Source: Candidatus Bathyarchaeota archaeon (lineage in GTDB: Archaea > Thermoproteota > Bathyarchaeia > Bathyarchaeales > Bathycorpusculaceae). From it: a stretch of DNA of 64,000 nt. This document shows, piece by piece, positions 1-64,000 of the stretch. The DNA lies in NCBI GenBank assembly GCA_003151735.1, contig PLYI01000120.1, forward strand, positions 62,001 through 126,000, given 5' to 3'. A program made the translations under genes and the position numbers. The notes beneath the pieces are model-generated. The model ran no database searches and was not told the origin of the DNA. It saw only the letters and a list, made by a program, of their open reading frames with translations. Position 1 is the stretch's first letter; each line of letters starts with the position of its first letter.

Positions 1-303
1 ATCAACGACTATATGGAGACGGTCAAATCTGGAAAACTACCAATCTGCAGACTCTCAGAATCTACAACAGAAGACATGATGCGAAGGACAATGACGCGTC
101 TATACCTACGACTGCCAGTAAGCAAAAAAGAGTTTATGGAGAAATTCGGAACCACCCCAGAGAAAGTTTTTCCAAAGCAACTGCAAAAACTAAAAGACAA
201 GGGTCTAATTGAAATTGATAACAGAGAAGTCCGCCTAACCAAGCTGGGTGAGGTTTGGAAGGGCAACATTGCTTGGGAATTCGCGCCTAACCAGACAAAA
301 TAG
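1..303 (+). CDS. C-terminal end of a HemN-like radical SAM protein (partial)
   Basis: The reading frame is open from the first base (I-N-D-Y-M...) to TAG at 301-303, so this is the last 100 residues of a gene that begins before the window. The pattern Y-x-x-x-V-x-x-G-x-L-P, a helical stretch, a small winged-helix-like segment (FPKQLQKLKDKGLIEI) and a closing LT-x-x-G...GNIAWEF resembles the C-terminal HemN domain of coproporphyrinogen III oxidase-like radical SAM enzymes, where this domain sits behind the catalytic barrel. The catalytic part is outside the window, so the reaction (heme-related oxidase or HemW-like heme chaperone) cannot be decided. A radical SAM/SPASM gene of possible heme relevance lies 4 kb downstream. 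Confidence 0.6.
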   Translation: MNDYMETVKSGKLPICRLSESTTEDMMRRTMTRLYLRLPVSKKEFMEKFGTTPEKVFPKQLQKLKDKGLIEIDNREVRLTKLGEVWKGNIAWEFAPNQTK

Positions 304-456
304 TTTCTCCAAAATTTCATTTTTCAGTATATTTTAATTTTAACGGCAGCTGATGCCCTTGATTATTTGATCTCAGAGAAACAAGCTAGAAGAACCCTAA
401 GAAATTAAATCAGTAAATATTTTTAAAAAAATTAAAAAAGAAAAGAAATTGGGATT

Positions 457-1113
457 TTAGTGCCTCATCGGCTGAAGACCATACCAAGTCATCACTTTGG
501 CTATGATTGGCACAATTACTCCTAAAGCAATTCCCGGCACGAAGGCTATTATGAAGGCATTAACTGGATCTGCTACCCAGCTACCTTGCGCCATAGCTTT
601 CGATGGTGCCAGTGAAATAGTGTAGTTCATGTAAGCTTGTATTACTGCGACAATTATCGAAGATGTTAAGCCCGCACCTAGCATTCGGAACAGTTTTGTT
701 GATCCGTTGTTTAATGCTCCAGCCATGTAACCTATGATGACACCGTTAACTAACCAGAAGAGTATGCTAATGTCCCCGTAAAAGTTGTACGCGGGGGTCG
801 AGCTTGCATAGTATCCTGTGTATAGCCCTGCTGTTGCAACGTAATACATGCCGCCCATGATGAAGCCTGCTGCGCCGCCTGCCCACTTATTCCAGAGTAA
901 GCCAAGCACCAAAGGAATACCGAGAACTATCATTTGAGCAAAGCCCTGACTTAGAATAACAGCGATAGTACCGCTTAGACCAGAAACGCCGAACACATGT
1001 TGAGAGCCGCTTGGGTTCACGTAGATTGCAAGAACATAGATCAGGAGCACTAGAATCAATGGTATGATTATGCCGTAGAGTATATCAGCAATTTTAAATT
1101 TGGGTGTTTCCAA
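457..1113 (-). CDS. Six-helix integral membrane protein of unknown function
   Basis: A 218-residue, very hydrophobic protein with about six membrane helices and short loops, no recognisable catalytic motif. The start is TTG at 1113, chosen because an AAGGGA ribosome-binding site lies six bases before it; no ATG is available near the N-terminus. Small residues (Gly, Ala) dominate the helices, as in ECF-type transporter subunits or other small transporters, but I do not recognise the family. It follows the rnfD-rnfC pair on the same strand after 187 bases that contain a clear terminator, so it is probably a separate transcript, yet its position makes a role next to the Rnf-like module possible. 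Confidence 0.75.
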   Translation of the reverse strand: METPKFKIADILYGIIIPLILVLLIYVLAIYVNPSGSQHVFGVSGLSGTIAVILSQGFAQMIVLGIPLVLGLLWNKWAGGAAGFIMGGMYYVATAGLYTGYYASSTPAYNFYGDISILFWLVNGVIIGYMAGALNNGSTKLFRMLGAGLTSSIIVAVIQAYMNYTISLAPSKAMAQGSWVADPVNAFIIAFVPGIALGVIVPIIAKVMTWYGLQPMRH

Positions 1114-1235
1114 TTTTAATCCCTTGAATTATTTACGTTGCGGCGTGTTAATAAGCTTAATGCTTACCAGCTTGATTCAAAAAGATATGAATACTTAAAA
1201 ACTAATTATGCTAAAAAAATAATTTAGTAAATAAA

Positions 1236-1272
1236 AATTAAAAAAACAAAAGGCACATGGATAAACCATGTG
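1236..1272 (-). terminator. Stem-loop plus T-tract terminator after rnfC
   Basis: Read on the minus strand, CACATGG and CCATGTG form a perfect 7-bp stem around a 5-base loop (1254-1260 with 1266-1272), followed directly by CCTTTTG and a run of T. It lies 29 bases past the rnfC stop, which fits an intrinsic terminator for the rnfD-rnfC transcript. Confidence 0.7.
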
Positions 1273-1300
1273 TTAAGTGATTTTTGTGCAAGTTTTCAGA

Positions 1301-2590
1301 TTAGTGGCGTGCAGCGCATATTGTGCCAGACAACGGTAGCTTTGACGGACAAACATAAGAGCATGTTCCGCAGGCTATGCAATCTTTGACCCACAGTTTT
1401 TCTGCTTTGGCCATGTCGCCTTTCATTATCGCACTGTAGATCATTATTGGATGTAGGCGTACCGGACAAGATTGGATGCAGTTTGAGCAGTGTATACAGG
1501 CTGTTTCCTTTTGACCTGGCTTGTAACTGGTTTTGGAGAACACGATGATGCTTGAAGTTCGCTTGGTCACCGGCGCTTCCAAGGTTGGCAGCGTGTGGCC
1601 CATCATTACTCCGCCGATTACTACCTGTCGGATGTCTTTTGTGTCGACTTTGTATTGGCTAAGTATGTTGCTAACTGGGGTGCCTATCTTCACGAGCAAA
1701 TTCTTTGGTTCTGCAATGTCTCCGTTTAGTGTGGTTACTCTTGATATGAGCGGTTCGCCTTCAAACACAGCGTTTGCTATGGCGTTTATGGTTGCTACGT
1801 TCTGGACTATGGTCCCCATTTCGTATGAGCGTTTGCCTGGTGCTACTTCGTATTTCAACATTGCCTTTTGAAGCACGCTTGCGTCTCCTTGCTGGTATGT
1901 TAGGTGTTTAGCTATGACTTCTGTATCGGGTTCTTTACTGAAGGCTTCTTGAAGTTTAGGTACAGCTTCCACTTTGTTGACTTTGGTGGCAACAATAACT
2001 TTGGGGTTTCCAAGGATTTGGCGTACAACTCTTACGCCTCGCACCAGATTCGCGGTTTTCTCAATCATTAAACGTTCATCTGCAGTATCGTATGGTTCGC
2101 CTTCTGCAGCGTTTACGATAAGGGTCTTTATGGGTTTGTCTGCGGGTAAAGAAAGTTTAACGCTGGTGGGGAAACCTGCGCCGCCTAAGCCGATAATGCC
2201 TGCTTCGCGAATGATTTTAAGCAGAACCTCTTTTGAGGTGCTTTTAAGTTCTGATTCAGAGATAGGTGTTAAGGTTTTGTCCATGGTTTTTTTGCCGTCG
2301 TTTTCAATCCAGATGGCTTCTGAGCATTCTTCGTAGCAGCTGTTGAATACATCGCCGATCTTTGTAACTTTACCTGAGATTGGGCTGTGAACTGGGGCAC
2401 TGACGCGTTCTTTGGAGTCCGCGATTTTTTCTCCTATGGCTACGGTGTCACCAACAGAGACGATGGGAGTGTTTACTGCTCCCGTATGTTGGTAGGTTAG
2501 CACTATCGCTGTTTTTGGGTCTGGAAATACTTCGATGGGTGTGATTCTTGCTTTTTCTTTGTGTTCTTTTATATAAACGAGGTTTGCCAT
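1301..2590 (-). CDS. rnfC: RnfC-like electron transport complex subunit
   Basis: RnfC is the peripheral NADH/flavin and ferredoxin-side subunit of the Rnf complex, which couples ferredoxin-NAD electron transfer to ion pumping. Visible here: an N-terminal barrel-like region with a lipoyl-like sandwich segment (APVHSPISGKV), the nucleotide-binding motif GLGGAGFPTSVK at about residues 134-145, and two C-terminal 4Fe-4S motifs, each C-x2-C-x2-C-x3-CP. The length (about 430 residues) fits a short RnfC without the long C-terminal repeats of some bacteria. The start is the second ATG: GGGAG precedes it by nine bases, while the same GGGAG abuts the first ATG at 2599. It follows rnfD directly on the same strand. 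No RnfA, B, E or G is nearby. Confidence 0.85.
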   Translation of the reverse strand: MANLVYIKEHKEKARITPIEVFPDPKTAIVLTYQHTGAVNTPIVSVGDTVAIGEKIADSKERVSAPVHSPISGKVTKIGDVFNSCYEECSEAIWIENDGKKTMDKTLTPISESELKSTSKEVLLKIIREAGIIGLGGAGFPTSVKLSLPADKPIKTLIVNAAEGEPYDTADERLMIEKTANLVRGVRVVRQILGNPKVIVATKVNKVEAVPKLQEAFSKEPDTEVIAKHLTYQQGDASVLQKAMLKYEVAPGKRSYEMGTIVQNVATINAIANAVFEGEPLISRVTTLNGDIAEPKNLLVKIGTPVSNILSQYKVDTKDIRQVVIGGVMMGHTLPTLEAPVTKRTSSIIVFSKTSYKPGQKETACIHCSNCIQSCPVRLHPIMIYSAIMKGDMAKAEKLWVKDCIACGTCSYVCPSKLPLSGTICAARH

Positions 2591-2595
2591 TTTGT

Positions 2596-3780
2596 TCATC
2601 TCCCAAAGGGTTTGTGGATTCCTACACGGTCAAGGAGCGGCACCGTTAAGTTCATTATGAGTAGTGCCAAAAGTGAACCGCCGAAGAAATTCATATACGT
2701 TTGTATCAGAATGGTCAGAACGCCTAGGCCGACGCCGAAGATGATTTGTCCTATGCCTGTATACGGGGTTGTCGCTGGGTCGGTTGCCATGAAGAAGCCC
2801 AAGAAGATTGAGCTACCGATGAACAATTCAAAGAGCAACCTTATTGTTAGGTCTGTGTCTCCGAAAGCGGTCGCGAATATTATTGACATGATAGCGATTG
2901 ATACGAAGTAAGCAAGAGTTACTCTCCATTTTACGTATTTGCGTGCAACCACAAAGAATGCGATGCCGACGATGATTACTGCGAGTGCTGAGGCGCCTCC
3001 TGTCCAACCGTGGAATTTATCTAGTATCATAAGTGAGGAAATGCTGCTCGTTGTTATGGCAGGTGTAGCGAGGCCTGGATTTCCATAGCAGCCAGCTAGA
3101 TAGGTGGCAAACGAAGCGAGACCGTTGTGTCCTACTGGACCTGATCCGAAGCCTATTGCGCCTGAGAGTGAAGGCACGCCTAAACCTCCCGCTGTAAATG
3201 CGGCGAAGTGGTCTTTTGCTAAAAAGACGCTGCCTATGAATGGTAGCAGAACGATGAATTTTGCGGCTGCTGCTGGGTTAACGTATTTTCTGCCTGCTAA
3301 TCCTTGAAGTTTCTTAAAAACTACAAGGCCAATCAATGAAATTATTGCGACGTAAAGGAAAGCGCTGGGGGCGGATAATGTGTCGATGGGCATTACGTCG
3401 GCTGCTTGAGTCATGGCTGGAATACCCAGTGAATATGAGAGTGTTACAATTAAGCCGAAGACTGCTACTGACCAAGTGTTCATTTGGGCGTCAGAAGATA
3501 CTTTGCTGATTAATGTGTCTGCGCCTACGGCTATGGCGATAGCTATGAGAGCGTTAATGAGCACTATCTCACCGAGGGGCATTTGCCAAATGCCGGTAAG
3601 TTTCAGGCCTGCTATTTGTGAGTTTGTGGGTGTAGTGGTTGACCACCATAAGATTGCGGTGATGATGGTGATTGCTAAAAGTGCAGTGAAGGTGTATTGC
3701 ATTAGACGATTCTTGGACATTGTACCCGTTATGTGAGGAGCGGGCTTAACAATTAGATCCTGAGGGTTTTCATTACTCAT
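2596..3780 (-). CDS. rnfD: RnfD/NqrB-family membrane subunit
   Basis: A 394-residue membrane protein with about ten helices that matches the RnfD/NqrB family: a KYVNPAAAAKF segment, and near the C-terminus FMATDPATTPYTGIGQ, both typical of the family. RnfD/NqrB subunits carry flavin and form part of the ion path. In characterised members a covalent FMN sits on the Thr of an S-G-A-T motif; at the matching place this protein has G-G-A-S (residues 261-264), so Ser replaces Thr. GAGGT eight bases before the ATG supports the start. The stop overlaps the first possible rnfC ATG as ATGA, so the two are translationally coupled. It shares a divergent intergenic region with the gene at 3918. Confidence 0.85.
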   Translation of the reverse strand: MSNENPQDLIVKPAPHITGTMSKNRLMQYTFTALLAITIITAILWWSTTTPTNSQIAGLKLTGIWQMPLGEIVLINALIAIAIAVGADTLISKVSSDAQMNTWSVAVFGLIVTLSYSLGIPAMTQAADVMPIDTLSAPSAFLYVAIISLIGLVVFKKLQGLAGRKYVNPAAAAKFIVLLPFIGSVFLAKDHFAAFTAGGLGVPSLSGAIGFGSGPVGHNGLASFATYLAGCYGNPGLATPAITTSSISSLMILDKFHGWTGGASALAVIIVGIAFFVVARKYVKWRVTLAYFVSIAIMSIIFATAFGDTDLTIRLLFELFIGSSIFLGFFMATDPATTPYTGIGQIIFGVGLGVLTILIQTYMNFFGGSLLALLIMNLTVPLLDRVGIHKPFGR

Positions 3781-3917
3781 TGTTAATACCTCTAAGTTTG
3801 ACTTTGCTTATTTAAGAAGTTGAATATTAAACTCTTTCGGAAAGAAAAAAATGCGGATGTCTTTGGGTAAAGCTAATACCAGCAAACTATAAATTATCTA
3901 TAAGCGAGCATAAAACC

Positions 3918-4373
3918 GTGACGGACGCCAAAAACGAGAAACTTACGGGAATAACGTTAAACGTGTATTTGCACGTCGTCAAAAAGGGCAAGCCAGTCGG
4001 CCCCAGAGACGTCATGAAAAGCGTCCAGCTAAGCAGCCCCAGCGTCGCGTACAGGCACCTGCAGAAACTCGAAGACGCAGGCTACCTGCAAAAGAACGAG
4101 TACGGCGAATACACCGTTAAAAACAAAGCAGCCATCCGCGGACACGTTTGGCTTGGAAGCCGCTTACTGCCCAAAATGTGGCTCTACTCACTGCTTTTCC
4201 TCGGGATTTTAATCGTTGAACTATCTGTTTTAATAGTGCATTTTTCGATTGAGACCTTCGAATTCAAAGTTTTCTTTCTCCTGTTAACGCTTATTACGGG
4301 TTTGGCATTGGCGGTTTTCACAGTTGAAGGGCTACTGCAGAACAAACGCAGAAGCAACACTGAAACAGAATAA
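3918..4373 (+). CDS. Winged-helix protein with two C-terminal membrane helices
   Basis: A 151-residue protein with GTG start. Residues 1-75 form a winged-helix DNA-binding domain (GKPVGPRDVMKSVQLSSPSV, then HLQKLEDAGYLQKN and a wing). After a linker come two membrane helices (about 92-112 and 118-140) and a basic tail. Membrane-tethered one-component regulators of this build are common in archaea; ligand and targets are unknown. It is transcribed away from rnfD-rnfC across a 137-base gap, so it may control that operon, an inference from position only. Confidence 0.75.
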   Translation: MTDAKNEKLTGITLNVYLHVVKKGKPVGPRDVMKSVQLSSPSVAYRHLQKLEDAGYLQKNEYGEYTVKNKAAIRGHVWLGSRLLPKMWLYSLLFLGILIVELSVLIVHFSIETFEFKVFFLLLTLITGLALAVFTVEGLLQNKRRSNTETE

Positions 4374-4487
4374 GCCTTTTTGATGACTAACACGGTTGTT
4401 TTCTGCATTTTTTCCAAAAAAAGGGAAAATCAATTTCTTAGAGGAAGTTTTATATCGCTTCACCGATTTTATCTTGACTTGATTTAA

Positions 4488-5591
4488 ATGAATCCAATCA
4501 CAGCCCCCTTGTTCATGGTTGTTTGGCGATGTACCCGCAACTGTGTGGGCAGTTGCACATACTGCAGTTACATAAAAGAATACGCTAAAGACCAAGAGCT
4601 GAACACTGCACAAGCTAAACATATGGTTGATGAAATGGCAGAGTTCGGTTCACAGTGGCTTGGAATCAGCGGCGGAGAACCCCTGGTTCGACCTGACGTT
4701 TGGGAAGTTATCGAGTACGCAGAGAAAAAGCACGGCATGAAAGTCAGCTTGATCACAAGCGGCTTTGCCTGGGATGAAGAACGCTTTGATAAACTGCGCA
4801 AATATGAAGTTCACACAGCCATCAGCATTGACGGCGACAGGGACACAAACGACATGATACGGCGCAAAGGTGGCTATGACAAAGCATTACACGCCATGAA
4901 AAAACTCAGCGAAGTCGGGTTGCTTGACTGCCTCGTTACAACTATGACTAAGCACAATATCCACCAGATGGCTCATCCAGCGGCATTGGCGGAGGAATAC
5001 AAAGCCCGCATGCTCGTCTACCACAACCTTGTTCCTGTGGGCAGAGCAGGCGAACACATGGCGGACATAGCTCCAACACCAGAACAATACGAGACTGCAT
5101 TCAACGAAATATACGATATCCAACGCAAACTCTACGGCAAAGTCAAAGTCAACGTCTACGCACCCTTCTATGCACGTATCGTCCGCCAAAAGAACCCAGC
5201 GGACTTCTGGCAATGGTACAACGAAGGCTACCTTGGAAAATGCACCATCGGCGGCAACTACATCGGCATTACCGAAAACGGCGACTACCGAAGCTGCGGC
5301 TTCCACGAAGGCTACCGAATCGGAAATGTCAAAGACACAAAACTGCGAACCGCCTGGGAACAACTGCAGAAAAGCGAGTTGCACCTTAAACTGCGCGACA
5401 AAAGCAACCTCAAAGGCAGGTGTGGAATCTGTGAATACCGAGAAATCTGCGGCGGATGCAGAACACGAGCTGAATTCTACACTGGCGACCTCTTCGAATC
5501 AGACCCAGCATGCAACTACATACCCAAAGTACTGCAAGAAGACCCCAAAGCACTTGAAACTATGCGCAAAGAAGCGCTCAAAAAACAGTAA
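4488..5591 (+). CDS. Radical SAM/SPASM enzyme, AhbC/AhbD-like
   Basis: A 367-residue radical SAM enzyme. The N-terminus carries the cluster-binding motif C-x3-C-x2-C (NCVGSCTYC), with an extra Cys four residues earlier, followed by GISGGEPLVRPD, the SAM-contacting GGEP segment. The C-terminus has a SPASM-type Cys set (CTIGG, RSCGF, CGICEYREICGGC...DPACNY) that would bind additional 4Fe-4S clusters. CGGCR-x-RA-x-x-x-TGD and the DPxC ending are typical of the AhbC/AhbD enzymes that turn 12,18-didecarboxysiroheme into heme b, but related enzymes mature peptides, so the substrate is not certain. It has its own promoter region and no operon partner. Confidence 0.75.
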   Translation: MNPITAPLFMVVWRCTRNCVGSCTYCSYIKEYAKDQELNTAQAKHMVDEMAEFGSQWLGISGGEPLVRPDVWEVIEYAEKKHGMKVSLITSGFAWDEERFDKLRKYEVHTAISIDGDRDTNDMIRRKGGYDKALHAMKKLSEVGLLDCLVTTMTKHNIHQMAHPAALAEEYKARMLVYHNLVPVGRAGEHMADIAPTPEQYETAFNEIYDIQRKLYGKVKVNVYAPFYARIVRQKNPADFWQWYNEGYLGKCTIGGNYIGITENGDYRSCGFHEGYRIGNVKDTKLRTAWEQLQKSELHLKLRDKSNLKGRCGICEYREICGGCRTRAEFYTGDLFESDPACNYIPKVLQEDPKALETMRKEALKKQ

Positions 5592-5663
5592 ACATTCCTT
5601 TCTTTTTGCTTCTTTAAGTTTTCACCTTTAATGTTGGCAGCCTTAAATTTCTCTTAAGGACGG

Positions 5664-5944
5664 TTATTGGTGTTTTTTCTTGTTTGACATAAATCCAATA
5701 ACAAATACGAGGAATAAAATAACTCCGACAACTACTAGTCCTACCCCAAGATAGGTTACTAAGGCACTGTTTATTCGGGCGTTGTTTGCTGAAGCCCTTA
5801 AGTTACCTACTACTGTGATAACTATCCAGTGAGCAGTAAAAATGATGCCTAATCTACCGACAATTGTTCCATATTCTTTGGACCTTTCTTTTTTTCCTTC
5901 GGATAATCATTAAGCAGGTTGCTCCTCAAATAGTTTAGCAACAT
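5664..5944 (-). pseudogene. Small two-helix membrane protein, frame broken at an A7 run
   Basis: On the minus strand an ATG at 5944 opens a frame (MLLNYLRSNLLNDYPKEKK) that ends early, while the next frame continues without a stop for about 73 codons (ERSKEYGTIVGRLGIIF..., ending FMSNKKKHQ and TAA at 5664). The two frames join if one A is added to the A7 run (complement of T7 at 5889-5895), giving about 93 residues with two membrane helices. The run reads GAA AAA AAG in the first frame, which is also the A-AAA-AAG heptamer used for -1 frameshifting in bacterial dnaX. A lost base or a sequencing error is the simplest reading. Confidence 0.6.
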
Positions 5945-6038
5945 ATTAGGATCCAAATATAATACCATTGCAGAAACGATAGAGGGGAAGGTAATCCCTA
6001 AGAGGGGTAGTCAGTATTGGCGTTTTCAGTTCCATTAG
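5944..6038 (+). repeat. Dispersed intergenic element, copy A
   Basis: About 95 bp lying upstream of the GPN GTPase. It starts TATTAGGATCCAAATAT, continues CATTGCAGAAACGATAGAGG, and ends GTATTGGCGTTTTCA...CCATTAG. Copy B (29056-29158) is nearly the same on the other strand, including an identical stretch of 22 bases; copies C (9441-9484) and D (54887-54962) share parts. No coding potential is evident. Confidence 0.75.
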
Positions 6039-6119
6039 TATGATGTTTTACAGTGCTCAAAATGGAAGTCGAAAGGTTATTATCTTGAGCCAATTCAAAC
6101 CTACATTGGAGAACAAAAC

Positions 6120-6881
6120 ATGCCCTTAGCGTTTATCATTGGAACTGCCGGCTCAGGCAAATCCCTCTTCACCGCGGCTTTTGCAGAATGGCTCAAAATG
6201 AGCAAGCAGGACGTTGCCGTTGTCAATTTGGATCCTGGTGCGTTAAAGCTGCCTTATCAACCGGATATTGATGTGCGCAACTATGTGGAGGTTGGCGATA
6301 TTATGGAGAAGTACGGGTTGGGTCCTAATGGCGCTTTAGTTATGGCTGCTGACTTAATTGCAGATGAGATTGAGAATTTAACCCGTGACATCGAAGAAGC
6401 CCACGCCGACATCGTGTTGGTTGATACGCCTGGTCAAATGGAGCTTTTTGCTTTCCGAGCAAGCGGACCATACATCGTTGACGAATTGACAAAGGAGCCA
6501 AAAGCCCTCATCTACCTCTTCGACGCTGTTTTCTCAATCAACCCACTTAATTACGTTTCAAACATGTTCTTGGCGGCAGCGGTTTACAACAGATTTTTCC
6601 AGCCGCAAGTCCATTTGCTCTCCAAAACCGATTTAATACCTAAAAAGGATGTGCAGGCAATGGCGAATTGGTCGGCAAACACCAATGCGTTGGAGGATGC
6701 GATTGAGCAGAAACTTGAAGGGTCAAAACGCCTTTTTAGCCGCAACATGATGCAGGCCATCACCAAGTTGGGTATGCAGTTTCATCTGATACCTATTTCC
6801 TCTAAAACAAACGAGGGCATGGTAAACGTTAACACTTTGCTTGAACGCATCCTCAACGAAGGAGAAAAATACACCACTTAA
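6120..6881 (+). CDS. GPN-loop GTPase
   Basis: A 253-residue GTPase of the GPN (XAB1/Gpn1) family found in archaea and eukaryotes. The P-loop is GTAGSGKS (residues 8-15), the family signature Gly-Pro-Asn occurs in GLGPNGAL, the G3 motif is DTPGQMELF and the G4 motif is SKTD (KTDL). Eukaryotic relatives help assemble RNA polymerase II; archaeal members act as homodimers of poorly known function. Length is normal. The 3' end overlaps the stop of the convergent regulator gene by four bases. A dispersed repeat lies 82 bases upstream and may contain or disturb its promoter. Confidence 0.9.
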   Translation: MPLAFIIGTAGSGKSLFTAAFAEWLKMSKQDVAVVNLDPGALKLPYQPDIDVRNYVEVGDIMEKYGLGPNGALVMAADLIADEIENLTRDIEEAHADIVLVDTPGQMELFAFRASGPYIVDELTKEPKALIYLFDAVFSINPLNYVSNMFLAAAVYNRFFQPQVHLLSKTDLIPKKDVQAMANWSANTNALEDAIEQKLEGSKRLFSRNMMQAITKLGMQFHLIPISSKTNEGMVNVNTLLERILNEGEKYTT

Positions 6882-7504
6882 ACACGAATCAGAGACCAGC
6901 TTGCCGCAAAAGCTCCCCTTTTAGCCTTCAGGGCTGAATCGGCGCCAGCAATAATGATAACGTCATTTTCCTGAGGCATCAACTTCTCAAGAATCAGGTT
7001 TGTTGCTTTAGGATACTGTTTTTCTATGGCTTTGCTTACGGATTCAATGCATAAATGCCCGTTTTTGGAAACGATGACGAGGGCTTTGCGTGCACCTGCA
7101 ATTATGGCTGCGTCCCGCTGGTCAATGCCAGACTCAACTTTTTGGCCGCAATTCTTGACTAAAAACGCGAAATTAAAGTCGGATTCACTCAACTCAGACC
7201 TGGGAATTTCCATCCGTTTGGGGAAGATTTCTTCGAATTGGCGCCAAACCTCCAAGCCCCTTTTGGTCAGGTTGCAGCCTTCTTTGGAGGTCTCAATTAA
7301 ACCAGCCTCTTTTAGCCTGCTAATTATTGTGCGCACCGCGCCATCGCCAACATTGAGCTTCTCAGCCAGCTTGTTTCTGCCCAAAGGCTTCAGCGACAAA
7401 AGCTCCAATGCATAGAATACATGGAATATCGTGAAGGTAGTTGATGGCCCGGGAGCTTTTTTTCCAGCGATTTGCTGCATGAACTTCTTGAGGGATGCCG
7501 CCAT
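6878..7504 (-). CDS. Winged-helix protein, DUF4443-like
   Basis: A 208-residue protein. Residues 30-95 form a winged helix (LGRNKLAEKLNVGDGAVRTIISRLKEAGLIETSKEG plus wing). The rest is an alpha/beta domain with GIDQRDAAIIAGARKALVIV and, near the end, NDVIIIAGAD, resembling the archaeal DUF4443 regulators, in which this part may bind a small ligand. No catalytic residues stand out. It is convergent with the GPN GTPase gene and lies head to tail with ridA on the same strand, 61 bases apart, so the two may be co-transcribed. Confidence 0.7.
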   Translation of the reverse strand: MAASLKKFMQQIAGKKAPGPSTTFTIFHVFYALELLSLKPLGRNKLAEKLNVGDGAVRTIISRLKEAGLIETSKEGCNLTKRGLEVWRQFEEIFPKRMEIPRSELSESDFNFAFLVKNCGQKVESGIDQRDAAIIAGARKALVIVSKNGHLCIESVSKAIEKQYPKATNLILEKLMPQENDVIIIAGADSALKAKRGAFAASWSLIRV

Positions 7505-7565
7505 GTTTTTGCACGTTGCTAGTTAAGTGTCTTTTGGGTTTTTATAACTTATCAATCGCAAGTGG

Positions 7566-7943
7566 CTAGTCTTTGTAGGCAACCACAGAAACCTCAAGGA
7601 GCGCGCCGCGCTTAAGTTCTGAGGCAACCAAGGAGCGCGCGGGAAAACCGTTGTCAAAGAACTTTGCGTATTCACGGTTAAACTCTTCGAAAAGCGTCAT
7701 AGAAGATAGATAAACGGTGACTTGAACAATGTCTTTTAGACAGTAACCTGCGGATTCCAATATGGCTTTAATATTCTCCATTATCAGATGCGTTTGCAAC
7801 CGTACGTTTTCAACAATGAGTTTGTCGTCTTTTGGGTCGATCGCTAGTTGTCCAGAAACAAACAGAAAATTGCCCGCTTGCACTGCTTGACTATATGGGC
7901 CTATGGGTTTTGGCGCGTTCTGGCTTAACACCGCTTTATTCAT
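7566..7943 (-). CDS. ridA: RidA/YjgF/YER057c family enamine/imine deaminase
   Basis: A 125-residue RidA-family protein; members hydrolyse reactive enamine/imine intermediates released by PLP enzymes such as threonine dehydratase. Family hallmarks: IGPYSQAVQAGNFLFVSGQLAIDP near the N-terminus, and LASELKRGALLEVSVVA-like ending (here VASELKRGALLEVSVVAYKD), where the Arg binds substrate carboxylate and the Glu near the end is conserved. The same frame is open upstream to 8105, but that 54-residue extension (Cys-, Lys- and Gln-rich) matches nothing in the family, whereas starting at the ATG of 7943 gives the standard trimer-forming length. The gene is divergent from metK. Confidence 0.88.
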   Translation of the reverse strand: MNKAVLSQNAPKPIGPYSQAVQAGNFLFVSGQLAIDPKDDKLIVENVRLQTHLIMENIKAILESAGYCLKDIVQVTVYLSSMTLFEEFNREYAKFFDNGFPARSLVASELKRGALLEVSVVAYKD

Positions 7944-8104
7944 GGTATCCCTTGCTTGTTTGTGTTGTTTTGGAGTTAAAATGGTTTTGCAGTCCGCCAT
8001 CATCAGCAATTCCTCGTCGATATATTGCTTGCATTGTCGAAAGCCTTTTAAGAAAAACTGGGGGTTACTATGCTTAATTACACGATTGAACAGAAGAGAT
8101 TCCA

Positions 8105-9283
8105 ATGAGAAAAAACGGAAAATACTTATTCACATCCGAGTCAGTTGGGGAAGGTCACCCAGACAAAGTTGCAGACCAAATATCCGATAGTGTTTTAGAC
8201 GCGATATTCACTACCGATCCTAAAGCAAGAGTTGACTGCGAAACTCTTGTTATGCAGGGAACCGTAATGATTACAGGTCAAATAACCACTTGCTCATACG
8301 TTAACATCCCAAAAATTGTTCGCCAAACACTCAAAGAAATTGGGTTTGACAATGCAAAGGATGGTTTAGACTGGGAAACATGCGGCGTTTTAGTTTCGTT
8401 AACTGAGCAGTCTCCAGACATATCTATGGGAGTAACCGAATCTAAAGGTCACGAGCAGGGCGCTGGTGATCAAGGAATGGTTTTTGGCTATGCATCTAAT
8501 GAGACAAAAGAGCTTATGCCTTTGCCAATTATGTTGGCGCATAGACTTGTCAAACGCTTAGCTGAATGCAGAAAAACAAAGATTATGCCATATCTGCGGC
8601 CCGATTGCAAGTCTCAAGTTACAGTTGAATATGACTGTTGCAAACCAAAATGTGTTAAAACCGTGGTTATTGCTGCTCAAAATAACGGAACTGTTGACGA
8701 TAAAATTCTCAAGAGCGATATCATTGAAAAAGTAATAAAAAACGTTATACCTGCTGACCTTATGGCACCAGACATAAATTACGTCATCAACGGCACAGGC
8801 AGATTCGTAATCGGCGGAACCCTCGCAGATTCAGGTTTAACAGGCAGAAAAATCATTGTCGACACATACGGCGGAGTCGGAAGCCACGGGGGCGGATGCT
8901 TCAGCGGCAAAGACCCATCAAAAGTTGACCGCTCAGGCTGCTACATGGCAAGATACATCGCTAAGAACGTTGTCGCTTCCGGCTTAGCAGACCAATGCGA
9001 AATCCAAATCTCCTATGCCATCGGCGTTGCACAACCAATCTCAGTGCTCGTAAACACTTATGAAACGGGAAAAATTTCAGACGAAAAAATCCTGGAACTA
9101 GTAAAGAAGTACTTCGACATGAGACCTAAAGCAATCATTGACCAACTCAACCTGCTAAGACCAATCTACAAGAAAACAGCGGTGTTCGGTCACTTCGGCA
9201 GGGAAGACGCTGATTTTCCATGGGAAAAAACTGATAAGTCTGACCTGCTCAAAAAAGAGCTTGAGAAAGCCAAAAAAGCATAA
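8105..9283 (+). CDS. metK: S-adenosylmethionine synthetase, bacterial-type
   Basis: MetK makes S-adenosylmethionine from methionine and ATP. This 392-residue protein is the bacterial/eukaryotic type: [14 protein letters not shown] at the N-terminus, the D-x-G-x-GDQG-like segment [12 protein letters not shown], and the glycine- and Lys-rich [17 protein letters not shown] loop. Most archaea use the distantly related archaeal MAT family instead, so this gene was probably acquired. A SAM supply is relevant here because the window holds four or more radical SAM proteins. The upstream space to ridA is shared with that divergent gene; I see no SAM riboswitch. Confidence 0.95.
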
Positions 9284-9440
9284 TCTTTCCCTTTTTAACT
9301 TTATTTTTCTTTAAATTCATATTTCTTGAGAAAATCTTACCGCCCTCTTACCTGAGCTGAAACTATAAATTGATCACTATCACGACGTAGAAATCAATCT
9401 CTACAATTGGTAGGCTTGCGCGGCTAAAAAGCATCTACGG

Positions 9441-9484
9441 ACCTACCTCCTACAGGTTTCTGCAATGATATCCTATTAGGATCC
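9441..9484 (-). repeat. Dispersed intergenic element, partial copy C
   Basis: Read on the minus strand it starts GGATCCTAATA and continues through CATTGCAGAAAC to a GGAGGTAGGT segment, matching the left half of copies A and B. It lies between metK and the CinA-like gene and abuts the large hairpin that starts at 9483. Confidence 0.6.
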
Positions 9485-9607
9485 GAGGGGTGTGCATTAT
9501 TCTGTTTTTTTGCGGTTTTTTGCTTTTTTGCTGTTACTTCTCAAGTTGTTTACCAGAAAAGTTAAACAGCAAAAAGAATACAAAACCGAATTATGCACAC
9601 TTCTCGG
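9483..9607. repeat. Large imperfect hairpin (inverted repeat)
   Basis: The arms are about 50 bases each. CCGAG at 9483 pairs with CTCGG ending at 9607; GTGTGCAT (9490-9497) pairs with ATGCACAC (9593-9600); TTTTTGCTGTT pairs with AACAGCAAAAA near the loop; between them are T-rich segments with small mismatches. The loop is about 20 bases. It lies in the 405-base gap between the convergent metK and CinA-like genes, so it could be a bidirectional terminator, a structured RNA or a small MITE-like insertion. Terminal target duplications are not evident. Confidence 0.7.
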
Positions 9608-9688
9608 CTCCAAATATGTCTCTCCTCGGGTTAGTTTGTAAAGCAATTTGTTGGGGTTTTCGTTGGTGCTTAAATGTTTGGTCCCGAA

Positions 9689-10513
9689 TCATCCTTCAAG
9701 CTTAGTATCTATCGCTCCGCCATTCGCCTCAATCAAAACGGCAAGCTGCTTTGCGGCTTTGACCAGTTTTTCAGCAGGTCTCTCCTTTTGGCTTGCTATC
9801 AGGGTTAGATGGAGTTCTACGTGGGGTTTATTTTCTGTGCGCATAGGATGAGACTTCACATAAACCCCCAAATTATCGCACATTACCTTGTCGATTAAAG
9901 GTGCCAGACGTGACTCCATTATGTTATCTGCAAAAATACTCCTTTCACAAAAAACACTGCTACCCACTGCTTGCTTTATCAAGGGCGCTATGGTTTCACT
10001 AAAAATCGCTTCCATTTCCACGGGAACTCCCGGCAGGGCAAACAAAACCGTTTCCTGCAAATCAACTCGTACTCCTGGCGCAGTTCCAATTGGGTTGTTT
10101 ACGGGCTCGGTTTTCTCGGGTAGAGTTGCCATCTTAACTCTTGGAGGCGTCAACTCGATTTCCGTTGGAAACCCCCGCTTTTTGGCGTACTCCATGCATT
10201 TTTGCTCAACCGTTCTCAGGGCTTTTGGGTTTACTTCTAGTTTGCGGTTTAGTGCTTTCGCGATACCTTGAAGGGTTTTATCATCAAACGTTGGTCCTAA
10301 GCCGCCAGTGGTAATTATGAACTGCGGTTTTCGCGCAATGGATTCACAGATGCAACCAGCGATTTCTTCGATGGTGTCCTGGATTACTGTGACTCGTTTA
10401 ACGTTTGCACCGAGTTGTGTGGCTTGTTTGGCTAGATAGTGTGCATTTGTATCCTTTACCTTTCCGATGAGTAACTCGTTGCCAACGCAAACGATCTCAA
10501 TACCTAGTGTCAT
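9689..10513 (-). CDS. CinA N-terminal/MoaB-like molybdopterin-binding-fold protein
   Basis: A 274-residue protein of the competence/damage-inducible CinA N-terminal family, often annotated as nicotinamide mononucleotide deamidase-related. Visible motifs are VGNELLIGKVKDTNAHYLA at the start, TTGGLGPTFDD (the molybdopterin-binding-fold signature, residues about 67-77), and LPGVPVEMEAIF. There is no separate C-terminal CinA deamidase domain, as usual for archaeal members, so NMN deamidation should not be assumed. Single gene with its own upstream region. Confidence 0.85.
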   Translation of the reverse strand: MTLGIEIVCVGNELLIGKVKDTNAHYLAKQATQLGANVKRVTVIQDTIEEIAGCICESIARKPQFIITTGGLGPTFDDKTLQGIAKALNRKLEVNPKALRTVEQKCMEYAKKRGFPTEIELTPPRVKMATLPEKTEPVNNPIGTAPGVRVDLQETVLFALPGVPVEMEAIFSETIAPLIKQAVGSSVFCERSIFADNIMESRLAPLIDKVMCDNLGVYVKSHPMRTENKPHVELHLTLIASQKERPAEKLVKAAKQLAVLIEANGGAIDTKLEG

Positions 10514-10675
10514 GCCTGTTCCTCTGGAGCGATAGGAATAAGGTTTGTTTTCTTATACTGCTTGCGGTTTGTGCTATTTGGCAACTCCATAAAAATGTAG
10601 TAGAGTTTCCAGAAATTTCAAAAAAATAAACAGCGTCAGAGCTAAAGAAAAAGGTCTTTCCTTTTCCATACTATT

Positions 10676-10882
10676 CTATTTTTTGCTAAGATACCATTTG
10701 AGGTATTCTTTTCGGCGGTTCTCTCGCTCTTCTTCCTCGGTTTCTTGACCTGGTCTGTTCTTATCATGCAAATCGTTGAGTTCTTGCCCTGTACATGTTA
10801 AGCCGCAGCTTTTGCAGACATAATGTTTAGTCAACGAGATATACTGTATTTCTCCGCCACATTCTGGACAGTAATTTACCAT
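10676..10882 (-). CDS. Small zinc-ribbon protein
   Basis: A 68-residue protein with one zinc ribbon, C-P-x-C...C-x-x-C (YCPECGG and VCKSCGLTC), then an acidic and basic helical tail (QETEEEERENRRKEYLKWYL). The frame is open to 10954, but that 24-residue basic extension adds nothing family-like and an ATG at 10882 starts right before the ribbon. Archaeal ribbons of this kind resemble the TFIIB N-terminal ribbon but the core domain is missing. Function unknown. It lies downstream of htpX on the same strand. Confidence 0.7.
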   Translation of the reverse strand: MVNYCPECGGEIQYISLTKHYVCKSCGLTCTGQELNDLHDKNRPGQETEEEERENRRKEYLKWYLSKK

Positions 10883-10979
10883 TTTTGTTTCTCTTTTCAA
10901 TAGTTTTGTAATAATTCGTTTCTTGGGTGATATTAGTCTTCGCATGAATTTCAATAGATTTAACCAAAAAAAGGTTTCG

Positions 10980-12053
10980 TTATACGTGTCTGTACATTTT
11001 GTCGTTGCTGTAGTTTCCAGTGCTCATTTCCTGCTCAATTTCTTTCAAAAGTAAAATACGCTTAAAGGTGGGCGGGTGCGTAGCAAACAAACTGTTCATT
11101 TGAACCCACGTTGATTTAGATTCTTTCTCCATGGCTAACTCCAACTCGCGCTCATCCAAAACGCCGTTGTGGTCCAAGTCGTACTCGTCTTTTTTATCCA
11201 TAATATGTTGAACTTCCTGCTTTGCCAACGCTGGGTCCTCGATGTAGAAGGCTCTGGCGCCCTCTGGTGGTTTAGGTGAAATGGATAAGCCATATGTGAT
11301 TTTTGCTAAGGCACTTTCCAATTCTCGGGGTTGACCTGTCACGTAAGCCGAATAGGCGTCGGCATAGTGTTCTCGGAGTCGGCTAAGCCTCATTACGATT
11401 AGAAACGTGATTATGTAGACGGCAAAAGAGATTACGCCGATTATGATTAAAGCGACTCCGGAATTATCCTTATTGTTTCTTCGCCCCGCTGAACTAAACG
11501 CTCCTGCTCGCAGAGCAACCTGCGCTATGATGTAGGCAATTAACGGCAAGGCAGAAAGCACCGTCATAACAACGTAGTCTTTGTGCTTAACGTGTCCCAG
11601 CTCATGGGCGATGACTCCTCTAATTTCAGCTTCATTTAGCTGCCTGAGGAGTCCTTCATGCACTGCTAGTGTTGCATTGCTTGCAGAACGACCAAACGTG
11701 AACGCATTTGGCGTATCATTCGGAACAACAGCCAATCTAGGCATAGATAAGCCACTTTTATCCGCTAATTCCTTAACGGTTGATTCAAGCCAAGGATTTT
11801 CACCAGGCTTAAGATAATGCAGCCTTGTGGTCGCAGCAACAATCGCTGGGCCAACCGCATATTGGAACAGGATGAACAGAGCTGAACCGCCTAAAGCCAC
11901 AAGCAATCCAGTGAAAACGTCTAACTGAAGGAAATAAACGATTACGAAAACGAATAAGCCGAATATGAAGGCAGATAGGAAAATGGATGTTGCCATTGCA
12001 AACTTGAGTTGGGACAGACTAGCCAAGCGCTTTTGCCTCTTGTTGTTTTTCAA
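10980..12053 (-). CDS. htpX: HtpX-like membrane metalloprotease with EF-hand loop
   Basis: An M48 family zinc protease that degrades misfolded membrane proteins. Two N-terminal membrane helices (about 18-40 and 45-70) precede the catalytic domain; the zinc site is HELGH at residues 150-154 with the third ligand in REHYADAYSA (Glu228); two more helices lie at 162-182 and 200-222. ATHPP near the C-terminus is a family hallmark. Unusual is residues 292-303, a complete canonical EF-hand loop (D-x-D-x-N-G-x-L-D-x-x-E) embedded between the active-site half and the ATHPP segment, which could make activity calcium dependent. Length is 357, longer than the typical 280-300, the extra being this segment. 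Confidence 0.9.
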   Translation of the reverse strand: MKNNKRQKRLASLSQLKFAMATSIFLSAFIFGLFVFVIVYFLQLDVFTGLLVALGGSALFILFQYAVGPAIVAATTRLHYLKPGENPWLESTVKELADKSGLSMPRLAVVPNDTPNAFTFGRSASNATLAVHEGLLRQLNEAEIRGVIAHELGHVKHKDYVVMTVLSALPLIAYIIAQVALRAGAFSSAGRRNNKDNSGVALIIIGVISFAVYIITFLIVMRLSRLREHYADAYSAYVTGQPRELESALAKITYGLSISPKPPEGARAFYIEDPALAKQEVQHIMDKKDEYDLDHNGVLDERELELAMEKESKSTWVQMNSLFATHPPTFKRILLLKEIEQEMSTGNYSNDKMYRHV

Positions 12054-12122
12054 AAGTAATGCATTAGAGAATTAAGTCTTTCCCAAAATTACAGAAAAAA
12101 CCCAAAAAAAATAAAAGAAGAT

Positions 12123-13106
12123 TTAGATGGGGTAAGCTCCGCAGGTTTTGCAGAACTGTATCTTTGTTTTGATATAGCTTTGGCACTTGGGGCACTGTAC
12201 TGCGCCTTCGACTTTTGGGAACACATCTTTGGGTTTGCCGAATTTCTTGCGGAAGGTCTCGTAGTAAAGGAGTTGTTCTTTGTCTTGGATTTCGACATCG
12301 TCTTTTTCTTTGATGGCGGCTTTTTTCTTTGCAAATTCCTCGTCTGTTACAAAGTCGTTGAAGTGTGTTCTTAGGCTCTCGGTTCCTGTTCCTGCTTCCA
12401 GCGGTGCTTTTGGTCTCCAGATTACGTCTTTTGGAATTACGTCTTCGTATGTTTTTCGCAGAATCCACTTGCTGTATTTTACGCCGTTGTACATGTTTAT
12501 CTTGTATTTGATGGGTAGTTTCTTTGCCCACGTCATGAACTCAGGGTCCATGTATGGCGCTTTGATGGTCATTCCAAGAGATGCAGCCATTGGAAGTGAG
12601 GAGAACCCCATTTCTGCCCACATTTCTTCCTGCTTTTTTGCAAATTCAGCTTCTGTTAGGTGGAATTGCCATGGGTAACCGAAAAGTTCGTCTAATGCGT
12701 CGCCTGTGAAAACGCTTTTTATTCCCTTTTCTTTAAAGAGGGTTAAGCCGATGTATACTGGGAGGCTGTTTCTGATTTCCATGGGGTCGTATTTTTTGAG
12801 TGCTTCCACAACTTTTGGGTAAAATTTGAGTACGTCTTCGCGGCCGAACTGGTGGGTTTCTTGTGTAAGATGTAGGAGTGCAACCATTTTTTTAACGTAT
12901 TCGGTGTCTTTCGGAGTTCCGCCTTTGAAGGCTAAGGTTAAACAGGGGATGTCTGGTTTGTATTTTACTGCTTCGTAAGCAATTATTTGGGTGTCGGTTC
13001 CGGCGGAGAAGAGGAAGCCTTCTGCCATATTTTTTTTGACACATTTGTTTACCAGTGTTCTGACTTCGGGTATGAGTTTGGTAACTTCTGACTGATTAAG
13101 CGTCAT
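12123..13106 (-). CDS. Asparagine synthase-like ATP pyrophosphatase with C-terminal zinc ribbon
   Basis: A 327-residue protein resembling the synthetase half of asparagine synthase B, without the N-terminal glutaminase. The PP-loop is FSAGTDTQ rather than the usual SGGxDS; FTGDALDELFGYPW matches the second conserved block (GDGADELFGGY). The C-terminus is a zinc ribbon (QCPKCQSYIKTKIQFCKTC). Archaeal proteins of this class probably adenylate a carboxylate, but the substrate is unknown. The start at 13106 is chosen because GAGGGA lies six bases upstream; an ATG five codons earlier is less well placed. It is divergent from the nitrilase gene, with a perfect inverted repeat between them. Confidence 0.8.
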   Translation of the reverse strand: MTLNQSEVTKLIPEVRTLVNKCVKKNMAEGFLFSAGTDTQIIAYEAVKYKPDIPCLTLAFKGGTPKDTEYVKKMVALLHLTQETHQFGREDVLKFYPKVVEALKKYDPMEIRNSLPVYIGLTLFKEKGIKSVFTGDALDELFGYPWQFHLTEAEFAKKQEEMWAEMGFSSLPMAASLGMTIKAPYMDPEFMTWAKKLPIKYKINMYNGVKYSKWILRKTYEDVIPKDVIWRPKAPLEAGTGTESLRTHFNDFVTDEEFAKKKAAIKEKDDVEIQDKEQLLYYETFRKKFGKPKDVFPKVEGAVQCPKCQSYIKTKIQFCKTCGAYPI

Positions 13107-13152
13107 TTCTATCCCTCGCATTACAGTGTTTGTCGTTCAGCCAGTATTTAAG

Positions 13153-13182
13153 TTTATCCGTATGCATATGAAAGCGGATAAA
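13153..13182. promoter_or_regulatory. Operator-like inverted repeat between divergent genes
   Basis: TTTATCCG (13153-13160) and CGGATAAA (13175-13182) form perfect 8-bp arms separated by 14 bases, in the 216-base region between the divergent asparagine-synthase-like and nitrilase-family genes. The position near the promoters suggests a repressor site. Confidence 0.5.
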
Positions 13183-13322
13183 TATTAAACATATGTACTG
13201 AAACCAATGTTAATGCTGAACAATCGACTACCACCAGCGCTTAGTTTTTCATTAACATCTCAAGCAACTATGTTTAAATGCTCAAAAACAAAACTCATAA
13301 CACCCTACCGAGGCGCCAAAAC

Positions 13323-14084
13323 GTGAAAGTCAGCCTACTACACATGAAAATACAACCAACCATAGAAGACAACCTAAAAGCCGCCAAAGCCGCCACCATA
13401 AAAGCAGCAAAACAAAAACCCGCCCTAATTGCCCTACCCGAATACTTCACCGTACCCAACTGCATGGCAGACTTCACCGAAGCACAAAAAATATCTCAAG
13501 AAACCTGCGCTAAAACTTTACGTTTTCTACAGAAAGTTTCCAAAGAAATCGGAGGCATCTACCTTCTCGGCGGCACAGTACTTGAAGAAGACTGCGGTAA
13601 ATACTACAACACCAGCACGTTGTGGAGAAACGGTCAACTCTTAGCAAAATACAAGAAGATAAATCCGATAAAGGCTGAAGTTGAGGCAGGCGTTGCCAAA
13701 GGTACATCGCCTCTTGTTGTGGACACTGAATTGGGCAGGCTTGGGTTGATTGTATGCGCTGACACCTTTGACCCTCCTCTTGTTAAGAGGATCGCTGAGT
13801 TAGGCGCTGAAATCGTTTCTCTGCCAGTTGCAGCCATGGGCACTCACCCAACTGTTAAGGGGCACCCATTAACCGAGGGCATCTCACGAGACTATGGCAT
13901 GTTTATATTAAAGGTTGGGAATGTCTGCTCGAACATGCGCGGCGGCAGAAGCGCCATAATCGCTCCATGGGGTGTACTTGACGAAGTAACTGATGCACCA
14001 GAAGACTCAGTGCTGACCGCAGACTTAGACATGCCACGACTCAGAGAATACCGTCGAAAACTCGGCAAACCCCTCGCTACCTAA
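13323..14084 (+). CDS. Nitrilase-superfamily carbon-nitrogen hydrolase
   Basis: A 253-residue amidase/nitrilase. The catalytic triad is visible: Glu in ALIALPEYF, Lys in KYKKINP, and Cys in LIVCADTFDP, in the standard order and spacing. GIYLLGGTV and SRDYGMF/GGRSAIIAPWG are further family segments. Members hydrolyse amides such as omega-amides or N-carbamoyl compounds; the substrate here cannot be read. The GTG at 13323 is chosen as the start since GAGGCG lies eight bases before it and a TTTAAATG box lies about 50 bases before; an ATG at 13278 in the same frame would lie inside the promoter. Confidence 0.85.
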   Translation: MKVSLLHMKIQPTIEDNLKAAKAATIKAAKQKPALIALPEYFTVPNCMADFTEAQKISQETCAKTLRFLQKVSKEIGGIYLLGGTVLEEDCGKYYNTSTLWRNGQLLAKYKKINPIKAEVEAGVAKGTSPLVVDTELGRLGLIVCADTFDPPLVKRIAELGAEIVSLPVAAMGTHPTVKGHPLTEGISRDYGMFILKVGNVCSNMRGGRSAIIAPWGVLDEVTDAPEDSVLTADLDMPRLREYRRKLGKPLAT

Positions 14085-14108
14085 GTATGTTTTTATAAAA
14101 ATGGACAG

Positions 14109-14131
14109 CTGACTTTTTGTCAACAAGTCAG
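14109..14131. promoter_or_regulatory. Palindrome upstream of a membrane regulator gene
   Basis: CTGACTT (14109-14115) and AAGTCAG (14125-14131) form perfect 7-bp arms around nine bases, just before an AT-rich TATA-like stretch (TTAAATACATAAAG) and the start of the frameshifted winged-helix gene. It could be an autoregulatory operator or the terminator of the nitrilase gene. Confidence 0.45.
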
Positions 14132-14176
14132 GGATTAAATACATAAAGCCTCTAATCAAGTTCTCTGTGAAATCAA

Positions 14177-14946
14177 ATGTCAGTAATTGCCGAGCTCTTC
14201 GAAAAGGTCTCTCATCCAACACGGCTAAAAATTCTAAGTCTCCTCCAAGATGACCCGATGAATTTTAGCCAACTAAAAAATGCTCTAAACATTGAAAGCA
14301 ATGGCAACCTTGACCACCATCTCAAAAAAATAGACACCTGATCTACCTTGATTCAGGCGGCTTATACAAGCTCTCAGACGACGGAAAAAAAGCCATCCGA
14401 GCAGTGCAAATTATGGAAGCCAGCATCACACCCAAAAAGGAAAACACCGCTTCATTGCAGGGAACCAAGGTATTCTATGCTTTCCTTGCAATCACCTGCG
14501 TGTTTCCCATCTCCGTTGCCGCCATCTTATTTGCAACAGCGCCTGCTGAGTCTTCACCCGCAGTATTGGCAGGAGAAATAGGCGGGTTAATCGCTGTGTT
14601 TATTGGTTTGTTAGCTGCTGTCGTCGGGTTTAGGCGAACCATAAAAGCAGACACCGCGTCCACGGAGCAATTGACTTATTTCCCAAGCAGCAAAGACCCA
14701 GGGAGTCAAGGAGACTGGCTGAGAAACGTTGGTTTCTTCGGCAGTTACTTAGCGGTTTTTCTCTCGGTGGTCTACATCGAGTTCTCCTCGATAGAGTTTT
14801 CAGGGAAATTCATTTGGATAGTGCTGAGCCTTATAGCGCTTATAGCGTTAGGGTTCACTGCGCAATCGCTGATTTACACGGTGATAGAGAAGGCAAACAG
14901 CAGAATCAGAAGACCCAAAACAAACCAGCCCAGTACTACAGGCTAA
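14177..14946 (+). pseudogene. Winged-helix membrane regulator, frame broken at an A7 run
   Basis: The ATG at 14177 opens an ArsR-like winged helix (FEKVSHPTRLKILSLLQDD, then NGNLDHHLKK) that hits TGA at about 14342. The next frame continues directly with HLIYLDSGGLYKLSDDGKKA, the expected wing and last helix, and then about 180 residues with four membrane helices to TAA at 14946. Adding one A to the A7 run in CTC-AAA-AAA-A restores a single protein of about 256 residues. Either the gene is newly inactivated or the run was read one base short. The intact downstream part could also be expressed alone from the ATG at 14404 or 14413. Function: predicted membrane-bound transcription regulator. Confidence 0.7.
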
Positions 14947-14990
14947 ATTTGAGCCACCTTTAAAGGGCACTTGGTTTTTTTGAGTTAGTT

Positions 14991-15875
14991 TCAGTATGTT
15001 TTTTCCCAGTTATCGACTATCTGCTTCATCTTTGTAAACTCGTAGGTGTCGAGCCATTCGCGGAAGTCGCTGTTGTGGACAGCGAAATATGCGATTTGGC
15101 GTGCGTTTTCTGAGTCGTGGACAAGAAGCAACACAGCTTGGAGGGTATGCCTGGAAATATAAGAAACTGTTTTGAGCAAAGCGCCGAGTTTTTCATCGGT
15201 CGGCAACTCGGAGCTTAACTCTACTACAACAGGTTTCTTCAGAGTGGCAACGAAGTCTCGAACAATAGTGTCGACCCAATAGTTTGTGAAGTAATCCCGA
15301 GACGACAGAGGTACATGGAAATAATCAACTAATTCGGCGATTGCGCTGAAATCTATGCCGAACCGTTCTTTAGCCAGAACTGGATCAGGGAACATTTCAA
15401 CCGCAAATGTCCCTTTTGTGTGGGTTTTGGCTTCTTTTAGGAATGCCGTGACGGTTTTGGCGCGCCATTCGGTCCAGCTTAAGCCGCTTTTTTGGCGTTG
15501 CTCCGTGCATCTGGGGCATGTGCAGTATCCTTCGTCGGCGAAATGATAGAGGTTTAAGGTGACGCCAGTGATGTCTTCTTTGGATAGGATGTCAAGGTAT
15601 TCGTAGACTTTTGTGCGGTAGAGTGGGTGGGTTGGGCATACGAAGTCAAAAGCCAAGTTGTTTCTTCTGTTTCGCCTTAGCGCTGGACCATTGTGAGAGG
15701 TGGAGACTATGGTTGGGTCTTCGCGGATGGCTTTGGCGTCGCAGAAAACGGTAACGTCGTTTTGCATGCCCTTTGCAGCTGGGAAAGCTTGACCGTCAGC
15801 CCATTTGCTGTAGTAAACGTGCGGGTCAAAGCCTTCGACATGTTCAGGTTTGTACGTGACTAAGCCTATCTGCAT
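14991..15875 (-). CDS. Conserved protein with FAD-x-x-C-x-C-x-x-C motif, paralogue 1
   Basis: A 294-residue protein of unknown function. It is a clear paralogue of the gene at 17277 on the other strand: both begin with a short beta strand (GLVTYKPEHVEGF / GVFLYQPEPVEGV), share GPALR-x-N-x-R-x-NL-x-x-D-x-VC, the motif HFAD-x-x-x-CTCPRC (a likely metal or cluster site), and WRAKTVT-x-FL, then FPDP/LPDP...RFG-x-D. The pattern of strands and helices looks like a TIM barrel, and CPRC near the fourth strand occurs in some glycoside-hydrolase-like proteins, but I do not recognise the family. Cytoplasmic, no signal peptide. Confidence 0.75.
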   Translation of the reverse strand: MQIGLVTYKPEHVEGFDPHVYYSKWADGQAFPAAKGMQNDVTVFCDAKAIREDPTIVSTSHNGPALRRNRRNNLAFDFVCPTHPLYRTKVYEYLDILSKEDITGVTLNLYHFADEGYCTCPRCTEQRQKSGLSWTEWRAKTVTAFLKEAKTHTKGTFAVEMFPDPVLAKERFGIDFSAIAELVDYFHVPLSSRDYFTNYWVDTIVRDFVATLKKPVVVELSSELPTDEKLGALLKTVSYISRHTLQAVLLLVHDSENARQIAYFAVHNSDFREWLDTYEFTKMKQIVDNWEKTY

Positions 15876-15933
15876 GGCTAACCCTCTGCTCGCAACAAAT
15901 ATATTCTTGGCGCTTAATTAATTGTTGATTCAA

Positions 15934-16152
15934 ATGGGCAAACAGAAATCATCCATCACAATCGATCCCGCTAAATGTGCTCCTTGCACGGGTCAGATTT
16001 GCATCGGTGTTTGTCCACAGGGCGCCCTGGAAGAGGGCAGGAACAGAAAACCCCAAGTCATCGAAGTAGTGCAGTGCACGAAGTGTGGTGTCTGTGTAAA
16101 CTTGTGTCCAGCCAAAGCCATCACTATAAATGTTAGCAACCCCAAAAAGTAG
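15934..16152 (+). CDS. 2x[4Fe-4S] ferredoxin-like protein
   Basis: A 72-residue ferredoxin with two Cys motifs: CAPCTGQICIGVCP (C-x2-C-x4-C-x3-CP, a longer first loop than usual) and CTKCGVCVNLCP (C-x2-C-x2-C-x3-CP). The ATG at 15934 is preferred over an in-frame TTG at 15922. Only 18 bases separate it from cbiZ on the same strand, so the two are probably one transcript; the paralogue at 17277 follows. It may hand electrons to a partner acting on corrinoids, an inference from context. Confidence 0.85.
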   Translation: MGKQKSSITIDPAKCAPCTGQICIGVCPQGALEEGRNRKPQVIEVVQCTKCGVCVNLCPAKAITINVSNPKK

Positions 16153-16170
16153 CAGTCAAGGGGAACTGGC

Positions 16171-17223
16171 TTGGAACAGATTGACCTTGCAGACAATGTT
16201 AAACTGATTTTGAAGGAAAATGTACTAGCCGTAATTTGTGATAGTGCTTTAAAGACAGTTAGTTCAGCAATATATAAAGGCGGGTACAATCAGGTTAACG
16301 CTGTCCTCAATGTAGGAGTGCCGGAAGGATATAGTGACCTCTCCTTGCACCTTGACCCGCTTGAATTAATCACCTCATCAGCGGCGAAACTTGGCTTAAC
16401 CAAGAATTACCTCGCCATGGTAACCGCCGCCAAAGTAAAAAATTACAGTTTGGTTTCAAAGAAAACCGACTCCTTCTCGGTCCATGTTGCCGCAACCGCC
16501 GGCTGTTCGCACGGAGAATCCTCAGGCGAAGAAATGAACGTCCAAGAAATCGTAGGAACCATAAACATAATCGTTCTAATAGATGGAACCCCATCCGAAA
16601 GCTGCATGGTCGCAGCGTTAATCACTGCAACAGAAGCCAAATCTGCTGCCCTCAGAGACTTTGATGTTAGAAGCCGTTACACAGGCGACTCAGCAACTGG
16701 ATCCATAACTGACAGCGTCACTGTTGCCTCGACAAGTCGTGGCAAAACATTGAGTTTGGCTGGTCCAGCGTCGAAACTGGGCAAGCTGGTTGGGTCTTGT
16801 ACAAGACGGGCGGTTACTGAAGCGTTGCTCAAGCAGGAGCCTGTTTGGGCTTGCCGAACCGTGCTAGACAGACTTAAGGAAAGGCATTTGTCGCTTGAGA
16901 AGTTGGCGGCTGAAGTATCTAAGGTTGAGGGTTTAGCCGTGGATGCGAAGGGTTTGGAGGAGATTTTGAATACTAACTCATGTTTTGGGGCTGTTTTGTT
17001 GGCGGCGGCGAAGATGGATGACGATTACAAAAAGAACCTGTTGCCAACCGACTATGAGGATTGGACAGAGGTAAGCAAATGCTTAGGCGTTTCTTCTCTA
17101 TCAAGTCAGGACTGCTCTAAACCTCCAAACTATGACCAGGTTGAATTACCGCCCTTCCTAAAACACACACTAATCAAAATTGTCAAGGAAGCGCGATCTA
17201 AAGCGTTAACTGAAAAGACTTAA
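16171..17223 (+). CDS. cbiZ: Adenosylcobinamide amidohydrolase, extended
   Basis: CbiZ cuts the aminopropanol linker of (pseudo)cobinamide to adenosylcobyric acid, letting archaea salvage foreign cobamides. Family blocks visible: N-V-G-V-P region, ATAGCSHG, GTINIIVLIDG, TATEAKSAALRDFDV and ATGSITDSV, followed by the GPASKLGKLVG...AVTEAL block. At 350 residues it is about 120 longer than typical CbiZ; the extra C-terminal part (after about residue 230) has helices and several Cys but no family I recognise. Start is TTG with GGGGA upstream. It fits the heavy corrinoid demand implied by cdhDE, mtrH and the B12-binding radical SAM genes. Confidence 0.85.
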   Translation: MEQIDLADNVKLILKENVLAVICDSALKTVSSAIYKGGYNQVNAVLNVGVPEGYSDLSLHLDPLELITSSAAKLGLTKNYLAMVTAAKVKNYSLVSKKTDSFSVHVAATAGCSHGESSGEEMNVQEIVGTINIIVLIDGTPSESCMVAALITATEAKSAALRDFDVRSRYTGDSATGSITDSVTVASTSRGKTLSLAGPASKLGKLVGSCTRRAVTEALLKQEPVWACRTVLDRLKERHLSLEKLAAEVSKVEGLAVDAKGLEEILNTNSCFGAVLLAAAKMDDDYKKNLLPTDYEDWTEVSKCLGVSSLSSQDCSKPPNYDQVELPPFLKHTLIKIVKEARSKALTEKT

Positions 17224-17276
17224 ATAACTTGCACTTTTATTCCGTAATAAAAATAACATGAAATGGTGTATTAAAC

Positions 17277-18179
17277 TTGAAATTCGGCGTATTTCTCTAT
17301 CAACCCGAGCCTGTTGAAGGCGTAGACTACAATTTCTACCGTTTGAAATCAGAATCAGGAATCGTTGGAAAAGTAAATCCTGAAATGTACACTAACATCG
17401 CGTGCTTTGGCGATAATTACATGGCGGCGAAACGCCCGGACTGGGTCTCTGTCAGCTCATGGGGTCCAGCACTCCGTACCAACAAACGTTACAACCTCCG
17501 CTGGGACGTCGTATGCATGACTAACCCAGAGGCCAGAGAATATAACCTGAAAATCATCGCTGACTGCGCCAAAGTATCTCCAGGCATAAGCATTAGCAGC
17601 CAACACTTCGCAGATCAGCATTTCTGCACCTGCCCCCGATGCATTGAACAGCAGCGCAAAAGCGGTTTAAAATGGCTTGATTGGCGGGCAAAAACAGTAA
17701 CTGACTTCCTTGCAGAAGTTAAAGAAAAAGTCCCCGGCAACCCACTCTTTGTCAACTGTCTACCTGACCCATTGATGGGCAGGGAACGCTTCGGCTACGA
17801 CTTTGAAGCCATGGCACAGTACACTGACTACTTCGTCATTCCAATGTTCAGCAAAGCATACCCAACCCCGTGGTACTGGGAAACCATTGCAAGAGGCTAC
17901 AAGAGCTTCCTCAAAAAACCAGTTATGGTAAACTTCTATGTCCGCGGTCCAAACGAAACATGGGACACCGTTGCACCAGCAGACCAAATCATGACTGTTG
18001 CAACCCGTGTCGCAAGACAAGGAGTCGATGGCATAATTTTCCTAGCTGAAAAAGCCGAATACATTCGAGAGTTCCAGAAGAGATGCGTTGCCAACAAAGA
18101 AAAGCGTGAATTCCTTAAGGGCCACAACGGCGACGAAGTCTTAGAGCTCTTTGACAGATGGGAAAAGATGCTAAAATAA
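17277..18179 (+). CDS. Conserved protein with FAD-x-x-C-x-C-x-x-C motif, paralogue 2
   Basis: A 300-residue paralogue of the product at 14991-15875 with the same ordered motifs: GVFLYQPEPVEGV, GPALRTNKRYNL, HFADQHFCTCPRC, GLKW-x-x-WRAKTVTDFL, LPDPLMGRERFG. Starts with TTG 53 bases after cbiZ on the same strand. The conserved C-x-C-P-x-C triad points to a metal or Fe-S site in an otherwise barrel-like alpha/beta protein. Since one copy lies on each side of the ferredoxin and CbiZ genes, a role in corrinoid handling or in a methyl-transfer step is conceivable but not shown. Confidence 0.75.
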   Translation: MKFGVFLYQPEPVEGVDYNFYRLKSESGIVGKVNPEMYTNIACFGDNYMAAKRPDWVSVSSWGPALRTNKRYNLRWDVVCMTNPEAREYNLKIIADCAKVSPGISISSQHFADQHFCTCPRCIEQQRKSGLKWLDWRAKTVTDFLAEVKEKVPGNPLFVNCLPDPLMGRERFGYDFEAMAQYTDYFVIPMFSKAYPTPWYWETIARGYKSFLKKPVMVNFYVRGPNETWDTVAPADQIMTVATRVARQGVDGIIFLAEKAEYIREFQKRCVANKEKREFLKGHNGDEVLELFDRWEKMLK

Positions 18180-18359
18180 GCATCCTAAATTTCCTTTTTA
18201 TTTGATTTTTTACCTCGTTAATCAAAATAGATATTTCTTTTCTTCAATTATGTTTCTAGAAATTGTTATTAAGATAATCTCCAAAAAAAATAATCGAGTG
18301 CAACTCATTTTATTTTTAAATGCATGTGTGTACATAAAAATGGGTGGACGAAAAAAGAA

Positions 18360-18602
18360 ATGAAGATAATTAAGGGTTGGAAGATGCTAAGCCATGATTG
18401 TGGCTACCTTAACGATATTTCAGGGCAAACCGTGGTTGTTTCAAAAAAAGATTTCAGCAACAATTACCATGTCCGGCTGTTTGAGTGTGGACAAACCGGT
18501 AAGGACGAAGGTAAAACAATCTCGCCTGAATACCCCACTAAATCTAAAGCCGACGCCTTCGCTGAGGGCTGGATGCTAAAGCGCCCGAACGGCACGGTTT
18601 AA
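18360..18602 (+). CDS. Small conserved-looking protein of unknown function
   Basis: An 80-residue soluble protein starting with MKIIKGWKMLSHDCGYLNDI and ending FAEGWMLKRPNGTV. The predicted fold is small and mostly beta. Start at the ATG of 18360 behind an A/G-rich leader; the same frame is open 12 codons further up without a better site. No family recognised. Adjacent genes are unrelated. Confidence 0.55.
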   Translation: MKIIKGWKMLSHDCGYLNDISGQTVVVSKKDFSNNYHVRLFECGQTGKDEGKTISPEYPTKSKADAFAEGWMLKRPNGTV

Positions 18603-18716
18603 TCATACGTTAGGGGTTAGCCAAAGGTTGAAGGGGCATTGGTTCCAGCAGTAAGAGTTTGATGTGTACATGCAGCCCTTACATTCTAATCGCTCAAAAC
18701 GTTTTTGTTTGGCCAA
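18603..18716 (-). CDS. Possible 37-residue Cys-rich microprotein
   Basis: A minus-strand frame from TTG at 18716 to TGA at 18603 encodes MAKQKRFERLECKGCMYTSN and then SYCWNQCPFNLW.... The C-x2-C...C-x3-C spacing would fit a zinc-binding knuckle. The frame is open another eleven codons upstream without a start. There is no clear ribosome site. The end touches the stop of the convergent gene. The remaining bases to 18915 show nothing I can identify. Confidence 0.35.
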   Translation of the reverse strand: MAKQKRFERLECKGCMYTSNSYCWNQCPFNLWLTPNV

Positions 18717-18915
18717 CTCAAAGACAACGCCTAACCCAGAGTAGATGACTTAATTGTTTTGTTTGCATAATCATTTGCTCTTTACCTGAAAAGGATCGAT
18801 ACTCAGTAGTTTAGCCTAAAGAACAAGGGAAACTCTTCCGCTAGTAAAATGCTGAGATGCTAATAAAAGGAATAATTAAGAAAAGCCAAAAAATATGTTA
18901 AAATTGTTTGGTAAA

Positions 18916-19071
18916 TTAGGCAGCTGCCTTAATTTGTGCATCGATTTTTCTTTGGCGTTTTTGCAGGAGTTTTCTTTTGTTGGCTTTAGGGTTTGGTTTT
19001 ACTCTGTAGACTTTGCCGTGAGTATTCTGGTAGTACTTTGTTCCTTTACTTTTTAGTTTTGTTTTTTTCAA
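18916..19071 (-). CDS. Basic 51-residue protein, unknown
   Basis: A minus-strand frame from TTG at 19071 to TAA at 18916. GAGGGA lies six bases before the TTG, supporting translation. The product begins MKKTKLKSKGTKYYQNTHGK and is extremely Lys/Arg rich, with a predicted helical second half ending in Ala. Such composition suggests RNA or DNA binding (ribosome-associated or chromatin-like), but no family is recognised. Too short to appear in most automatic calls. Confidence 0.6.
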   Translation of the reverse strand: MKKTKLKSKGTKYYQNTHGKVYRVKPNPKANKRKLLQKRQRKIDAQIKAAA

Positions 19072-19302
19072 GCGTCAGTCCCTCCTTGGTTCTCTAGGCA
19101 GGATTTGAGCTACTACATTACATCGTAGCTATTTAGTATGCCTATAAAAATAAATTGTTTCGAGCGTAAACACTTTGGTTTAATCTATAGTTTTGCCTAG
19201 AAATTGTCATTCATTTATAAGTCTGTTGACATCTTATATTTAGTGAACTTGTAAAAGAACTGATTTTTTGCAAGAAAAACAACTGGAGAAGGCAAACGCT
19301 AG

Positions 19303-19437
19303 ATGTATACTTACGAAAAACTAATCCAAGAAAAATTTAAATGTAGAATATGCTCATCAAGTTTTCAAACGCCTGAAGAACTGCGAAACCATAGAATGGT
19401 TGCACACAAAGGGCATATGCTTGCATTTAGACGTTAA
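19303..19437 (+). CDS. C2H2 zinc-finger microprotein
   Basis: A 44-residue protein from ATG at 19303 to TAA at 19437. It is essentially one classical zinc finger: FKCRICSSSFQTPEEL followed by RNHRMVAHKGH, i.e. C-x2-C-x12-H-x4-H with the hydrophobic Phe and Leu in place. GGAG precedes the start by about a dozen bases. Single C2H2 fingers occur in archaea (notably TACK lineages) and probably bind DNA or RNA. Confidence 0.7.
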   Translation: MYTYEKLIQEKFKCRICSSSFQTPEELRNHRMVAHKGHMLAFRR

Positions 19438-19598
19438 GTCCGATTGATTTTTTCCAATCATTAGTCGAAAGTTATCAAATTTATTTTCAATAGTCATTTT
19501 TTTCTCCTTAAACCATGGATTTTCAGGTTTTTGGTTTCATTTAGAAAACTATATAATTCATCTTAACGTACAACCACTCACTTAAAGGGCGAAACACA

Positions 19599-20984
19599 GT
19601 GAAGGTTACTCTTGTTAATCCTCCCTATCCTCCAAATGCACATTCACATCCACCCTTCATCCCGTTGGGTCTAGCATACCTTGGAGCAGTCGCCGAAAAG
19701 GCAGGCCATGAGGTTACGGTCATTGACTGCCAAGGTGAAAGACTAAATTACGACAGTTTCAAACAGAGAATCGCGAGGGTTCCATCGGATGTTGTCGGCG
19801 TAACCTCAACTACACTTCTATATAACTCAGCCAAAACCATTCTGGAAACTGCCAAAGAGGTACATCCAAACACCGTCTCTATGATTGGCGGAAGCCACGT
19901 GAGCTTCTGGGACGAAAACGCCCTAAACGAATCCAAAAGCATAGATGTAATTGTACGTCGAGAAGGCGAAGCCACATTCCTCGAGTTGCTTCAACGTATT
20001 CAGAATAAAAGGAACTTTGCCGGAGTACTGGGCTCAACATATCGTGGAACCGACGGAAAAACACAGCGCAACGAAGATAGACCATTTTTGCATGATTTAG
20101 ATTCACTGCCTTCACCAGCATATCATTTGCTTCCACTGGACTCATACCGCCGCATGGGCAAAACCATCTTTCCCATAGTGACAAGCCGCGGATGTGTTCA
20201 ATGGTGTGACTTCTGCAGCACTGTACGCATGTTCGGCAGAGGCTACCGCATGAGAAGCCCAAAAAATGTGGTTGACGACATGGAGACGCTGCATAACAAG
20301 TATGGCGAGAGCCAATTTACCTTCTACGATGACGCATTCACAGTTAACCGCAAGCATACAATGGAGATGTGTGCGGACATTAAAGCCCGCAAATTAGATG
20401 TCGAGTGGGACTGCGAAACCCGCGTTGACGCAGTTGACAAAGAACTGCTTGAAACTATGCATGATGCAGGATGCATAACCATTTGGTTCGGCGTTGAATC
20501 TGGCTCCGAGAGAATCTTGGATCAGATGCACAAGAAAATAAAGCCTGAAGAAGTCCGTTTAGCCTTCAAAACCGCGCAAAAAGCAGGTTTAATGACTATT
20601 GCCAGTGCAGTTATCGGCTTCCCAGGCGAAACAGAAGAAACAGCATGGGAAACAATCAACTTCATTAACTCACTAAACCCTGACGACATAGGCTTCTACG
20701 TAGCAACGCCCTATCCGGGAACCCCAATGTATGAGCAAGTAGTCAAGAATAGTTGGCTACGAGTTACTGACTTTAACAAATATGACACTGCAACCCCAAC
20801 TTTTGAAACACCATTTCTAAGCATGGAGAAAATCCGGGAGATCAAATACAAGGCACATCAAAAGTTTTACCTGCGACCAAGCTACGTGTTTAAGATGATG
20901 CGTAAAGGTGGAACCTACGGCAGATCGGGACTGAAAACGTCCGCTGCCTACGCACTCAGATACATGCATGTTAAACTCTCTTAA
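19599..20984 (+). CDS. B12-binding radical SAM protein, tandem copy 1
   Basis: A 461-residue cobalamin-binding radical SAM enzyme. The N-terminal 140 residues form a B12-binding-like Rossmann domain (NPPYPP, HPPFIPLGLAYLGAVAEKAG, MIGGSH), lacking the DxHxxG base-on His. The radical SAM motif is SRGCVQWCDFCS (C-x3-C-x2-C), with downstream FGVESGSERIL and GFPGETEETAWETI as in this class, and ATPYPGTPMYEQ near the C-terminus. Members methylate inactive carbons or rearrange lipids and cofactors; the substrate is unknown. It has its own TATA-like region (ACTATATAA) and is followed 116 bases later by a close paralogue on the same strand. Confidence 0.85.
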   Translation: MKVTLVNPPYPPNAHSHPPFIPLGLAYLGAVAEKAGHEVTVIDCQGERLNYDSFKQRIARVPSDVVGVTSTTLLYNSAKTILETAKEVHPNTVSMIGGSHVSFWDENALNESKSIDVIVRREGEATFLELLQRIQNKRNFAGVLGSTYRGTDGKTQRNEDRPFLHDLDSLPSPAYHLLPLDSYRRMGKTIFPIVTSRGCVQWCDFCSTVRMFGRGYRMRSPKNVVDDMETLHNKYGESQFTFYDDAFTVNRKHTMEMCADIKARKLDVEWDCETRVDAVDKELLETMHDAGCITIWFGVESGSERILDQMHKKIKPEEVRLAFKTAQKAGLMTIASAVIGFPGETEETAWETINFINSLNPDDIGFYVATPYPGTPMYEQVVKNSWLRVTDFNKYDTATPTFETPFLSMEKIREIKYKAHQKFYLRPSYVFKMMRKGGTYGRSGLKTSAAYALRYMHVKLS

Positions 20985-21100
20985 GCCTTCTTTTTTCTTG
21001 TATTCATGGTCTAAGAAGTGAAGGTCTCTTTTCTGGACAATTTAAGAAAGCAATATATTTAATCCAACATTAGAAATCTACCCTAGAAAGGCCGTTTGAA

Positions 21101-22480
21101 ATGAAAATTACTTTGGTTAATCCGCCCTATCCACAAAGCGTCCATTCACATCCACCCTTTATCCCATTAGGTCTAGCCTATTTGGGCGCAGTTGCGGAGA
21201 AAGCAGGTCACCAAGTCAAAGTAATTGACTGTCAAGCCGAGAAACTAACTTATGAGACTTTCCGCGACCGCATCGCTCAGACGCCGTCTGACATAATCGG
21301 GGTAACGGCGACAACATTGCTCTACAAGTCTGCTATGAAACTAATTATCATAGCTAAACAGACTCAACCAAAAGCAGTCACGATGCTTGGCGGGTCACAT
21401 GGAACTTTCTGGGACGAAAACGCCCTCAACGAATATCCAAACCTAGATATTGTTGTTCGAAGAGAAGGCGAACAAACCTTCATTGAACTTCTCGACAAAC
21501 TCCAATCTCAATCCAGCCTCAGCAACGTATTAGGCATCACTTACAGAGGCGGCGATAAAATTGTCCGCAATGCAGACAGAGCCTTCATAGAAGACTTAGA
21601 TTCACTGCCTTTTCCAGCGCATCATTTGTTGCCGCTTGAAAACTTGAAACATAATGGCAAAATAATTTTCCCCTTGGTAAGCAGTCGTGGATGCGTCTAT
21701 TGGTGCGATTTCTGCAGCACTGTACGCATGTTCGGCAGAGGCTACCGCATGAGAAGCCCAAAAAATGTGGTTGACGAAATGCAGCTTATCCACGACAAAT
21801 ACGGCGTCGACCAAGTTACGTTTTATGATGACGCTTTTAGCGTTGACCGCAACCGAGTTATGAAGATATGCGAGGAATTACGCGATAGGAACCTGCATTT
21901 GAAGTGGGATTGCGGCACCCGCGTGGACATGGTGGACCGCGAACTTATGAAAACTATGCATGATGCAGGCTGCTTTGCTGTTTGGTTGGGTGTGGAGTCT
22001 GGTTCCGAAGCCATTCTTGGAGCGATGAATAAACGCATCAAGCTGGATCAGACAAGAAAGGCATACAAGATGGCGCATGAGGTAGGTTTGATGACGATTG
22101 CCAACGTCGTTTTAGGTTTTCCTGGCGAAACAGAACAAACAGCCCGGGAAACAATCCGTTTCGTTAAGGAACTAAACCCTGACGACGTAGGCTTCTACGT
22201 AGCTACGCCCTATCCTGGAACCCCGATGTATGAACAAGTAAAGAAGAACGGTTGGTTAAGAACTACGGATTTTGACAAGTACGACACTGCTGGCCCAACT
22301 TTTGAAACGCCATCCCTAAGCATGGAGAAACTTGCCCAGCTTCGCTACAAGGCATATCAAGCTTTTTACTTGCGACCAAGCTATGTAATCCATATGATGC
22401 GTAAAGGCGGAGTCTATGGAATCGCAGCGGCGAAAACTTCAGGCGCTTACCTGCTCAGGTACCTGCACATTAAACCTTGA
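21101..22480 (+). CDS. B12-binding radical SAM protein, tandem copy 2
   Basis: A 459-residue paralogue of the preceding gene, alike along the whole length, with cluster motif SRGCVYWCDFCS, LGVESGSEAIL and GFPGETEQTA. A 68-base stretch after the cluster motif (21710-21777) is identical at the DNA level to 20211-20278 although the flanks differ at many third positions. Its own promoter-like stretch (CAATATATTTAA) lies about 35 bases before the ATG. The two copies may act on related substrates or form a heterodimer. The 3' end overlaps the convergent DUF1616-like gene by about 40 bases. Confidence 0.85.
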   Translation: MKITLVNPPYPQSVHSHPPFIPLGLAYLGAVAEKAGHQVKVIDCQAEKLTYETFRDRIAQTPSDIIGVTATTLLYKSAMKLIIIAKQTQPKAVTMLGGSHGTFWDENALNEYPNLDIVVRREGEQTFIELLDKLQSQSSLSNVLGITYRGGDKIVRNADRAFIEDLDSLPFPAHHLLPLENLKHNGKIIFPLVSSRGCVYWCDFCSTVRMFGRGYRMRSPKNVVDEMQLIHDKYGVDQVTFYDDAFSVDRNRVMKICEELRDRNLHLKWDCGTRVDMVDRELMKTMHDAGCFAVWLGVESGSEAILGAMNKRIKLDQTRKAYKMAHEVGLMTIANVVLGFPGETEQTARETIRFVKELNPDDVGFYVATPYPGTPMYEQVKKNGWLRTTDFDKYDTAGPTFETPSLSMEKLAQLRYKAYQAFYLRPSYVIHMMRKGGVYGIAAAKTSGAYLLRYLHIKP

Positions 22481-22840
22481 TAATTCCCTACTTTTCCTAA
22501 CATAAGCAATTACCGCAAGAACCAGCACTAACACGCTAATCGAAACTGTGATTGATGTAAATTCGAACTTGATGGGCGATAACCCCAAAAACAAACCTAA
22601 TAGCCCAGTTAAACCAAAGCTTAACGCAACAGACAACACTAATTGCTCGACAAAATCTATTCTGTTTTTACCTAGAAATAATATGGTTACTAGGCAGTAA
22701 CCAGGCAAAAACGCGATAAAAACAAACCCGAAAACATAACGTAAAGCAACAAGCCATGAATCGCTTGGTATAAGGTAAGTAACCAGTAACGTTAAAACTG
22801 TGAAACCAACAATAATTTCAAACCATCTTAGCGGCTTCAG
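22439..22840 (-). CDS. DUF1616-like membrane protein, short, possible CTG start
   Basis: A 133-residue frame with four membrane helices. The segments SDSWLVALRYVFGFVFIAFLPGY, then LFLGKNRIDFVEQLVLSVALSFGL match the start of DUF1616 proteins (an LPGY turn followed by ER-x-ALSFGLS-like helix). Typical family members are much longer, so this one is truncated at the C-terminus. After the upstream stop there is no ATG, GTG or TTG before the first helix; CTG at 22840 has GAAGG seven bases upstream. A TTG at 22708 would start inside the family domain. It follows mtrH by about 50 bases on the same strand. Confidence 0.5.
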   Translation of the reverse strand: MKPLRWFEIIVGFTVLTLLVTYLIPSDSWLVALRYVFGFVFIAFLPGYCLVTILFLGKNRIDFVEQLVLSVALSFGLTGLLGLFLGLSPIKFEFTSITVSISVLVLVLAVIAYVRKSRELSRFNVQVPEQVSA

Positions 22841-22854
22841 ATTTTAGCCTTCAA

Positions 22855-22902
22855 AAAACAAAATAAATAAAAAATAAAGGAAGATGTTCACATGAACATC
22901 TT
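22855..22902 (-). terminator. Terminator overlapping the mtrH stop codon
   Basis: On the minus strand AAGATGTTCA and TGAACATCTT form perfect 10-bp arms around two bases (22881-22902), followed by CCTTTATTTTTTATTTATTTTG. The mtrH stop TGA lies inside the stem. Confidence 0.65.
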
Positions 22903-23799
22903 ATAGATCGGGTGAGTCTCTTCTAGTGGTCTGGTTCCTAAGTCGCCTGCGGCAGATGCGATGTATGAGTCTGTGACTGCAACGGCTGGGAATACCCATT
23001 CAGCTTGTTCGGCAGGTCCAATCATAAGCCAGTTTGCGCCTGCTGTTTGCATGATTGCGTTGGTTGCGGTTCTGCATCCAGGTCGGAATTCTTTAGCAAC
23101 GTTTGCTTTTACCCAACCCATGGTTGTGACAACGTTTCCGCTGCCTAATCCTACAGGGTGACCATACTTCTCTTTCATGATTGGGATGGTTCTTACTGCA
23201 GTTCCCATGTCTGGAGCGAAAGCGGGAATAGCTGTGTCAATCAAAGGCTTTGTGATTCCGCCTTTGTCTGCTAATGCTAAAGCTTCTTGGATGACCTTCA
23301 TTTTGCCTTCGAGGCTGTTGTCTTTTGGATCGTCAGCTAGCACTATGGACATTTTGATTCCGCTATCTTTCAGGTTTGCTAGTTCTGCGTCAGTTACACC
23401 TTTGTAAACTGAGTTGTAGAAGCATCTGTCTGACAGTCCCATTTTCTTAGCCATGGTTGCTGCTGTCATGCGGGTTTTAGGGCTCATTGCATCCAACATG
23501 ATTGGTGCTTCACAATGCTTCGCAACGAAATCGATGTATTTTCCGAAGGCTTCTTCTGTTGTTCCAACAACGTCAAAGCCGTATTGTACGCCTGTAATGT
23601 CACTTTGGGTCTGCATCGTGTTAATGATTTGTTCAGCTACTTTAGCATCAAAAATTCCTTTGTTTGCATCCTGAACCATTTTCTGGCCTAACCAAAAGAT
23701 AGAACCGATTATGAAAGTCGGTAGTTCCCCTGGCTGACCGCCTACTTTTACTTTCCCTACCGTGTATATGTTTTGTTTCGTGTTGAATTTAAAGGACAT
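22888..23799 (-). CDS. mtrH: MtrH-family methyltransferase
   Basis: A 303-residue TIM-barrel methyltransferase of the MtrH family (KVKVGGQPGELPTFIIGSIF start, MLDAMSPKTR, GLGSGNVVT, GCRTATNAIMQTAGANWLMIGPAE). In methanogens MtrH moves the methyl group between tetrahydromethanopterin and the corrinoid of MtrA. No other Mtr subunit is in the window; instead the gene lies 18 bases behind a small corrinoid-binding protein on the same strand, as in MtrH-like methyltransferase pairs thought to bring methyl groups from external methylated compounds to tetrahydromethanopterin. The pair therefore looks like a soluble two-component methyl transfer system feeding the CODH/ACS encoded at 45-54 kb. A terminator overlaps its stop. 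Confidence 0.88.
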   Translation of the reverse strand: MSFKFNTKQNIYTVGKVKVGGQPGELPTFIIGSIFWLGQKMVQDANKGIFDAKVAEQIINTMQTQSDITGVQYGFDVVGTTEEAFGKYIDFVAKHCEAPIMLDAMSPKTRMTAATMAKKMGLSDRCFYNSVYKGVTDAELANLKDSGIKMSIVLADDPKDNSLEGKMKVIQEALALADKGGITKPLIDTAIPAFAPDMGTAVRTIPIMKEKYGHPVGLGSGNVVTTMGWVKANVAKEFRPGCRTATNAIMQTAGANWLMIGPAEQAEWVFPAVAVTDSYIASAAGDLGTRPLEETHPIYKMFM

Positions 23800-23817
23800 T
23801 TTTCCACATCTGATGGA

Positions 23818-24243
23818 TTATTTGCCTATTGCTTTCTTTGCGAGTTCAGGAGCTTCTTCTTTGTTTTTGCCGAACAGTGCGCCAATTGCATCAGCGTCTT
23901 CTTTTTTGACTGCTGCGCCGCCCATAATTATGGCGATTTTGCCTTTTAATCCGGCTGCTTTCAGTGCTTCATCGAGTTTTGCAAGGTTGTTTTTTGCTGG
24001 AACTGTGTTAACTGATATTGCAATCAGGTTTGCATTGTTTTCTTTTGCTTTGTCAACGAAGACTTGTGGTGCGACGCTTTTTCCAACGTCGATAGTTTTG
24101 AATCCGGCGCGTTTTAGAGACCTGCGAACTGCTTCTTTTGCAGTGTCATGCATGTCTGGTTCAATGTTGCCGATAACGACTATGCCGATTGGATTCTCTG
24201 GTTCTGGAGGCTCTTTTTCCATCATAGATTTAAGCCAAGACAT
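23818..24243 (-). CDS. Small corrinoid-binding protein without helical cap
   Basis: A 141-residue B12-binding Rossmann domain. The base-off/His-on motif is present as D-M-H-D-T-A (residues 30-35), with Ala where the family usually has Gly; ISVNTVP fits the S-x-L/V position and IIMGGAAV the GG position. Unlike MtaC, MtbC or MtmC (about 210 residues) it has no N-terminal four-helix cap, only a 20-residue Pro-rich leader, so the corrinoid upper face would be capped by a partner, possibly MtrH. It precedes mtrH by 18 bases and has a strong TATA box. Likely role: methyl carrier between an unidentified first methyltransferase and MtrH. Confidence 0.8.
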   Translation of the reverse strand: MSWLKSMMEKEPPEPENPIGIVVIGNIEPDMHDTAKEAVRRSLKRAGFKTIDVGKSVAPQVFVDKAKENNANLIAISVNTVPAKNNLAKLDEALKAAGLKGKIAIIMGGAAVKKEDADAIGALFGKNKEEAPELAKKAIGK

Positions 24244-24280
24244 TTAAACACCTTTTTTCCTTTGTAGTTATTACTCTGGG

Positions 24281-24290
24281 CTTTTTATAC
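24281..24290 (-). promoter_or_regulatory. TATA box of the corrinoid protein-mtrH operon
   Basis: GTATAAAAAG on the minus strand, about 40 bases before the corrinoid protein ATG, which puts transcription start near 24257. The leader would be short. Confidence 0.6.
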
Positions 24291-24361
24291 TCGAATTTCA
24301 TATTTAAGCTTTGACCAATATTTCACCAAGCATGCACATATAATATCAAGCAGGAAAGCGA

Positions 24362-26680
24362 ATGCTCAAATCATCCAGAAAACATCTCTTACTGTTACTG
24401 ATTTTTATTTTCTCCTTCCTCTACCGCATGCTTTTGATGTTTTGGAACAATTACCCCCCAGGCGCCGACATTGGCCTGCACAACAGCGTAATTCATTCAA
24501 TCACTGGGTCGGGGAACACCAATTTTCTGTATAACTTCTACCAGATGGGCGGAGGCACGTCGCTTACTTTTCCGGGATACCATATCTTTGCTTCAGGTAT
24601 AATCATGTTGACTGGAATGCCAGAATACTGGGCACAGGCAACTATTGTGGCTCTGTTTTCGTCGTTGATTGTTCTGTGTGCATTCTTGATTACGAAAGTT
24701 GCATGGAGTGAGTCAGCCGCTTACATCGTGGCGTTCTTAGTGGCGATTTCACGGTTTGACATAGAAATGCTGCTTTGGGGCGGCTACCCAAATGTGATAA
24801 CGCTGATGCTAATTCCCCTAACTTTCTACTTGTACCTGCAAAAAAACCGATTTTCCAAAACGCCTTTTTTGGTTTCCACCTCTATTTTGGCAGGTTCAAT
24901 ATTCTTAACGCATTCATTGAGCGCCGCCATTTTCGTTGGTGTAGCAGTAATTACGGTGCTCTTCGTGCTTGTTTCCCCCAAAACATTTGGAACCCAGAGA
25001 AAAACTGCTCTCTACTGGTTACTGCCAATAGTTTTTGGAGTCATCCTTGTTTCGCCTTTCCTAGCATCTGCTGTGCCTACCTATTTGAGAGATAACTCTT
25101 CAGCGCCGGGGGTTCAAGGTGTTAACGATATTACTTTTGCAATTCTTTCAACAAGAATTCTTCCTTTGGAGTTTGTTTTGCCCCTCTTTCTCATAATTGT
25201 CGGGTTCGCAGTGTTCTCAAAAAGATACAATAACCGATTCTTTAGTCTTCCAGCCCTGCTTCTTTCCACGTGGCTTTTTGTTCCCCTCTTATTAACCCAG
25301 AGCTACCTGGTTGGGTTCATCATCGATTACAACAGATTCCTGTACTTCATCATTCTGCCTGTATTGGTTTTTATCGCTGTCTTGATTGATCACGGCGCAG
25401 ATTTCTTCGCAAGAATAACCGACCTCTACCATGCCCTCTCAGGCCAAATGCAGAAAGCAAAGATTACCACACATAAAAAAATCGCGTGGCTCTCGACTCA
25501 CCTAACAAACAAAACGGTTTATGGGAGCTTTGTACTGTTTTTGCTTCTGTTCTCTTTTGTTGCACTTCCCATCTTCATGACTCCATCTCAGAATGTTGGT
25601 GAAACAATTCAGAGTTTCTACCAAGTTATGAATAACCCAGGCTGGGAAGCGATACAATGGATTAAACAGAACACCCGTGCCAACTCAGTGTTTGTTTCTG
25701 ATGCCCTCTACGGTTGGTGGCTGGGCGGGTTTGCTCAGCGGCCAACGCTGAGTGCTGTTGACCCCCAATATTTGACGAGCGCCCGGGAGGTAGCACCTGC
25801 AAAAAACGCCAGTTACCTCCTTGACACAGATTACTTGCTTGATAACAATTTGACTCAGGTTCGAGAAGACGGTGGTTATCTTGCAAGGCACAATCCAGAA
25901 ATCTTAGCAGACCTTAACTGGACATATTTCCCGTATTCCTTCTTTAACTTCGACAGCCGCCAAAATGAAATCAAGTATGAAGTTAACGGAACCTTGCATT
26001 CAGTGTACTTATCTGACCTTGCGGTGAAAGATATGCACATGGAAAAAGGCGCTGACTTTGACACCATTGTTGTTAGCAGAGGCAACAGCTTATTCAATTA
26101 CACTCAGTTTACGACGGTCTATAAGGGATCAAGTTTTGTTAACTTAACTTCAACTGTGGATAGCACGGTTCCGGGTGTTTCTTTTGACTGGGTAAACATT
26201 GATGTTCAAAGCAAAGGAACACAAGTATACTATGATGACCAGCGCACGGTTGCATTGGTGGATGTCGGCGTAAAAACGTTCGGCCAATTAATCTTCAACC
26301 TTAACCAGCCAAACGTAACTACAAAAGTCGTCAGCCCTCTTTTGATTGATTTAGAGTATCAAATTCAAAGCCAAAATCATGGAGAAATCCAGATTTTAGC
26401 AAGCGCTTACTCAGCCGACAACAATCCTGATATTTACAAAGATTCCGCAAGCATAAACAATCATTTCGATCCCGTAATTGCCGCCAATTTGAACTCTACA
26501 CAAAATTCAGCCAACGCATCCATTAAACAGGCGTTTGATTACCGAAGTACACTACAAAATTACAACGTATCTTACATTGCTTGCCGTGTTTCTGAAATGT
26601 ACCCGAAATTTTCAAGGGACCCTACGTTTAGCCTTGTGTTTATTAACAGCGAAGTTGCCATCTTTAAAGTTAAAGGGTAA
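24362..26680 (+). CDS. Large GT-C-like membrane protein, copy 1
   Basis: A 772-residue protein with about ten to twelve membrane helices in the first 430 residues and a large extracellular C-terminal part. The first loop has PPGADIGLHNS, an acidic-His motif after helix 1 like the metal-binding D/E site of GT-C glycosyltransferases; LTHSLSA is in a later loop. After the last helix, IKQNTRANSVFVSD leads into GWWLGGFAQRPT, which sits where oligosaccharyltransferase STT3/AglB has WWDYG, so the two may share ancestry. Similar to archaeal PTPS-related membrane proteins as well. Probably transfers sugars from lipid carriers to surface glycans; substrate unknown. A paralogue follows 17 bases downstream. 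Confidence 0.7.
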   Translation: MLKSSRKHLLLLLIFIFSFLYRMLLMFWNNYPPGADIGLHNSVIHSITGSGNTNFLYNFYQMGGGTSLTFPGYHIFASGIIMLTGMPEYWAQATIVALFSSLIVLCAFLITKVAWSESAAYIVAFLVAISRFDIEMLLWGGYPNVITLMLIPLTFYLYLQKNRFSKTPFLVSTSILAGSIFLTHSLSAAIFVGVAVITVLFVLVSPKTFGTQRKTALYWLLPIVFGVILVSPFLASAVPTYLRDNSSAPGVQGVNDITFAILSTRILPLEFVLPLFLIIVGFAVFSKRYNNRFFSLPALLLSTWLFVPLLLTQSYLVGFIIDYNRFLYFIILPVLVFIAVLIDHGADFFARITDLYHALSGQMQKAKITTHKKIAWLSTHLTNKTVYGSFVLFLLLFSFVALPIFMTPSQNVGETIQSFYQVMNNPGWEAIQWIKQNTRANSVFVSDALYGWWLGGFAQRPTLSAVDPQYLTSAREVAPAKNASYLLDTDYLLDNNLTQVREDGGYLARHNPEILADLNWTYFPYSFFNFDSRQNEIKYEVNGTLHSVYLSDLAVKDMHMEKGADFDTIVVSRGNSLFNYTQFTTVYKGSSFVNLTSTVDSTVPGVSFDWVNIDVQSKGTQVYYDDQRTVALVDVGVKTFGQLIFNLNQPNVTTKVVSPLLIDLEYQIQSQNHGEIQILASAYSADNNPDIYKDSASINNHFDPVIAANLNSTQNSANASIKQAFDYRSTLQNYNVSYIACRVSEMYPKFSRDPTFSLVFINSEVAIFKVKG

Positions 26681-26697
26681 CCTCAAGATTAGAACGG

Positions 26698-29007
26698 GTG
26701 AACACTATCGCCCCGATAAGCACTATGTCAAAAGAGAAAAAAATCGAAATCGCCTTCATCGCCATTTTTTCAGTGCTTATCTTTGCCATTTTCTACACGC
26801 TCATATCAATGAACGGCGTGGTTTTAGGAAATGACCCAGCTGTCCACTTGGAAAAAGCCCAGATTTTCCTAAACACAGGTAAAATTCCGTTGGCGAATCT
26901 GGGTTGGACACCGCCGCTCTATGAAATTGTGCTTGCAATGTTCATTTCTTTTACCGGAGCAACTGATATTGGGCAACTTATCTTGTTGGTTAAAGTCCTA
27001 GCTGTAATAGTTGATTGGCTTCTGTTTCTCTCTGTTTACTTGATTGGCAGCAAGTTTTTTAGCAAAAAAGTTGGCGCCTTCGCGTCAGTTCTGCTGCTAA
27101 TGTGTTTTCCCATATACGAAGTTAACCAATTCGGCGGCTACACCACCGCATTAGCTTTAGCGTTTATGCTCTTGGTGTTTCTCTATACCCCCCTGGCGAT
27201 AGAGCGTTTTGGGTACCTTGTGGTAACTTTTTTTGCGGCTTTCGGAGTTGTTTTATCCCATCAACTTGCCGCTTTCCTCGTCATCTTCATAATGCCGCCT
27301 ATCCTGATTTTCATGTTAATAAAATCGAAGGGCGCCTACCTAAAAGTCGTAATGGCGCTAATTTTAGGTGGAGGGATAGCGTTTTTCCTCTATTACTTTC
27401 AAGCGATGATTGGTTACCTTGGCCTTGTCATCGAATACGTATTTTTCGCCATTAAAGCCTACGCTTATCAGATTCCGGCTGTAAGTTTTAATTCTTTTAT
27501 GGTTAATTTTGGCTTCATATTTTTCTTGGCCCTGAGCGGCATTTTTGTTTCATACTACATCTTAAAAAAGCAAAAGAAGCTGATTTTTTTTGTCACCTTA
27601 GTGCTCAGCTTTTTTGTTCCGCTCTTCTTCGCTGAATCGTACCTTTTTGGTTTTTACATGCCCTTCGGCTGGTTTATCTACTATCTAACACCCTTGATGG
27701 CAGTTTTAGGAGCGGTACCCATTGTTTTCTTAGCCGATAAATCCACAGCTTTCTACATCAAAAATAAATCGATGTTCAGAAAAAATTGGTTAAAAATGGC
27801 CACAGTCTCCATAATCATACTGATGTCGCTTATGCTTGTTGCACGTTCCGACATAGTATACGGTAAAATCATGGAAGCCAGCGTTTATTATTCAACCACA
27901 GACGTAAAAGCTGAGGATGCAGGAGTTTGGCTTAAAACAAACTACCCTGAAAATAGCACTGTTGTGGCTACAGAGGTTCCGGGTTTTTGGTTCCAAGAGT
28001 TTTCAGGCAAAAACGTGATTGCACAAACAGATCCCACAGTGCAGAGAAACGAAATTGCTGAGTCAGTTTTGAGTTTATCCTATGAAATGGAGCAGCCACA
28101 AACTCTGATTAGAGCCTACCAAGCTAATGGCGACATCTCTGATGAAACCTACATATCTATCGACCAGGTTTGGAACAGGATTTCATATTCCTCAGAAACA
28201 GGCGACTTTCTCTTTTACACAGTAAACGGCACTGACTACAAGTTCACCCTCACAGACTTAAGCAAACAGATAGTTTTTGATGAGCAAAGGTCACCAAAAG
28301 AAATAGAGTTCATCTACTCCAACGACTACGTCGCTTTAACGGAGGCGATAGTTATGGAAAACACAAGTTACCCGCTCGATGTTTCTTGGAGCTTAACGCC
28401 TTTAAAAAGCGAACTCTTCAATGCATCGCTTTATTTGAGCACTTTTTTTGACTTGACATATGACTTTGATAAAGCTCAAATTCCCCAGTTGCTGGATTGG
28501 GTGAATCCGTGGGATGCACCTGCAGCCATACAAACTGTTGATGGAACAAACTGGGCAGTGGCTAACTTTTCAAGCGCAAACTTAAAAGACAATTACATAG
28601 GCCTCTACGACAGCACAAACAACATAGCCTTCGCGTTTAAGTTTAATGATTTGCCCGATTGGGGAAACATCGGCGCCTTAGCAAAAAGACAGATTGACGC
28701 TGTAAGATTCCAATACCAATTCAACGACTTAACCGTGAACCAAACAGTTTCGCGTTCATACCAGGTTCTTAGCTTGTCAAAAAACAGTTTCCCCACGCTG
28801 CAGCCTGATACATTGCAGGGATTGTTTAGCCTTAAACCAGCCGAATTCACAGTAGCGACAAGAGATTATATCGACTACATCAAAGACAACAACATCGGCT
28901 TCATCGTTTACGACCGAAACCACCTAGACACCCAAATGATCCACAGCAAAATCTTACAGCTAATCTACTCAAACGACCGATACGTAATCTTCAAAATCCA
29001 AACGTAA
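26698..29007 (+). CDS. Large GT-C-like membrane protein, copy 2
   Basis: A 769-residue membrane protein with the same build as the gene before it: helix 1, then LGNDPAVHLEKA (acidic-x-x-His) in the first loop, LSHQLAAFLV, about eleven helices, and an extracellular C-terminal domain starting LKTNYPENSTVVATEVPGFWFQEF. The WW motif of copy 1 is replaced by GFWFQ. GTG at 26698 gives the longest product; an ATG nine codons later (MSKEKK) is an equally likely start. Same transcript as copy 1. The pair is likely a heteromeric or successive glycan-processing system at the cell surface, an inference from fold and context. Confidence 0.7.
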   Translation: MNTIAPISTMSKEKKIEIAFIAIFSVLIFAIFYTLISMNGVVLGNDPAVHLEKAQIFLNTGKIPLANLGWTPPLYEIVLAMFISFTGATDIGQLILLVKVLAVIVDWLLFLSVYLIGSKFFSKKVGAFASVLLLMCFPIYEVNQFGGYTTALALAFMLLVFLYTPLAIERFGYLVVTFFAAFGVVLSHQLAAFLVIFIMPPILIFMLIKSKGAYLKVVMALILGGGIAFFLYYFQAMIGYLGLVIEYVFFAIKAYAYQIPAVSFNSFMVNFGFIFFLALSGIFVSYYILKKQKKLIFFVTLVLSFFVPLFFAESYLFGFYMPFGWFIYYLTPLMAVLGAVPIVFLADKSTAFYIKNKSMFRKNWLKMATVSIIILMSLMLVARSDIVYGKIMEASVYYSTTDVKAEDAGVWLKTNYPENSTVVATEVPGFWFQEFSGKNVIAQTDPTVQRNEIAESVLSLSYEMEQPQTLIRAYQANGDISDETYISIDQVWNRISYSSETGDFLFYTVNGTDYKFTLTDLSKQIVFDEQRSPKEIEFIYSNDYVALTEAIVMENTSYPLDVSWSLTPLKSELFNASLYLSTFFDLTYDFDKAQIPQLLDWVNPWDAPAAIQTVDGTNWAVANFSSANLKDNYIGLYDSTNNIAFAFKFNDLPDWGNIGALAKRQIDAVRFQYQFNDLTVNQTVSRSYQVLSLSKNSFPTLQPDTLQGLFSLKPAEFTVATRDYIDYIKDNNIGFIVYDRNHLDTQMIHSKILQLIYSNDRYVIFKIQT

Positions 29008-29055
29008 CCAGCCTCCAAAAATCGGCACAGGACATTTTCAACATGCCAATGATTG

Positions 29056-29158
29056 CTGAAAAGCCAATACTGACCTACCCTCTTAGTGATTTTTCACCTA
29101 CCCCCATCCCATACCCCTCTATCGTTTCTGCAATGAACCTATATTAGGATCCAAATAT
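29056..29158 (-). repeat. Dispersed intergenic element, copy B
   Basis: About 103 bp between the GT-C-like pair and the phospholipase gene. On the minus strand it reads TATTTGGATCCTAATATAGG, then CATTGCAGAAACGATAGAGG, a G-rich middle, then AAGAGGGTAGGTCAGTATTG and CTTTTCAG, matching copy A (5944-6038) almost end to end but with a longer middle. The rest of the 255-base gap shows nothing else. Confidence 0.75.
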
Positions 29159-29262
29159 GCCCGAGCTAATCAAGAGAGGGCCCTGCAGGTTCGTTGAGTG
29201 GCTTTTCTTTAATAAGACATTTAAGGGCTCAGCGGTAAACAGGCAAGCGTGGAGCAGACAGC

Positions 29263-30354
29263 TTGAAGTTAACAAAGCCCGTCCTGATTATCGTTTGCGT
29301 ATCGATTTTGCTGTTAGGTGCGAAGCCTGCTTTAGGCTGGAGCAACGGCGGCTACTCCTCCAATCCAGCGCAGCCAAAGTATGGCACGCACGACTGGATT
29401 GCACATCACGCCTTAGACTATTTGCCAGCACAAGAAAAACAATACATAACCGATAACCTGCAGACCTATCTGTATGGCACCGAACTCCCCGACAACAGCC
29501 AAGCACCCGAGGGAATAGGTGATACCACAAAACACCATATTTACTATTCAGCCTCTGGAACCATAACAGATAGTGCTTCTGCACAAAGAGCAAGCACAGA
29601 ATACACTTTAGCTTTAACCTTTCTAATAACAAAGGATTATGTAGATGCAGCGAAAACAGCTGGAATAATGACCCATTACATTGCGGATGTTGCGGTGTTT
29701 GGACAGGTTATGGGTGCATCAACGCCTTGGGTCAGTGAAACACACCACAGCTATTATGAAGACTATGTGAATGCCCGAACCTCAAGCTACTCTGGCAGCT
29801 TTAACACCTACCTGACATACGATGGCAGCCTAACCACTTTAACAGCCTACAATGCCGCAGTAGACATAGCTTACGACACAACCTTTGGTGGAAACAACCA
29901 TTTAACATGCGTCTGGATGGATGATAATTATGATTGGAGCAACCCAACCTTCAGCGGCAGGGCTGGGCAATCGCTCAATTTAGCAGTCAACGACATAGCA
30001 GACGTCTTACACACCTTATCTCAGGAAGCCGCACTTACTACTAGCCCAACACCTACTCCATCCGCAACCCCCTCACCGACTCCAACATCAACTCCGATTC
30101 TTACACCAACTCCCAGCAATTCACCCACCCAAACCGCTACTCCAACAACCACCCTCACACAAACAGACCCTCCATCGCTAACACCCACGCCAACCCAAAA
30201 CCCAACGGCACCCCAGAACCCAACTTTAACCCCAACCGTTTCCGAATTCCCAATAGCAGAAACCCTGACAATTACCATGTTAACGCTTATGGCAATAGCT
30301 ATTGTTTACAAGAAAAGCTGCATTAAAAAGACAAGCGTTCAACGCTACGATTGA
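29263..30354 (+). CDS. Secreted zinc phospholipase C-like protein with PT-rich stalk
   Basis: A 363-residue exported protein. A signal peptide (residues 1-25, cut near ALG-W) leaves Trp at the mature N-terminus, as in zinc-dependent phospholipase C/S1-P1 fold enzymes where that Trp ligates zinc. Further ligand-like motifs are GTHDWIAHHAL, MTHYIADVAVFGQVMG and ETHHSYYEDY. After about residue 255 comes a stalk of Thr-Pro repeats, then SEFP and a single membrane helix with a Lys-rich tail, the layout of archaeosortase-processed (PEF-CTERM-like) surface proteins. TTG start with GGAG nine bases before. Likely cell-surface hydrolase for phosphoesters or lipids. Confidence 0.8.
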   Translation: MKLTKPVLIIVCVSILLLGAKPALGWSNGGYSSNPAQPKYGTHDWIAHHALDYLPAQEKQYITDNLQTYLYGTELPDNSQAPEGIGDTTKHHIYYSASGTITDSASAQRASTEYTLALTFLITKDYVDAAKTAGIMTHYIADVAVFGQVMGASTPWVSETHHSYYEDYVNARTSSYSGSFNTYLTYDGSLTTLTAYNAAVDIAYDTTFGGNNHLTCVWMDDNYDWSNPTFSGRAGQSLNLAVNDIADVLHTLSQEAALTTSPTPTPSATPSPTPTSTPILTPTPSNSPTQTATPTTTLTQTDPPSLTPTPTQNPTAPQNPTLTPTVSEFPIAETLTITMLTLMAIAIVYKKSCIKKTSVQRYD

Positions 30355-30584
30355 ATCTCAGCCGATTTTCCTATCGTGCAGTAATACAGCTGGTCGAGCA
30401 AATATTTCTTGTACACCGCGCAGCTGGGGCATATACAATTGACGGTCTTGACGGTTTCTTTTGCTTTGCCTCTTGCACAAAAAACGTTGTTGCTCAAGTT
30501 TGATTTTTTGTAGGTTGGGCATGTGGGGCAAATGCAGAGTTTTGTATTTTCTTCGTTGTCTGGAACAGAATTACCCAAAAACAT
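30345..30584 (-). CDS. Cys-rich protein with two DUF2769-like repeats
   Basis: A 79-residue protein with two copies of a motif: LCICPTCPTYKKS...FCARGKA and NCICPSCAVYKKY...YCTIGKS, i.e. C-x-C-P-x-C-x-x-Y followed by C-x-x-GK about 15 residues on. This is the DUF2769 pattern, of unknown function, likely metal binding. It is convergent with the phospholipase gene and overlaps its 3' end by ten bases. The intergenic side toward 30630 contains a broken zinc-ribbon gene. Confidence 0.75.
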   Translation of the reverse strand: MFLGNSVPDNEENTKLCICPTCPTYKKSNLSNNVFCARGKAKETVKTVNCICPSCAVYKKYLLDQLYYCTIGKSAEIQS

Positions 30585-30629
30585 TACCGAAATAAAATTC
30601 AGCGTTAAGCTAATAATGCTATGTGGTTG

Positions 30630-30899
30630 CTATTTGCTAGCTACACAGTTGTTCGAGTTTTCTTGTTTTTGTCCGCATTCTGGGCAAAAATGTGCTGACT
30701 CAGGAATTTGGGTCTTGCATCTTGGGCAGATTTTAAGCACTAAAGGTTGACGCAAGGCAGTGCCGCAGATATTGCAGTAGTTAGAGTTGCTGGACACTTG
30801 TGAGCTGCAGTTTGGGCATGTTAAGTACTGTGAATACGCGGGAACTGGAATCAGGATGAATGCTGAAAGAATGATTTAACCCCAAATGAATATGTGCAT
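30630..30899 (-). pseudogene. Double zinc-ribbon membrane protein with premature TAA
   Basis: A single minus-strand frame of 90 codons starts at ATG 30899 and ends TAG at 30630, interrupted only by TAA at the eighth codon (MHIFIWG-stop-IILSAFILIPVPAYSQ). After the stop come a hydrophobic stretch and two zinc ribbons: TCPNCSS...YCNICGTA and ICPRCKT...FCPECGQK. Without the TAA it would be an 89-residue protein with an N-terminal helix. There is no usable start after the TAA before the hydrophobic segment. Likely a recently inactivated gene; a base-call error is possible. Confidence 0.6.
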
Positions 30900-30989
30900 T
30901 CCTTCTCTTTTTTCTTTTGCGTTGCAAAGGGAAATTGTGGTAAATGTTAATCAATCAAGTCTGCTTAAGTTAACAGAAGAGGTCTTGCG

Positions 30990-31661
30990 TTGAAGAGTCT
31001 GAAAGGCATACTGGTGGTAGGCGAAAAAAACATTTTCTCAGAGCTTACACAGGTAGTCGCTATGGCGGCGGAAGCTAACGCTCTTGTATTAGGCATGTTC
31101 AAGATGGGCTACAGGGATAAGGGGATAAAGGATGTCATGCACAGTGTTCAATTAATTGAGAAAAAATCTGATGAAATAGCCTTCAAAATAAGTGAAGACA
31201 TCACAAGCGGCGCCATAAGCCCAAACATCATAGATGACTTGCTTGAATGCGTACAGGTAGCCGACAACACCGTCGATGTCTACTATTACATTAGCAGGGA
31301 ATTGAACCGAATGTCGAAAGCTTACGCATCCGGTTTTGAACTGCAAGAAGCCGACTGGGACTCTGTATACGAGAACATGCTTGATTTGGCAGAAAAGGCC
31401 CTCATAAAGCTCAATCAGGCGCTGTCTACCTCCAACGTAACGGAGATTTTGCAGTTGCGCAAAGAAATTGAAGCCTTAGAAGAACAGGCTGACGATGTAA
31501 AAGACCAGGGATTTGACAGGCTCTATAGTATTGCGCCAAAACTGCATTATTTGCAATTCTATCATTACTCAGAACTTTTACACAAATGCGACGACATACT
31601 TGACTCCTGCGAAGACTTCTCCGACCTAATCGTTTCTGTTGTTACTTCCATCGTAAAGTGA
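30990..31661 (+). CDS. DUF47/PhoU-like phosphate transport regulator
   Basis: A 223-residue all-helical protein of the DUF47 (PhoU-like) family. E/D-x-x-x-D patterns recur in helices (VQVADNTVDVYYYISRE; HKCDDILDSCEDFSD), as in PhoU proteins that bind metal clusters and gate phosphate transporters. Start is TTG with GAGGT seven bases before it. Seven bases separate it from the PiT transporter gene on the same strand, the usual pairing in archaea and bacteria, where the DUF47 protein modulates the transporter from the cytoplasm. Confidence 0.88.
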   Translation: MKSLKGILVVGEKNIFSELTQVVAMAAEANALVLGMFKMGYRDKGIKDVMHSVQLIEKKSDEIAFKISEDITSGAISPNIIDDLLECVQVADNTVDVYYYISRELNRMSKAYASGFELQEADWDSVYENMLDLAEKALIKLNQALSTSNVTEILQLRKEIEALEEQADDVKDQGFDRLYSIAPKLHYLQFYHYSELLHKCDDILDSCEDFSDLIVSVVTSIVK

Positions 31662-31668
31662 TCTTCAA

Positions 31669-32583
31669 ATGGATTGGCTTTCAATCCTTCTTATCGCGTT
31701 AACCTTTTTCGCGGTTATGTTGGTTTCAGGCAACAACCTGTCCGCATGCGTCGGTCCCGCGGTAGGATCGAGAATAATAAGTAAACGATTCGGAATGCTA
31801 TTAGGCGCCTCGGGGTTCTCGATAGGTCTTCTAAGTCAAGGCACAACAATGACACACACGGTGAATCAATTGATGCCGATGGCGACTTCGCAGCTTCGGG
31901 CAGAAGCGTTACTGGTGGCAATTATAATTTTTGTCATCGCTGATTTAGTTAGAGTGCCGATGTCTCTTAGTATGTCGCTAGTTGGCCTTTTCGCGGGTTT
32001 CTCTTTAGCAAACGGTTCAATGACAAACGGTGTTTACTTGGCTAAGGTAGTCGGCATGTGGGTGGCTGCACCCCTGATTGCAATAGTTGTAGCTTTTTAC
32101 TTAATCAGAATCATCAACAGAAAACTGCCGAAAAACTTTTGGCGGAGGCTACAAACCTACAAGATTTTGCTTATCGTTTTTGCGTTTTCCACTTCGTATG
32201 TTTTGGGAACGAATACCATTGGCTTGATAGTTGCAACAGGCGGATTTGACCTCGCCGACGTCGCAGTTTCAATCGTTGCAATATTCATCGGAACATTCTA
32301 TTTGAGCGCAGGCGAGATTCGCAGGGTTTCCCAAGAGTTTTTTCTCATGCGGTACCCAAACGCCACCGCCGCACTGGCAACTTCCACGATTCTTGTTGAG
32401 GCAGCAACGTTTTTCAATATCCCACTTTCCAACACTCAAGCGCTCTCATCAGCGGTTTTCGGAACAGGCATCTCCTACAAATCCAAGTTTCTTTCTGTTA
32501 AGCCCTTTTTGATTACTGTGGTAAGTTGGGTAGTTGCGCCGATTTTGAGTTTCGCCATAGGGTTTATCATTGCTTCGGTTTAG
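31669..32583 (+). CDS. pit: PiT-family inorganic phosphate transporter
   Basis: A 304-residue membrane protein with about nine helices. The N-terminal GNNLSACVGPAVGS and the internal repeat with ALATSTILVEAATFF...LSNTQALSSAVFGTG are the two inverted signature segments of PiT phosphate:cation symporters. Slightly shorter than most members. Directly follows the DUF47 regulator gene and probably shares its transcript. Confidence 0.9.
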   Translation: MDWLSILLIALTFFAVMLVSGNNLSACVGPAVGSRIISKRFGMLLGASGFSIGLLSQGTTMTHTVNQLMPMATSQLRAEALLVAIIIFVIADLVRVPMSLSMSLVGLFAGFSLANGSMTNGVYLAKVVGMWVAAPLIAIVVAFYLIRIINRKLPKNFWRRLQTYKILLIVFAFSTSYVLGTNTIGLIVATGGFDLADVAVSIVAIFIGTFYLSAGEIRRVSQEFFLMRYPNATAALATSTILVEAATFFNIPLSNTQALSSAVFGTGISYKSKFLSVKPFLITVVSWVVAPILSFAIGFIIASV

Positions 32584-32616
32584 TACATTTTCACTGCGCA
32601 TTAATGTTGAGAAGTT

Positions 32617-32692
32617 TGGTGCGGTTGCCGGGATTTGAACCCGAGTCGACAGCTTGGGAAGCTGCAGTCCTACCGAACTAGACTACAACCGC
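32617..32692 (-). tRNA. tRNA-Gly (anticodon CCC)
   Basis: A complete cloverleaf on the minus strand: acceptor GCGGTTG pairs perfectly with CAACCGC; D-arm GTCTAGTTCGGTAGGAC; anticodon arm GCAGC-TTCCCAA-GCTGT with anticodon CCC; T-arm with GGTTCAAATCC. Discriminator A, and CCA is encoded (32617-32619). No intron. Confidence 0.93.
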
Positions 32693-32783
32693 AACTCTTG
32701 CTCGAGCACGGTAGCTATTGCATAGGGATAGTTCATTTGATATAGAAACTTTACTATCAACCCTTCAGATGGATTATTAGAAG

Positions 32784-33620
32784 TTACTTTAGGATCCTGT
32801 CAGCGTCGACACTAAACCCGCAGTTGGTGAGTTCTCGGATAAGGGATAGTTTCCAACTGTCGCGGTCGTCAAACGCGCTAATTTTTAGGCCTTCAAAACT
32901 GGGACCTTCAAAGCCGTCGCGCTCCCTAAAGAAGACAAGCACGTTATCCTTGCCAAGTTTTCCCAACAGAAAACCAAGCTGGAAATCCACGTTTTGCATA
33001 GGCCTTAGCTTGCGTTTTGTTGGCGCTTTATTTCTGCCGTACACGTAATCGTCAGGCGAGAGCAAAACTACGGCAAAACCAACATCCGCGTAGTCTGTGA
33101 AGCGTTCAACAATTTTTCTGCCTTGACTGGGCTCTTCACACAACACAACAGGCACAAACCCAAGTTTAGCCAAAGCCCCAGTGACAGCCTGCTTCATCTC
33201 GTCATCCTCACCTGAAATAACAAAAACTCTGCGATGCATTCCTGGAGCAGAAAGAGATTGGGTAGGCGCCGTGGTTTTCTCCTGTTGACCCAAAAATTTT
33301 TCGGTACATGGGTAAGCTCCTTTCACTTTGGAGTTAAGTACGCTTGCAATTAGGTATTTTTTGTTTTTTGCAGCCACAAGGCTTTCTTGGTTTGGCAGGG
33401 CGAGTTTGTCGGCTGTTTCGTAGGACCAGAAGATGATGGCTTTGGTTACTTTGATGGGGTTGAGTAGTCTGCCCATGAACCAGAAGGGTTGGCCGGCAGT
33501 GAAGGAGGTGGCAAATGTTCGATTGAGTTCCTCTTGAGTGACGTTGAAGCGTAAGCCGGATTTTTCGGGTTCGGCGTATTCTATGTAGATGTGGTATTTG
33601 GGCACTTGCACATTTATCAA
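32784..33620 (-). CDS. Protein with C-terminal TIR-like nucleotide-binding domain
   Basis: A 278-residue two-domain protein. The C-terminal domain (about 129-275) matches the TIR-like family found in CAP12-type immune effectors and other predicted nucleotide-binding proteins: RRVFVISGEDDEMKQAV, EEPSQGRKIVERF with the candidate catalytic Glu172, ADVGFAVVLLSPDDYV, NVDFQLGFLLGKLG and the closing SWKLSLIREL. The N-terminal 110 residues (beta-rich start, FWFMGRLLNP, IIFWSYETADKL) are not recognised and would be the sensor. TIR-like domains of this class cleave NAD or bind cyclic nucleotides during anti-phage defence. It is alone between tRNA-Gly and purM; no cyclase gene is seen nearby. Confidence 0.75.
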   Translation of the reverse strand: MINVQVPKYHIYIEYAEPEKSGLRFNVTQEELNRTFATSFTAGQPFWFMGRLLNPIKVTKAIIFWSYETADKLALPNQESLVAAKNKKYLIASVLNSKVKGAYPCTEKFLGQQEKTTAPTQSLSAPGMHRRVFVISGEDDEMKQAVTGALAKLGFVPVVLCEEPSQGRKIVERFTDYADVGFAVVLLSPDDYVYGRNKAPTKRKLRPMQNVDFQLGFLLGKLGKDNVLVFFRERDGFEGPSFEGLKISAFDDRDSWKLSLIRELTNCGFSVDADRILK

Positions 33621-33738
33621 GAGCTAAAAACTCAGTAAAGCACAAAAACTTTACCTTACCAAACAGCGTTTTAAGGGTTGAAAACAAAATCGTTATCAGA
33701 CAGCGCTCTACACATTTAGCGTGCAAGGAGAAATTGCC

Positions 33739-34821
33739 ATGCCCAAAAACTACACTTACGATGATGCAGGGGTAAACCGCAAACAGCGGGTGGAATCCAA
33801 AAAAGAGCTAAAAAACTTGCAGGAAACCTATCAGCATGGCCTCTTCAGCGGCGTCATGCACCTGCCATACGGCAACATCTTTGCCATAGGTGAAAATACG
33901 TTTTTGGATCTAGTCATCGAGGGAGTGGGGACCAAGGTCCTTGTTGCAGAGTTAGCACAAAAATATGAGACCATAGGGGTCGATGCAGTCGCCATGGCAG
34001 TCAACGATGTTATTCGTTCGGGCGCTAAACCCTTAGCGATAGCCGATAACATTCATGCTCAGGAAAGCAAACCTGAACTCGTGAACGCTTGGCTCAAAGG
34101 AATAATAGCAGGTGCGCATGAATCTGAGTGCCCAGTTACGGGTGGCGAAACAGGCGACGTTGCAGAAATAATTAGAGGCATATCTGCAAACGCTGGATTT
34201 GACATGGTGGTGTCTTCAGTGGGCAAGGTTGAACGCCAAGAAATCATAACGGGCGAAGGCATCAAGGCAGGCGATCCCATCATCGGTTTACCCAGCAGCG
34301 GCTTGCACAGCAACGGAATCACGTTGGCAAGGAAAATTCTCTTCAAGCAGTGGGGTGGAAAATACCTGCCAAACGACGTGCCGAAGGGTTTGGATAGGGA
34401 AGTTGCGCTTGAAGTTTTGGAACCCACAAAAATCTACGTTAAGGCGCTTCTTAAGCTGGCGCGTGAAGTAAAAGTCAAAGCAGCCGTACACATAACAGGC
34501 GACGCCTACCTAAAATTCAACAACCTAGCCAACTATTCACCAGGCATAGGCTTCCAATTCAACAATTTCAAACCGCAACCAATCTTTGGTTTAATCCAGA
34601 GAACCGCCGCTGAACTTGGCTACACTATTTCGGATGAGGAGATGTTCAAAACCTTCAACATGGGCTGGGGTTTTGGGATAATCGCGGATAAGTGTGACAT
34701 CGATAAAGCCATGAGCACACTAGAGCAGGACAACGTCAACCCAGAGATAATTGGCAAAGTTAACAACAAAGAAAAAGTTGTGGAAATAGAATACAAGAAT
34801 AAACATATGGTTTTCACGTAA
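33739..34821 (+). CDS. purM: Phosphoribosylformylglycinamidine cyclo-ligase
   Basis: PurM closes the imidazole ring (FGAM to AIR) with ATP. The 360-residue product has the family features YDDAGVN at the N-terminus, GVGTKVLVAE, VNDVIRSGAKPLAIADNI, CPVTGGETGDVAE and PIIGLPSSGLHSNGITLAR, and HITGDAYLKF where many relatives have HITGGG. Start at 33739 because AAGGAGA lies eight bases upstream; the same frame reaches 33721. First gene of the purM-purS-purL-purQ block. Confidence 0.95.
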   Translation: MPKNYTYDDAGVNRKQRVESKKELKNLQETYQHGLFSGVMHLPYGNIFAIGENTFLDLVIEGVGTKVLVAELAQKYETIGVDAVAMAVNDVIRSGAKPLAIADNIHAQESKPELVNAWLKGIIAGAHESECPVTGGETGDVAEIIRGISANAGFDMVVSSVGKVERQEIITGEGIKAGDPIIGLPSSGLHSNGITLARKILFKQWGGKYLPNDVPKGLDREVALEVLEPTKIYVKALLKLAREVKVKAAVHITGDAYLKFNNLANYSPGIGFQFNNFKPQPIFGLIQRTAAELGYTISDEEMFKTFNMGWGFGIIADKCDIDKAMSTLEQDNVNPEIIGKVNNKEKVVEIEYKNKHMVFT

Positions 34822-34878
34822 AATATTGCTTTTTTCTTGACGAAAGCGTTTAAATCCTGATTGATAATTTAAGGGCTT

Positions 34879-35130
34879 ATGAAATACGCTGCAAAAATAG
34901 AGGTCAGCCTCAAACCCGGACATAGCAACCCGGAAGGCGAAACAACAGCACGCTTACTGATGGAGCTCGGCTACAATGTGCAAACGGTGGATGTCAGCAA
35001 AGTCTACACCGTACACCTTGACGCAGCATCGCCCAGCGAGGCAAAAACGAAAGCTGAAGAAATGAGCAAACGACTCCTCGCAAACCCAACCAAAGACAAC
35101 TACACCATAAGCGTCGTTGAAGAAAAATGA
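34879..35130 (+). CDS. purS: FGAM synthase subunit PurS
   Basis: An 83-residue PurS, the small structural subunit that links PurL and PurQ in archaeal and Gram-positive FGAM synthase. KIEVSLKPGHSNPEGETTARLL and GYNVQTVDVSKVYTVHLD are the family pattern. It overlaps the purL start by four bases (ATGA), so PurS and PurL are made together. Its own AT-rich stretch (GCGTTTAAATCC) upstream may be an extra promoter. Confidence 0.95.
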   Translation: MKYAAKIEVSLKPGHSNPEGETTARLLMELGYNVQTVDVSKVYTVHLDAASPSEAKTKAEEMSKRLLANPTKDNYTISVVEEK

Positions 35131-37514
35131 ACGCTAACCTCTTCACCCAACGTAAAAACAGCCCAGTTTTAGAATTTCCCACAGCAAAAGCTACCGACGA
35201 ACAACTCGCCGAAGTCAACACCGAACTCGCCCTTGGGTTCAGTGTTCAAGAACTCAAGGAAATTCAAACTTATTTTAAAACAGAAAAACGAAGCCCCACC
35301 GACGTGGAACTCCAAACGATCAGCCAAACATGGAGTGAACACTGCTGCCACAAGACCTTCAGGGGCAAAATCCAACTTGACGGAAAAGAAATCAACAGTC
35401 TCTTCAAAACTTACATAGCCAAAGCCACCAAGCAAATCAGGGCGCCTTGGTGTGTTAGCGTGTTTGAGGACAATGCGGGCATAGTCAAGTTTGACAAGGG
35501 CTACGGCATAGCGGCGAAGGTAGAGACTCATAATCATCCGTCTGCGGTGGAGCCGTTTGGAGGTGCAGCAACAGGCGTAGGCGGCGTAATCCGCGACATT
35601 CTCGGGGTGTGGGCTGACCCAATCGCATGCACCGACGTTCTGGGTTTTGGACCCTTAGATTACGATTACAGCAAACTACCAACTGGTGTTAAGCACCCCA
35701 AATACGTTTACATGGGGGTAACTGCAGGAATTAACGCCTACGGCAACAACATGGGCATTCCAACAGTAAATGGAGCCATATATTTCGACGACTCCTACAC
35801 GGGCAATGTAATCGTTTATTGCGGCTGCATTGGACTGTTACCCCTAAACAGGTATGCAAAAAACGCTAAAGTCGGCGACAGTGTTGTTTTGGCGGGCGGA
35901 AAAACAGGACGCGACGGCATCCACGGCGTAACATTTGCATCCGCCGAACTCACTGAAAAATCAGAGGAAATCTCGCGACCAGCCGTCCAAATAGCAGACC
36001 CCATAGAAGAAGAAAAAGTTAAGCGAGCAATAATAGAGATTCGCGACCTCCAACTTGCTTCAGCCGTCACAGACATCGGCGGTGGAGGCTTATCTTCAGC
36101 TGTGGGCGAAACAGCCGAACGTTTCAACTGCGGAGTCACCGCGGATTTAACCAAGGTACCCTTGAAGTATCAGGGTTTATCGCCATGGGAAATTTACCTC
36201 TCAGAATCACAGGAACGCATGCTCATTACCGTCCCGCCAGACAATTTGGAGCGTGTTATGGCTGTTTTTGAGAAAGAAGACGTTATAGCAACAGCCATAG
36301 GAACATTAACGCCTGAAAGACGCCTAAAACTTACTTACAACGGAGAAACTGTCAGCGACATTGACATGGCTTTCCTCTTCAACCCATGCACAAGCAGCAA
36401 AGTTGCAACCATCGAAAAACCAACCCTGACAGAACCAGAGTTCCCAGAGCCACCAAACCTTACCGAGACCTTGCTGCAACTGCTCTCAGCCCCAAACATC
36501 GCCAGCAAAGAATCGGTCATCCGCACCTACGACCACGAAGTCAAAGGCAACACCACACTCAAACCACTTCAAGGCGAGTACGCAGGACCAAACGATGCTG
36601 CAGTGATAAAACCACTCGACGATTCCCTAAAATGCTTAACCATTTCATGCGGCATGAACCCGAACTATGGCAAGATTGACGCTTACTGGATGGCGGCTTC
36701 AGCAATCGACGAAGCAATTCGAAACAACATCGCTGTCGGCGGAAGAAGAATTTCGCTTTTAGACAATTTCACCTGGGGCAACCCAGAGAAAACAGAGCGC
36801 CTCGGCTCATTGGTTCGCGCCTGTGAAGCCTGCTACGACTTCTCGGTGGCATTCAAAGCGCCGTTTATTTCAGGAAAAGACAGCCTATACAACGAGTCGC
36901 CTCTGGGTCCAGTCACGCCAACACTTCTAATCACTGCAGTAGGCGTAATTCCCAACATCCAATCAACCACATCCATGGACCTCAAAGCCCCCGGCAACCT
37001 ACTCTACATCATCGGCGAAACCTTCAACGAACTAGGCGGCTCCGAATACTACAAGCTCAAAGGCTACATAGGCGCAAGCGTACCCAAAGTGAAGGGCGCC
37101 AAAGCTAAACGCACCTTCAAAGCAGTGACAAAAGCCATCGACGAGGGATTGGTTAAGTCGTGCCATGACCTCTCGGAAGGCGGGTTGGCTGTGGCGGCGG
37201 CGGAGATGGCGTTCGCAGGAGGCTGTGGCTTGGAGCTGGATTTACGAAAAATTCCCGGCAAAGAATTAGCGCGGAATGACTTTACGTTGTTCTCTGAGTC
37301 TAACAGCCGCTTCTTAATCGAAGTTGCTGAAGCTGACAGGAAGGATTTTGAGGAGTTAATGAAGGGCAAAGGCTGCGCATTAATCGGCAAGGTAACTAAA
37401 GAGCAAAAGCTGATTATTCACGGCTTGGATGGGAAAGTTGCTGTTGACTCTTCACTTGACGCATTAAGGTATAGCTGGAAAAAAACGTTAAGCCCAGAGG
37501 TTGAACCCAAATGA
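35127..37514 (+). CDS. purL: FGAM synthase large subunit PurL
   Basis: A 795-residue PurL, which converts FGAR to FGAM with ammonia from PurQ and ATP. Motifs: SEHCCHKTFRGKI, FEDNAGIVKF, KVETHNHPSAVEPFGGAATG (catalytic His and substrate loop) and, in the second half, PNDAAVI and SEGGLAVAAAEMAF. Somewhat longer than the usual small PurL (about 720-740), within range for archaea. The last four bases overlap purQ. Confidence 0.96.
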   Translation: MNANLFTQRKNSPVLEFPTAKATDEQLAEVNTELALGFSVQELKEIQTYFKTEKRSPTDVELQTISQTWSEHCCHKTFRGKIQLDGKEINSLFKTYIAKATKQIRAPWCVSVFEDNAGIVKFDKGYGIAAKVETHNHPSAVEPFGGAATGVGGVIRDILGVWADPIACTDVLGFGPLDYDYSKLPTGVKHPKYVYMGVTAGINAYGNNMGIPTVNGAIYFDDSYTGNVIVYCGCIGLLPLNRYAKNAKVGDSVVLAGGKTGRDGIHGVTFASAELTEKSEEISRPAVQIADPIEEEKVKRAIIEIRDLQLASAVTDIGGGGLSSAVGETAERFNCGVTADLTKVPLKYQGLSPWEIYLSESQERMLITVPPDNLERVMAVFEKEDVIATAIGTLTPERRLKLTYNGETVSDIDMAFLFNPCTSSKVATIEKPTLTEPEFPEPPNLTETLLQLLSAPNIASKESVIRTYDHEVKGNTTLKPLQGEYAGPNDAAVIKPLDDSLKCLTISCGMNPNYGKIDAYWMAASAIDEAIRNNIAVGGRRISLLDNFTWGNPEKTERLGSLVRACEACYDFSVAFKAPFISGKDSLYNESPLGPVTPTLLITAVGVIPNIQSTTSMDLKAPGNLLYIIGETFNELGGSEYYKLKGYIGASVPKVKGAKAKRTFKAVTKAIDEGLVKSCHDLSEGGLAVAAAEMAFAGGCGLELDLRKIPGKELARNDFTLFSESNSRFLIEVAEADRKDFEELMKGKGCALIGKVTKEQKLIIHGLDGKVAVDSSLDALRYSWKKTLSPEVEPK

Positions 37515-38329
37515 GTCAGGAAGAAATCAAAGTCTGCGTAATGCGAGTCGGCGGGACAAACTGCGACGCTGAAACCCAGCGGGCCTTCCAAGAACTTGGC
37601 GTACAAGCAGAAACCGTCCACGTTAACGAATTAATCAAACGCCGTAACCTGCTGGATTATTCGATGCTGGTTTTTCCAGGCGGCTTCTCCTTTGGCGATT
37701 ACGTGCGTTCAGGCGTGATTTTTGCAAGACACCTCTCAGCGAACCTCGGCAAAGAAATGGAAACTTTCATCGATGAAGGCAGACCCATACTGGGCATCTG
37801 CAACGGCTTTCAAATCCTCGTCGAATACGGTTTGCTCCCAGGCTTCAAAGGCTTAAGCGCCTATCCCGAAGCCACATTAACCACCAACGAGCCAGCGGGC
37901 TTCAAGTGCCAATGGACCTATTTAAAACAAGAAAACAAGGGCAAATGCCTCTTCACAACCAAAATCCCAGCTGGAAAAGTAATCAATTTGCCCATTGCCC
38001 ATGGGGAAGGAAGATTGCTGTTCCCAAAAGAGCAGGAAAAGGCATTACTAAAGAAACTGGTTGACAAGGATATGCTGGTTTTTCGCTACTGCACCAAAGA
38101 GGGCGAAGTAGCCGACGGCAAATACCCCACAAACCCGAACGGTTCATTCTACGACATTGCTGGCATCTGCAACCGCGAAGGAAACATTTTTGGTTTGATG
38201 CCTCATCCTGAACGCGCGATGTACTGGTGGCAGCAGCCCAACTGGACGCGGCAACAGCAGATGCTTCAGTATGGCGATGGCAAACTGATTTTTCAAAGCA
38301 TAATAGATAAGTTAACCAAAAAGTGCTAA
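37511..38329 (+). CDS. purQ: FGAM synthase glutaminase subunit PurQ
   Basis: A 272-residue class I glutamine amidotransferase. The nucleophile is Cys in GICNGFQIL, and the His-Glu pair is in LMPHPERAM. VFPGGFSFGDYVRSGVIFA is the PurQ pattern. It supplies ammonia to PurL, whose stop overlaps its start by four bases. Length is as in archaeal PurQ (a bit longer than the 225-residue bacterial form). Last gene of the block. Confidence 0.96.
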   Translation: MSQEEIKVCVMRVGGTNCDAETQRAFQELGVQAETVHVNELIKRRNLLDYSMLVFPGGFSFGDYVRSGVIFARHLSANLGKEMETFIDEGRPILGICNGFQILVEYGLLPGFKGLSAYPEATLTTNEPAGFKCQWTYLKQENKGKCLFTTKIPAGKVINLPIAHGEGRLLFPKEQEKALLKKLVDKDMLVFRYCTKEGEVADGKYPTNPNGSFYDIAGICNREGNIFGLMPHPERAMYWWQQPNWTRQQQMLQYGDGKLIFQSIIDKLTKKC

Positions 38330-38398
38330 ATGTTTTTTGGCAAATTCTCATTAAAATGGCAAAACAGATATATTTGCCATCGAGCTTTATTTTCTTCG

Positions 38399-38654
38399 GT
38401 GAAAGTCGTATCTGTGGAAGTTGGCAAGTATGGACGCAGTTCTTCCTAAAAAGATCCGCCAGAAATATGGCATGGATGAAGGATTTCGGCTTATAGTTAC
38501 CGAGTACATGGGGCGAATTTGTCTTGTTCCAGTTAAAGAATACGAAAAGCCAACTGAAGCCTTGTATGGTTCCGTTAAAGTAGAAAAAGATATAGATGAC
38601 CCAAAACGTATGGCAAGAGAATACATTCGGAAAAAGTTAGTTGAGGATCTATAG
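38399..38654 (+). pseudogene. vapB: VapB antitoxin (AbrB-type) with disrupted N-terminal frame
   Basis: GTG at 38399, about 25 bases after a GATATATTT box, starts VKVVSVEVGKYGRSSS and stops at TAA. One base over, the frame continues VLPKKIRQKYGMDEGFRLIV and on to TAG at 38654. Together they make a normal AbrB/SpoVT swapped-hairpin antitoxin (VGKYGR + VLPKKIR), so a one-base gain or two-base loss near 38435 splits it. A shorter product could start at TTG 38421 or ATG 38430 but would lack the first DNA-binding strand. The stop overlaps the toxin GTG by one base. Confidence 0.65.
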
Positions 38655-39055
38655 TGCCTCGCTTCGTGGACGCTAACGTTTTCATCTATGCCTTCACAGG
38701 ACATTCGCTTTTTGGGAAAACCGCCAAAAATATTCTCGAGCGTATAGAGAACGGTGAAGCAGCCATAACGTCCACATTGGTACTTTGTGAAGTGGCGTGG
38801 GTGTTAGAAGCCATGGGCAGACAAGATAGCATCAAGCCTACTCTTGAAAAACTAATGTCTTTCAAACCATTGAAAGTTGTCGGTTCCAATAGCGACGATC
38901 TTTTGGTTGGAGCAAACAATATGGCAACCGAGAAGCTGGATTTCAACGACGGAGTAGACCTTGCTTTGATTATGCGGTTAGGGATAAGCGAGGTTTATTC
39001 TAATGACCAAAAACATTTTGGTAGAGTAGATTTTCTAAAGTTAATTTTTTGCTAA
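38654..39055 (+). CDS. vapC: PIN-domain toxin, VapC family
   Basis: A 133-residue PIN-domain RNase. The acidic residues that hold Mg2+ are all present: Asp in FVDANVFIYA, Glu in LCEVAWVLE, Asp in DFNDGVDLALI and Asp in YSNDQKHFGRV. VapC toxins cleave tRNA or rRNA and are held inactive by VapB, here encoded immediately upstream but apparently out of frame. GTG start overlapping the vapB stop. The 3' end overlaps the convergent kinase gene by four bases. An intact toxin with a broken antitoxin would be harmful, so either antitoxin is still made or the frame break is a sequence error. Confidence 0.85.
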   Translation: MPRFVDANVFIYAFTGHSLFGKTAKNILERIENGEAAITSTLVLCEVAWVLEAMGRQDSIKPTLEKLMSFKPLKVVGSNSDDLLVGANNMATEKLDFNDGVDLALIMRLGISEVYSNDQKHFGRVDFLKLIFC

Positions 39056-39966
39056 TAAAGACTTGCTAAATCCTTCGCGTAAGGCAAACCAGCGCGTGCG
39101 CCCATCGCCATAACGCTTCGGGACGCTACAAAGTTGCCTAACTGCCCGCATTCGTAGAGGCTTTTTTCATGGATTAAGCCGTAGAGGAACCCAGCGCAGA
39201 AAGCATCGCCAGCGCCAGTTGTGTCGACTGCTTTAACTTTGAAAGGTTCAACGCTGAGCATTTCTTGTCCGTCTGTCACGTAGCAGCCTTTGCTGCCAAG
39301 TTTCACAGCCACAATTTTAACGCCCATTGCAATCATGTAGTCGGCGCCTTTGCGGTAATCAGCTTCGCCTGTTAAGAGCTCAAGTTCAACGGCGTTAGGC
39401 ATCAAAACATAGGAATTCCTAATTAACGGTTCTATGACTGCTAAACCCTTCTGCACGTAGAGTGAACCGGGGTCAAAACTGATTTTTACGCCCTCAGGCA
39501 GGGCGCTTAAGAGTTTTTTTTGTGCACGAAAAGATTTTTCGCCAACAAATGATGACAGATGGAGAAATTTTGTTTGAGAAACATACTCCCATTTTATTTC
39601 CCTGGGCTCAACCAAGTCGTTGACGCCCGAGTTAATGTAGAGAGCTCTTGCGCCTTTTCGGTCAACGAACCCAATCACGGAACCGCTTTTGCCTTTTGCT
39701 GACTCAACAATGCCGCTTGTGTCGACGCCCTCGGTTTTGAGGCAGTCGAGTTGCATTTTGCCTTCGCGGTCGTTGGCGACTTTTCCTATGAAGCCCACTT
39801 TGCAGCCGAGCCTAGCCAATCCAACAATAGCGTTGGCTGCTGATCCTCCGCATTCTTCCTTGTAATCTTCGATGAAACTTTCTTGTTCTGCAGATGCAAG
39901 TTTGTCTACTTTGAAGAGCATGTCAACGTTGAGTGCTCCGAATCCGATTACATCAAATTTTGTCAT
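39052..39966 (-). CDS. PfkB-family carbohydrate/nucleoside kinase
   Basis: A 304-residue ribokinase-like sugar kinase. The N-terminal GGSAANAIVGLARLG (substrate and dimer signature) and the C-terminal VDTTGAGDAFCAGFLYG (catalytic Asp and anion hole) are both intact. The substrate might be a nucleoside, ribose or fructose-type sugar. It is the last gene of a tight minus-strand series purF-purD-HAD-ftr-pfkB, its start overlapping the ftr stop by one base, which hints at a nucleoside or pterin-precursor substrate rather than sugar catabolism. Confidence 0.88.
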   Translation of the reverse strand: MTKFDVIGFGALNVDMLFKVDKLASAEQESFIEDYKEECGGSAANAIVGLARLGCKVGFIGKVANDREGKMQLDCLKTEGVDTSGIVESAKGKSGSVIGFVDRKGARALYINSGVNDLVEPREIKWEYVSQTKFLHLSSFVGEKSFRAQKKLLSALPEGVKISFDPGSLYVQKGLAVIEPLIRNSYVLMPNAVELELLTGEADYRKGADYMIAMGVKIVAVKLGSKGCYVTDGQEMLSVEPFKVKAVDTTGAGDAFCAGFLYGLIHEKSLYECGQLGNFVASRSVMAMGARAGLPYAKDLASLY

Positions 39967-40871
39967 TAAAACAACTCTTTTAATGGGATTTTGTGTTCGC
40001 CTAGTTTGCCGCTGTAGTTACCAGTGGAAACCCTCACCACGCCATCTACGTCTATTACGGCTTGGATTCCTGCTTTGGTGGCTTGTTTAACCGCGTCTAA
40101 GGAAATGCCATCGTAGACGATTTCGGCTATGTATCCTACGCCTTCTGGAACCTTCGATTCTTTGCCTAAGCGTGATTTAAGCGAGGGACAGTAGAGGTGG
40201 TTGGTGGTTGGCCCGATCTTTGGGAAGTGAGTTTCAGGTTTGGAGCCGGCTGAGCAGATGTCAAAGGTAGTCACAACACCATATACTTTGTGAATTGCCT
40301 TCAGAGCTTTGGCGCCTGCTTCATTGAGTGCTTGCTTTGAAGTGCACATTATCCAAAAGTTGCCGCCCATAACACCCTTCGCATAACCCAGATAACGTTC
40401 AATGATGAAGTCAGGAACCATAAGCGGAACAACAATGACTTCCCTGCCATACCGCTTCTCAACCCACTCGTATCCGTCGCCGCAGTGCCCCACACTCTCC
40501 ATCATATCCAACTTGCCCTCAGACCTTGGCAAAGCATTGTAAACTGCGGTGAAGGGTTTAACGAGGATGTCTTGGCGGATGCGGTAAGAGAGCTCAGTTT
40601 CGAATTTTTTTAGCGATTCGGCGAATGTTTTTTTAGGGTTGATTTCTCCCCAGAACTGCAGGATAGCGCCCACGCGTTTGTCTGGTGTTTCGTTTGGGGT
40701 TAGGTATTTTTCTACGCCGCCCTCGGTTCTGCCAATAACAACGGATGGTGTCGCTGTGGAGTCTTCGGCTGCCTTACGCAGGGTTTGCTCATCGTCTGCA
40801 GTAACGATTACCCGACAGTAAATTCCAGTGAAAGCTTCAGCATAGGTATCTTCGATTACTGCTTTAACCAT
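39966..40871 (-). CDS. ftr: Formylmethanofuran:tetrahydromethanopterin formyltransferase
   Basis: Ftr moves the formyl group from formylmethanofuran to tetrahydromethanopterin, step two of the methyl branch of the archaeal Wood-Ljungdahl pathway. The 301-residue protein fits the family along its length: [33 protein letters not shown], the GGNFWIMC region and [17 protein letters not shown]. It acts in the cytoplasm, usually as a tetramer. It lies between an EhaR-like HAD gene (stop adjacent) and the PfkB kinase gene on one transcript that starts with purF. Confidence 0.95.
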
Positions 40872-41954
40872 TTATCCAAGTCTCCCTACGGCTACTCCGC
40901 GAACCTTCTTCCTAAACGCGCTGCTCTCTTTTATGAGTGATTCCATATTTTTGGCTGTGACTATTTGAACTTTGGGCAGTGTATCAGGATATAGTGTTGA
41001 TATTTGTTTGAGTAAAGCTTCGTCAACATTGTTTTTCGTGAGGGTTTCAATGCTCCAGGAACTGAGTACTTCGAGGGTTTGTTTTTCACCTAACTTGCAG
41101 AACAATTCAGTTACGACAGCTGTTACCAGGTTACTTTCTGAAAGCACTGCCACTTCAGCGCTCTTCACTGCGTAGTTATTGCCGTTGAAGGAGACAGTTA
41201 AGCCCCCATTGGCACGGACAAGTTTGAAGGCTTCCACATCAGTGATGCTGTCGCCCACATACATCACATCCCCTAACTCGACGCCTAAACGTTTCGATGC
41301 GTCGCGGATTGCTTCAGCTTTTTGTTCCCCACTAACCGTAACCACATCGACGAGAAATTTGCCAACAAACATCTTGGGGAGTACGCTCCAGAAAATCTCA
41401 TCGAAACGCTGAATAATGGCTTGGTCTTGGTGCGAAAAATCCTCGATGGTTCTTGCGTTTGGAGGAATATCGATTAGATGCATTTGCGCGATTTCTTGCG
41501 CTGTCTTTCTTAGGCACTCCTTTTCTTTGGGGGTGATGGGGCATTTGTCGAGGCTGACTTTTGTGCAGTACGTGTTTTTGAATGGGAACTCGACGGTTTT
41601 GCAGAGGGCTTTGATGTAGTGTTCGTAGCTGGTGCTGACGATGAAGGAGTCGGCCAATTTTTGTATGTAATTTAGTGTGACTTTGCTATTGGCAATCAAG
41701 ATAATGTTTTTTGCTGAGAATTCTTCCATCTTGCCGTCGGTTAAGCCGTAAGCTTTGAAGAACGGCAAAATCAACCTTAGCGTGCTGCCAGCGGAGTAAT
41801 CGGGTTTCTGAAGAATATCCGCGAGAACATCGTCGTACTTGCTTATGTTAGCGAAGAAGCTGTCTCCGTTTGGAATAAAGTTCGATGCTAATTCAAATGC
41901 GTTGTCGTTTTTGGATATGGGGCCTTCGCAGTCGGAGACGAAGATACGTTTCAA
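40872..41954 (-). CDS. HAD-superfamily protein, EhaR-like
   Basis: A 360-residue HAD-fold protein. FVSDCEGPISKNDNAFELA at the N-terminus is the pattern of proteins annotated as energy-converting hydrogenase A subunit R (EhaR) in methanogens; the nucleophile Asp8 is present, but the usual acid/base Asp two residues on is Glu10. YVGDSITDVEAFK is HAD motif IV and supports Mg-dependent phosphatase chemistry. The large middle section (about 40-200) is a cap. It overlaps purD by four bases and abuts ftr; no hydrogenase genes are nearby, so an EhaR role is doubtful and a phosphatase in one-carbon or pterin metabolism is just as likely. Confidence 0.75.
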   Translation of the reverse strand: MKRIFVSDCEGPISKNDNAFELASNFIPNGDSFFANISKYDDVLADILQKPDYSAGSTLRLILPFFKAYGLTDGKMEEFSAKNIILIANSKVTLNYIQKLADSFIVSTSYEHYIKALCKTVEFPFKNTYCTKVSLDKCPITPKEKECLRKTAQEIAQMHLIDIPPNARTIEDFSHQDQAIIQRFDEIFWSVLPKMFVGKFLVDVVTVSGEQKAEAIRDASKRLGVELGDVMYVGDSITDVEAFKLVRANGGLTVSFNGNNYAVKSAEVAVLSESNLVTAVVTELFCKLGEKQTLEVLSSWSIETLTKNNVDEALLKQISTLYPDTLPKVQIVTAKNMESLIKESSAFRKKVRGVAVGRLG

Positions 41955-43363
41955 GACTTATGCCTCAACTGCTCCATGTGTCGGATGCTTTTGGCTATGT
42001 GCTGTTTTGAGGCAACGTCGGTTCGGTTCCAGAGTTCGCCGCCTGAGACGGCTTTGGCGCCTTCTTGACTGATTTGGCGTGCTTCCTCGATGCTGTTGCC
42101 GATTCCAAGGATTCCGATTGCGCGGGATTTCAGAGCGTAGTTTTTGCCGGCTCGCAGCTCCATACTGCCAGGGTAGATTCGGATTTTGTCGCCGAACTTT
42201 TTGGTTAATGCTTGGGCTTTGGTGAGGTCGACTGGGGAGTTGACTGCTGCTTTATCGACTTTGCCAGGGAAGGTTTCTGCGTAGCAACCGTAGTCCGCCG
42301 GAACCTTATAAGTTAAAACCGTCGCTGACTTCTCCAGCGCGACACCTCTTAAGTTGCCTTGTGCCATTTTGAGGCAGACATCAACAAAGTCATCTTTGAT
42401 TATTGGGAGAAGATTCATTATTTCTGGGTCGCCGGGACGGCTGTTGATTTCGAGGATTTTTATGCCTTTGCCAGTGTGCATGAAAGCAAGATACAGTGGG
42501 ACGCCGCGGAGTGCTGTGCCATCGCTGATTTTTGCTTTCCAACTCTTGAAAACTTTGTTGACTAACGCAAGTTCCTGTTCGCGTTCAGCTGCAGTTAAGA
42601 ACGGCAGCCAATCGACTACATCTTTGTAGGAGCCCATGCCGCCCGTGTTTGGACCACGGTCGTCGTCGAAGGCACGCTTGTAATCGCGGGTATCTGGCAG
42701 GGGAATGAAGTGTTTGCCGTCGCAGAATCCCATGCAGCTAGATTCTTCACCATCAATTTTTTCCTCGATAATGACTGAGCCGTATTTGAAGTTGGACATG
42801 AAATGTTCAAAAAGTTGTTCGCGGTTTGCGAAGTGGTCACCCCAGACGCCGACGCCTTTTCCTAAGGCAGGCTTATCGGGTTTGACTACGGTTTGGTTGT
42901 CCAATTCATCTAGCCATTTGTAGACTGCTTTCTGAACGTCTTTACCCTTAAAATCAGCCGGGTGAAAAACCTGAAATCGTGGATTCGCTTCAGGCGCAAT
43001 CTCTTCGAAGAGCACGCGCTGGGCGACTTTGCTTTCTTCTATGGCGTATTCTTTGGTGGGGCAAATGACGGGTATGCCTGTTTGTTTCTCGATTAGGTCG
43101 CGTATGCCTTCGATTATTGGTTTTTCTGAGCCGACCATGACGAAGTCGAGTTTGTCTTTGTTTTCCTGGGCGAACTTGCAGATTTCGTTGATGTCAAGGT
43201 TTGGGATAACTTTGTGCTTTGTGGCTTTTTCCGCGTTGAAGGGGTTGCATTGTTTGTCAGCGATGTAGAGTTCAACTTGGTATTTTTTGCTTCTTAAAAG
43301 AGCATCCGCCATGGCGACTTCTCGTGCGCCATAAGAAACAATTAGGACACCGATTTTCTCCAT
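41951..43363 (-). CDS. purD: Phosphoribosylamine-glycine ligase
   Basis: PurD (GAR synthetase) joins glycine to phosphoribosylamine with ATP. The 470-residue ATP-grasp protein shows KPDKPALGKGVGVWGD, the EEKIDGEESSCMGFCDG strand, GPNTGGMGSY and EINSRPGDPEI, all diagnostic, though the N-terminus (VLIVSYGAREVAMA) replaces the more usual GSGGREHA. A somewhat divergent, archaeal-type PurD. It follows purF by 49 bases and overlaps the HAD gene. Confidence 0.93.
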   Translation of the reverse strand: MEKIGVLIVSYGAREVAMADALLRSKKYQVELYIADKQCNPFNAEKATKHKVIPNLDINEICKFAQENKDKLDFVMVGSEKPIIEGIRDLIEKQTGIPVICPTKEYAIEESKVAQRVLFEEIAPEANPRFQVFHPADFKGKDVQKAVYKWLDELDNQTVVKPDKPALGKGVGVWGDHFANREQLFEHFMSNFKYGSVIIEEKIDGEESSCMGFCDGKHFIPLPDTRDYKRAFDDDRGPNTGGMGSYKDVVDWLPFLTAAEREQELALVNKVFKSWKAKISDGTALRGVPLYLAFMHTGKGIKILEINSRPGDPEIMNLLPIIKDDFVDVCLKMAQGNLRGVALEKSATVLTYKVPADYGCYAETFPGKVDKAAVNSPVDLTKAQALTKKFGDKIRIYPGSMELRAGKNYALKSRAIGILGIGNSIEEARQISQEGAKAVSGGELWNRTDVASKQHIAKSIRHMEQLRHKS

Positions 43364-43412
43364 CCAGATACACCGTTACTCCATAGAGAGTGGAGGGAAC
43401 GCTTAATAGCGA

Positions 43413-44900
43413 TTACGGCTGGACTTCTTCGGACTCGTAGATTCTTCCTTTTTCTTCGTAGCCTTCGAGGAAGCGTTTTTTCATGGCGTCAGCCATTTTC
43501 TGGGCGCATGGAGTTGGATATTTGCCTGTAACGCAAGCTAAGCAAAGCTGGTCCTCAGTTTGGCCGGTGGCATGTATTAGTCCTTCGAGGGATTGGTAGC
43601 ATACGGCGTCTGCGCCGATGATTTTGGCGATTTCTTCAGGGTTATGTTTAGCCCCGACGAGTTGCCCGTAACTTGACATGTCAATTCCGTAGAAGCATGG
43701 TCCGATGATGCGTGGGAAAGTTACGAAGAGGTAAACTTTTTTGGCGCCTGCCCGGCGCATTTTTTCTATAATAACTTTGGTTGTGTCCCCTCGGACGACG
43801 CTATCTTCAGTTACTATAACTCTTTTTCCAGCTACTTTGGGGCCTAAAATGTTAATTTTCTTGTCAATAGTTGAATAACGTTCCATGTTCAACAGAATGA
43901 AGGCGCGTTCAGTTACGTAGCGGTGGCGGCGGGACGCTCGTTCCCAACGTAAGCCTGATTCCTCATGAACCCCCATCGCGGAGTCATCGCCAGTTTCAGG
44001 AACCGACATAATAATATCGCTATCCTTGACCAATTCAGGAAATTCTTTCACGATGTTTCTTCCGAAATCTTCTCGCATTTCATAAACGTATTTGCCGTCA
44101 AACCTTGAATCTGGCCTAGCAAAATAAGCATACTCAAAAGCGCAAAACGCTTCACGATAATTCTTAATGACCTGTATACGTTTGAAGCCCTCTTGAGAAA
44201 CCGTGACAAGCTCGCCGGGTTTTAATTCAAAGTCTCGGACAAACCCGTTCATGTCTAAACTTACGGTTTCAGAGGAAAAAGCGAAGGTTTTCGTATCAGG
44301 GTCATGTCCAGCACACAGGGGTTTTATTCCGTGTGGGTCTTTGAATGCGAAGAAATCGCCGTTTCCCGTTATGCCTGTTACGGAGAATGCACCATCTAAA
44401 CTTTCCATGACTGTGCGGGCTGCTGATGTTAGGTCTTGGCCTTGTTTTAATGCTAGAAGCATTTTGTGGCACACTATATCTGAGTCGCAGCTGTAGAGGA
44501 AATCAGAGAAGTTCTCGGTTATTTCTTTCTTCAGCGGCAACGTGTTAACGATGTTGCCGTTGAAGGAGAGTGCAAGTTTAATTCCATCGATGGAAGCAAC
44601 AACTGGCTGGGTCCCCTGTATTATGGAAACGTCATCGCATTTGCCTGAAGTTGTGTACCTCACGTTGCCGATGCCTATGGATCCAGGTAGACGCCCGAAC
44701 CATTCATGTATAGCTTCAGTTTTTAGTCTCGGAACCAAATCTAAGGCTTTGTACTCAAAAAATTGGTTGTTGTTGCTTGTGAGGAAACCGTGTGATTGGT
44801 GACCTCGATGGTTTTGAGCTCGTAGCCCCCAGTAGACATACGGAAAAACTGGTTGTTTTTCATAATTTATTACGCCAAAGATACCGCAGCCTATTTTCAG
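43413..44900 (-). CDS. purF: Amidophosphoribosyltransferase with non-standard start codon
   Basis: PurF makes phosphoribosylamine, the first purine step. The frame covers the catalytic N-terminal Cys (GCGIFGV), LRAQNHRGHQSHGF, the glutaminase domain, and the PRPP site VIVTEDSVVRGDTTKVI. After the upstream stop at 44907-44909 there is no ATG, GTG or TTG before the Cys: only CTG (44900) or ATA (44894), with GAAGGG just before. The first ordinary start, TTG at 44738, would delete the first 54 residues including the nucleophile. A TATA box at about 44945 agrees with a leader ending here. About 495 residues. Heads the purF-purD-HAD-ftr-pfkB series. Confidence 0.9.
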   Translation of the reverse strand: MKIGCGIFGVINYEKQPVFPYVYWGLRAQNHRGHQSHGFLTSNNNQFFEYKALDLVPRLKTEAIHEWFGRLPGSIGIGNVRYTTSGKCDDVSIIQGTQPVVASIDGIKLALSFNGNIVNTLPLKKEITENFSDFLYSCDSDIVCHKMLLALKQGQDLTSAARTVMESLDGAFSVTGITGNGDFFAFKDPHGIKPLCAGHDPDTKTFAFSSETVSLDMNGFVRDFELKPGELVTVSQEGFKRIQVIKNYREAFCAFEYAYFARPDSRFDGKYVYEMREDFGRNIVKEFPELVKDSDIIMSVPETGDDSAMGVHEESGLRWERASRRHRYVTERAFILLNMERYSTIDKKINILGPKVAGKRVIVTEDSVVRGDTTKVIIEKMRRAGAKKVYLFVTFPRIIGPCFYGIDMSSYGQLVGAKHNPEEIAKIIGADAVCYQSLEGLIHATGQTEDQLCLACVTGKYPTPCAQKMADAMKKRFLEGYEEKGRIYESEEVQP

Positions 44901-44939
44901 TCCCTTCTAGCAGTAAATGCTCATAGATTGCAAGAGGGG

Positions 44940-44949
44940 GTTTATACGC
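44940..44949 (-). promoter_or_regulatory. TATA box of the purF operon
   Basis: GCGTATAAAC on the minus strand, 40-50 bases before the proposed purF start; transcription would begin near 44920, leaving a leader of about 20 bases that includes GAAGGG. Confidence 0.55.
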
Positions 44950-45052
44950 TTTTAGTACAAATTTAAGTAAAAAGCACGATAATTTTAACATAATACAGAT
45001 TGATAGCAACAACAACTACGATGAAGAAAAAGACAAAAATTGAAAAGGAAAG

Positions 45053-45454
45053 TTAGGGCTTCGGCAAGTACTCCAGTATTCCGAAGTGGTTGCCTTCTGG
45101 ATCAAGCGCCAGCGCCCACCAGCCTATACCTGGAATCTCCATTTTCGGCACAACGATTTTGCCGCCTAAGGTCTCAACCTTCTTACTGTGTTCATCCACT
45201 GACTCAACCGAAATGTAGTTGGTCGGTTTAGCAAGTTCAGGCATCGAGGAATCCTTCTTTTCGTACAATCCCCCGTTAACTCCCGGGTGGATTGGCATCA
45301 TGGTTTTTTCATCCACAGGAACCGTTCCCACAAGATAGTAGACGGTTGGTCCAGGATACTTTTGCATTGTCCAACCAAACAAATCCATATAGAATTTCTT
45401 TATCTTTTCAATATCGTTGGCAGGAATTTCAAAATGAACAATTGTATGATCCAC
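45053..45454 (-). CDS. Glyoxalase/VOC-superfamily protein
   Basis: A 133-residue VOC-fold protein with the two beta-alpha-beta-beta-beta repeats: HTIVHFEIPANDIEKIKKFYMDLFGW and YISVESVDEHSKKVETLGGKIV, closing with ALALDPEGNHFGI (metal-ligand Glu/Asp region). VOC proteins include glyoxalases, dioxygenases and resistance proteins; the small single-domain type here often lacks known function. GTG at 45454 with GGTGA upstream is preferred; TTG at 45466 is an alternative. It follows cdhE in the - direction downstream only by position and is probably separate. Confidence 0.8.
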   Translation of the reverse strand: MDHTIVHFEIPANDIEKIKKFYMDLFGWTMQKYPGPTVYYLVGTVPVDEKTMMPIHPGVNGGLYEKKDSSMPELAKPTNYISVESVDEHSKKVETLGGKIVVPKMEIPGIGWWALALDPEGNHFGILEYLPKP

Positions 45455-45557
45455 AAAAATCACCAATTTCTAGTTACAAAATGACTTATAAAAGAATTAC
45501 TTGGGTTTGAATTTGCTAAAAAAAGTTAAAGAAATTTAATAAAGAAGAGTGGATGGC

Positions 45558-46982
45558 TTATGGTTGCCATTTCGCTATGAGATACTTGGGTATCTCGCTG
45601 CTGTCGCGTGGTCCAACTTGGACTTTCCAGCCACTGAGTTCTTCGATTTCGCCGCTGATGCGTGATGCTTTGCCTGGGATGATGATTTTTCTGTGTTTAA
45701 CTTTGCTCTCTATGCCTGAGGCTTTGATTGCGTCTGCGACTCTTTCAGCTGTTAGTTTGCGTCCTGCAACTCCGCTGTCTATAGCTGAACCTTCTGTTTC
45801 CACAACGATTAGGTACGCGTTTAGTTTGTTGGTGTCAAGGTCTGAGGCGACTGTGTAGTATGTTAAGGCGAAGTTTGATGTGAAGAACACTGGCGAGTTC
45901 TCGTCTGGTGTGCCGAAGACTTTCAGGCCTGGTGCAACTGCGACTGGTTTTCGTGGGTCAGTGTAGATGTTTTGTCTTAGCACTGTCATTGGAAGTAGTG
46001 CCCATCCGTCGTTGCCATGCATAACAAGTACGTCTGCGTAGCGGACAATAAGCATTGAAGCTATGTATGCTTCTCGCCATTTGATCAGGTCATCTGCTGT
46101 TTCGCCCTTATCTACCCATGCAACCATTGGTACACCGAGCAGAGGGAAACCTGCGAGTTCTTCGCCGCCTTTAGTTGCAGCTCTGCGCAGCATGGTAAAA
46201 TTGTTTATTGTGTCGGCTAGGCCTTCGTTCATGAAGGTGCCTGGGTCTAAGACTATGTCTGTTACGCCGTAAGCCATCAAGGTCTTTGCTAAGGAGACGA
46301 GTGTGGTTAGGTCGTTTGGTGCGGATGCAACTATTGGGCAATTGTACATTAGTGCAAGTTCTGCCATGTCTTTCCAGTTGGTTGAGTTTGCCGCGTAGAT
46401 GAGTGGTCGTGCTTTGGGTGCAGCCATTAAGCCTGCTTCAGCTATGGCGGGGTTCATGGTGCACAATATCATTGGTAGTTTGGTGGTTTCTGAAACTTTT
46501 TTGACGGCAACCTTGAATTTGTCAGCATCTTGCGATGTGCATCTGACAGCTATCATATCGAGCTTTAGAGTGTTGCCGATGTATTCGAAGGTGTAGTTAT
46601 CTGTTTTTTGTACGCGTGCAACTATTTCTTGCTCTGTCATTTCGTCGGTTACGTCGATTGCGATTGCGGTTGGGTTCTTGTAGGTGAATTCGTGGCGGTA
46701 CATGACTAGTTTGCCGCCGATTTTCTTTGCTTTTTCACCAACGCCAATGATGACTTCTTTGACGGCTGGTTTTAGGAGTTCTTGGAGTTTAGCGTAAGCT
46801 TTTGCGTTCTCTGGTTTTAGCAGTGGTTTACAAATGTCCAGTTCCATTTCGCGGTTGACAATTTTGGTGGCGAAAGCCATGCAGTTGTCTACGCCGCATT
46901 CTTTACAGTTAATTTTCGGCAGGGCTTTGTAGATGTCTATAGGGCTTAGTTCTTTTAATCCAGCTTTCTTTTTCTCGGTCAT
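45558..46982 (-). CDS. cdhE: CODH/ACS corrinoid Fe-S protein large subunit (gamma)
   Basis: CdhE is the larger subunit of the corrinoid iron-sulfur protein that carries the methyl group from tetrahydromethanopterin to acetyl-CoA synthase. Residues 20-60 hold the 4Fe-4S motif (INCKECGVDNCMAFA...DICKPLL); the middle is a TIM barrel, and the C-terminal part (about 330-470) the B12-binding domain with SAIDSGVAGRKLTA. 474 residues, normal. Last gene of the cdhABCDE operon, 13 bases after cdhD. Confidence 0.95.
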   Translation of the reverse strand: MTEKKKAGLKELSPIDIYKALPKINCKECGVDNCMAFATKIVNREMELDICKPLLKPENAKAYAKLQELLKPAVKEVIIGVGEKAKKIGGKLVMYRHEFTYKNPTAIAIDVTDEMTEQEIVARVQKTDNYTFEYIGNTLKLDMIAVRCTSQDADKFKVAVKKVSETTKLPMILCTMNPAIAEAGLMAAPKARPLIYAANSTNWKDMAELALMYNCPIVASAPNDLTTLVSLAKTLMAYGVTDIVLDPGTFMNEGLADTINNFTMLRRAATKGGEELAGFPLLGVPMVAWVDKGETADDLIKWREAYIASMLIVRYADVLVMHGNDGWALLPMTVLRQNIYTDPRKPVAVAPGLKVFGTPDENSPVFFTSNFALTYYTVASDLDTNKLNAYLIVVETEGSAIDSGVAGRKLTAERVADAIKASGIESKVKHRKIIIPGKASRISGEIEELSGWKVQVGPRDSSEIPKYLIAKWQP

Positions 46983-46995
46983 GTCAACTTGCTCC

Positions 46996-48228
46996 TTAAC
47001 CTTTTACTGTGACCCAGTTAGCGTATTTTGATGGGTCTGCTTTTTTGACGCTTGTCAGGTAGTTGGTTACGTCTTTTAATGTTTTTACGGCTGCTGGGTG
47101 CATCATCATGAATAGGTCAACGCCAGCGAGCAGCAGTGTTATGGCGGTTGTTACTTCCCATAGTGGACCTCTAAGTTCGCGGGGTTCCCATTCAGCAGAC
47201 ATTTTTAGCCATGCTTCACGGGCTGCCCAAGCGTTGGTTGTGCCTGAGGACATTGGGTGTGCAAGTTCCGTATCGCCCATTAAGCCGCCCATTCTTGCGC
47301 GTTCCATGTTTGTGAATGCGTAGTCTAAGCCGTAGCCTAATGCTGCTGTGGTTAAGTCCATAACGATATCTTCTCTGTCGAGAAAATCGTATAGTCGCCT
47401 GTTGAGTTCGCGTGCCAAGTTTAGGTCCATCGGAGTGAACGATAGCGCAACATGACCGTTTTTCTTAACGAATTTTGCGCAGCGTTCAACATCCATGTCG
47501 CGTGTGATTGAGCTGATTAGGAAACGTTCGTTGGGGAAAGCTTCGCAGATTGCCTCGAAAACATTTGCATCTTTCACTGGGTCACCACAGCCGCCGATAA
47601 CGAGTGGAACATCAACAGCTTGTAGGATTTTTTCAACGGTTTTTACTGCATCTTTTGGTTGGGCGTCTTTGAGTAGAGGGTCAATGCTGATTAAGTGGAC
47701 TGTAACCATGTCTGCATCGAATTTTTCAACTGCAAGTTTTGCCCATGCTGCTGGGTCGCCCACGACATCTTTAACGTGCATCTTAACGGCCTTAGACAGT
47801 GGAACTTCCATGTCGAAAACGTCAAGTGTAATTACTGGTTTGTGGGGCATTGGACGCTCAAAAGTGTAGAATGCTGGAGAAACTTCTCCGCCTATGGTGA
47901 GCGTTCTTCCGCGTGTGCCACCTTCTTTTCTTGTTCCGCCAAGTTTTACTTCAGTGATTTTGTTTGGGTAGGTTTCGATGGGTGGTAGGAAAGGCACCTG
48001 CAGCATGCTGGTTGGTTTTCCGCCAGTTACGCCTGCAACGGCTGTTGGAAGCTTTAGTTTGGGCATCATTTGCCCAGCCATGCCGGGTTCAAAGATGATT
48101 TCTAGTTCTTTGAGGTCCATTTGGAAGTCTTGGAGTTCGATTCGCTGGAATTTTGCGAGGGCTTCGAGTAAGTCGCCGCTTAGTTTTAGTCCTTCATTGT
48201 CTTTCTTTTTTTCGTTGTTTTGAGTCAT
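46996..48228 (-). CDS. cdhD: CODH/ACS corrinoid Fe-S protein small subunit (delta)
   Basis: CdhD pairs with CdhE in the corrinoid iron-sulfur protein and docks the methyltransferase. The 410-residue protein has an N-terminal extension (LSGDLLEALAKFQ...) typical of the archaeal form, a TIM barrel (LGGTRKEGG, VITLDVFDMEVPL, PLVIGGCGDPVKDANVFEA) and a C-terminal GLDYAFTNMERARMGGL, as in the family. The start lies five bases before the cdhC stop in transcription order, so the genes are co-translated. Confidence 0.95.
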   Translation of the reverse strand: MTQNNEKKKDNEGLKLSGDLLEALAKFQRIELQDFQMDLKELEIIFEPGMAGQMMPKLKLPTAVAGVTGGKPTSMLQVPFLPPIETYPNKITEVKLGGTRKEGGTRGRTLTIGGEVSPAFYTFERPMPHKPVITLDVFDMEVPLSKAVKMHVKDVVGDPAAWAKLAVEKFDADMVTVHLISIDPLLKDAQPKDAVKTVEKILQAVDVPLVIGGCGDPVKDANVFEAICEAFPNERFLISSITRDMDVERCAKFVKKNGHVALSFTPMDLNLARELNRRLYDFLDREDIVMDLTTAALGYGLDYAFTNMERARMGGLMGDTELAHPMSSGTTNAWAAREAWLKMSAEWEPRELRGPLWEVTTAITLLLAGVDLFMMMHPAAVKTLKDVTNYLTSVKKADPSKYANWVTVKG

Positions 48229-48233
48229 TTAGG

Positions 48234-49643
48234 TCACCGTTTTTCGTCGGTTTTAGCTTGGATTATTACTTTGGAGGCGTAGATTTTTGCGTCTTTAAGT
48301 ATGATTTTGAATCCGCCCGCCATGATGGGTAGTGACGCTGCTGTTGCAACTGGCATCATTGTTGTTGCTGCTTGTTCTTCGGTAACTTGTACTGCTTGAG
48401 CTTCTGCTACTGGAGCTGCTTCTGCTTCCCATCTTGCGACCACTGGATGATTCTTTGCTTTGAGGAAAGCTTTGAGTTCATCTACGTTCTTTGCATCTTC
48501 TTCGGTTGCTATTTTGTCAACGACGTCTCTGGGTATGAATTCTTTGACGCGTTCTTTGACTTCTTTAGGTACCCAAACTATACGGTTCCATCCGCCGTCG
48601 GCTGCGAAGAATTTCTGGCTTCGCATGTATTCGATGCTCATTCCGTGGAATCCGTCGATTTGCCGCCCCCCGGCAGTGGAGTCTGCAAGAGTGCTGAAGG
48701 GTAAGCCGTTTACTGCTGCACCTTTGAAGCTTCTTTGAACGACCCCTAATCCGTCAACTTCTGGGATGTAGAAGGCTACTGCTTCGAAGCATCCGCAGGA
48801 AGTGTGCGGGTGATCGAATGCTGTGTAGAGCCAGACTTGGTTAACTTCGCCCATGGTGCGTTTCTTGGCGGCTTCGTTGACGCCGCTGAATTCACCTTTC
48901 TCCTCGTTGATTATTTCGCCTCGTGGAATTGCGAAGACTGGACCTTTCGGGTCGATGCTTGCTGAGGCTTTGCCGTCAAACCAGCTGATGGCGCCGCAGT
49001 TGCTGTACCGTTGTGGTGTGATAACACAGACGTGGCTTGGTGCGAATGATTGGCAGAGGACACAGCCGTAGAATGTATCGACTTCTGAGTCTTTTAGGCC
49101 TCTGGCTTTTGCATCGCGTGATTCGTATGCTTGCATTGCTTCAGGGGTCATTTCTGCGAGTTTGGCTGTGTCGGTTATGAAGGTGATTTGTATTTTCTCG
49201 ATTATGGGCAGTTCGCTCTTGAATAGGCGGTAGAGGACTTTGCCGATTGGTTCAAAGCTGTTTAAGCCTTTTGCGAAGGATTTTTTGCCCAAGCGCATCC
49301 AGATATCGTAGCGCTGGTTTAGGTGCATGAAGCCTTCGATGTAGTTTAGGTAACCGTGAATGCGTCGTTCAATGACACCTTCAAGGCCTGCGTCGAGCTT
49401 TGCGCCTGCTGCTTCAACCAGTATACCGAATGGGTAAGCACCGCCTTCTTTTAGGTCTTTTAAGTCTGGGCCGACGATGGTGATTTTGCCATCTTCGACT
49501 TCGTCCATGGGTTTTACTTTTGCGAGTTCAAACTTTTGTTTAACTGTGGGTCCGCCGAGTTCTACTTGCATGTCGTTTCTTCGGATACGTTCTCCTTCGT
49601 AGATTACGCCAACTTCAACAGGTATATCTTTAAACATTGACAT
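48234..49643 (-). CDS. cdhC: Acetyl-CoA synthase subunit (beta)
   Basis: CdhC carries the Ni-Fe-S A-cluster and builds acetyl-CoA from CO, a methyl group and CoA. The A-cluster Cys residues are in FYGCVLCQSFAPSHVCVITP, YSNCGAISWF and HPHTSCGCFEAV (the C-G-C that binds the proximal metals). Like other archaeal forms it lacks the N-terminal CODH-binding domain of bacterial AcsB. The C-terminus after residue 400 is Ala/Glu-rich. Start at 49643 because GGAGG is eight bases upstream; an earlier ATG at 49658 lies inside that site. One base after the cdhB stop. Confidence 0.96.
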   Translation of the reverse strand: MSMFKDIPVEVGVIYEGERIRRNDMQVELGGPTVKQKFELAKVKPMDEVEDGKITIVGPDLKDLKEGGAYPFGILVEAAGAKLDAGLEGVIERRIHGYLNYIEGFMHLNQRYDIWMRLGKKSFAKGLNSFEPIGKVLYRLFKSELPIIEKIQITFITDTAKLAEMTPEAMQAYESRDAKARGLKDSEVDTFYGCVLCQSFAPSHVCVITPQRYSNCGAISWFDGKASASIDPKGPVFAIPRGEIINEEKGEFSGVNEAAKKRTMGEVNQVWLYTAFDHPHTSCGCFEAVAFYIPEVDGLGVVQRSFKGAAVNGLPFSTLADSTAGGRQIDGFHGMSIEYMRSQKFFAADGGWNRIVWVPKEVKERVKEFIPRDVVDKIATEEDAKNVDELKAFLKAKNHPVVARWEAEAAPVAEAQAVQVTEEQAATTMMPVATAASLPIMAGGFKIILKDAKIYASKVIIQAKTDEKR

Positions 49644-49644
49644 T

Positions 49645-50187
49645 TCAGTTTCCTCCATTAAATTTTGAAGTCATTACTATGAGGTTTGCAGCCCACTCTT
49701 CGAGGGTTGCGTTTGGGAAAGACCAGGTTGCGTGAACATGGAACAGGTTGTCAAGGGTCATGGTCTTAAGGTCGGGTGCAAAATGTTTGAATCCCGAAAG
49801 CATCAACGATTCAACGTAGTAGGGTAACCCTACTAGCAGAACTAGGTCTGGGTGTCCTTTGCCGTCGAGTCCTTGCCATTCTGGGTCAACGACTCTTTGG
49901 CCGATATCCATTGCGCCCATGAATGCTGCTGGGTGGTATCCTCGTTTTATGAATTCGCCAACCATGTGAGCTGTAGCGTTTACGGGTACTTTTGAGGCGT
50001 TAGCGAAGTCGATTAGGTATTCGATTAGTTGTTTGCCTTCCATGTACCTTTCAGTCGCGTTGCTTCCCACGATAAGAAGGGGGCGTTGAGCTCTTTTGAT
50101 CATTGCAACTGCTATTTCGGGTTTAGTTATGGGGTTTGCTTTTTTAGTTGAGGCTATTTCGGCACATTGCCATGGTTCACAGGACAT
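49645..50187 (-). CDS. cdhB: CODH/ACS epsilon subunit
   Basis: CdhB (180 residues) binds CdhA in the archaeal alpha2-epsilon2 CODH and may help NAD/FAD- or ferredoxin-linked electron flow. The pattern KKANPITKPEIAVAMIKRAQRPLLIVGS and the PDLVLLVGLPYYVESLMLSGFKHFAP region are typical; the fold is Rossmann-like (DHS family). Six bases after cdhA, with AAGGAG of the cdhA end as its ribosome site. Confidence 0.94.
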   Translation of the reverse strand: MSCEPWQCAEIASTKKANPITKPEIAVAMIKRAQRPLLIVGSNATERYMEGKQLIEYLIDFANASKVPVNATAHMVGEFIKRGYHPAAFMGAMDIGQRVVDPEWQGLDGKGHPDLVLLVGLPYYVESLMLSGFKHFAPDLKTMTLDNLFHVHATWSFPNATLEEWAANLIVMTSKFNGGN

Positions 50188-50193
50188 GTCGTA

Positions 50194-52542
50194 TTACTCC
50201 TTCATTTTTCGGACCATTCTTGGAAGCAAGGTTGGATCCGGAATTACTGTTTCTTTCCAGTTATTCGCTGTTAGGATCTTCTCGAATTCGTCTTTCAGGG
50301 TCATTGGGACATCAGCCATTGTTCTCACAAACAGGTGTAAGTCGTTTGGCATGACTCCTAAGTATCGCTTGCTTAGGTCAACGTAGTGGCTTAGTTTTAT
50401 GCTTCGTCCCTTCCATGTGTCGTTAGGTCTGATGCAGAGTTTTGCGATTGCAACCATACATTCCTGTTTAGTTTCAGCTACATTGAAGAGGTGTTCTGGT
50501 GCTGGTCCGACATTAACTGTGTTGCCTGTGCGTGCATCGAGGACTTCCCAGTTTTCTGGTTTGTCTTCTCTGCCCATGAGCATACGGCGGTATTTTACGC
50601 CGTGTGGACCGACGAGCACTGGTATACCTAAACGCCAGAATCCTGCGCCTATAGCGGCTGCTTTCTGTGAGTATGCACCCCAAGCTAAGCCGACTGCTCC
50701 AAGGCGGTTATAGATGTAATCTGCGATTTCTTCATAGTTGCCTCGTAGTGGGCGTTTTGCGAAGATGTTTGCTACTTTGATTGCTGCACCTGCAATGTGG
50801 CTGTTTGCGATGCATGAGCCGACGTTTAGGACTCCTCCTGCTTCGAATCCGCCTGGGAATTCTTCATATAGTGTTTTGCCTTCGCTGTTGCGGTAGCTTC
50901 CTGCGGACATGGCTGAGCATCCTGACAACACAACGATGTATCGTCTGAGTGCGAATTCTCTGCATATGTCATAAACGTCTTTGCCGCCTTTTGGATAGTT
51001 GCTGCAGCCAACTACTGCAACGATTCCTGGGATTTCTCCGAGGACAATTGGGCTGCCGACATTGCGGATTTCGACGTCTGAGACTGCACCTCTGCCAACG
51101 CGGCACAGATTGTCTTCTGCGTACATGGCTTTTTCGCCTGCCTTAACGATGAGACTGTGGATCATGATTTCTTGTGGGCATGCTTCTTCGCATCTTCCGC
51201 ATCCGATACAGGTCTCATATAGGTCGGTTAATAGTGATAGGTCGCCTTTTGCTGCTGCTTTCATAGCTACTGGAATGGCATAGTCTTGTGGGCAGTTACG
51301 TTGACATTTACTGCATTGTGTGCAGGTCTTTGCGATTTGTGTAATTTCCTCTATGCTTGGAAGGACGTTCTTTTTCTTGCGGATTGGAGCGACTTGTTGT
51401 GCAACGCGGACTGCGACTTCGCCGACTTTTTCTGGGTCAAGAATTAGTACGCCTTTTACTTTGCCGCTAACGAGGTCAGCGACTATTTCGTCTGCTGGGT
51501 CGTTTGTGCGGTTCTTAAAGCCCATGCAGTTTTTTTCGGAAGCTGCAATTACTGGAGCATTAACTTTGCCTGCTTCGTCGTAGACGTCTGTTCGGACACA
51601 TTGTTCGTCGAGTACAACGACGTCTGCTAATCCTGCGCGGATGAACCTGAGTTCCCAGCTGATTGGGCCGACGATTCTTGCGCGGTTGTAGTATCTTGTC
51701 ATGTCGTGTGCCGTACAGCATAAACCGACTACTTCGATGTTTTCGTCAACTTTGGTGTCTTTTGCGTAGTCGATTATTCCGACTGACGGCATAACGTTGT
51801 GTCCAATGCACATGATAACTGGTTTATTTCGGTCGACGCTTGAGATACCGAGCTTTACGAGTGGCGCTTCGGGGTCAGCTTTCGGATACCCTAAGGCGGA
51901 TATTTGTGCGATGTCGCCGACTTCCATGCCTACGTGGTCAATCATGCCGACGTGGAAGGCTTTTGATTCAAAGTCTAAGTTGTTGCCTTCTTGGCCTGTG
52001 TGTCCTACTGCAAGAACTTGGGTGATTTGTTCTTCTGCGTAAGTTAAGACGTCATCTAAGTCGCCTAGTGTTTCAGGCTTTATACCTGTAACGAGGCGTG
52101 TGACTGGTGCTTCAACTTTTATGTTTAATCCGCCGACGTTTAATGGGTATCTTCTGCCATACTTTTCAATTAAGGAGTGGAGAAGATGGCGTGAGTGTGC
52201 TGTGTGGCATGCTGCGCCGATTGCGCAGGCTAACATCACAATACGAGATGATTGGGTTGCTATGTCTAAGCCGCATGCACCGCGTTTTCCAGCTGTCAGG
52301 TCACATTTGCCAAAAGTGCATAGACAGCATAGGTCACAGTCGGGCATGTAGAAGGGCTTGTACTTGGTGAGAAGTTTCATGTCCCAATCCCGCAGGGTAG
52401 TCATGGAGGGCATCGGGGTTGGGCCCATTGGCTCAGTGTAGTTGTCGTTGACGACTTTGCCGATGGATAATTCAAAATTTTTAATGAGACTGCTGTTAGT
52501 CTTCATTTCGCCTATTTTTACTTGGACATTTTTACTTGTCAA
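50194..52542 (-). CDS. cdhA: Carbon monoxide dehydrogenase catalytic subunit (alpha)
   Basis: CdhA oxidises CO or reduces CO2 at its Ni-4Fe-4S C-cluster, supplying the carbonyl of acetyl-CoA. At 782 residues it is the archaeal type with extra ferredoxin-like domain: CTQCSKCQRNCP and CIGCGRCEEACP in the middle (about 395-445), the B/D-cluster Cys set CDLCCLCTFGKCDL near residue 80, and C-cluster ligands further on (VVGCSNYP, VLSGCSAMSAG, NVGSCIANSH). Start is TTG at 52542 with GAGGT eight bases before; a TATA box lies 46 bases upstream. First of five cdh genes in A-B-C-D-E order. Confidence 0.97.
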   Translation of the reverse strand: MTSKNVQVKIGEMKTNSSLIKNFELSIGKVVNDNYTEPMGPTPMPSMTTLRDWDMKLLTKYKPFYMPDCDLCCLCTFGKCDLTAGKRGACGLDIATQSSRIVMLACAIGAACHTAHSRHLLHSLIEKYGRRYPLNVGGLNIKVEAPVTRLVTGIKPETLGDLDDVLTYAEEQITQVLAVGHTGQEGNNLDFESKAFHVGMIDHVGMEVGDIAQISALGYPKADPEAPLVKLGISSVDRNKPVIMCIGHNVMPSVGIIDYAKDTKVDENIEVVGLCCTAHDMTRYYNRARIVGPISWELRFIRAGLADVVVLDEQCVRTDVYDEAGKVNAPVIAASEKNCMGFKNRTNDPADEIVADLVSGKVKGVLILDPEKVGEVAVRVAQQVAPIRKKKNVLPSIEEITQIAKTCTQCSKCQRNCPQDYAIPVAMKAAAKGDLSLLTDLYETCIGCGRCEEACPQEIMIHSLIVKAGEKAMYAEDNLCRVGRGAVSDVEIRNVGSPIVLGEIPGIVAVVGCSNYPKGGKDVYDICREFALRRYIVVLSGCSAMSAGSYRNSEGKTLYEEFPGGFEAGGVLNVGSCIANSHIAGAAIKVANIFAKRPLRGNYEEIADYIYNRLGAVGLAWGAYSQKAAAIGAGFWRLGIPVLVGPHGVKYRRMLMGREDKPENWEVLDARTGNTVNVGPAPEHLFNVAETKQECMVAIAKLCIRPNDTWKGRSIKLSHYVDLSKRYLGVMPNDLHLFVRTMADVPMTLKDEFEKILTANNWKETVIPDPTLLPRMVRKMKE

Positions 52543-52587
52543 TTTGGAAACCTCTGTAAAGGTTTTAGAACTAGGCTACCATACAGA

Positions 52588-52596
52588 CTTTTTAAA
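52588..52596 (-). promoter_or_regulatory. TATA box of the cdhABCDE operon
   Basis: GGTTTAAAAAG on the minus strand with a purine-rich BRE-like GAAAG before it, about 46 bases before the cdhA TTG. The leader would be about 20 bases and contain the AGAGGT ribosome site. The 132-base gap to the CooC gene has nothing else obvious. Confidence 0.6.
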
Positions 52597-52674
52597 CCTT
52601 TCCAGATTTCTTAGACAAAAGTCACGGTATAATTGTAGATATGCAAGGTTTAGAAAAAGTTATGTAAAAGTTAC

Positions 52675-53445
52675 CTACAAATAACCTAAGGTTTTGACTA
52701 TATTTATCACAGAAATATACGCTTTGTTGTCTTTTGGCAAATCAAGCAGAGACTTTCCGTTCAAAACATACTCATCTAACTGCTCGTCAGCTTCGATTTT
52801 CCCCAAATACTTGAAGTCCAATTCAGCCTCAGCTTGCTTACCCAGCTCAGCTGGAAAACGGTAGCCGCCAACTAAATAGAAATTTTCAAACTTCATATCA
52901 ACTTCTTTAGCAATTTTGTAAGCGCGCCGCACATGGTCTTGGGATTTTTTTGAGTGGTCCAAAATGTCGAATATGTCATCGACGTTTGAGGTGATTCGCC
53001 TGTTTAGGTTTTCAAGTCCCGCTGGAGAGTCGACAAGTATGTACTTGTAGTTTTTAGTTAACGATTCCAAGGCGCCTTTAAGGGCAGAGTTTGGCATACA
53101 ATAGCATCCTTCAACCCACTTTGTGCCAACAGCCATAAAATCGAAGTTTTTGCCTTCATAAAGACCGCTTTCCCAAATGCGGCTTTCAATGCGTTGAGTT
53201 GGAGGAATACCGACTGTGGTGCCGCCTCCTTCGATAAAGGTGCTAACGATAAGGTCGGCTATGGTTGATTTTCCTGCTTCTTTGAGGTCTACTCCAATCA
53301 TTTCACCGAGGTTCTGGTCGGGGTCAGCATCAACTAGCAGCAAAGGGGCTTGATTGTTTTCGATGAAGCATTTAGCCATTAGTGCGGTGAAGCTGGATTT
53401 TCCTGTTCCGCCTCGACCAATCGTAACTAAAGTTTTCATTTTCAA
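52675..53445 (-). CDS. cooC: CooC-like nickel-insertion ATPase 1
   Basis: A 256-residue MinD/ArsA-type ATPase of the CooC family that matures the Ni-containing CODH/ACS. The Walker A is GRGGTGKSSF, with Arg in place of the signature Lys of the deviant Walker A (KGGxGK). The Ni-binding C-x-C occurs as EGCYCMPNSALKGAL, and the LVDSPAGLENLNRR segment is the Walker B/switch. It follows the second CooC by 13 bases on the same strand as cdhA. Confidence 0.88.
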   Translation of the reverse strand: MKMKTLVTIGRGGTGKSSFTALMAKCFIENNQAPLLLVDADPDQNLGEMIGVDLKEAGKSTIADLIVSTFIEGGGTTVGIPPTQRIESRIWESGLYEGKNFDFMAVGTKWVEGCYCMPNSALKGALESLTKNYKYILVDSPAGLENLNRRITSNVDDIFDILDHSKKSQDHVRRAYKIAKEVDMKFENFYLVGGYRFPAELGKQAEAELDFKYLGKIEADEQLDEYVLNGKSLLDLPKDNKAYISVINIVKTLGYL

Positions 53446-53458
53446 AACAACCTGAAGT

Positions 53459-54238
53459 TTATGCTGTTTTCTTAAGCAGAAGCTCGCATATATTGTCTAT
53501 GGTTTTAACTGCAGCTATATCCTTGTTTTTAAGCGGGGTTTCTCCAAGCATATCTGCCTCAATTACTTTCTGGTCAAAGGGCACGAAAGCGAGCAGGGTC
53601 AAGCCGTTTTTGTCTGCGAAGCTTTGGATCGCTTTTTTTTGGGTGTCATTCATAACTCGGTTACCGACCAAGTAGAGCTGTTTCATTCCAGCTGCCTGAG
53701 CCATATCATGGATGTGTTTGGCAATTTCCAGAGATTTCAGGTTAGAATCTGCAACTATCAGCAAGGCATCAACTTGTCTAGCTGTGCCTCTGCCAATGTG
53801 CTCCACTCCCGCCTCTAAATCTAAAACAACCGCTTCATCTCGTTCCACAACCAGGTGCCTCAGCAGGGCGCGGATGACAGCGTTGGGTGCACACATGCAA
53901 CCAGCTCCCATCGACTGAACCGTACCCATAACAATCAGGTTTACTCCCAATGGGGTGGCGACGGAATATTGCTTGACGATATCATCAACTGTGAAATTTA
54001 GATTGTAAACCCCAGAGTAACCTGTGCTCGTTTTTGATTCAACCAACTGTTTATTCTCAGAAATCGGCACGATTTTTCGGGTTTCCTCAGTCGACAGCCC
54101 CAAAGTCAAACCGAGGTTCGGAGAGGAATCGGCATCAATCGCCATAGTTTTTAAGCCACGTTCGACAAAGCCGCGTGCTAAACCGCCTGCAATCAAGGTT
54201 TTGCCAACACCGCCCTTACCAGAAACAGCTACTTTCAT
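53459..54238 (-). CDS. cooC: CooC-like nickel-insertion ATPase 2
   Basis: A 259-residue CooC-type ATPase. The deviant Walker A is complete (GKGGVGKT, residues 8-15), the nickel-site pair is AGCMCAPNAVIRALL, and VVLDLEAGVEHIGRGTA is the switch II region. The ATG at 54238 (MKVAVSGKGG) is preferred; a GTG three codons up is possible. Two CooC copies with different Walker A motifs next to one cdh operon suggest separate jobs, e.g. CODH C-cluster versus ACS A-cluster nickel loading. Confidence 0.9.
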   Translation of the reverse strand: MKVAVSGKGGVGKTLIAGGLARGFVERGLKTMAIDADSSPNLGLTLGLSTEETRKIVPISENKQLVESKTSTGYSGVYNLNFTVDDIVKQYSVATPLGVNLIVMGTVQSMGAGCMCAPNAVIRALLRHLVVERDEAVVLDLEAGVEHIGRGTARQVDALLIVADSNLKSLEIAKHIHDMAQAAGMKQLYLVGNRVMNDTQKKAIQSFADKNGLTLLAFVPFDQKVIEADMLGETPLKNKDIAAVKTIDNICELLLKKTA

Positions 54239-54297
54239 AACAATCACAGATAAAACAATTTTAGGTTCTAGGTTAATTTACGTTTCCTTGAAAAAAT

Positions 54298-54771
54298 TCA
54301 AGATATTGTTGTTTTTTTCTGTTCAAGCATCGTGCGTCTGGGAAGAAAACCGAAGCGCGTGTAGAATCCGTAAGCCTGCTCGTTGCCGACTCCTACCGAT
54401 ACAATATTCTTCCTGGTGCCTTTGCTGTTTAGCCATGCTAACGCTTTCTCCATTAAAGCGGCGCCTATACCCTGTCCGCGGTGTTTTGCATCGACGTAGA
54501 TAGAGTCGATTTCACCTGTCAATGACCTATCGATACTGCTTACACAATACCCGATAAGCACCTCGGCTTCAAAAGCAAGGTCAACTCTAAGGTCTCCGCC
54601 TCCCAAAGTCCTCTGCAGAATGACACGTTTTCGATCTTCAAAAGTTAAAGTCTCATAGTAGTGTTTGAAGTACGGCGACAGACAAAGATGATGCCTGTTC
54701 AGTTCTTGCCAGAGCGGCTTAATCTTGTCAATCAGGCTTTTGTTTCCTGAGTGGTAGGCAATTGTATCCAT
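54298..54771 (-). CDS. GNAT-family N-acetyltransferase
   Basis: A 157-residue GNAT protein. The acetyl-CoA-binding motif is VDAKHRGQGIGAALM (R/Q-x-x-G-x-G/A), preceded by the IDSIYV strand and followed by LAWLNSKG and the FYTRFGFLPRR ending. The substrate is not evident. The ATG at 54771 has GGAAG eight bases before it; an upstream ATG at 54789 lies within that region. A copy of the dispersed element lies about 115 bases upstream. Confidence 0.8.
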   Translation of the reverse strand: MDTIAYHSGNKSLIDKIKPLWQELNRHHLCLSPYFKHYYETLTFEDRKRVILQRTLGGGDLRVDLAFEAEVLIGYCVSSIDRSLTGEIDSIYVDAKHRGQGIGAALMEKALAWLNSKGTRKNIVSVGVGNEQAYGFYTRFGFLPRRTMLEQKKTTIS

Positions 54772-54886
54772 GAAAAGCTCTTCCGGCAATTACAACTGTA
54801 TTTTCATCGATTAAAAACTTGCTTAAAAAAGAGTTTGCCGATAAGTGAACAAGGCTTCCTAAAAGGTCTGCGTTATATTTGGAGCA

Positions 54887-54962
54887 TATTTGGATCCAAA
54901 TAGAATATCTATACACTAACTATAGGGGGGTTGGTCGTATTGGCGTTTTCAACGGCCATTAG
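54887..54962 (+). repeat. Dispersed intergenic element, copy D
   Basis: About 76 bp between the GNAT gene (upstream side) and the end of guaA. It starts TATTTGGATCCAAATAGAAT and ends GTATTGGCGTTTTCA...GCCATTAG, as copy A does; the CATTGCAGAAAC middle has diverged to ATAGGGGGG only. Confidence 0.6.
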
Positions 54963-55012
54963 CATTTTAAAAATCAGTACTTATCTCCTAATTGAGCCGG
55001 AAAGTAGGCGGT

Positions 55013-56563
55013 TTATTCCCATTCGATGGTTGCAGGCGGCTTATGGGTGACGTCATAGACTACGCGTGTAACCTGCGGGATCTCGTTTGTTATTCTGGTA
55101 GATATTTTCTCCAGAACGGGGTAGGGAATTTTGGCGAAGGTTGCAGTCATAGCTTCACGGCTCTCCATAGCTCGCACAGCAACAACGTAGCCGTAAGCCC
55201 GTGCATCACCCTTAACGCCTGTAGCTTTAGTATCAGTTAACACGGCAAAGTACTGCCAGAGGTTCTCAGCAAAATCGTTCTTCTCAATCTCTTCTCGAAC
55301 AATCTTGTCCGCCCTCTTTGCAATCTTGACTTTTTCCTCAGTTAAGTCGCCGATTATTCTAACCGCTAAGCCAGGACCAGGGAAAGGTTGGCGATTAACG
55401 ATTTCTTTAGGTAAATCCAGCATCCGGGCAACTTTGCGCACTTCATCTTTGTACAGGTCGCGTAGGGGTTCGAGGATTTTTTTGAATTTAATTTTCTCAG
55501 GCAACCCAGCAACGTTGTGGTGGCTTTTGATTTTGTCTGAGCCTTTTCTGAATCCTGACTCTATTCTGTCGGGGTAGATTGTTCCTTGGATTAGGTATTC
55601 GGCGCCTGATTTGTTGGCGATTTCCTCAAAAACCCTGATAAATTCTTCGCCGATGACTTTGCGTTTGGCTTCGGGTTCAGTTACGCCTTTTAGTTTCTGT
55701 AGGAATCGTTCTTGTGCGTTGGCTACTATGAAGTTTATCGGGTACTTCTGGAAGGTTTCTCGGATTTGTTCGGGTTCGCCTTCCCGCATGAGTCCGTGGT
55801 CAACAAAAACCGCAGTTAACTTGTCGCCGAGCGCTTTGGCCGCGATTGCAGTGGCAACGCTTGAATCTATGCCTCCGCTCAAGCCGATTATTGTTCGGCT
55901 GCCGCCCGTTTCCGCTTGCAGTTCCTTTACCATTTTGGGTATAAGGTCTTCCATCTGCCAATTGGCTTGGCACTTACAAACTTGGAAGATGAAGTTTTGC
56001 AGCATCCGCATGCCGTTTTCGGTGTGGATGACTTCGGGGTGCCATTGGAGACCGTAAATGGGTTTTGTCTTGTGCCTAAACGCTGCGACTGGGCAGTTTT
56101 CTGTATGAGCTAATGCTTCAAATCCTGGCGGCGGAGTGAAAACTGTATCGCCATGGCTCATCCAAACTTGCTCTTTTTCACTTAACCCTTCTAAAACACC
56201 CACTGGCTTGTCTATTGCCACTTGCGCGATACCGTATTCTTTGCATGCTGCAGGTTCAACCTTGCTACCGGTTAACTGCGCTAAAAGCTGATGCCCATAA
56301 CATAAGCCCAAAATTGGCAGGTTAACCTCTAAAATGCGCGGGTGAAGTTTGGGAGCGTTTGGTTCGTAAACGCTTGAGGGTCCGCCTGAAAAAATTAATC
56401 CTTTAACGTTGAATTTCTCGTTTAGGACTGCTATTTCTTCAGGTGAGATGTCGTTTGGGACGATTTCTGAGTAAACGCCGTTTTCTCTGATTCTTCTGCC
56501 GATTAAGTGGCAGTATTGCCCGCCAAAGTCAAGAACCAATATCGTATCGTACTTTGCTTGCAT
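55013..56563 (-). CDS. guaA: GMP synthase (glutamine-hydrolysing), single chain
   Basis: A 516-residue GuaA converting XMP to GMP. The glutaminase domain has GLCYGHQLLAQ (nucleophile Cys) and GLQWHPEVIHTE; the ATP pyrophosphatase domain has GLSGGIDSSVAT (PP-loop) and ends in the conserved IEWE. Many euryarchaea encode the two halves as separate genes, whereas this is the fused bacterial/TACK arrangement. Single gene. Serves the purine pathway encoded at 33-45 kb. Confidence 0.97.
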   Translation of the reverse strand: MQAKYDTILVLDFGGQYCHLIGRRIRENGVYSEIVPNDISPEEIAVLNEKFNVKGLIFSGGPSSVYEPNAPKLHPRILEVNLPILGLCYGHQLLAQLTGSKVEPAACKEYGIAQVAIDKPVGVLEGLSEKEQVWMSHGDTVFTPPPGFEALAHTENCPVAAFRHKTKPIYGLQWHPEVIHTENGMRMLQNFIFQVCKCQANWQMEDLIPKMVKELQAETGGSRTIIGLSGGIDSSVATAIAAKALGDKLTAVFVDHGLMREGEPEQIRETFQKYPINFIVANAQERFLQKLKGVTEPEAKRKVIGEEFIRVFEEIANKSGAEYLIQGTIYPDRIESGFRKGSDKIKSHHNVAGLPEKIKFKKILEPLRDLYKDEVRKVARMLDLPKEIVNRQPFPGPGLAVRIIGDLTEEKVKIAKRADKIVREEIEKNDFAENLWQYFAVLTDTKATGVKGDARAYGYVVAVRAMESREAMTATFAKIPYPVLEKISTRITNEIPQVTRVVYDVTHKPPATIEWE

Positions 56564-56770
56564 TAGTGGCTCAGAACTATTGGGGTTTAGGCGCTAATTT
56601 AAGATTACTATCTATTTTCTGCTAAAGGCAGGTGTTTTGCTTTTGAAGATTGAAATGGCATCCATTGAGTCGGAGGAAAAACTAAACTTTTATTAACTTA
56701 ATCACATGATAATCAAAAGGATGTTCCAAAAAAGCCTCTTTGGCTGAAAGAACGTGCAGGAAGAATAATT

Positions 56771-57214
56771 ATGGAATTAAATGAAACTGACGTAAAAATT
56801 CTCAAAGGCCTCTTAGAGGACGCAAGATTCTCAAGCAGACAAATAGCCAAAAACGTTGGCGTTTCAGTCGGCACTGTCTTGTCCAGAACAAAAAAGATGG
56901 AAGAAGACGGCTTAATCAAAGGGTACGCGGTTATTTTGGACCATGAAAAACTCGGCTACCAACTAACAGTAGTTACCGAAATCACCGTTTCCAAAGGCAG
57001 ACTTGTAGAAACAGAAAATGAAATAGCCAAGATTCCAAACGTCTGCGGAGTCTACGATGTCACAGGCTTAACCGACGCCATCATCGTCGCCAAATTCAAG
57101 AGCCGAGAAGACCTAGGCGCTTTCACCAAAAAACTGCTCTCTCTACCGTACATTGAACGCACGAACACTCACGTAGTCTTAACTACAGTGAAAGAAAACT
57201 TCCGTCTACTCTAA
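56771..57214 (+). CDS. Lrp/AsnC-family transcription regulator
   Basis: A 147-residue regulator: N-terminal helix-turn-helix (LNETDVKILKGLLEDARFS; SSRQIAKNVGVSVGTVLSR) and C-terminal RAM ligand domain (ENEIAKIPNVCGVYDVTGLTDAIIVAKFKS). Lrp-type proteins bind amino acids and assemble as octamers. It is convergent with cysE and lies opposite guaA; amino-acid (cysteine or serine) control of the cysEK genes is possible from position. Confidence 0.9.
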   Translation: MELNETDVKILKGLLEDARFSSRQIAKNVGVSVGTVLSRTKKMEEDGLIKGYAVILDHEKLGYQLTVVTEITVSKGRLVETENEIAKIPNVCGVYDVTGLTDAIIVAKFKSREDLGAFTKKLLSLPYIERTNTHVVLTTVKENFRLL

Positions 57215-57227
57215 GAACACAACAGAA

Positions 57228-58289
57228 CTAGAACTTGGATTTTAGAGAGTGATTCTCCATTTTGTATTTCTGTTCAGGGGTGGCGATAGTAATTTTTGTA
57301 CCCGAAGCTACTGGACCCGTGATCCAGACGTTTCCGCCAATGGTCACGTTGTCGCCGATAACTGTTTCTGCTCCAAGAAGTGTTGCGCCTGAGTAGATAA
57401 CAACGTTGTTTCCGATAGTTGGATGCCGTTTGCGCCCTTTAATGATATTGCCTTTCTCGTCCTTTGGAAAACTTAGCGCACCCAATGTTACGCCTTGATA
57501 TAGTTTGACGTTGTCACCGATTTCCGCAGTTTCACCGATGACTACGCCTGTGCCGTGGTCGATGAAGAAGTTTTTGCCGATTTTTGCGCCCGGATGAATA
57601 TCTATGCCTGTTTGTGAATGGATGTGTTCACTCATTATTCGCGGAATCAAGGGGACGCCGCTGAGATATAATTCGTGGGCTACTCGATACGTGGTTATTG
57701 CCAATACGCAGGGATAGCTTAGGATTACTTCTTCTGTGCTTACCGCCGCTGGGTCGCCGCTGTAAGCTGCCTGGACGTCCCCGCTAAGCATTGATCGTAT
57801 TTCGGGCAGTTTTTCCAGAAGTTCTTTGACCACGATGTGGGCTCGTTTTTGGCATATGTCCTGTGGGCACTCGCGGATTTTTCTGCAGATGTACTTAAGG
57901 CTTCTTTCAACTTCATCAGTGAGCCGCGCGTAAACTGAGGTCAAGGTAGTCCCAAGATGATATTTTATGTTGGCTTTGGTGATCTCCGAGTCACCCAAAT
58001 AGCCTGGAAAAAGAACCGTGAACAAGTCTTCTAAAACTTCGATAACTACTTTTTTCGATGGAAGGTCTCGCCCTTCAAGATGGTCCATACCGCCGAACCT
58101 TTGGTAACTTGTCATGATTTCGTCTACCAGTTTTGGTACGCCGGTTTCAACCCAGTCCTGCTCCACTTTATCGTGGTTACTCATAAGTGTGGCTAACATT
58201 CTGTCTGGGTTCCAGCAGTCATCCTCCAAGTTTACCTTTTTGCATTCTCGGCATTCTTTAGATAAAGACTGTTTTGGGTTTGTGGACAT
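57228..58289 (-). CDS. cysE: Serine O-acetyltransferase
   Basis: CysE makes O-acetylserine from serine and acetyl-CoA. The 353-residue protein has a helical N-terminal part with an unusual Cys set near the start (ECRECKKVNLEDDCW), which could bind a metal, and a C-terminal left-handed beta-helix of hexapeptide repeats: DIHPGAKIGKNFFIDHGTGV, VIGETAEIGDNVKLYQGVTLG, with the catalytic His-Asp in DHGTG. It precedes in gene order but follows cysK in transcription (66 bases downstream), so cysK-cysE is a likely operon. Confidence 0.93.
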   Translation of the reverse strand: MSTNPKQSLSKECRECKKVNLEDDCWNPDRMLATLMSNHDKVEQDWVETGVPKLVDEIMTSYQRFGGMDHLEGRDLPSKKVVIEVLEDLFTVLFPGYLGDSEITKANIKYHLGTTLTSVYARLTDEVERSLKYICRKIRECPQDICQKRAHIVVKELLEKLPEIRSMLSGDVQAAYSGDPAAVSTEEVILSYPCVLAITTYRVAHELYLSGVPLIPRIMSEHIHSQTGIDIHPGAKIGKNFFIDHGTGVVIGETAEIGDNVKLYQGVTLGALSFPKDEKGNIIKGRKRHPTIGNNVVIYSGATLLGAETVIGDNVTIGGNVWITGPVASGTKITIATPEQKYKMENHSLKSKF

Positions 58290-58355
58290 TTTTGTTCCCT
58301 TTCTCTACTATGTGGAAAGGGGGAATATAAGAAAAGCGTCTTTTCAAGACGCAAT

Positions 58356-59303
58356 TTAAGATTTGGAAGAGGGGTTTGCTGGTGGTTCTGTGAACAGCAC
58401 GGTGCTTAGGTAGCGTTCGCCGGTGTCTGGAAGGATAACAACTATGAGTTTGCCCTTGTTTTCTGGTCGCTTCGCAATTTCTATGGCTGCGTAGGCTGCT
58501 GCTCCTGAAGAGATTCCGACAAGCAAGCCTTCTTTTTGGGCAAGCTGCCTTGCCGTCTGCAATGCCTGGTCATCTGTGACTTTGAAGACTTCATCAACCA
58601 AATCCATCTTTAGCACATCTGGTTTGAACCCCGCACCTATTCCTTGGATTTTATGTGGTCCCTTCTGTCCGCCGCTCAGTACTGGCGAGGCCGCTGGCTC
58701 CACGGCTATGGCTTTGAACTCTGGCTTTTTCGGTTTAATATATTGGGCTACTCCTGTTATGGTTCCGCCTGTGCCTATACCTGAAACTAGGATGTCTACT
58801 TTGCCATCGGTGTCTTGCCAGATTTCTGGTCCTGTGGTTTCTTTGTGTACTTTGGGGTTGGCTAAGTTTTTAAATTGTTGGGGCATGAAACTGTTGGGTG
58901 TGTTTGCGAGGATTTCTTCGGCTTTTTTGATGGCTCCACTCATACCTTCTGGTCCAGGGGTGAGGACGAGTTGTGCGCCGTATGCCTTAAGCAGGTTGCG
59001 GCGTTCTAAACTCATTGTTTCAGGCATGGTTAAGATGAGTTTGTATCCTTTTACGGCTGCTACCATGGCTAAGCCGATGCCTGTGTTGCCTGAAGTGGGC
59101 TCGACGAGGGTGGCTCCAGGTTTTAGGAACTGTTTTTCTGCTTCTTCTATCATGCTTAGACATATGCGGTCTTTGACGCTACCGCCTGGGTTTCTAGCTT
59201 CCATTTTAGCTAAAACGACGGCGTTGGCGCCTTGGGTTAGGTTGTTTATTTGAACTAGGGGTGTTTTTCCGATTGTTTCTAGGACGTTTTTGTAGATTTT
59301 CAT
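58356..59303 (-). CDS. cysK: Cysteine synthase A
   Basis: A 315-residue PLP enzyme making cysteine from O-acetylserine and sulfide. PLP Lys is in [10 protein letters not shown], the substrate loop is [11 protein letters not shown], the phosphate cup GTGGTITG and the C-terminal SSGAAAYAA. Bacterial type, rare in methanogenic archaea. A 15-bp perfect palindrome lies just before the start. Confidence 0.96.
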
Positions 59304-59321
59304 TGTTTAACACCTTATTAT

Positions 59322-59336
59322 TATAACAGTGTTATA
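59322..59336. promoter_or_regulatory. Perfect palindrome before cysK
   Basis: TATAACA-G-TGTTATA, 18 bases before the cysK ATG and about 15 bases downstream of a TTTATAT box on the minus strand, so it would cover the transcription start. A repressor site is likely. Confidence 0.55.
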
Positions 59337-59471
59337 GAGGGCGTGATATAAACCTTACCACACCAACCAAACACAACTATTAACAATAACACAACTAAAC
59401 CTAAAACAATTGCGCCCAACCCAAAGTAAAGCCTTTAAATGTGCCCTGTTCCTATATTTCCGCAACACAGC

Positions 59472-59559
59472 GCGGAGGTCGCCCAGCATGGCCAAAGGCG
59501 TAGGACTGAGGCTCCTATCCCGCAGGGGTTCGTGGGTTCAAATCCCACTCTCCGCACCA
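59472..59559 (+). tRNA. tRNA-Leu (anticodon GAG)
   Basis: Acceptor GCGGAGG pairs with TCTCCGC; D-arm GCCCAGCATGGCCAAAGGC; anticodon arm TAGGA-CTGAGGC-TCCTA with anticodon GAG; long variable arm (CCC...GGGG), as expected for class II Leu; T-arm GTGGG-TTCAAAT-CCCAC. Discriminator A and encoded CCA (59557-59559). No intron. Confidence 0.95.
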
Positions 59560-59733
59560 TAAATTCAAGCTTACTGGCCAAAGCAATGCATTACCTAACC
59601 CGAGCCCGGCAGTCGCAATCACCGCGACAACAAGATTGCGGGAGTAAAATCCAATCAGAACGCCTGTAAGGAAGATGTCTAAAGATATTAAGAACCATAC
59701 AATTAATGCCCGTGTGAAATTGTCTTTTGTCAA
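59515..59733 (-). CDS. Small two-helix membrane protein running into the antisense of tRNA-Leu
   Basis: A 72-residue protein with two membrane helices (FTRALIVWFLISLDIFLTGV; LVVAVIATAGLGLGNALLW). It overlaps the upstream phosphoesterase stop by four bases (ATGA), which supports co-translation. The last 14 residues (EWDLNPRTPAG...) are encoded by the antisense strand of the tRNA-Leu T- and variable arms. Either the gene once ended earlier or it is a real tail. Function unknown. Confidence 0.5.
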   Translation of the reverse strand: MTKDNFTRALIVWFLISLDIFLTGVLIGFYSRNLVVAVIATAGLGLGNALLWPVSLNLWCGEWDLNPRTPAG

Positions 59734-60620
59734 ACTTTCTTTCCTCCGGATTGTAGATCAATGACCGTAATCTCAGGTGCGCAGTTAATGCGGATCCAGA
59801 ATGCATTTGTTCCTATTCCGCGGTTTGTGTAAAGAGCCATCTCCTTCACCTGATATCTCCCAAGAGGGTACTTCCAAAAACCGTTACCACGAAAAGGGGT
59901 CCCAACCTTGGGTATCACGAATTGACCCCCGTGGGAATGCCCGGAGAGCTGGAGACTGAACCTGTTGGTTTTTGCGCTGATGTCGGCGAAGTCAGGTTCA
60001 TGAGCCAAGAGAATAGCTGGTCCGTTGGGCGGCAGCTTTTGCAAGACCTTGTCCAACTGGTTCTTCTTCAAAGTGATGCTGTCGACCCCTGCAAAATGCA
60101 ACACATATCCTTTTCGAGTAACAGTATAGACATTGTTGTTAAGCTCAATTATTTTGCTTTCTCTCAGTATCGAGCGGACCCTCTCCGCGCTGACCCAATA
60201 ATCGTGGTTGCCTAGCACTGCCACCGTCGTGTCTCGCGCACGTATTTCCTTGAGCGCAGGGATGAGTTCCTCGACATTCTCTTGTGAGTATGACACAAAA
60301 TCTCCCGTGATCGCGACGATGTCTGGCTCCTGCTGGTTAATCAAACCAACCACACCTATCAGCCTATCCAGGGAGATCCATTGTCCGTAATGTATGTCGC
60401 TGATTTGCACTATCCTGTAGCCTTCGAAGGGCGTTGGAAGTGTAGGAATATTGACTTCAATTTTCACGATCTCGAAATCGCTAGGGTTAAACCTCTGGCC
60501 AAACAATCTGGAAGATCGTGACATCATTTTTTGCAAGCCTTTTCGCATGCGGAAGGTCCAATCCGCTCTGGCATCTTCTATAAGCTTGCGCTTTCTCATT
60601 ATCAAAATGTCTCCAATCAA
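59730..60620 (-). CDS. Calcineurin-like metallophosphoesterase, YkuE-type
   Basis: A 296-residue phosphoesterase with all metal-binding blocks: QISDIHYG (D-x-H), TGDFVSY (GD), LGNHDYW (GNHD), LAHEPDF (H) and SGHSHGGQ (GHxH). Residues 1-60 are basic and helical without a clear membrane segment. Related bacterial enzymes act on UDP-diacylglucosamine or other phospholipid precursors; the substrate here is open. First of a two-gene transcript with the small membrane protein. Confidence 0.9.
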   Translation of the reverse strand: MIGDILIMRKRKLIEDARADWTFRMRKGLQKMMSRSSRLFGQRFNPSDFEIVKIEVNIPTLPTPFEGYRIVQISDIHYGQWISLDRLIGVVGLINQQEPDIVAITGDFVSYSQENVEELIPALKEIRARDTTVAVLGNHDYWVSAERVRSILRESKIIELNNNVYTVTRKGYVLHFAGVDSITLKKNQLDKVLQKLPPNGPAILLAHEPDFADISAKTNRFSLQLSGHSHGGQFVIPKVGTPFRGNGFWKYPLGRYQVKEMALYTNRGIGTNAFWIRINCAPEITVIDLQSGGKKV

Positions 60621-60696
60621 TCATCTAGGCGAATGTCAATCTTAAAAGGAAAAACTGATTAATATAATTCGTTCGCGCCATTTGAACTTTGTATAG

Positions 60697-60846
60697 ACAA
60701 TCTCGAACGATTTCGCCTTAAGCCTCACCTTAGAGAAGGTTGAAGACTATCTAAACAAGGGACAACTATTTCGTCCTATTGTTTCTTTAGAACTTTTGCT
60801 TCAACTTGCGACTACAAAAAAGGTATTAAAGGACAAGAACTGTTAA
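60697..60846 (+). other. Open reading stretch without start, possible gene remnant
   Basis: In the 311-base gap between the phosphoesterase and the next gene, 49 codons are open after a stop, with protein-like content (LSLTLEKVEDYLNKGQLFRP, then LELLLQLATTKKVLKD) but no ATG, GTG or TTG near the beginning. It could be the C-terminal remnant of a lost gene. Nothing else is seen in the gap. Confidence 0.25.
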
Positions 60847-60931
60847 GCCCCCAATAATGAAAAAAATTTGTCAGGGTGTTAACGTTCTTCGCGAAAAAAG
60901 ATGTTTCGTTCACACCCATATGTATTAAGGA

Positions 60932-61156
60932 TTACTGCTTCTTTTGTCTTATAGCGACCTTGGCTTTCATATCAATGATAGTGTCGTTGCCTGTTTTTTC
61001 AACACCGAAGTTCCATTCTAATACTTCGACATCCATGTCTTTGAAGTGGTTAACCCAAGTTTTCTGGAATTCGTTCCATTTTTCGCCCATTTTCTGTATC
61101 TGCTCCTTGACGTCTATATGTTTGTCGGTTTTGCTATCGCCAAGGCGTGAGAGCAA
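60932..61156 (-). CDS. Small hypothetical protein, probably soluble
   Basis: A 74-residue frame from TTG at 61156, which has AGGAT six bases upstream, to TAA at 60932. The sequence is amphipathic and protein-like (EKWNEFQKTWVNHFKDMDVE, then VLEWNFGVEKTGNDTIIDMK), beginning with MLSRLGDSK. No family recognised. Divergent from the permease gene, 33 bases apart; the same frame is open to 61216 inside that gene. Confidence 0.5.
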   Translation of the reverse strand: MLSRLGDSKTDKHIDVKEQIQKMGEKWNEFQKTWVNHFKDMDVEVLEWNFGVEKTGNDTIIDMKAKVAIRQKKQ

Positions 61157-61189
61157 CTTAAATCCTACAATTGTCAATAGATGTTTCTG

Positions 61190-62662
61190 ATGTCTGAAGT
61201 TGAACGCAAATCTCAACTTACGCTTTTTGATGTAACAAATCTAGTGGTTGGAGCCATAATCGGGGCTGACATATACGTCGCCTCTGCCTTAGGTGCAGGC
61301 CTTCTAGGACCTTTTTCATTGGTTGCGTGGGTAGTTGCTGGAGTAATAGCTATAGTGATTGCTTTGTGTTTTGCTCAGTGCTCTGCTTTGCTTCCTAAGG
61401 TTGGTGGGCCTTATGCGTATGCGCGGGCGGCGTGGGGGCCTTTTGCAGGTTTTATTGTAGGTTGGTCTCTTTGGCTAGCTGAATGGATATCGCTAGCCGT
61501 TTTTCCAGTGGCTTTCACTCAGTACTTGATGTTTTTTTTGCCGGGTCTCAATTGGATTTCTCAGGTCATTGTAAGGGTGTTATTTGTTGTTTTTCTCATA
61601 GTTACAAATGTTGTCGGGGTTAGGGCTGCTGGAAGAACAAACGACATCCTTACCGTAGTTAAACTTGTTCCGTTGGCTTTCTTTGCTGTAATTGGCTTAC
61701 TTTTCATGGTTTTTAATGTATCTTCGGTGTCCGCGAATTTCTCTCCGTTTTCTCCTTTTGGCGTTGGCAGTTTTGGGGCGGCTCTTGTGTTGATATTTTG
61801 GGCTTATGCAGGCTTTGAAATTTCAACAATTCCAGCAGATGACATACAAGATCCGGGTAAAACAATCCCCAAGGCAATAATACTTGGAATCTCAATCGTG
61901 ACTGTATTCTATTTGGTAACAAACATTGTGCTTTTTGGAGTAAGACCTTGGAGTTTGCTGGCTCTAGACAAGGCACCTTTGACTGCCGCGACCAGTGCAA
62001 TTTTAATTTCAAATCCAACATTGGCTCTGATCGGCGCAATTATAGTGGGCGTTGGAGCCTTAATTTCGGTTTCTGGTTCTGACGAGTCGGGAATGATTGG
62101 GACTTCGAGATTGGGGTATGCGTTGGCTGCTGACGGTCTCTTTCCAAAAGTTTTCGCTCGAATTCACCCGAGGTTTAAAACGCCTTACTTGGGCATAATC
62201 ATTTCAGCAGTTACTGCGCTCGTAGCAGCGCTTTTTGGCAATCTAAGTGTGCTTATAGCGACTTCTGTGTTTTTCATGGCATTTGCGTATGCGGCAACAG
62301 GCGCGTCAACCTTTTTCTTACAGCGCAAAGACACTAAAGTTCATTTTAAGGTTAGAAGCTTGGTCATTCCAATTCTTGGAGTAATTTTTTCAGTATACCT
62401 GATCACACAGTGTAGCTTCAGTCAAATTGCGTTAGGTCTAATCCTGCTTTTTGTCGGAGTACCTATATACATTAAATATTCACCTAAGAAAGAAATTGCT
62501 GAACTCAAAGCAGCTTTAATGTCCCCAGAGGCAATCTTGAAAAGAACACGCACTCAAGAGGAGAGGTTTCTAGCTAATGTTCTAAAACACATCAAAAACT
62601 TCTACAGAAGAAGAATTGAAAAGAAACAGGCACAGAACTTAACTGAGCAGGTTGAAGCATAA
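61190..62662 (+). CDS. APC-family amino acid permease
   Basis: A 490-residue transporter with twelve membrane helices and a charged 60-residue C-terminal tail. FDVTNLVVGAIIGADIYVAS is the first helix with the G-x-x-G-x-G substrate-binding break of the amino acid-polyamine-organocation superfamily; GGPYAYARAAWGPFAGF follows, and FWAYAGFEIS and SGSDESGMIGTSRLGYALA are further conserved segments. Substrate probably an amino acid. A second ATG (61190) is chosen over 61181; neither has a strong ribosome site. The following peptidase gene could supply amino acids, an indirect link. Confidence 0.88.
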   Translation: MSEVERKSQLTLFDVTNLVVGAIIGADIYVASALGAGLLGPFSLVAWVVAGVIAIVIALCFAQCSALLPKVGGPYAYARAAWGPFAGFIVGWSLWLAEWISLAVFPVAFTQYLMFFLPGLNWISQVIVRVLFVVFLIVTNVVGVRAAGRTNDILTVVKLVPLAFFAVIGLLFMVFNVSSVSANFSPFSPFGVGSFGAALVLIFWAYAGFEISTIPADDIQDPGKTIPKAIILGISIVTVFYLVTNIVLFGVRPWSLLALDKAPLTAATSAILISNPTLALIGAIIVGVGALISVSGSDESGMIGTSRLGYALAADGLFPKVFARIHPRFKTPYLGIIISAVTALVAALFGNLSVLIATSVFFMAFAYAATGASTFFLQRKDTKVHFKVRSLVIPILGVIFSVYLITQCSFSQIALGLILLFVGVPIYIKYSPKKEIAELKAALMSPEAILKRTRTQEERFLANVLKHIKNFYRRRIEKKQAQNLTEQVEA

Positions 62663-62788
62663 CCCACCCACATTGAGGATGGCAATCTTGACGCAAAGGT
62701 AACTTGCTGCTTCAGACTTGTTAGTAAAAAACTTTAACTTAGTTCAATTGATAACTAACTTAGGGTTCCCAAATGGTCGGGAAATATT

Positions 62789-64000
62789 ATGAAGCAAAAC
62801 ATCACAAATGAAGATATTAAGCTTTTTTTAGCATCTTTCGATAGTGATGCTAAGAATCTTCTTGCTTTGAACGCGGTGACACGCAACGGTATTGCTGATG
62901 TGGCTTTGAGTCGAAAAGAAGTCGATCGAATTAACTACACATTCAGTAATCTCATAGATTCACCGGAAGCTACAAATCAAGAGAGGTCAGGGCGGTGTTG
63001 GTTATTCTCCGGACTCAGTCTTCTTTCTTTGGAAGCTATGAAAAAGTTGAACCTTCAAACCTTTGAACTCTCCGAGGTCTACCAGATGTTCTGGGATAAA
63101 GTGGAGAAGGCGAATTATTTCCTTGAGAACATCATTGAGACCAGAAATGAGCCGTTGGACAGCCGGATGATTTTGGCGCTTCTCTCTGATCCACTTTCCG
63201 ACGGTGGACAATGGGACATGTTTGTCAATCTCGTAGATAAGTATGGGGTTGTTCCAAAGTCTCTTATGCCAGAGACGTTCAGTAGCAACGATTCTGATTC
63301 TATGAACACTCTTCTAGTTTCTAAGCTGAGAGAATACGCGAAGTTGCTTAGGGATATGTATGCTAATGGTTCTTCTGCAGAGGATTTGCGAAAGTCAAAG
63401 TTCGCGTTACTTGAGGAGTTCTATCGAATGCTTACAATTCATTTGGGGAAGCCTCCGTGCAATTTTTATTGGGAGTGGCGAGACAAAGAAAAAGTATTCC
63501 ACAGGGACGGTAATATTACGCCCCGAGAGTTCTATCAAAAGTATGTGGAAGTTGACTTGGATGGTCTCGTCTGCCTAATAAACGCTCCAGCCAAAGACAA
63601 GCCTTTCAAAAGAATCTATACGGTGCAGTATCTTGGCAATGTTGTCGGTGGACGTCCAGTTCGTTATTTAAATGTTGATATGGAGACTTTGAAGAAAGCT
63701 GCGGTTGATATGATAAAGGGTAATCATGCGGTTTGGTTTGGTTGTGACGTTGGGCAAATGCTTGAAACGGAGATGGGTGCGATGGATTTGAACGTTTATG
63801 ATTATAAAATCGTCTACGGAACAGATTTTAAGCTTGATAAGGCGGGAAGGTTGGCGTACAGGAATAGCGAAATGACACATGCTATGGTTTTAACAGGTGT
63901 GGATCTTGATGAAGAAGGAAAACCGAGAAAATGGCGCGTTGAAAATAGTTGGGGTGCCATGATTGGGGACAGAGGTTACATGTACATGATGGATAAGTGG
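62789..64000 (+). CDS. Aminopeptidase C/bleomycin hydrolase-like C1B peptidase (partial)
   Basis: The frame opens at ATG 62789 and stays open to the last base (404 codons), so the 3' end lies outside. It matches the papain-like C1B family: NQERSGRCWLFSGLSLL with the catalytic Cys, PKSLMPET and EF-Y-x-x-LTIHLG-x-PP, and the His and Asn in MTHAMVLTGVDLDE and WRVENSWG. These enzymes form hexameric barrels with a self-compartmentalised interior and trim peptides in the cytoplasm. Codon use differs from neighbours (many third-position T: GCT, GAT, CTT), and the family is mainly bacterial and eukaryotic, so recent transfer is likely. Confidence 0.93.
   Translation, partial: MKQNITNEDIKLFLASFDSDAKNLLALNAVTRNGIADVALSRKEVDRINYTFSNLIDSPEATNQERSGRCWLFSGLSLLSLEAMKKLNLQTFELSEVYQMFWDKVEKANYFLENIIETRNEPLDSRMILALLSDPLSDGGQWDMFVNLVDKYGVVPKSLMPETFSSNDSDSMNTLLVSKLREYAKLLRDMYANGSSAEDLRKSKFALLEEFYRMLTIHLGKPPCNFYWEWRDKEKVFHRDGNITPREFYQKYVEVDLDGLVCLINAPAKDKPFKRIYTVQYLGNVVGGRPVRYLNVDMETLKKAAVDMIKGNHAVWFGCDVGQMLETEMGAMDLNVYDYKIVYGTDFKLDKAGRLAYRNSEMTHAMVLTGVDLDEEGKPRKWRVENSWGAMIGDRGYMYMMDKW

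Follow-up and report, generated by a model that had tools for sequence, protein, structure and literature searches.

Two paralogous proteins flanking a ferredoxin and a CbiZ in a bathyarchaeal genome are probable members of the MtgB methyltransferase family

The window, that is, the whole stretch of 64,000 nucleotides analysed, derives from a Candidatus Bathyarchaeota archaeon and contains two related open reading frames, here called paralogs A and B, with a ferredoxin and a CbiZ gene between them. The features relevant to this study are as follows.

13278-14084, plus strand: nitrilase-superfamily amidohydrolase
14991-15875, minus strand: paralog A, 294 aa, probable MtgB-family TIM-barrel protein, clade A
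15507-15524, minus strand: CxCxxC (CTCPRC) of A, within an invariant four-Cys site
15934-16152, plus strand: 2x[4Fe-4S] ferredoxin, with A on one side and CbiZ on the other (Fer4_10 score 34.2 bits, cut-off 25.5)
16171-17223, plus strand: CbiZ adenosylcobinamide amidohydrolase (PF01955) with a C-terminal extension that fits a CbiS-type layout
17277-18179, plus strand: paralog B, 300 aa, probable MtgB-family TIM-barrel protein, probable methyltransferase I / O-demethylase
17514-17516, plus strand: C80 of B, member of the four-Cys site
17625-17642, plus strand: CxCxxC (CTCPRC) of B, within the four-Cys site
19599-20984, plus strand: B12-binding radical SAM protein, a recurring neighbour
21101-22480, plus strand: second B12-binding radical SAM protein, also recurring
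22888-23799, minus strand: MtrH-type methyltransferase (MtgA, MT2)
23818-24243, minus strand: corrinoid protein (MtgC)
45558-52542, minus strand: CODH/ACS genes (two CdhD-family, CdhC, Prismane/CODH-family)

An earlier note, made from the DNA alone, had pointed to the two frames on opposite strands as sharing ordered motifs. They are indeed full-length paralogs: 107 of 298 positions are identical (36%, E 3e-66), and because the alignment runs from end to end, the common motifs reflect homology rather than chance. The strings themselves are not fixed across the family: CGGC, CERC and CQRC occur in place of CPRC, and HFPE, HFAE and GFPR in place of HFAD. What is invariant is a set of four cysteines, C80, C117, C119 and C122 in B numbering, found in 24/24 hand-chosen and aligned family members, A and B included, and again in a 12-member alignment that contains all four outgroup copies described below. 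The window's genome encodes four family copies, with C and D on contigs other than that of A and B. The family tree has clades A, B and C/D, clade A being distant from the other two.

The ferredoxin and the CbiZ were also correctly recognised in the earlier note, as were some 120 extra residues in the latter. The PF01955 domain (162.9 bits) covers residues 26-215 of 350, so that approximately 135 residues lie beyond it. This part, mostly helical in the predicted model, fits the layout of CbiS, in which CbiZ is fused to a CobZ/PgpA-like domain; the same domain order is clear in the L144 relative (CobZ 142.7 of 152.5 bits) and weaker in L129 (35.6 bits). On the CbiS profile NF038002 the window's CbiZ scores 120.8, L129 204 and L144 233.3 bits, all below the 250-bit cut-off, and the C-terminal part of the window's protein, searched alone, gave no match to the CobZ alpha-ribazole phosphatase domain. 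When the CbiZ model was compared with known folds, TM-scores were low (best approximately 0.33), and the result was set aside. In some relatives the CbiZ open frame is just 238-248 aa.

Strong matches to the family are present in 62 of 256 genomes of the class, of which 58 belong to the order of the window; three rows with weak matches (G152, G040, G060) had been left out of the positive set before counting. The four remaining genomes belong to other orders of the class, and each has a single homolog. In a 300-genome sample of the phylum, the only matches outside the class are weak ones, in seven genomes, so that strong matches are confined to the class as far as sampled. The Fisher value obtained ignores relatedness and is not taken as evidence; the fairer comparison is 27/27 against 0/31, in the window's family outside its own genus. 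Within that genus, 22 of 32 genomes have three to five family matches each, a few of these being fragments, and the other 10 have none and keep MtrH. De novo corrin synthesis was considered as a cause of the distribution and rejected, CbiC being present in 39 of the 62 positive genomes.

The tie of the family to corrinoid genes is strong. The earlier note had suggested looking for co-occurrence with cbiZ, mtrH or corrinoid proteins. CbiZ is present in 61 of the 62 positive genomes, lies within 1.5 kb of a family gene in 57 of the 60 measured, and is linked to the family in four families of the class. It is CbiZ, not MtgA, that is the nearest constant neighbour. In 31 of the 33 loci measured a ferredoxin occupies this same position, flanked by A and CbiZ. 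Of 61 genomes, the 27 with the paralogs are precisely those in which a nitrilase is found at E 1e-40 or better. In the window, MtgA and MtgC are separated from B by 4.7 kb and encoded on the opposite strand; B and C copies are near MtrH and MtgC in L057, L132, L133, L138 and L142, and mtgA/mtgC are also near family copies in L059 and L148, but MtgC/MtrH were not seen in the stretches L131, L136 (a short contig), L137 and L143, nor beside the four outgroup copies within the stretch examined. In the window's genome, copy C has a corrinoid protein and a Prismane/CODH-family gene in its vicinity; as a general marker of corrinoid genes it fails, the corrinoid protein being missing from five other own-genus C loci (L062, L065, L067, L070, L072). 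Around the single homologs of the outgroup the gene orders are BtuF-X-BtuC-BtuD-like in L129, L130 and L144, and in L152 the homolog is beside a cobalamin adenosyltransferase.

Whether run with A, with B or with the two aligned, searches of Pfam, NCBIfam and PDB sequences yielded sub-threshold matches only, the recurring ones being to glycosidase-like families. Structure prediction and remote homology search had both been proposed in the earlier note. The predicted fold is a glycoside-hydrolase-type TIM barrel (pLDDT 95.7), and its best PDB match is Cwp19 (E 2.4e-9, TM 0.58 by query length, rmsd 6.2, 14% identity); GH164 and GH42 structures share the fold. The four-Cys site, of which CPRC is part, is common to GHL10/GHL6 proteins. 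In the comparison with GHL10, DUF4015, GH42 and GH164 barrels, five distant relatives were inspected, and three of them have its pattern. Members from L129, L130, L152 and L058, although not that from L144, pass the Pfam DUF4015 cut-off, whereas A and B are below all curated glycosidase-family cut-offs. Unlike those relatives, the family lacks a conserved acid pair and has corrinoid instead of sugar genes nearby: no invariant acid is present at the ends of strands 4 and 7 (our own count from DSSP) in 12 aligned members, and in A-D another residue stands in place of the Asp of the GHL10-like LDxIR motif. According to the portion of the source consulted, GHL10 itself has no strand-7 acid (PMC5765458). 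The earlier note would have abandoned its proposal upon homology to a known glycosidase with no link to corrinoid genes; a glycosidase-type barrel was found, and the corrinoid linkage is real.

The family very probably corresponds to MtgB, which Yu et al. (2023) describe, in the sections consulted, as a Bathyarchaeia-specific methyltransferase I, or aryl O-demethylase, with no homology to known MT1 (PMC10989822). The same sections report two copies of approximately 300 aa, MtgB_1 and MtgB_2 of Ca. Baizosediminiarchaeum ligniniphilus, 44.85% alike and beside mtgA and mtgC; occurrence in a single order, where 60 of 172 MAGs have the gene, in three groups of which the third is distant; and demethylation of guaiacol and vanillin by MtgB_2, the one member assayed. 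A and B agree in length, in having mtgA and mtgC nearby (22888-24243), and in matching neither UroD nor any other methyltransferase family of Pfam or NCBIfam. The match, by length, copy number, distribution, neighbourhood and the 44.850% figure, is to the published description rather than to a published sequence. B and C, both 300 aa, are identical at 135/301 positions (44.850%) in genome G057; this agreement may be partly luck, because only one of seven g16 genomes (range 44.5 to 48.3%) gives exactly that value and the window's own genome gives 43.8%. In L132, L133, L136 and L142 the figure is 56.7-60.7%. A further reason to equate the families is that the own-genus copy numbers parallel those reported in the consulted part of a second study, in which Bathy-6A and 6C have two to five MtgB homologs and 6B none, with MtgA/MtgC kept in all Bathy-6 (PMC11697101). 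There are departures from the first paper: four copies rather than a pair in the window's genome, four positive genomes outside the order, and the copy at 14991 in a distant clade, which may correspond to the third, remote group of the tree in that paper.

We therefore propose, with a probability of roughly 0.8, that A and B belong to the MtgB family, which has four members in this genome, and serve as methyltransferase I components of a bathyarchaeal corrinoid-dependent O-demethylase system. The present analysis shows homology among the family members, linkage and co-inheritance, together with a predicted fold; the identity with MtgB, the activity of B and every role given to A, the ferredoxin and the nitrilase are inferences. 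The barrel would bind a methoxylated aromatic, and the methyl group would pass to Co(I) on MtgC, from which MtgA/MtrH would hand it to tetrahydromethanopterin; CODH/ACS, whose genes in the window (45558-52542) count in favour of this reading, would be its expected end point and form acetyl-CoA. The neighbouring CbiZ would provide corrinoid through salvage, and the ferredoxin may donate the electrons needed to reactivate Co(II). Of the earlier note's suggestion, an uncharacterised corrinoid repair, salvage or methyl-transfer system, the methyl-transfer part is thereby retained; "uncharacterised" is not, since the family fits MtgB, for which an assay of one member was published in 2023.

There are several other scenarios. 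A doubtful one concerns origins: the MtgB family may have arisen from a GH-type barrel inside corrinoid-uptake operons, with the oldest branches still acting on cobamides and lignin-type O-demethylation a later development. These branches would be the outgroup homologs found singly in BtuFCD-like operons and perhaps also clade A, located next to CbiZ and the ferredoxin; they might, for example, remove methyl groups from methoxybenzimidazole lower ligands or handle corrinoids in salvage or reactivation.

A related but unlikely possibility is that the whole family consists of cobamide salvage or remodelling enzymes, the barrels acting on the nucleotide loop or lower ligand of imported cobamides before CbiZ does. 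The near-constant CbiZ and the outgroup gene orders are consistent with this, as are the CbiR searches (above the cut-off in 0 of 256 genomes; weaker matches in 221, and likewise in 11 of 14 control genomes). There is also a precedent in CbiR, described in the part of the source consulted as an unrelated bacterial enzyme with a predicted TIM barrel (PMC7733943); A and B have no match to its AP endonuclease 2 superfamily in Pfam/NCBIfam. CbiR-like remodelling was at one point the best reading and was displaced by the match to MtgB, with its activity on guaiacol and vanillin. CbiZ also occurs without the family, in the 10 own-genus genomes and 10 others of the class.

It is decidedly improbable that A differs from B and, together with the ferredoxin, forms an activating enzyme for reduction of the corrinoid protein. 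The constant position of the ferredoxin and the distance of clade A would fit, and two bathyarchaeal studies report no such enzyme in the parts consulted. Against this, one paper, as consulted, indicates that such an enzyme is not always needed; profile searches of A and related proteins detected neither an ATP-binding nor a redox domain; and the four-Cys site of A is the one common to GHL10/GHL6 proteins, which to our knowledge are not redox proteins. Finally, that these are true glycoside hydrolases located beside corrinoid genes by chance, as the GH-type fold and the DUF4015 matches might indicate, is highly improbable in view of the CbiZ linkage in four families, the missing acids and the replaced Asp.

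An implication of the GH-type barrel concerns the evolution of O-demethylation. The UroD-superfamily enzymes MtvB, OdmB, VdmB and MtoB also carry out corrinoid-dependent O-demethylation, according to the part of the source consulted (PMC13222342); CdmB, which is related to them, folds as a TIM barrel. A and B differ in having a GH-type barrel, with no UroD fold among the 50 matches listed of 1677 PDB matches. If the bathyarchaeal O-demethylase is built on this barrel, the corrinoid-dependent demethylation of aryl ethers would have at least two separate origins, each on a TIM barrel of another type.

The family has very probably been known as MtgB since 2023. Its fold, four-Cys site, link to CbiZ, nitrilase and ferredoxin, and outgroup were not found in the portions of the MtgB literature consulted; the link, the fold and homologs beyond the order are likewise not described in those of PMC10989822, nor does the combination of glycosidase-type barrel, corrinoid-salvage co-inheritance and B12-uptake-like outgroup operons appear there. 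Two unannotated proteins thus gain a probable name, within a family that is co-inherited with a corrinoid-salvage gene and whose nearest outgroup is found in B12-uptake-like operons. We suggest that the recurring ferredoxin and nitrilase are candidates for the missing parts of the system, above all the activating enzyme.

The two proteins that the earlier note had described as paralogs enclosing a ferredoxin and a CbiZ gene are both present as described:

14991-15875 (-): paralog A, 294 aa
15934-16152 (+): 2x[4Fe-4S] ferredoxin
16171-17223 (+): CbiZ
17277-18179 (+): paralog B, 300 aa

A and B are full-length paralogs (107/298 residues identical), the ferredoxin and CbiZ genes sit between them, and the genome has two additional copies, C and D, on separate contigs. 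These proteins and their kin are very probably members of MtgB, a recently described methyltransferase I (MT1) of Bathyarchaeia, an assignment that is based on the published description and not on MtgB sequences. In the available text of PMC10989822 (Yu et al. 2023), two MT1 proteins of ~300 aa adjoin mtgA and mtgC and are 44.85% alike; MtgB is reported to resemble no known MT1, to fall into three groups and to occur in Bathyarchaeia only (60/172 MAGs of one order), and activity on guaiacol and vanillin is reported for MtgB_2. Neighbouring B and C copies in genome G057, both of 300 aa, share 135/301 residues (44.850%); the corresponding identity is 44.5-48.3% in the other six genomes of its group (g16) and 43.8% in the window's genome. 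The available portion of PMC11697101 reports 2-5 MtgB homologs in Bathy-6A and 6C and none in 6B, with MtgA and MtgC retained in all Bathy-6, which is close to the pattern found here for the window's own genus, and it places CbiZ next to a BtuFCD transporter. The pair of MtrH and corrinoid protein in Bathy-6 was already noted in the accessible part of PMC7886697. The 'mtgB' in the portion of PMC11264602 available to us is a glycine betaine gene, whose protein is different from bathyarchaeal MtgB.

A search with B of 61 genomes (the window's own and 60 relatives) found the family in 27, with 3-5 matches apiece, a few of them fragments, and none in 34. A profile built from 24 of 66 clustered copies matched 65/256 genomes of the class at E 0.001 or better, of which 62 strong ones were kept and 3 weak ones set aside. 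Among 300 sampled genomes of the phylum, strong matches were again within the class, while seven genomes outside it matched weakly; four of these were inspected and have longer proteins, and the three scanned by Pfam are of GHL10/GHL6 type. In a midpoint-rooted tree of 44 copies from 26 chosen loci, clades A (13 rows, support 100/99), B (12 rows, 88/73) and C plus D (13 rows, 100/99) lie across the root from four outgroup copies and clade E. The latter is an outgroup-like fourth copy of some genomes of group f6 (L058 7727-8620, L073 8904-9797); its neighbourhood differs, with no CbiZ within the fetched stretches of these two loci.

Gene clustering over 42 loci gave a recurring order, whole or in part: nitrilase, A, ferredoxin, CbiZ, B, B12-radical-SAM genes, a small ORF, MtrH and corrinoid protein. 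CbiZ is present in 61/62 family-positive genomes versus 20/194 others of the class and, within the window's family outside its own genus, in 27/27 positives versus 0/31 negatives. For the 60 genomes with both placed on one contig (CbiZ gave no match in G081, and no places were listed for the copies of G126), CbiZ lies within 1.5 kb of a copy in 57; the remaining three have gaps of 3.2-5.1 kb. The genomes with a nitrilase match at E 1e-40 or better are precisely the 27/61 that carry the family. Of the 33 loci measured, 31 have a ferredoxin pattern in the interval from A to CbiZ, the exceptions being L035 and L057; this count includes L051 and L135, which are one genome, and omits L042 (overlapping genes) as well as L130 and L144, whose gaps exceed 3 kb. 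Ten own-genus genomes retain CbiZ and MtrH without the family and without nitrilase at E 1e-40, which speaks against a strict bond of the family with CbiZ. In the three of these that were fetched (L139-L141), CbiZ lies beside MtrH and MtgC; paralogs, nitrilase and radical SAM genes are not labelled in these loci, which offer a natural deletion comparison.

Other genes of the window, and of the window genome's copy C, can be mentioned here:

12123-13121 (-): asparagine-synthase-like protein, 332 aa (PF00733, 108.5 bits)
22439-22708 (-): small ORF that looks membrane-like by eye and recurs beside MtrH
32784-33620 (-): protein with a CAP12/Pycsar effector TIR domain (PF10137, 76.1 bits)

The first has a C-terminal end that looks zinc-ribbon-like by eye, and is a recurring neighbour of CbiZ, including in L139-L141 without paralogs and near the outgroup copies of L129 and L130. 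The small ORF may be a relative of the transmembrane partner that the MtgB paper mentions, and the TIR-domain protein is a candidate defence protein of this bathyarchaeon. At L055 10990-13459, copy C of the window's genome lies ~1.8 kb away from a gene of the Prismane/CODH family, and behind that gene comes a second short corrinoid protein with 63% identity to MtgC.

The outgroup comprises one copy in each of four genomes outside the window's order. That of L129 is flanked by a periplasmic-binding-protein gene and by a radical SAM gene, after which come genes for a FecCD permease and an ABC ATPase; opposite are CbiB, a CobT-like gene (named by reading of the sequence; Pfam gave no match for it), CbiZ, CobS and a nucleotidyltransferase. 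Its transporter falls below the NCBIfam cut-offs for the best-fitting corrinoid models, BtuF (90.4/234 bits), BtuC (275.1/334) and the corrinoid ATPase (282.7/537) and also matches iron and F420-0 transporter models, so that corrinoid as its substrate is suggested by the neighbouring genes. Gene order and gene sizes in L130 are as in L129 (the Pfam scan covered the copy only). L144 has a binding protein (BtuF 147.6/234 bits, below cut-off), the copy, permease and ATPase, with CbiP-like, CbiB, CbiZ and, by reading of the sequence, CobS-like genes nearby. In L152 the copy and a PduO-type adenosyltransferase gene (209.6 bits, cut-off 108.45) are divergently oriented. No MtgC of the window's type was found in the fetched stretches of these four loci.

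The AlphaFold model of B (mean pLDDT 95.7) has Cwp19 as its best PDB match in Foldseek (E 2.4e-9, TM 0.58 by query length, rmsd 6.2, 14% identity), followed by GH164 and GH42 enzymes, with unrelated TIM barrels lower among the best 50 listed. Pfam matches at E <=0.1 among 24 members agree weakly with this fold (DUF4838 15, GHL10 12, GHL6 11, DUF4015 6); the DUF4015 cut-off is passed by members from L129, L130, L152 and L058, and not L144. The four family cysteines have aligned counterparts in distant GHL10/GHL6 proteins, and CPRC is therefore most simply predicted to be an inherited metal site. GH42 enzymes bind structural zinc on such a Cys tetrad. Among five distant relatives examined, the upstream Cys and CxCxxC were seen in L153 (same order), L155 and L158 (same phylum), and not in L154 or L157. 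The Asp of the LDxIR-type motif is retained (LD) in the four outgroup copies; the position is Glu in clade E, Ser in B, Asn in C, D and most A, and Cys in A of L057. Besides Cys and Ser, the polar residues invariant in 12 members are K24, D46, D164, R171 and Y195 (B numbering), which are candidates for a new active site.

The extra part of the window's CbiZ matches nothing when searched alone, and its predicted model is mostly helical, with low confidence in parts. The corresponding domain of L144 matches PgpA (36.3 bits, cut-off 28) and CobZ (142.7/152.5 bits), and that of L129 matches CobZ weakly (35.6 bits). Together these suggest that the extension is probably a CbiS-type domain that diverged in this lineage.

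In the available parts of the MtgB and bathyarchaeal literature surveyed, we found neither the GH-type fold nor the outgroup copies described, and no report that the family is inherited together with CbiZ, nitrilase and ferredoxin. The neighbourhood may be partly in print, because the accessible text of PMC11697101 refers to a supplementary figure with conserved genes around MtgA-MtgC. Two studies, one being PMC10989822, did not find an activating enzyme according to their available text, and the ferredoxin is thus worth testing. The interesting part is the origin of the family and its link to corrinoid salvage.
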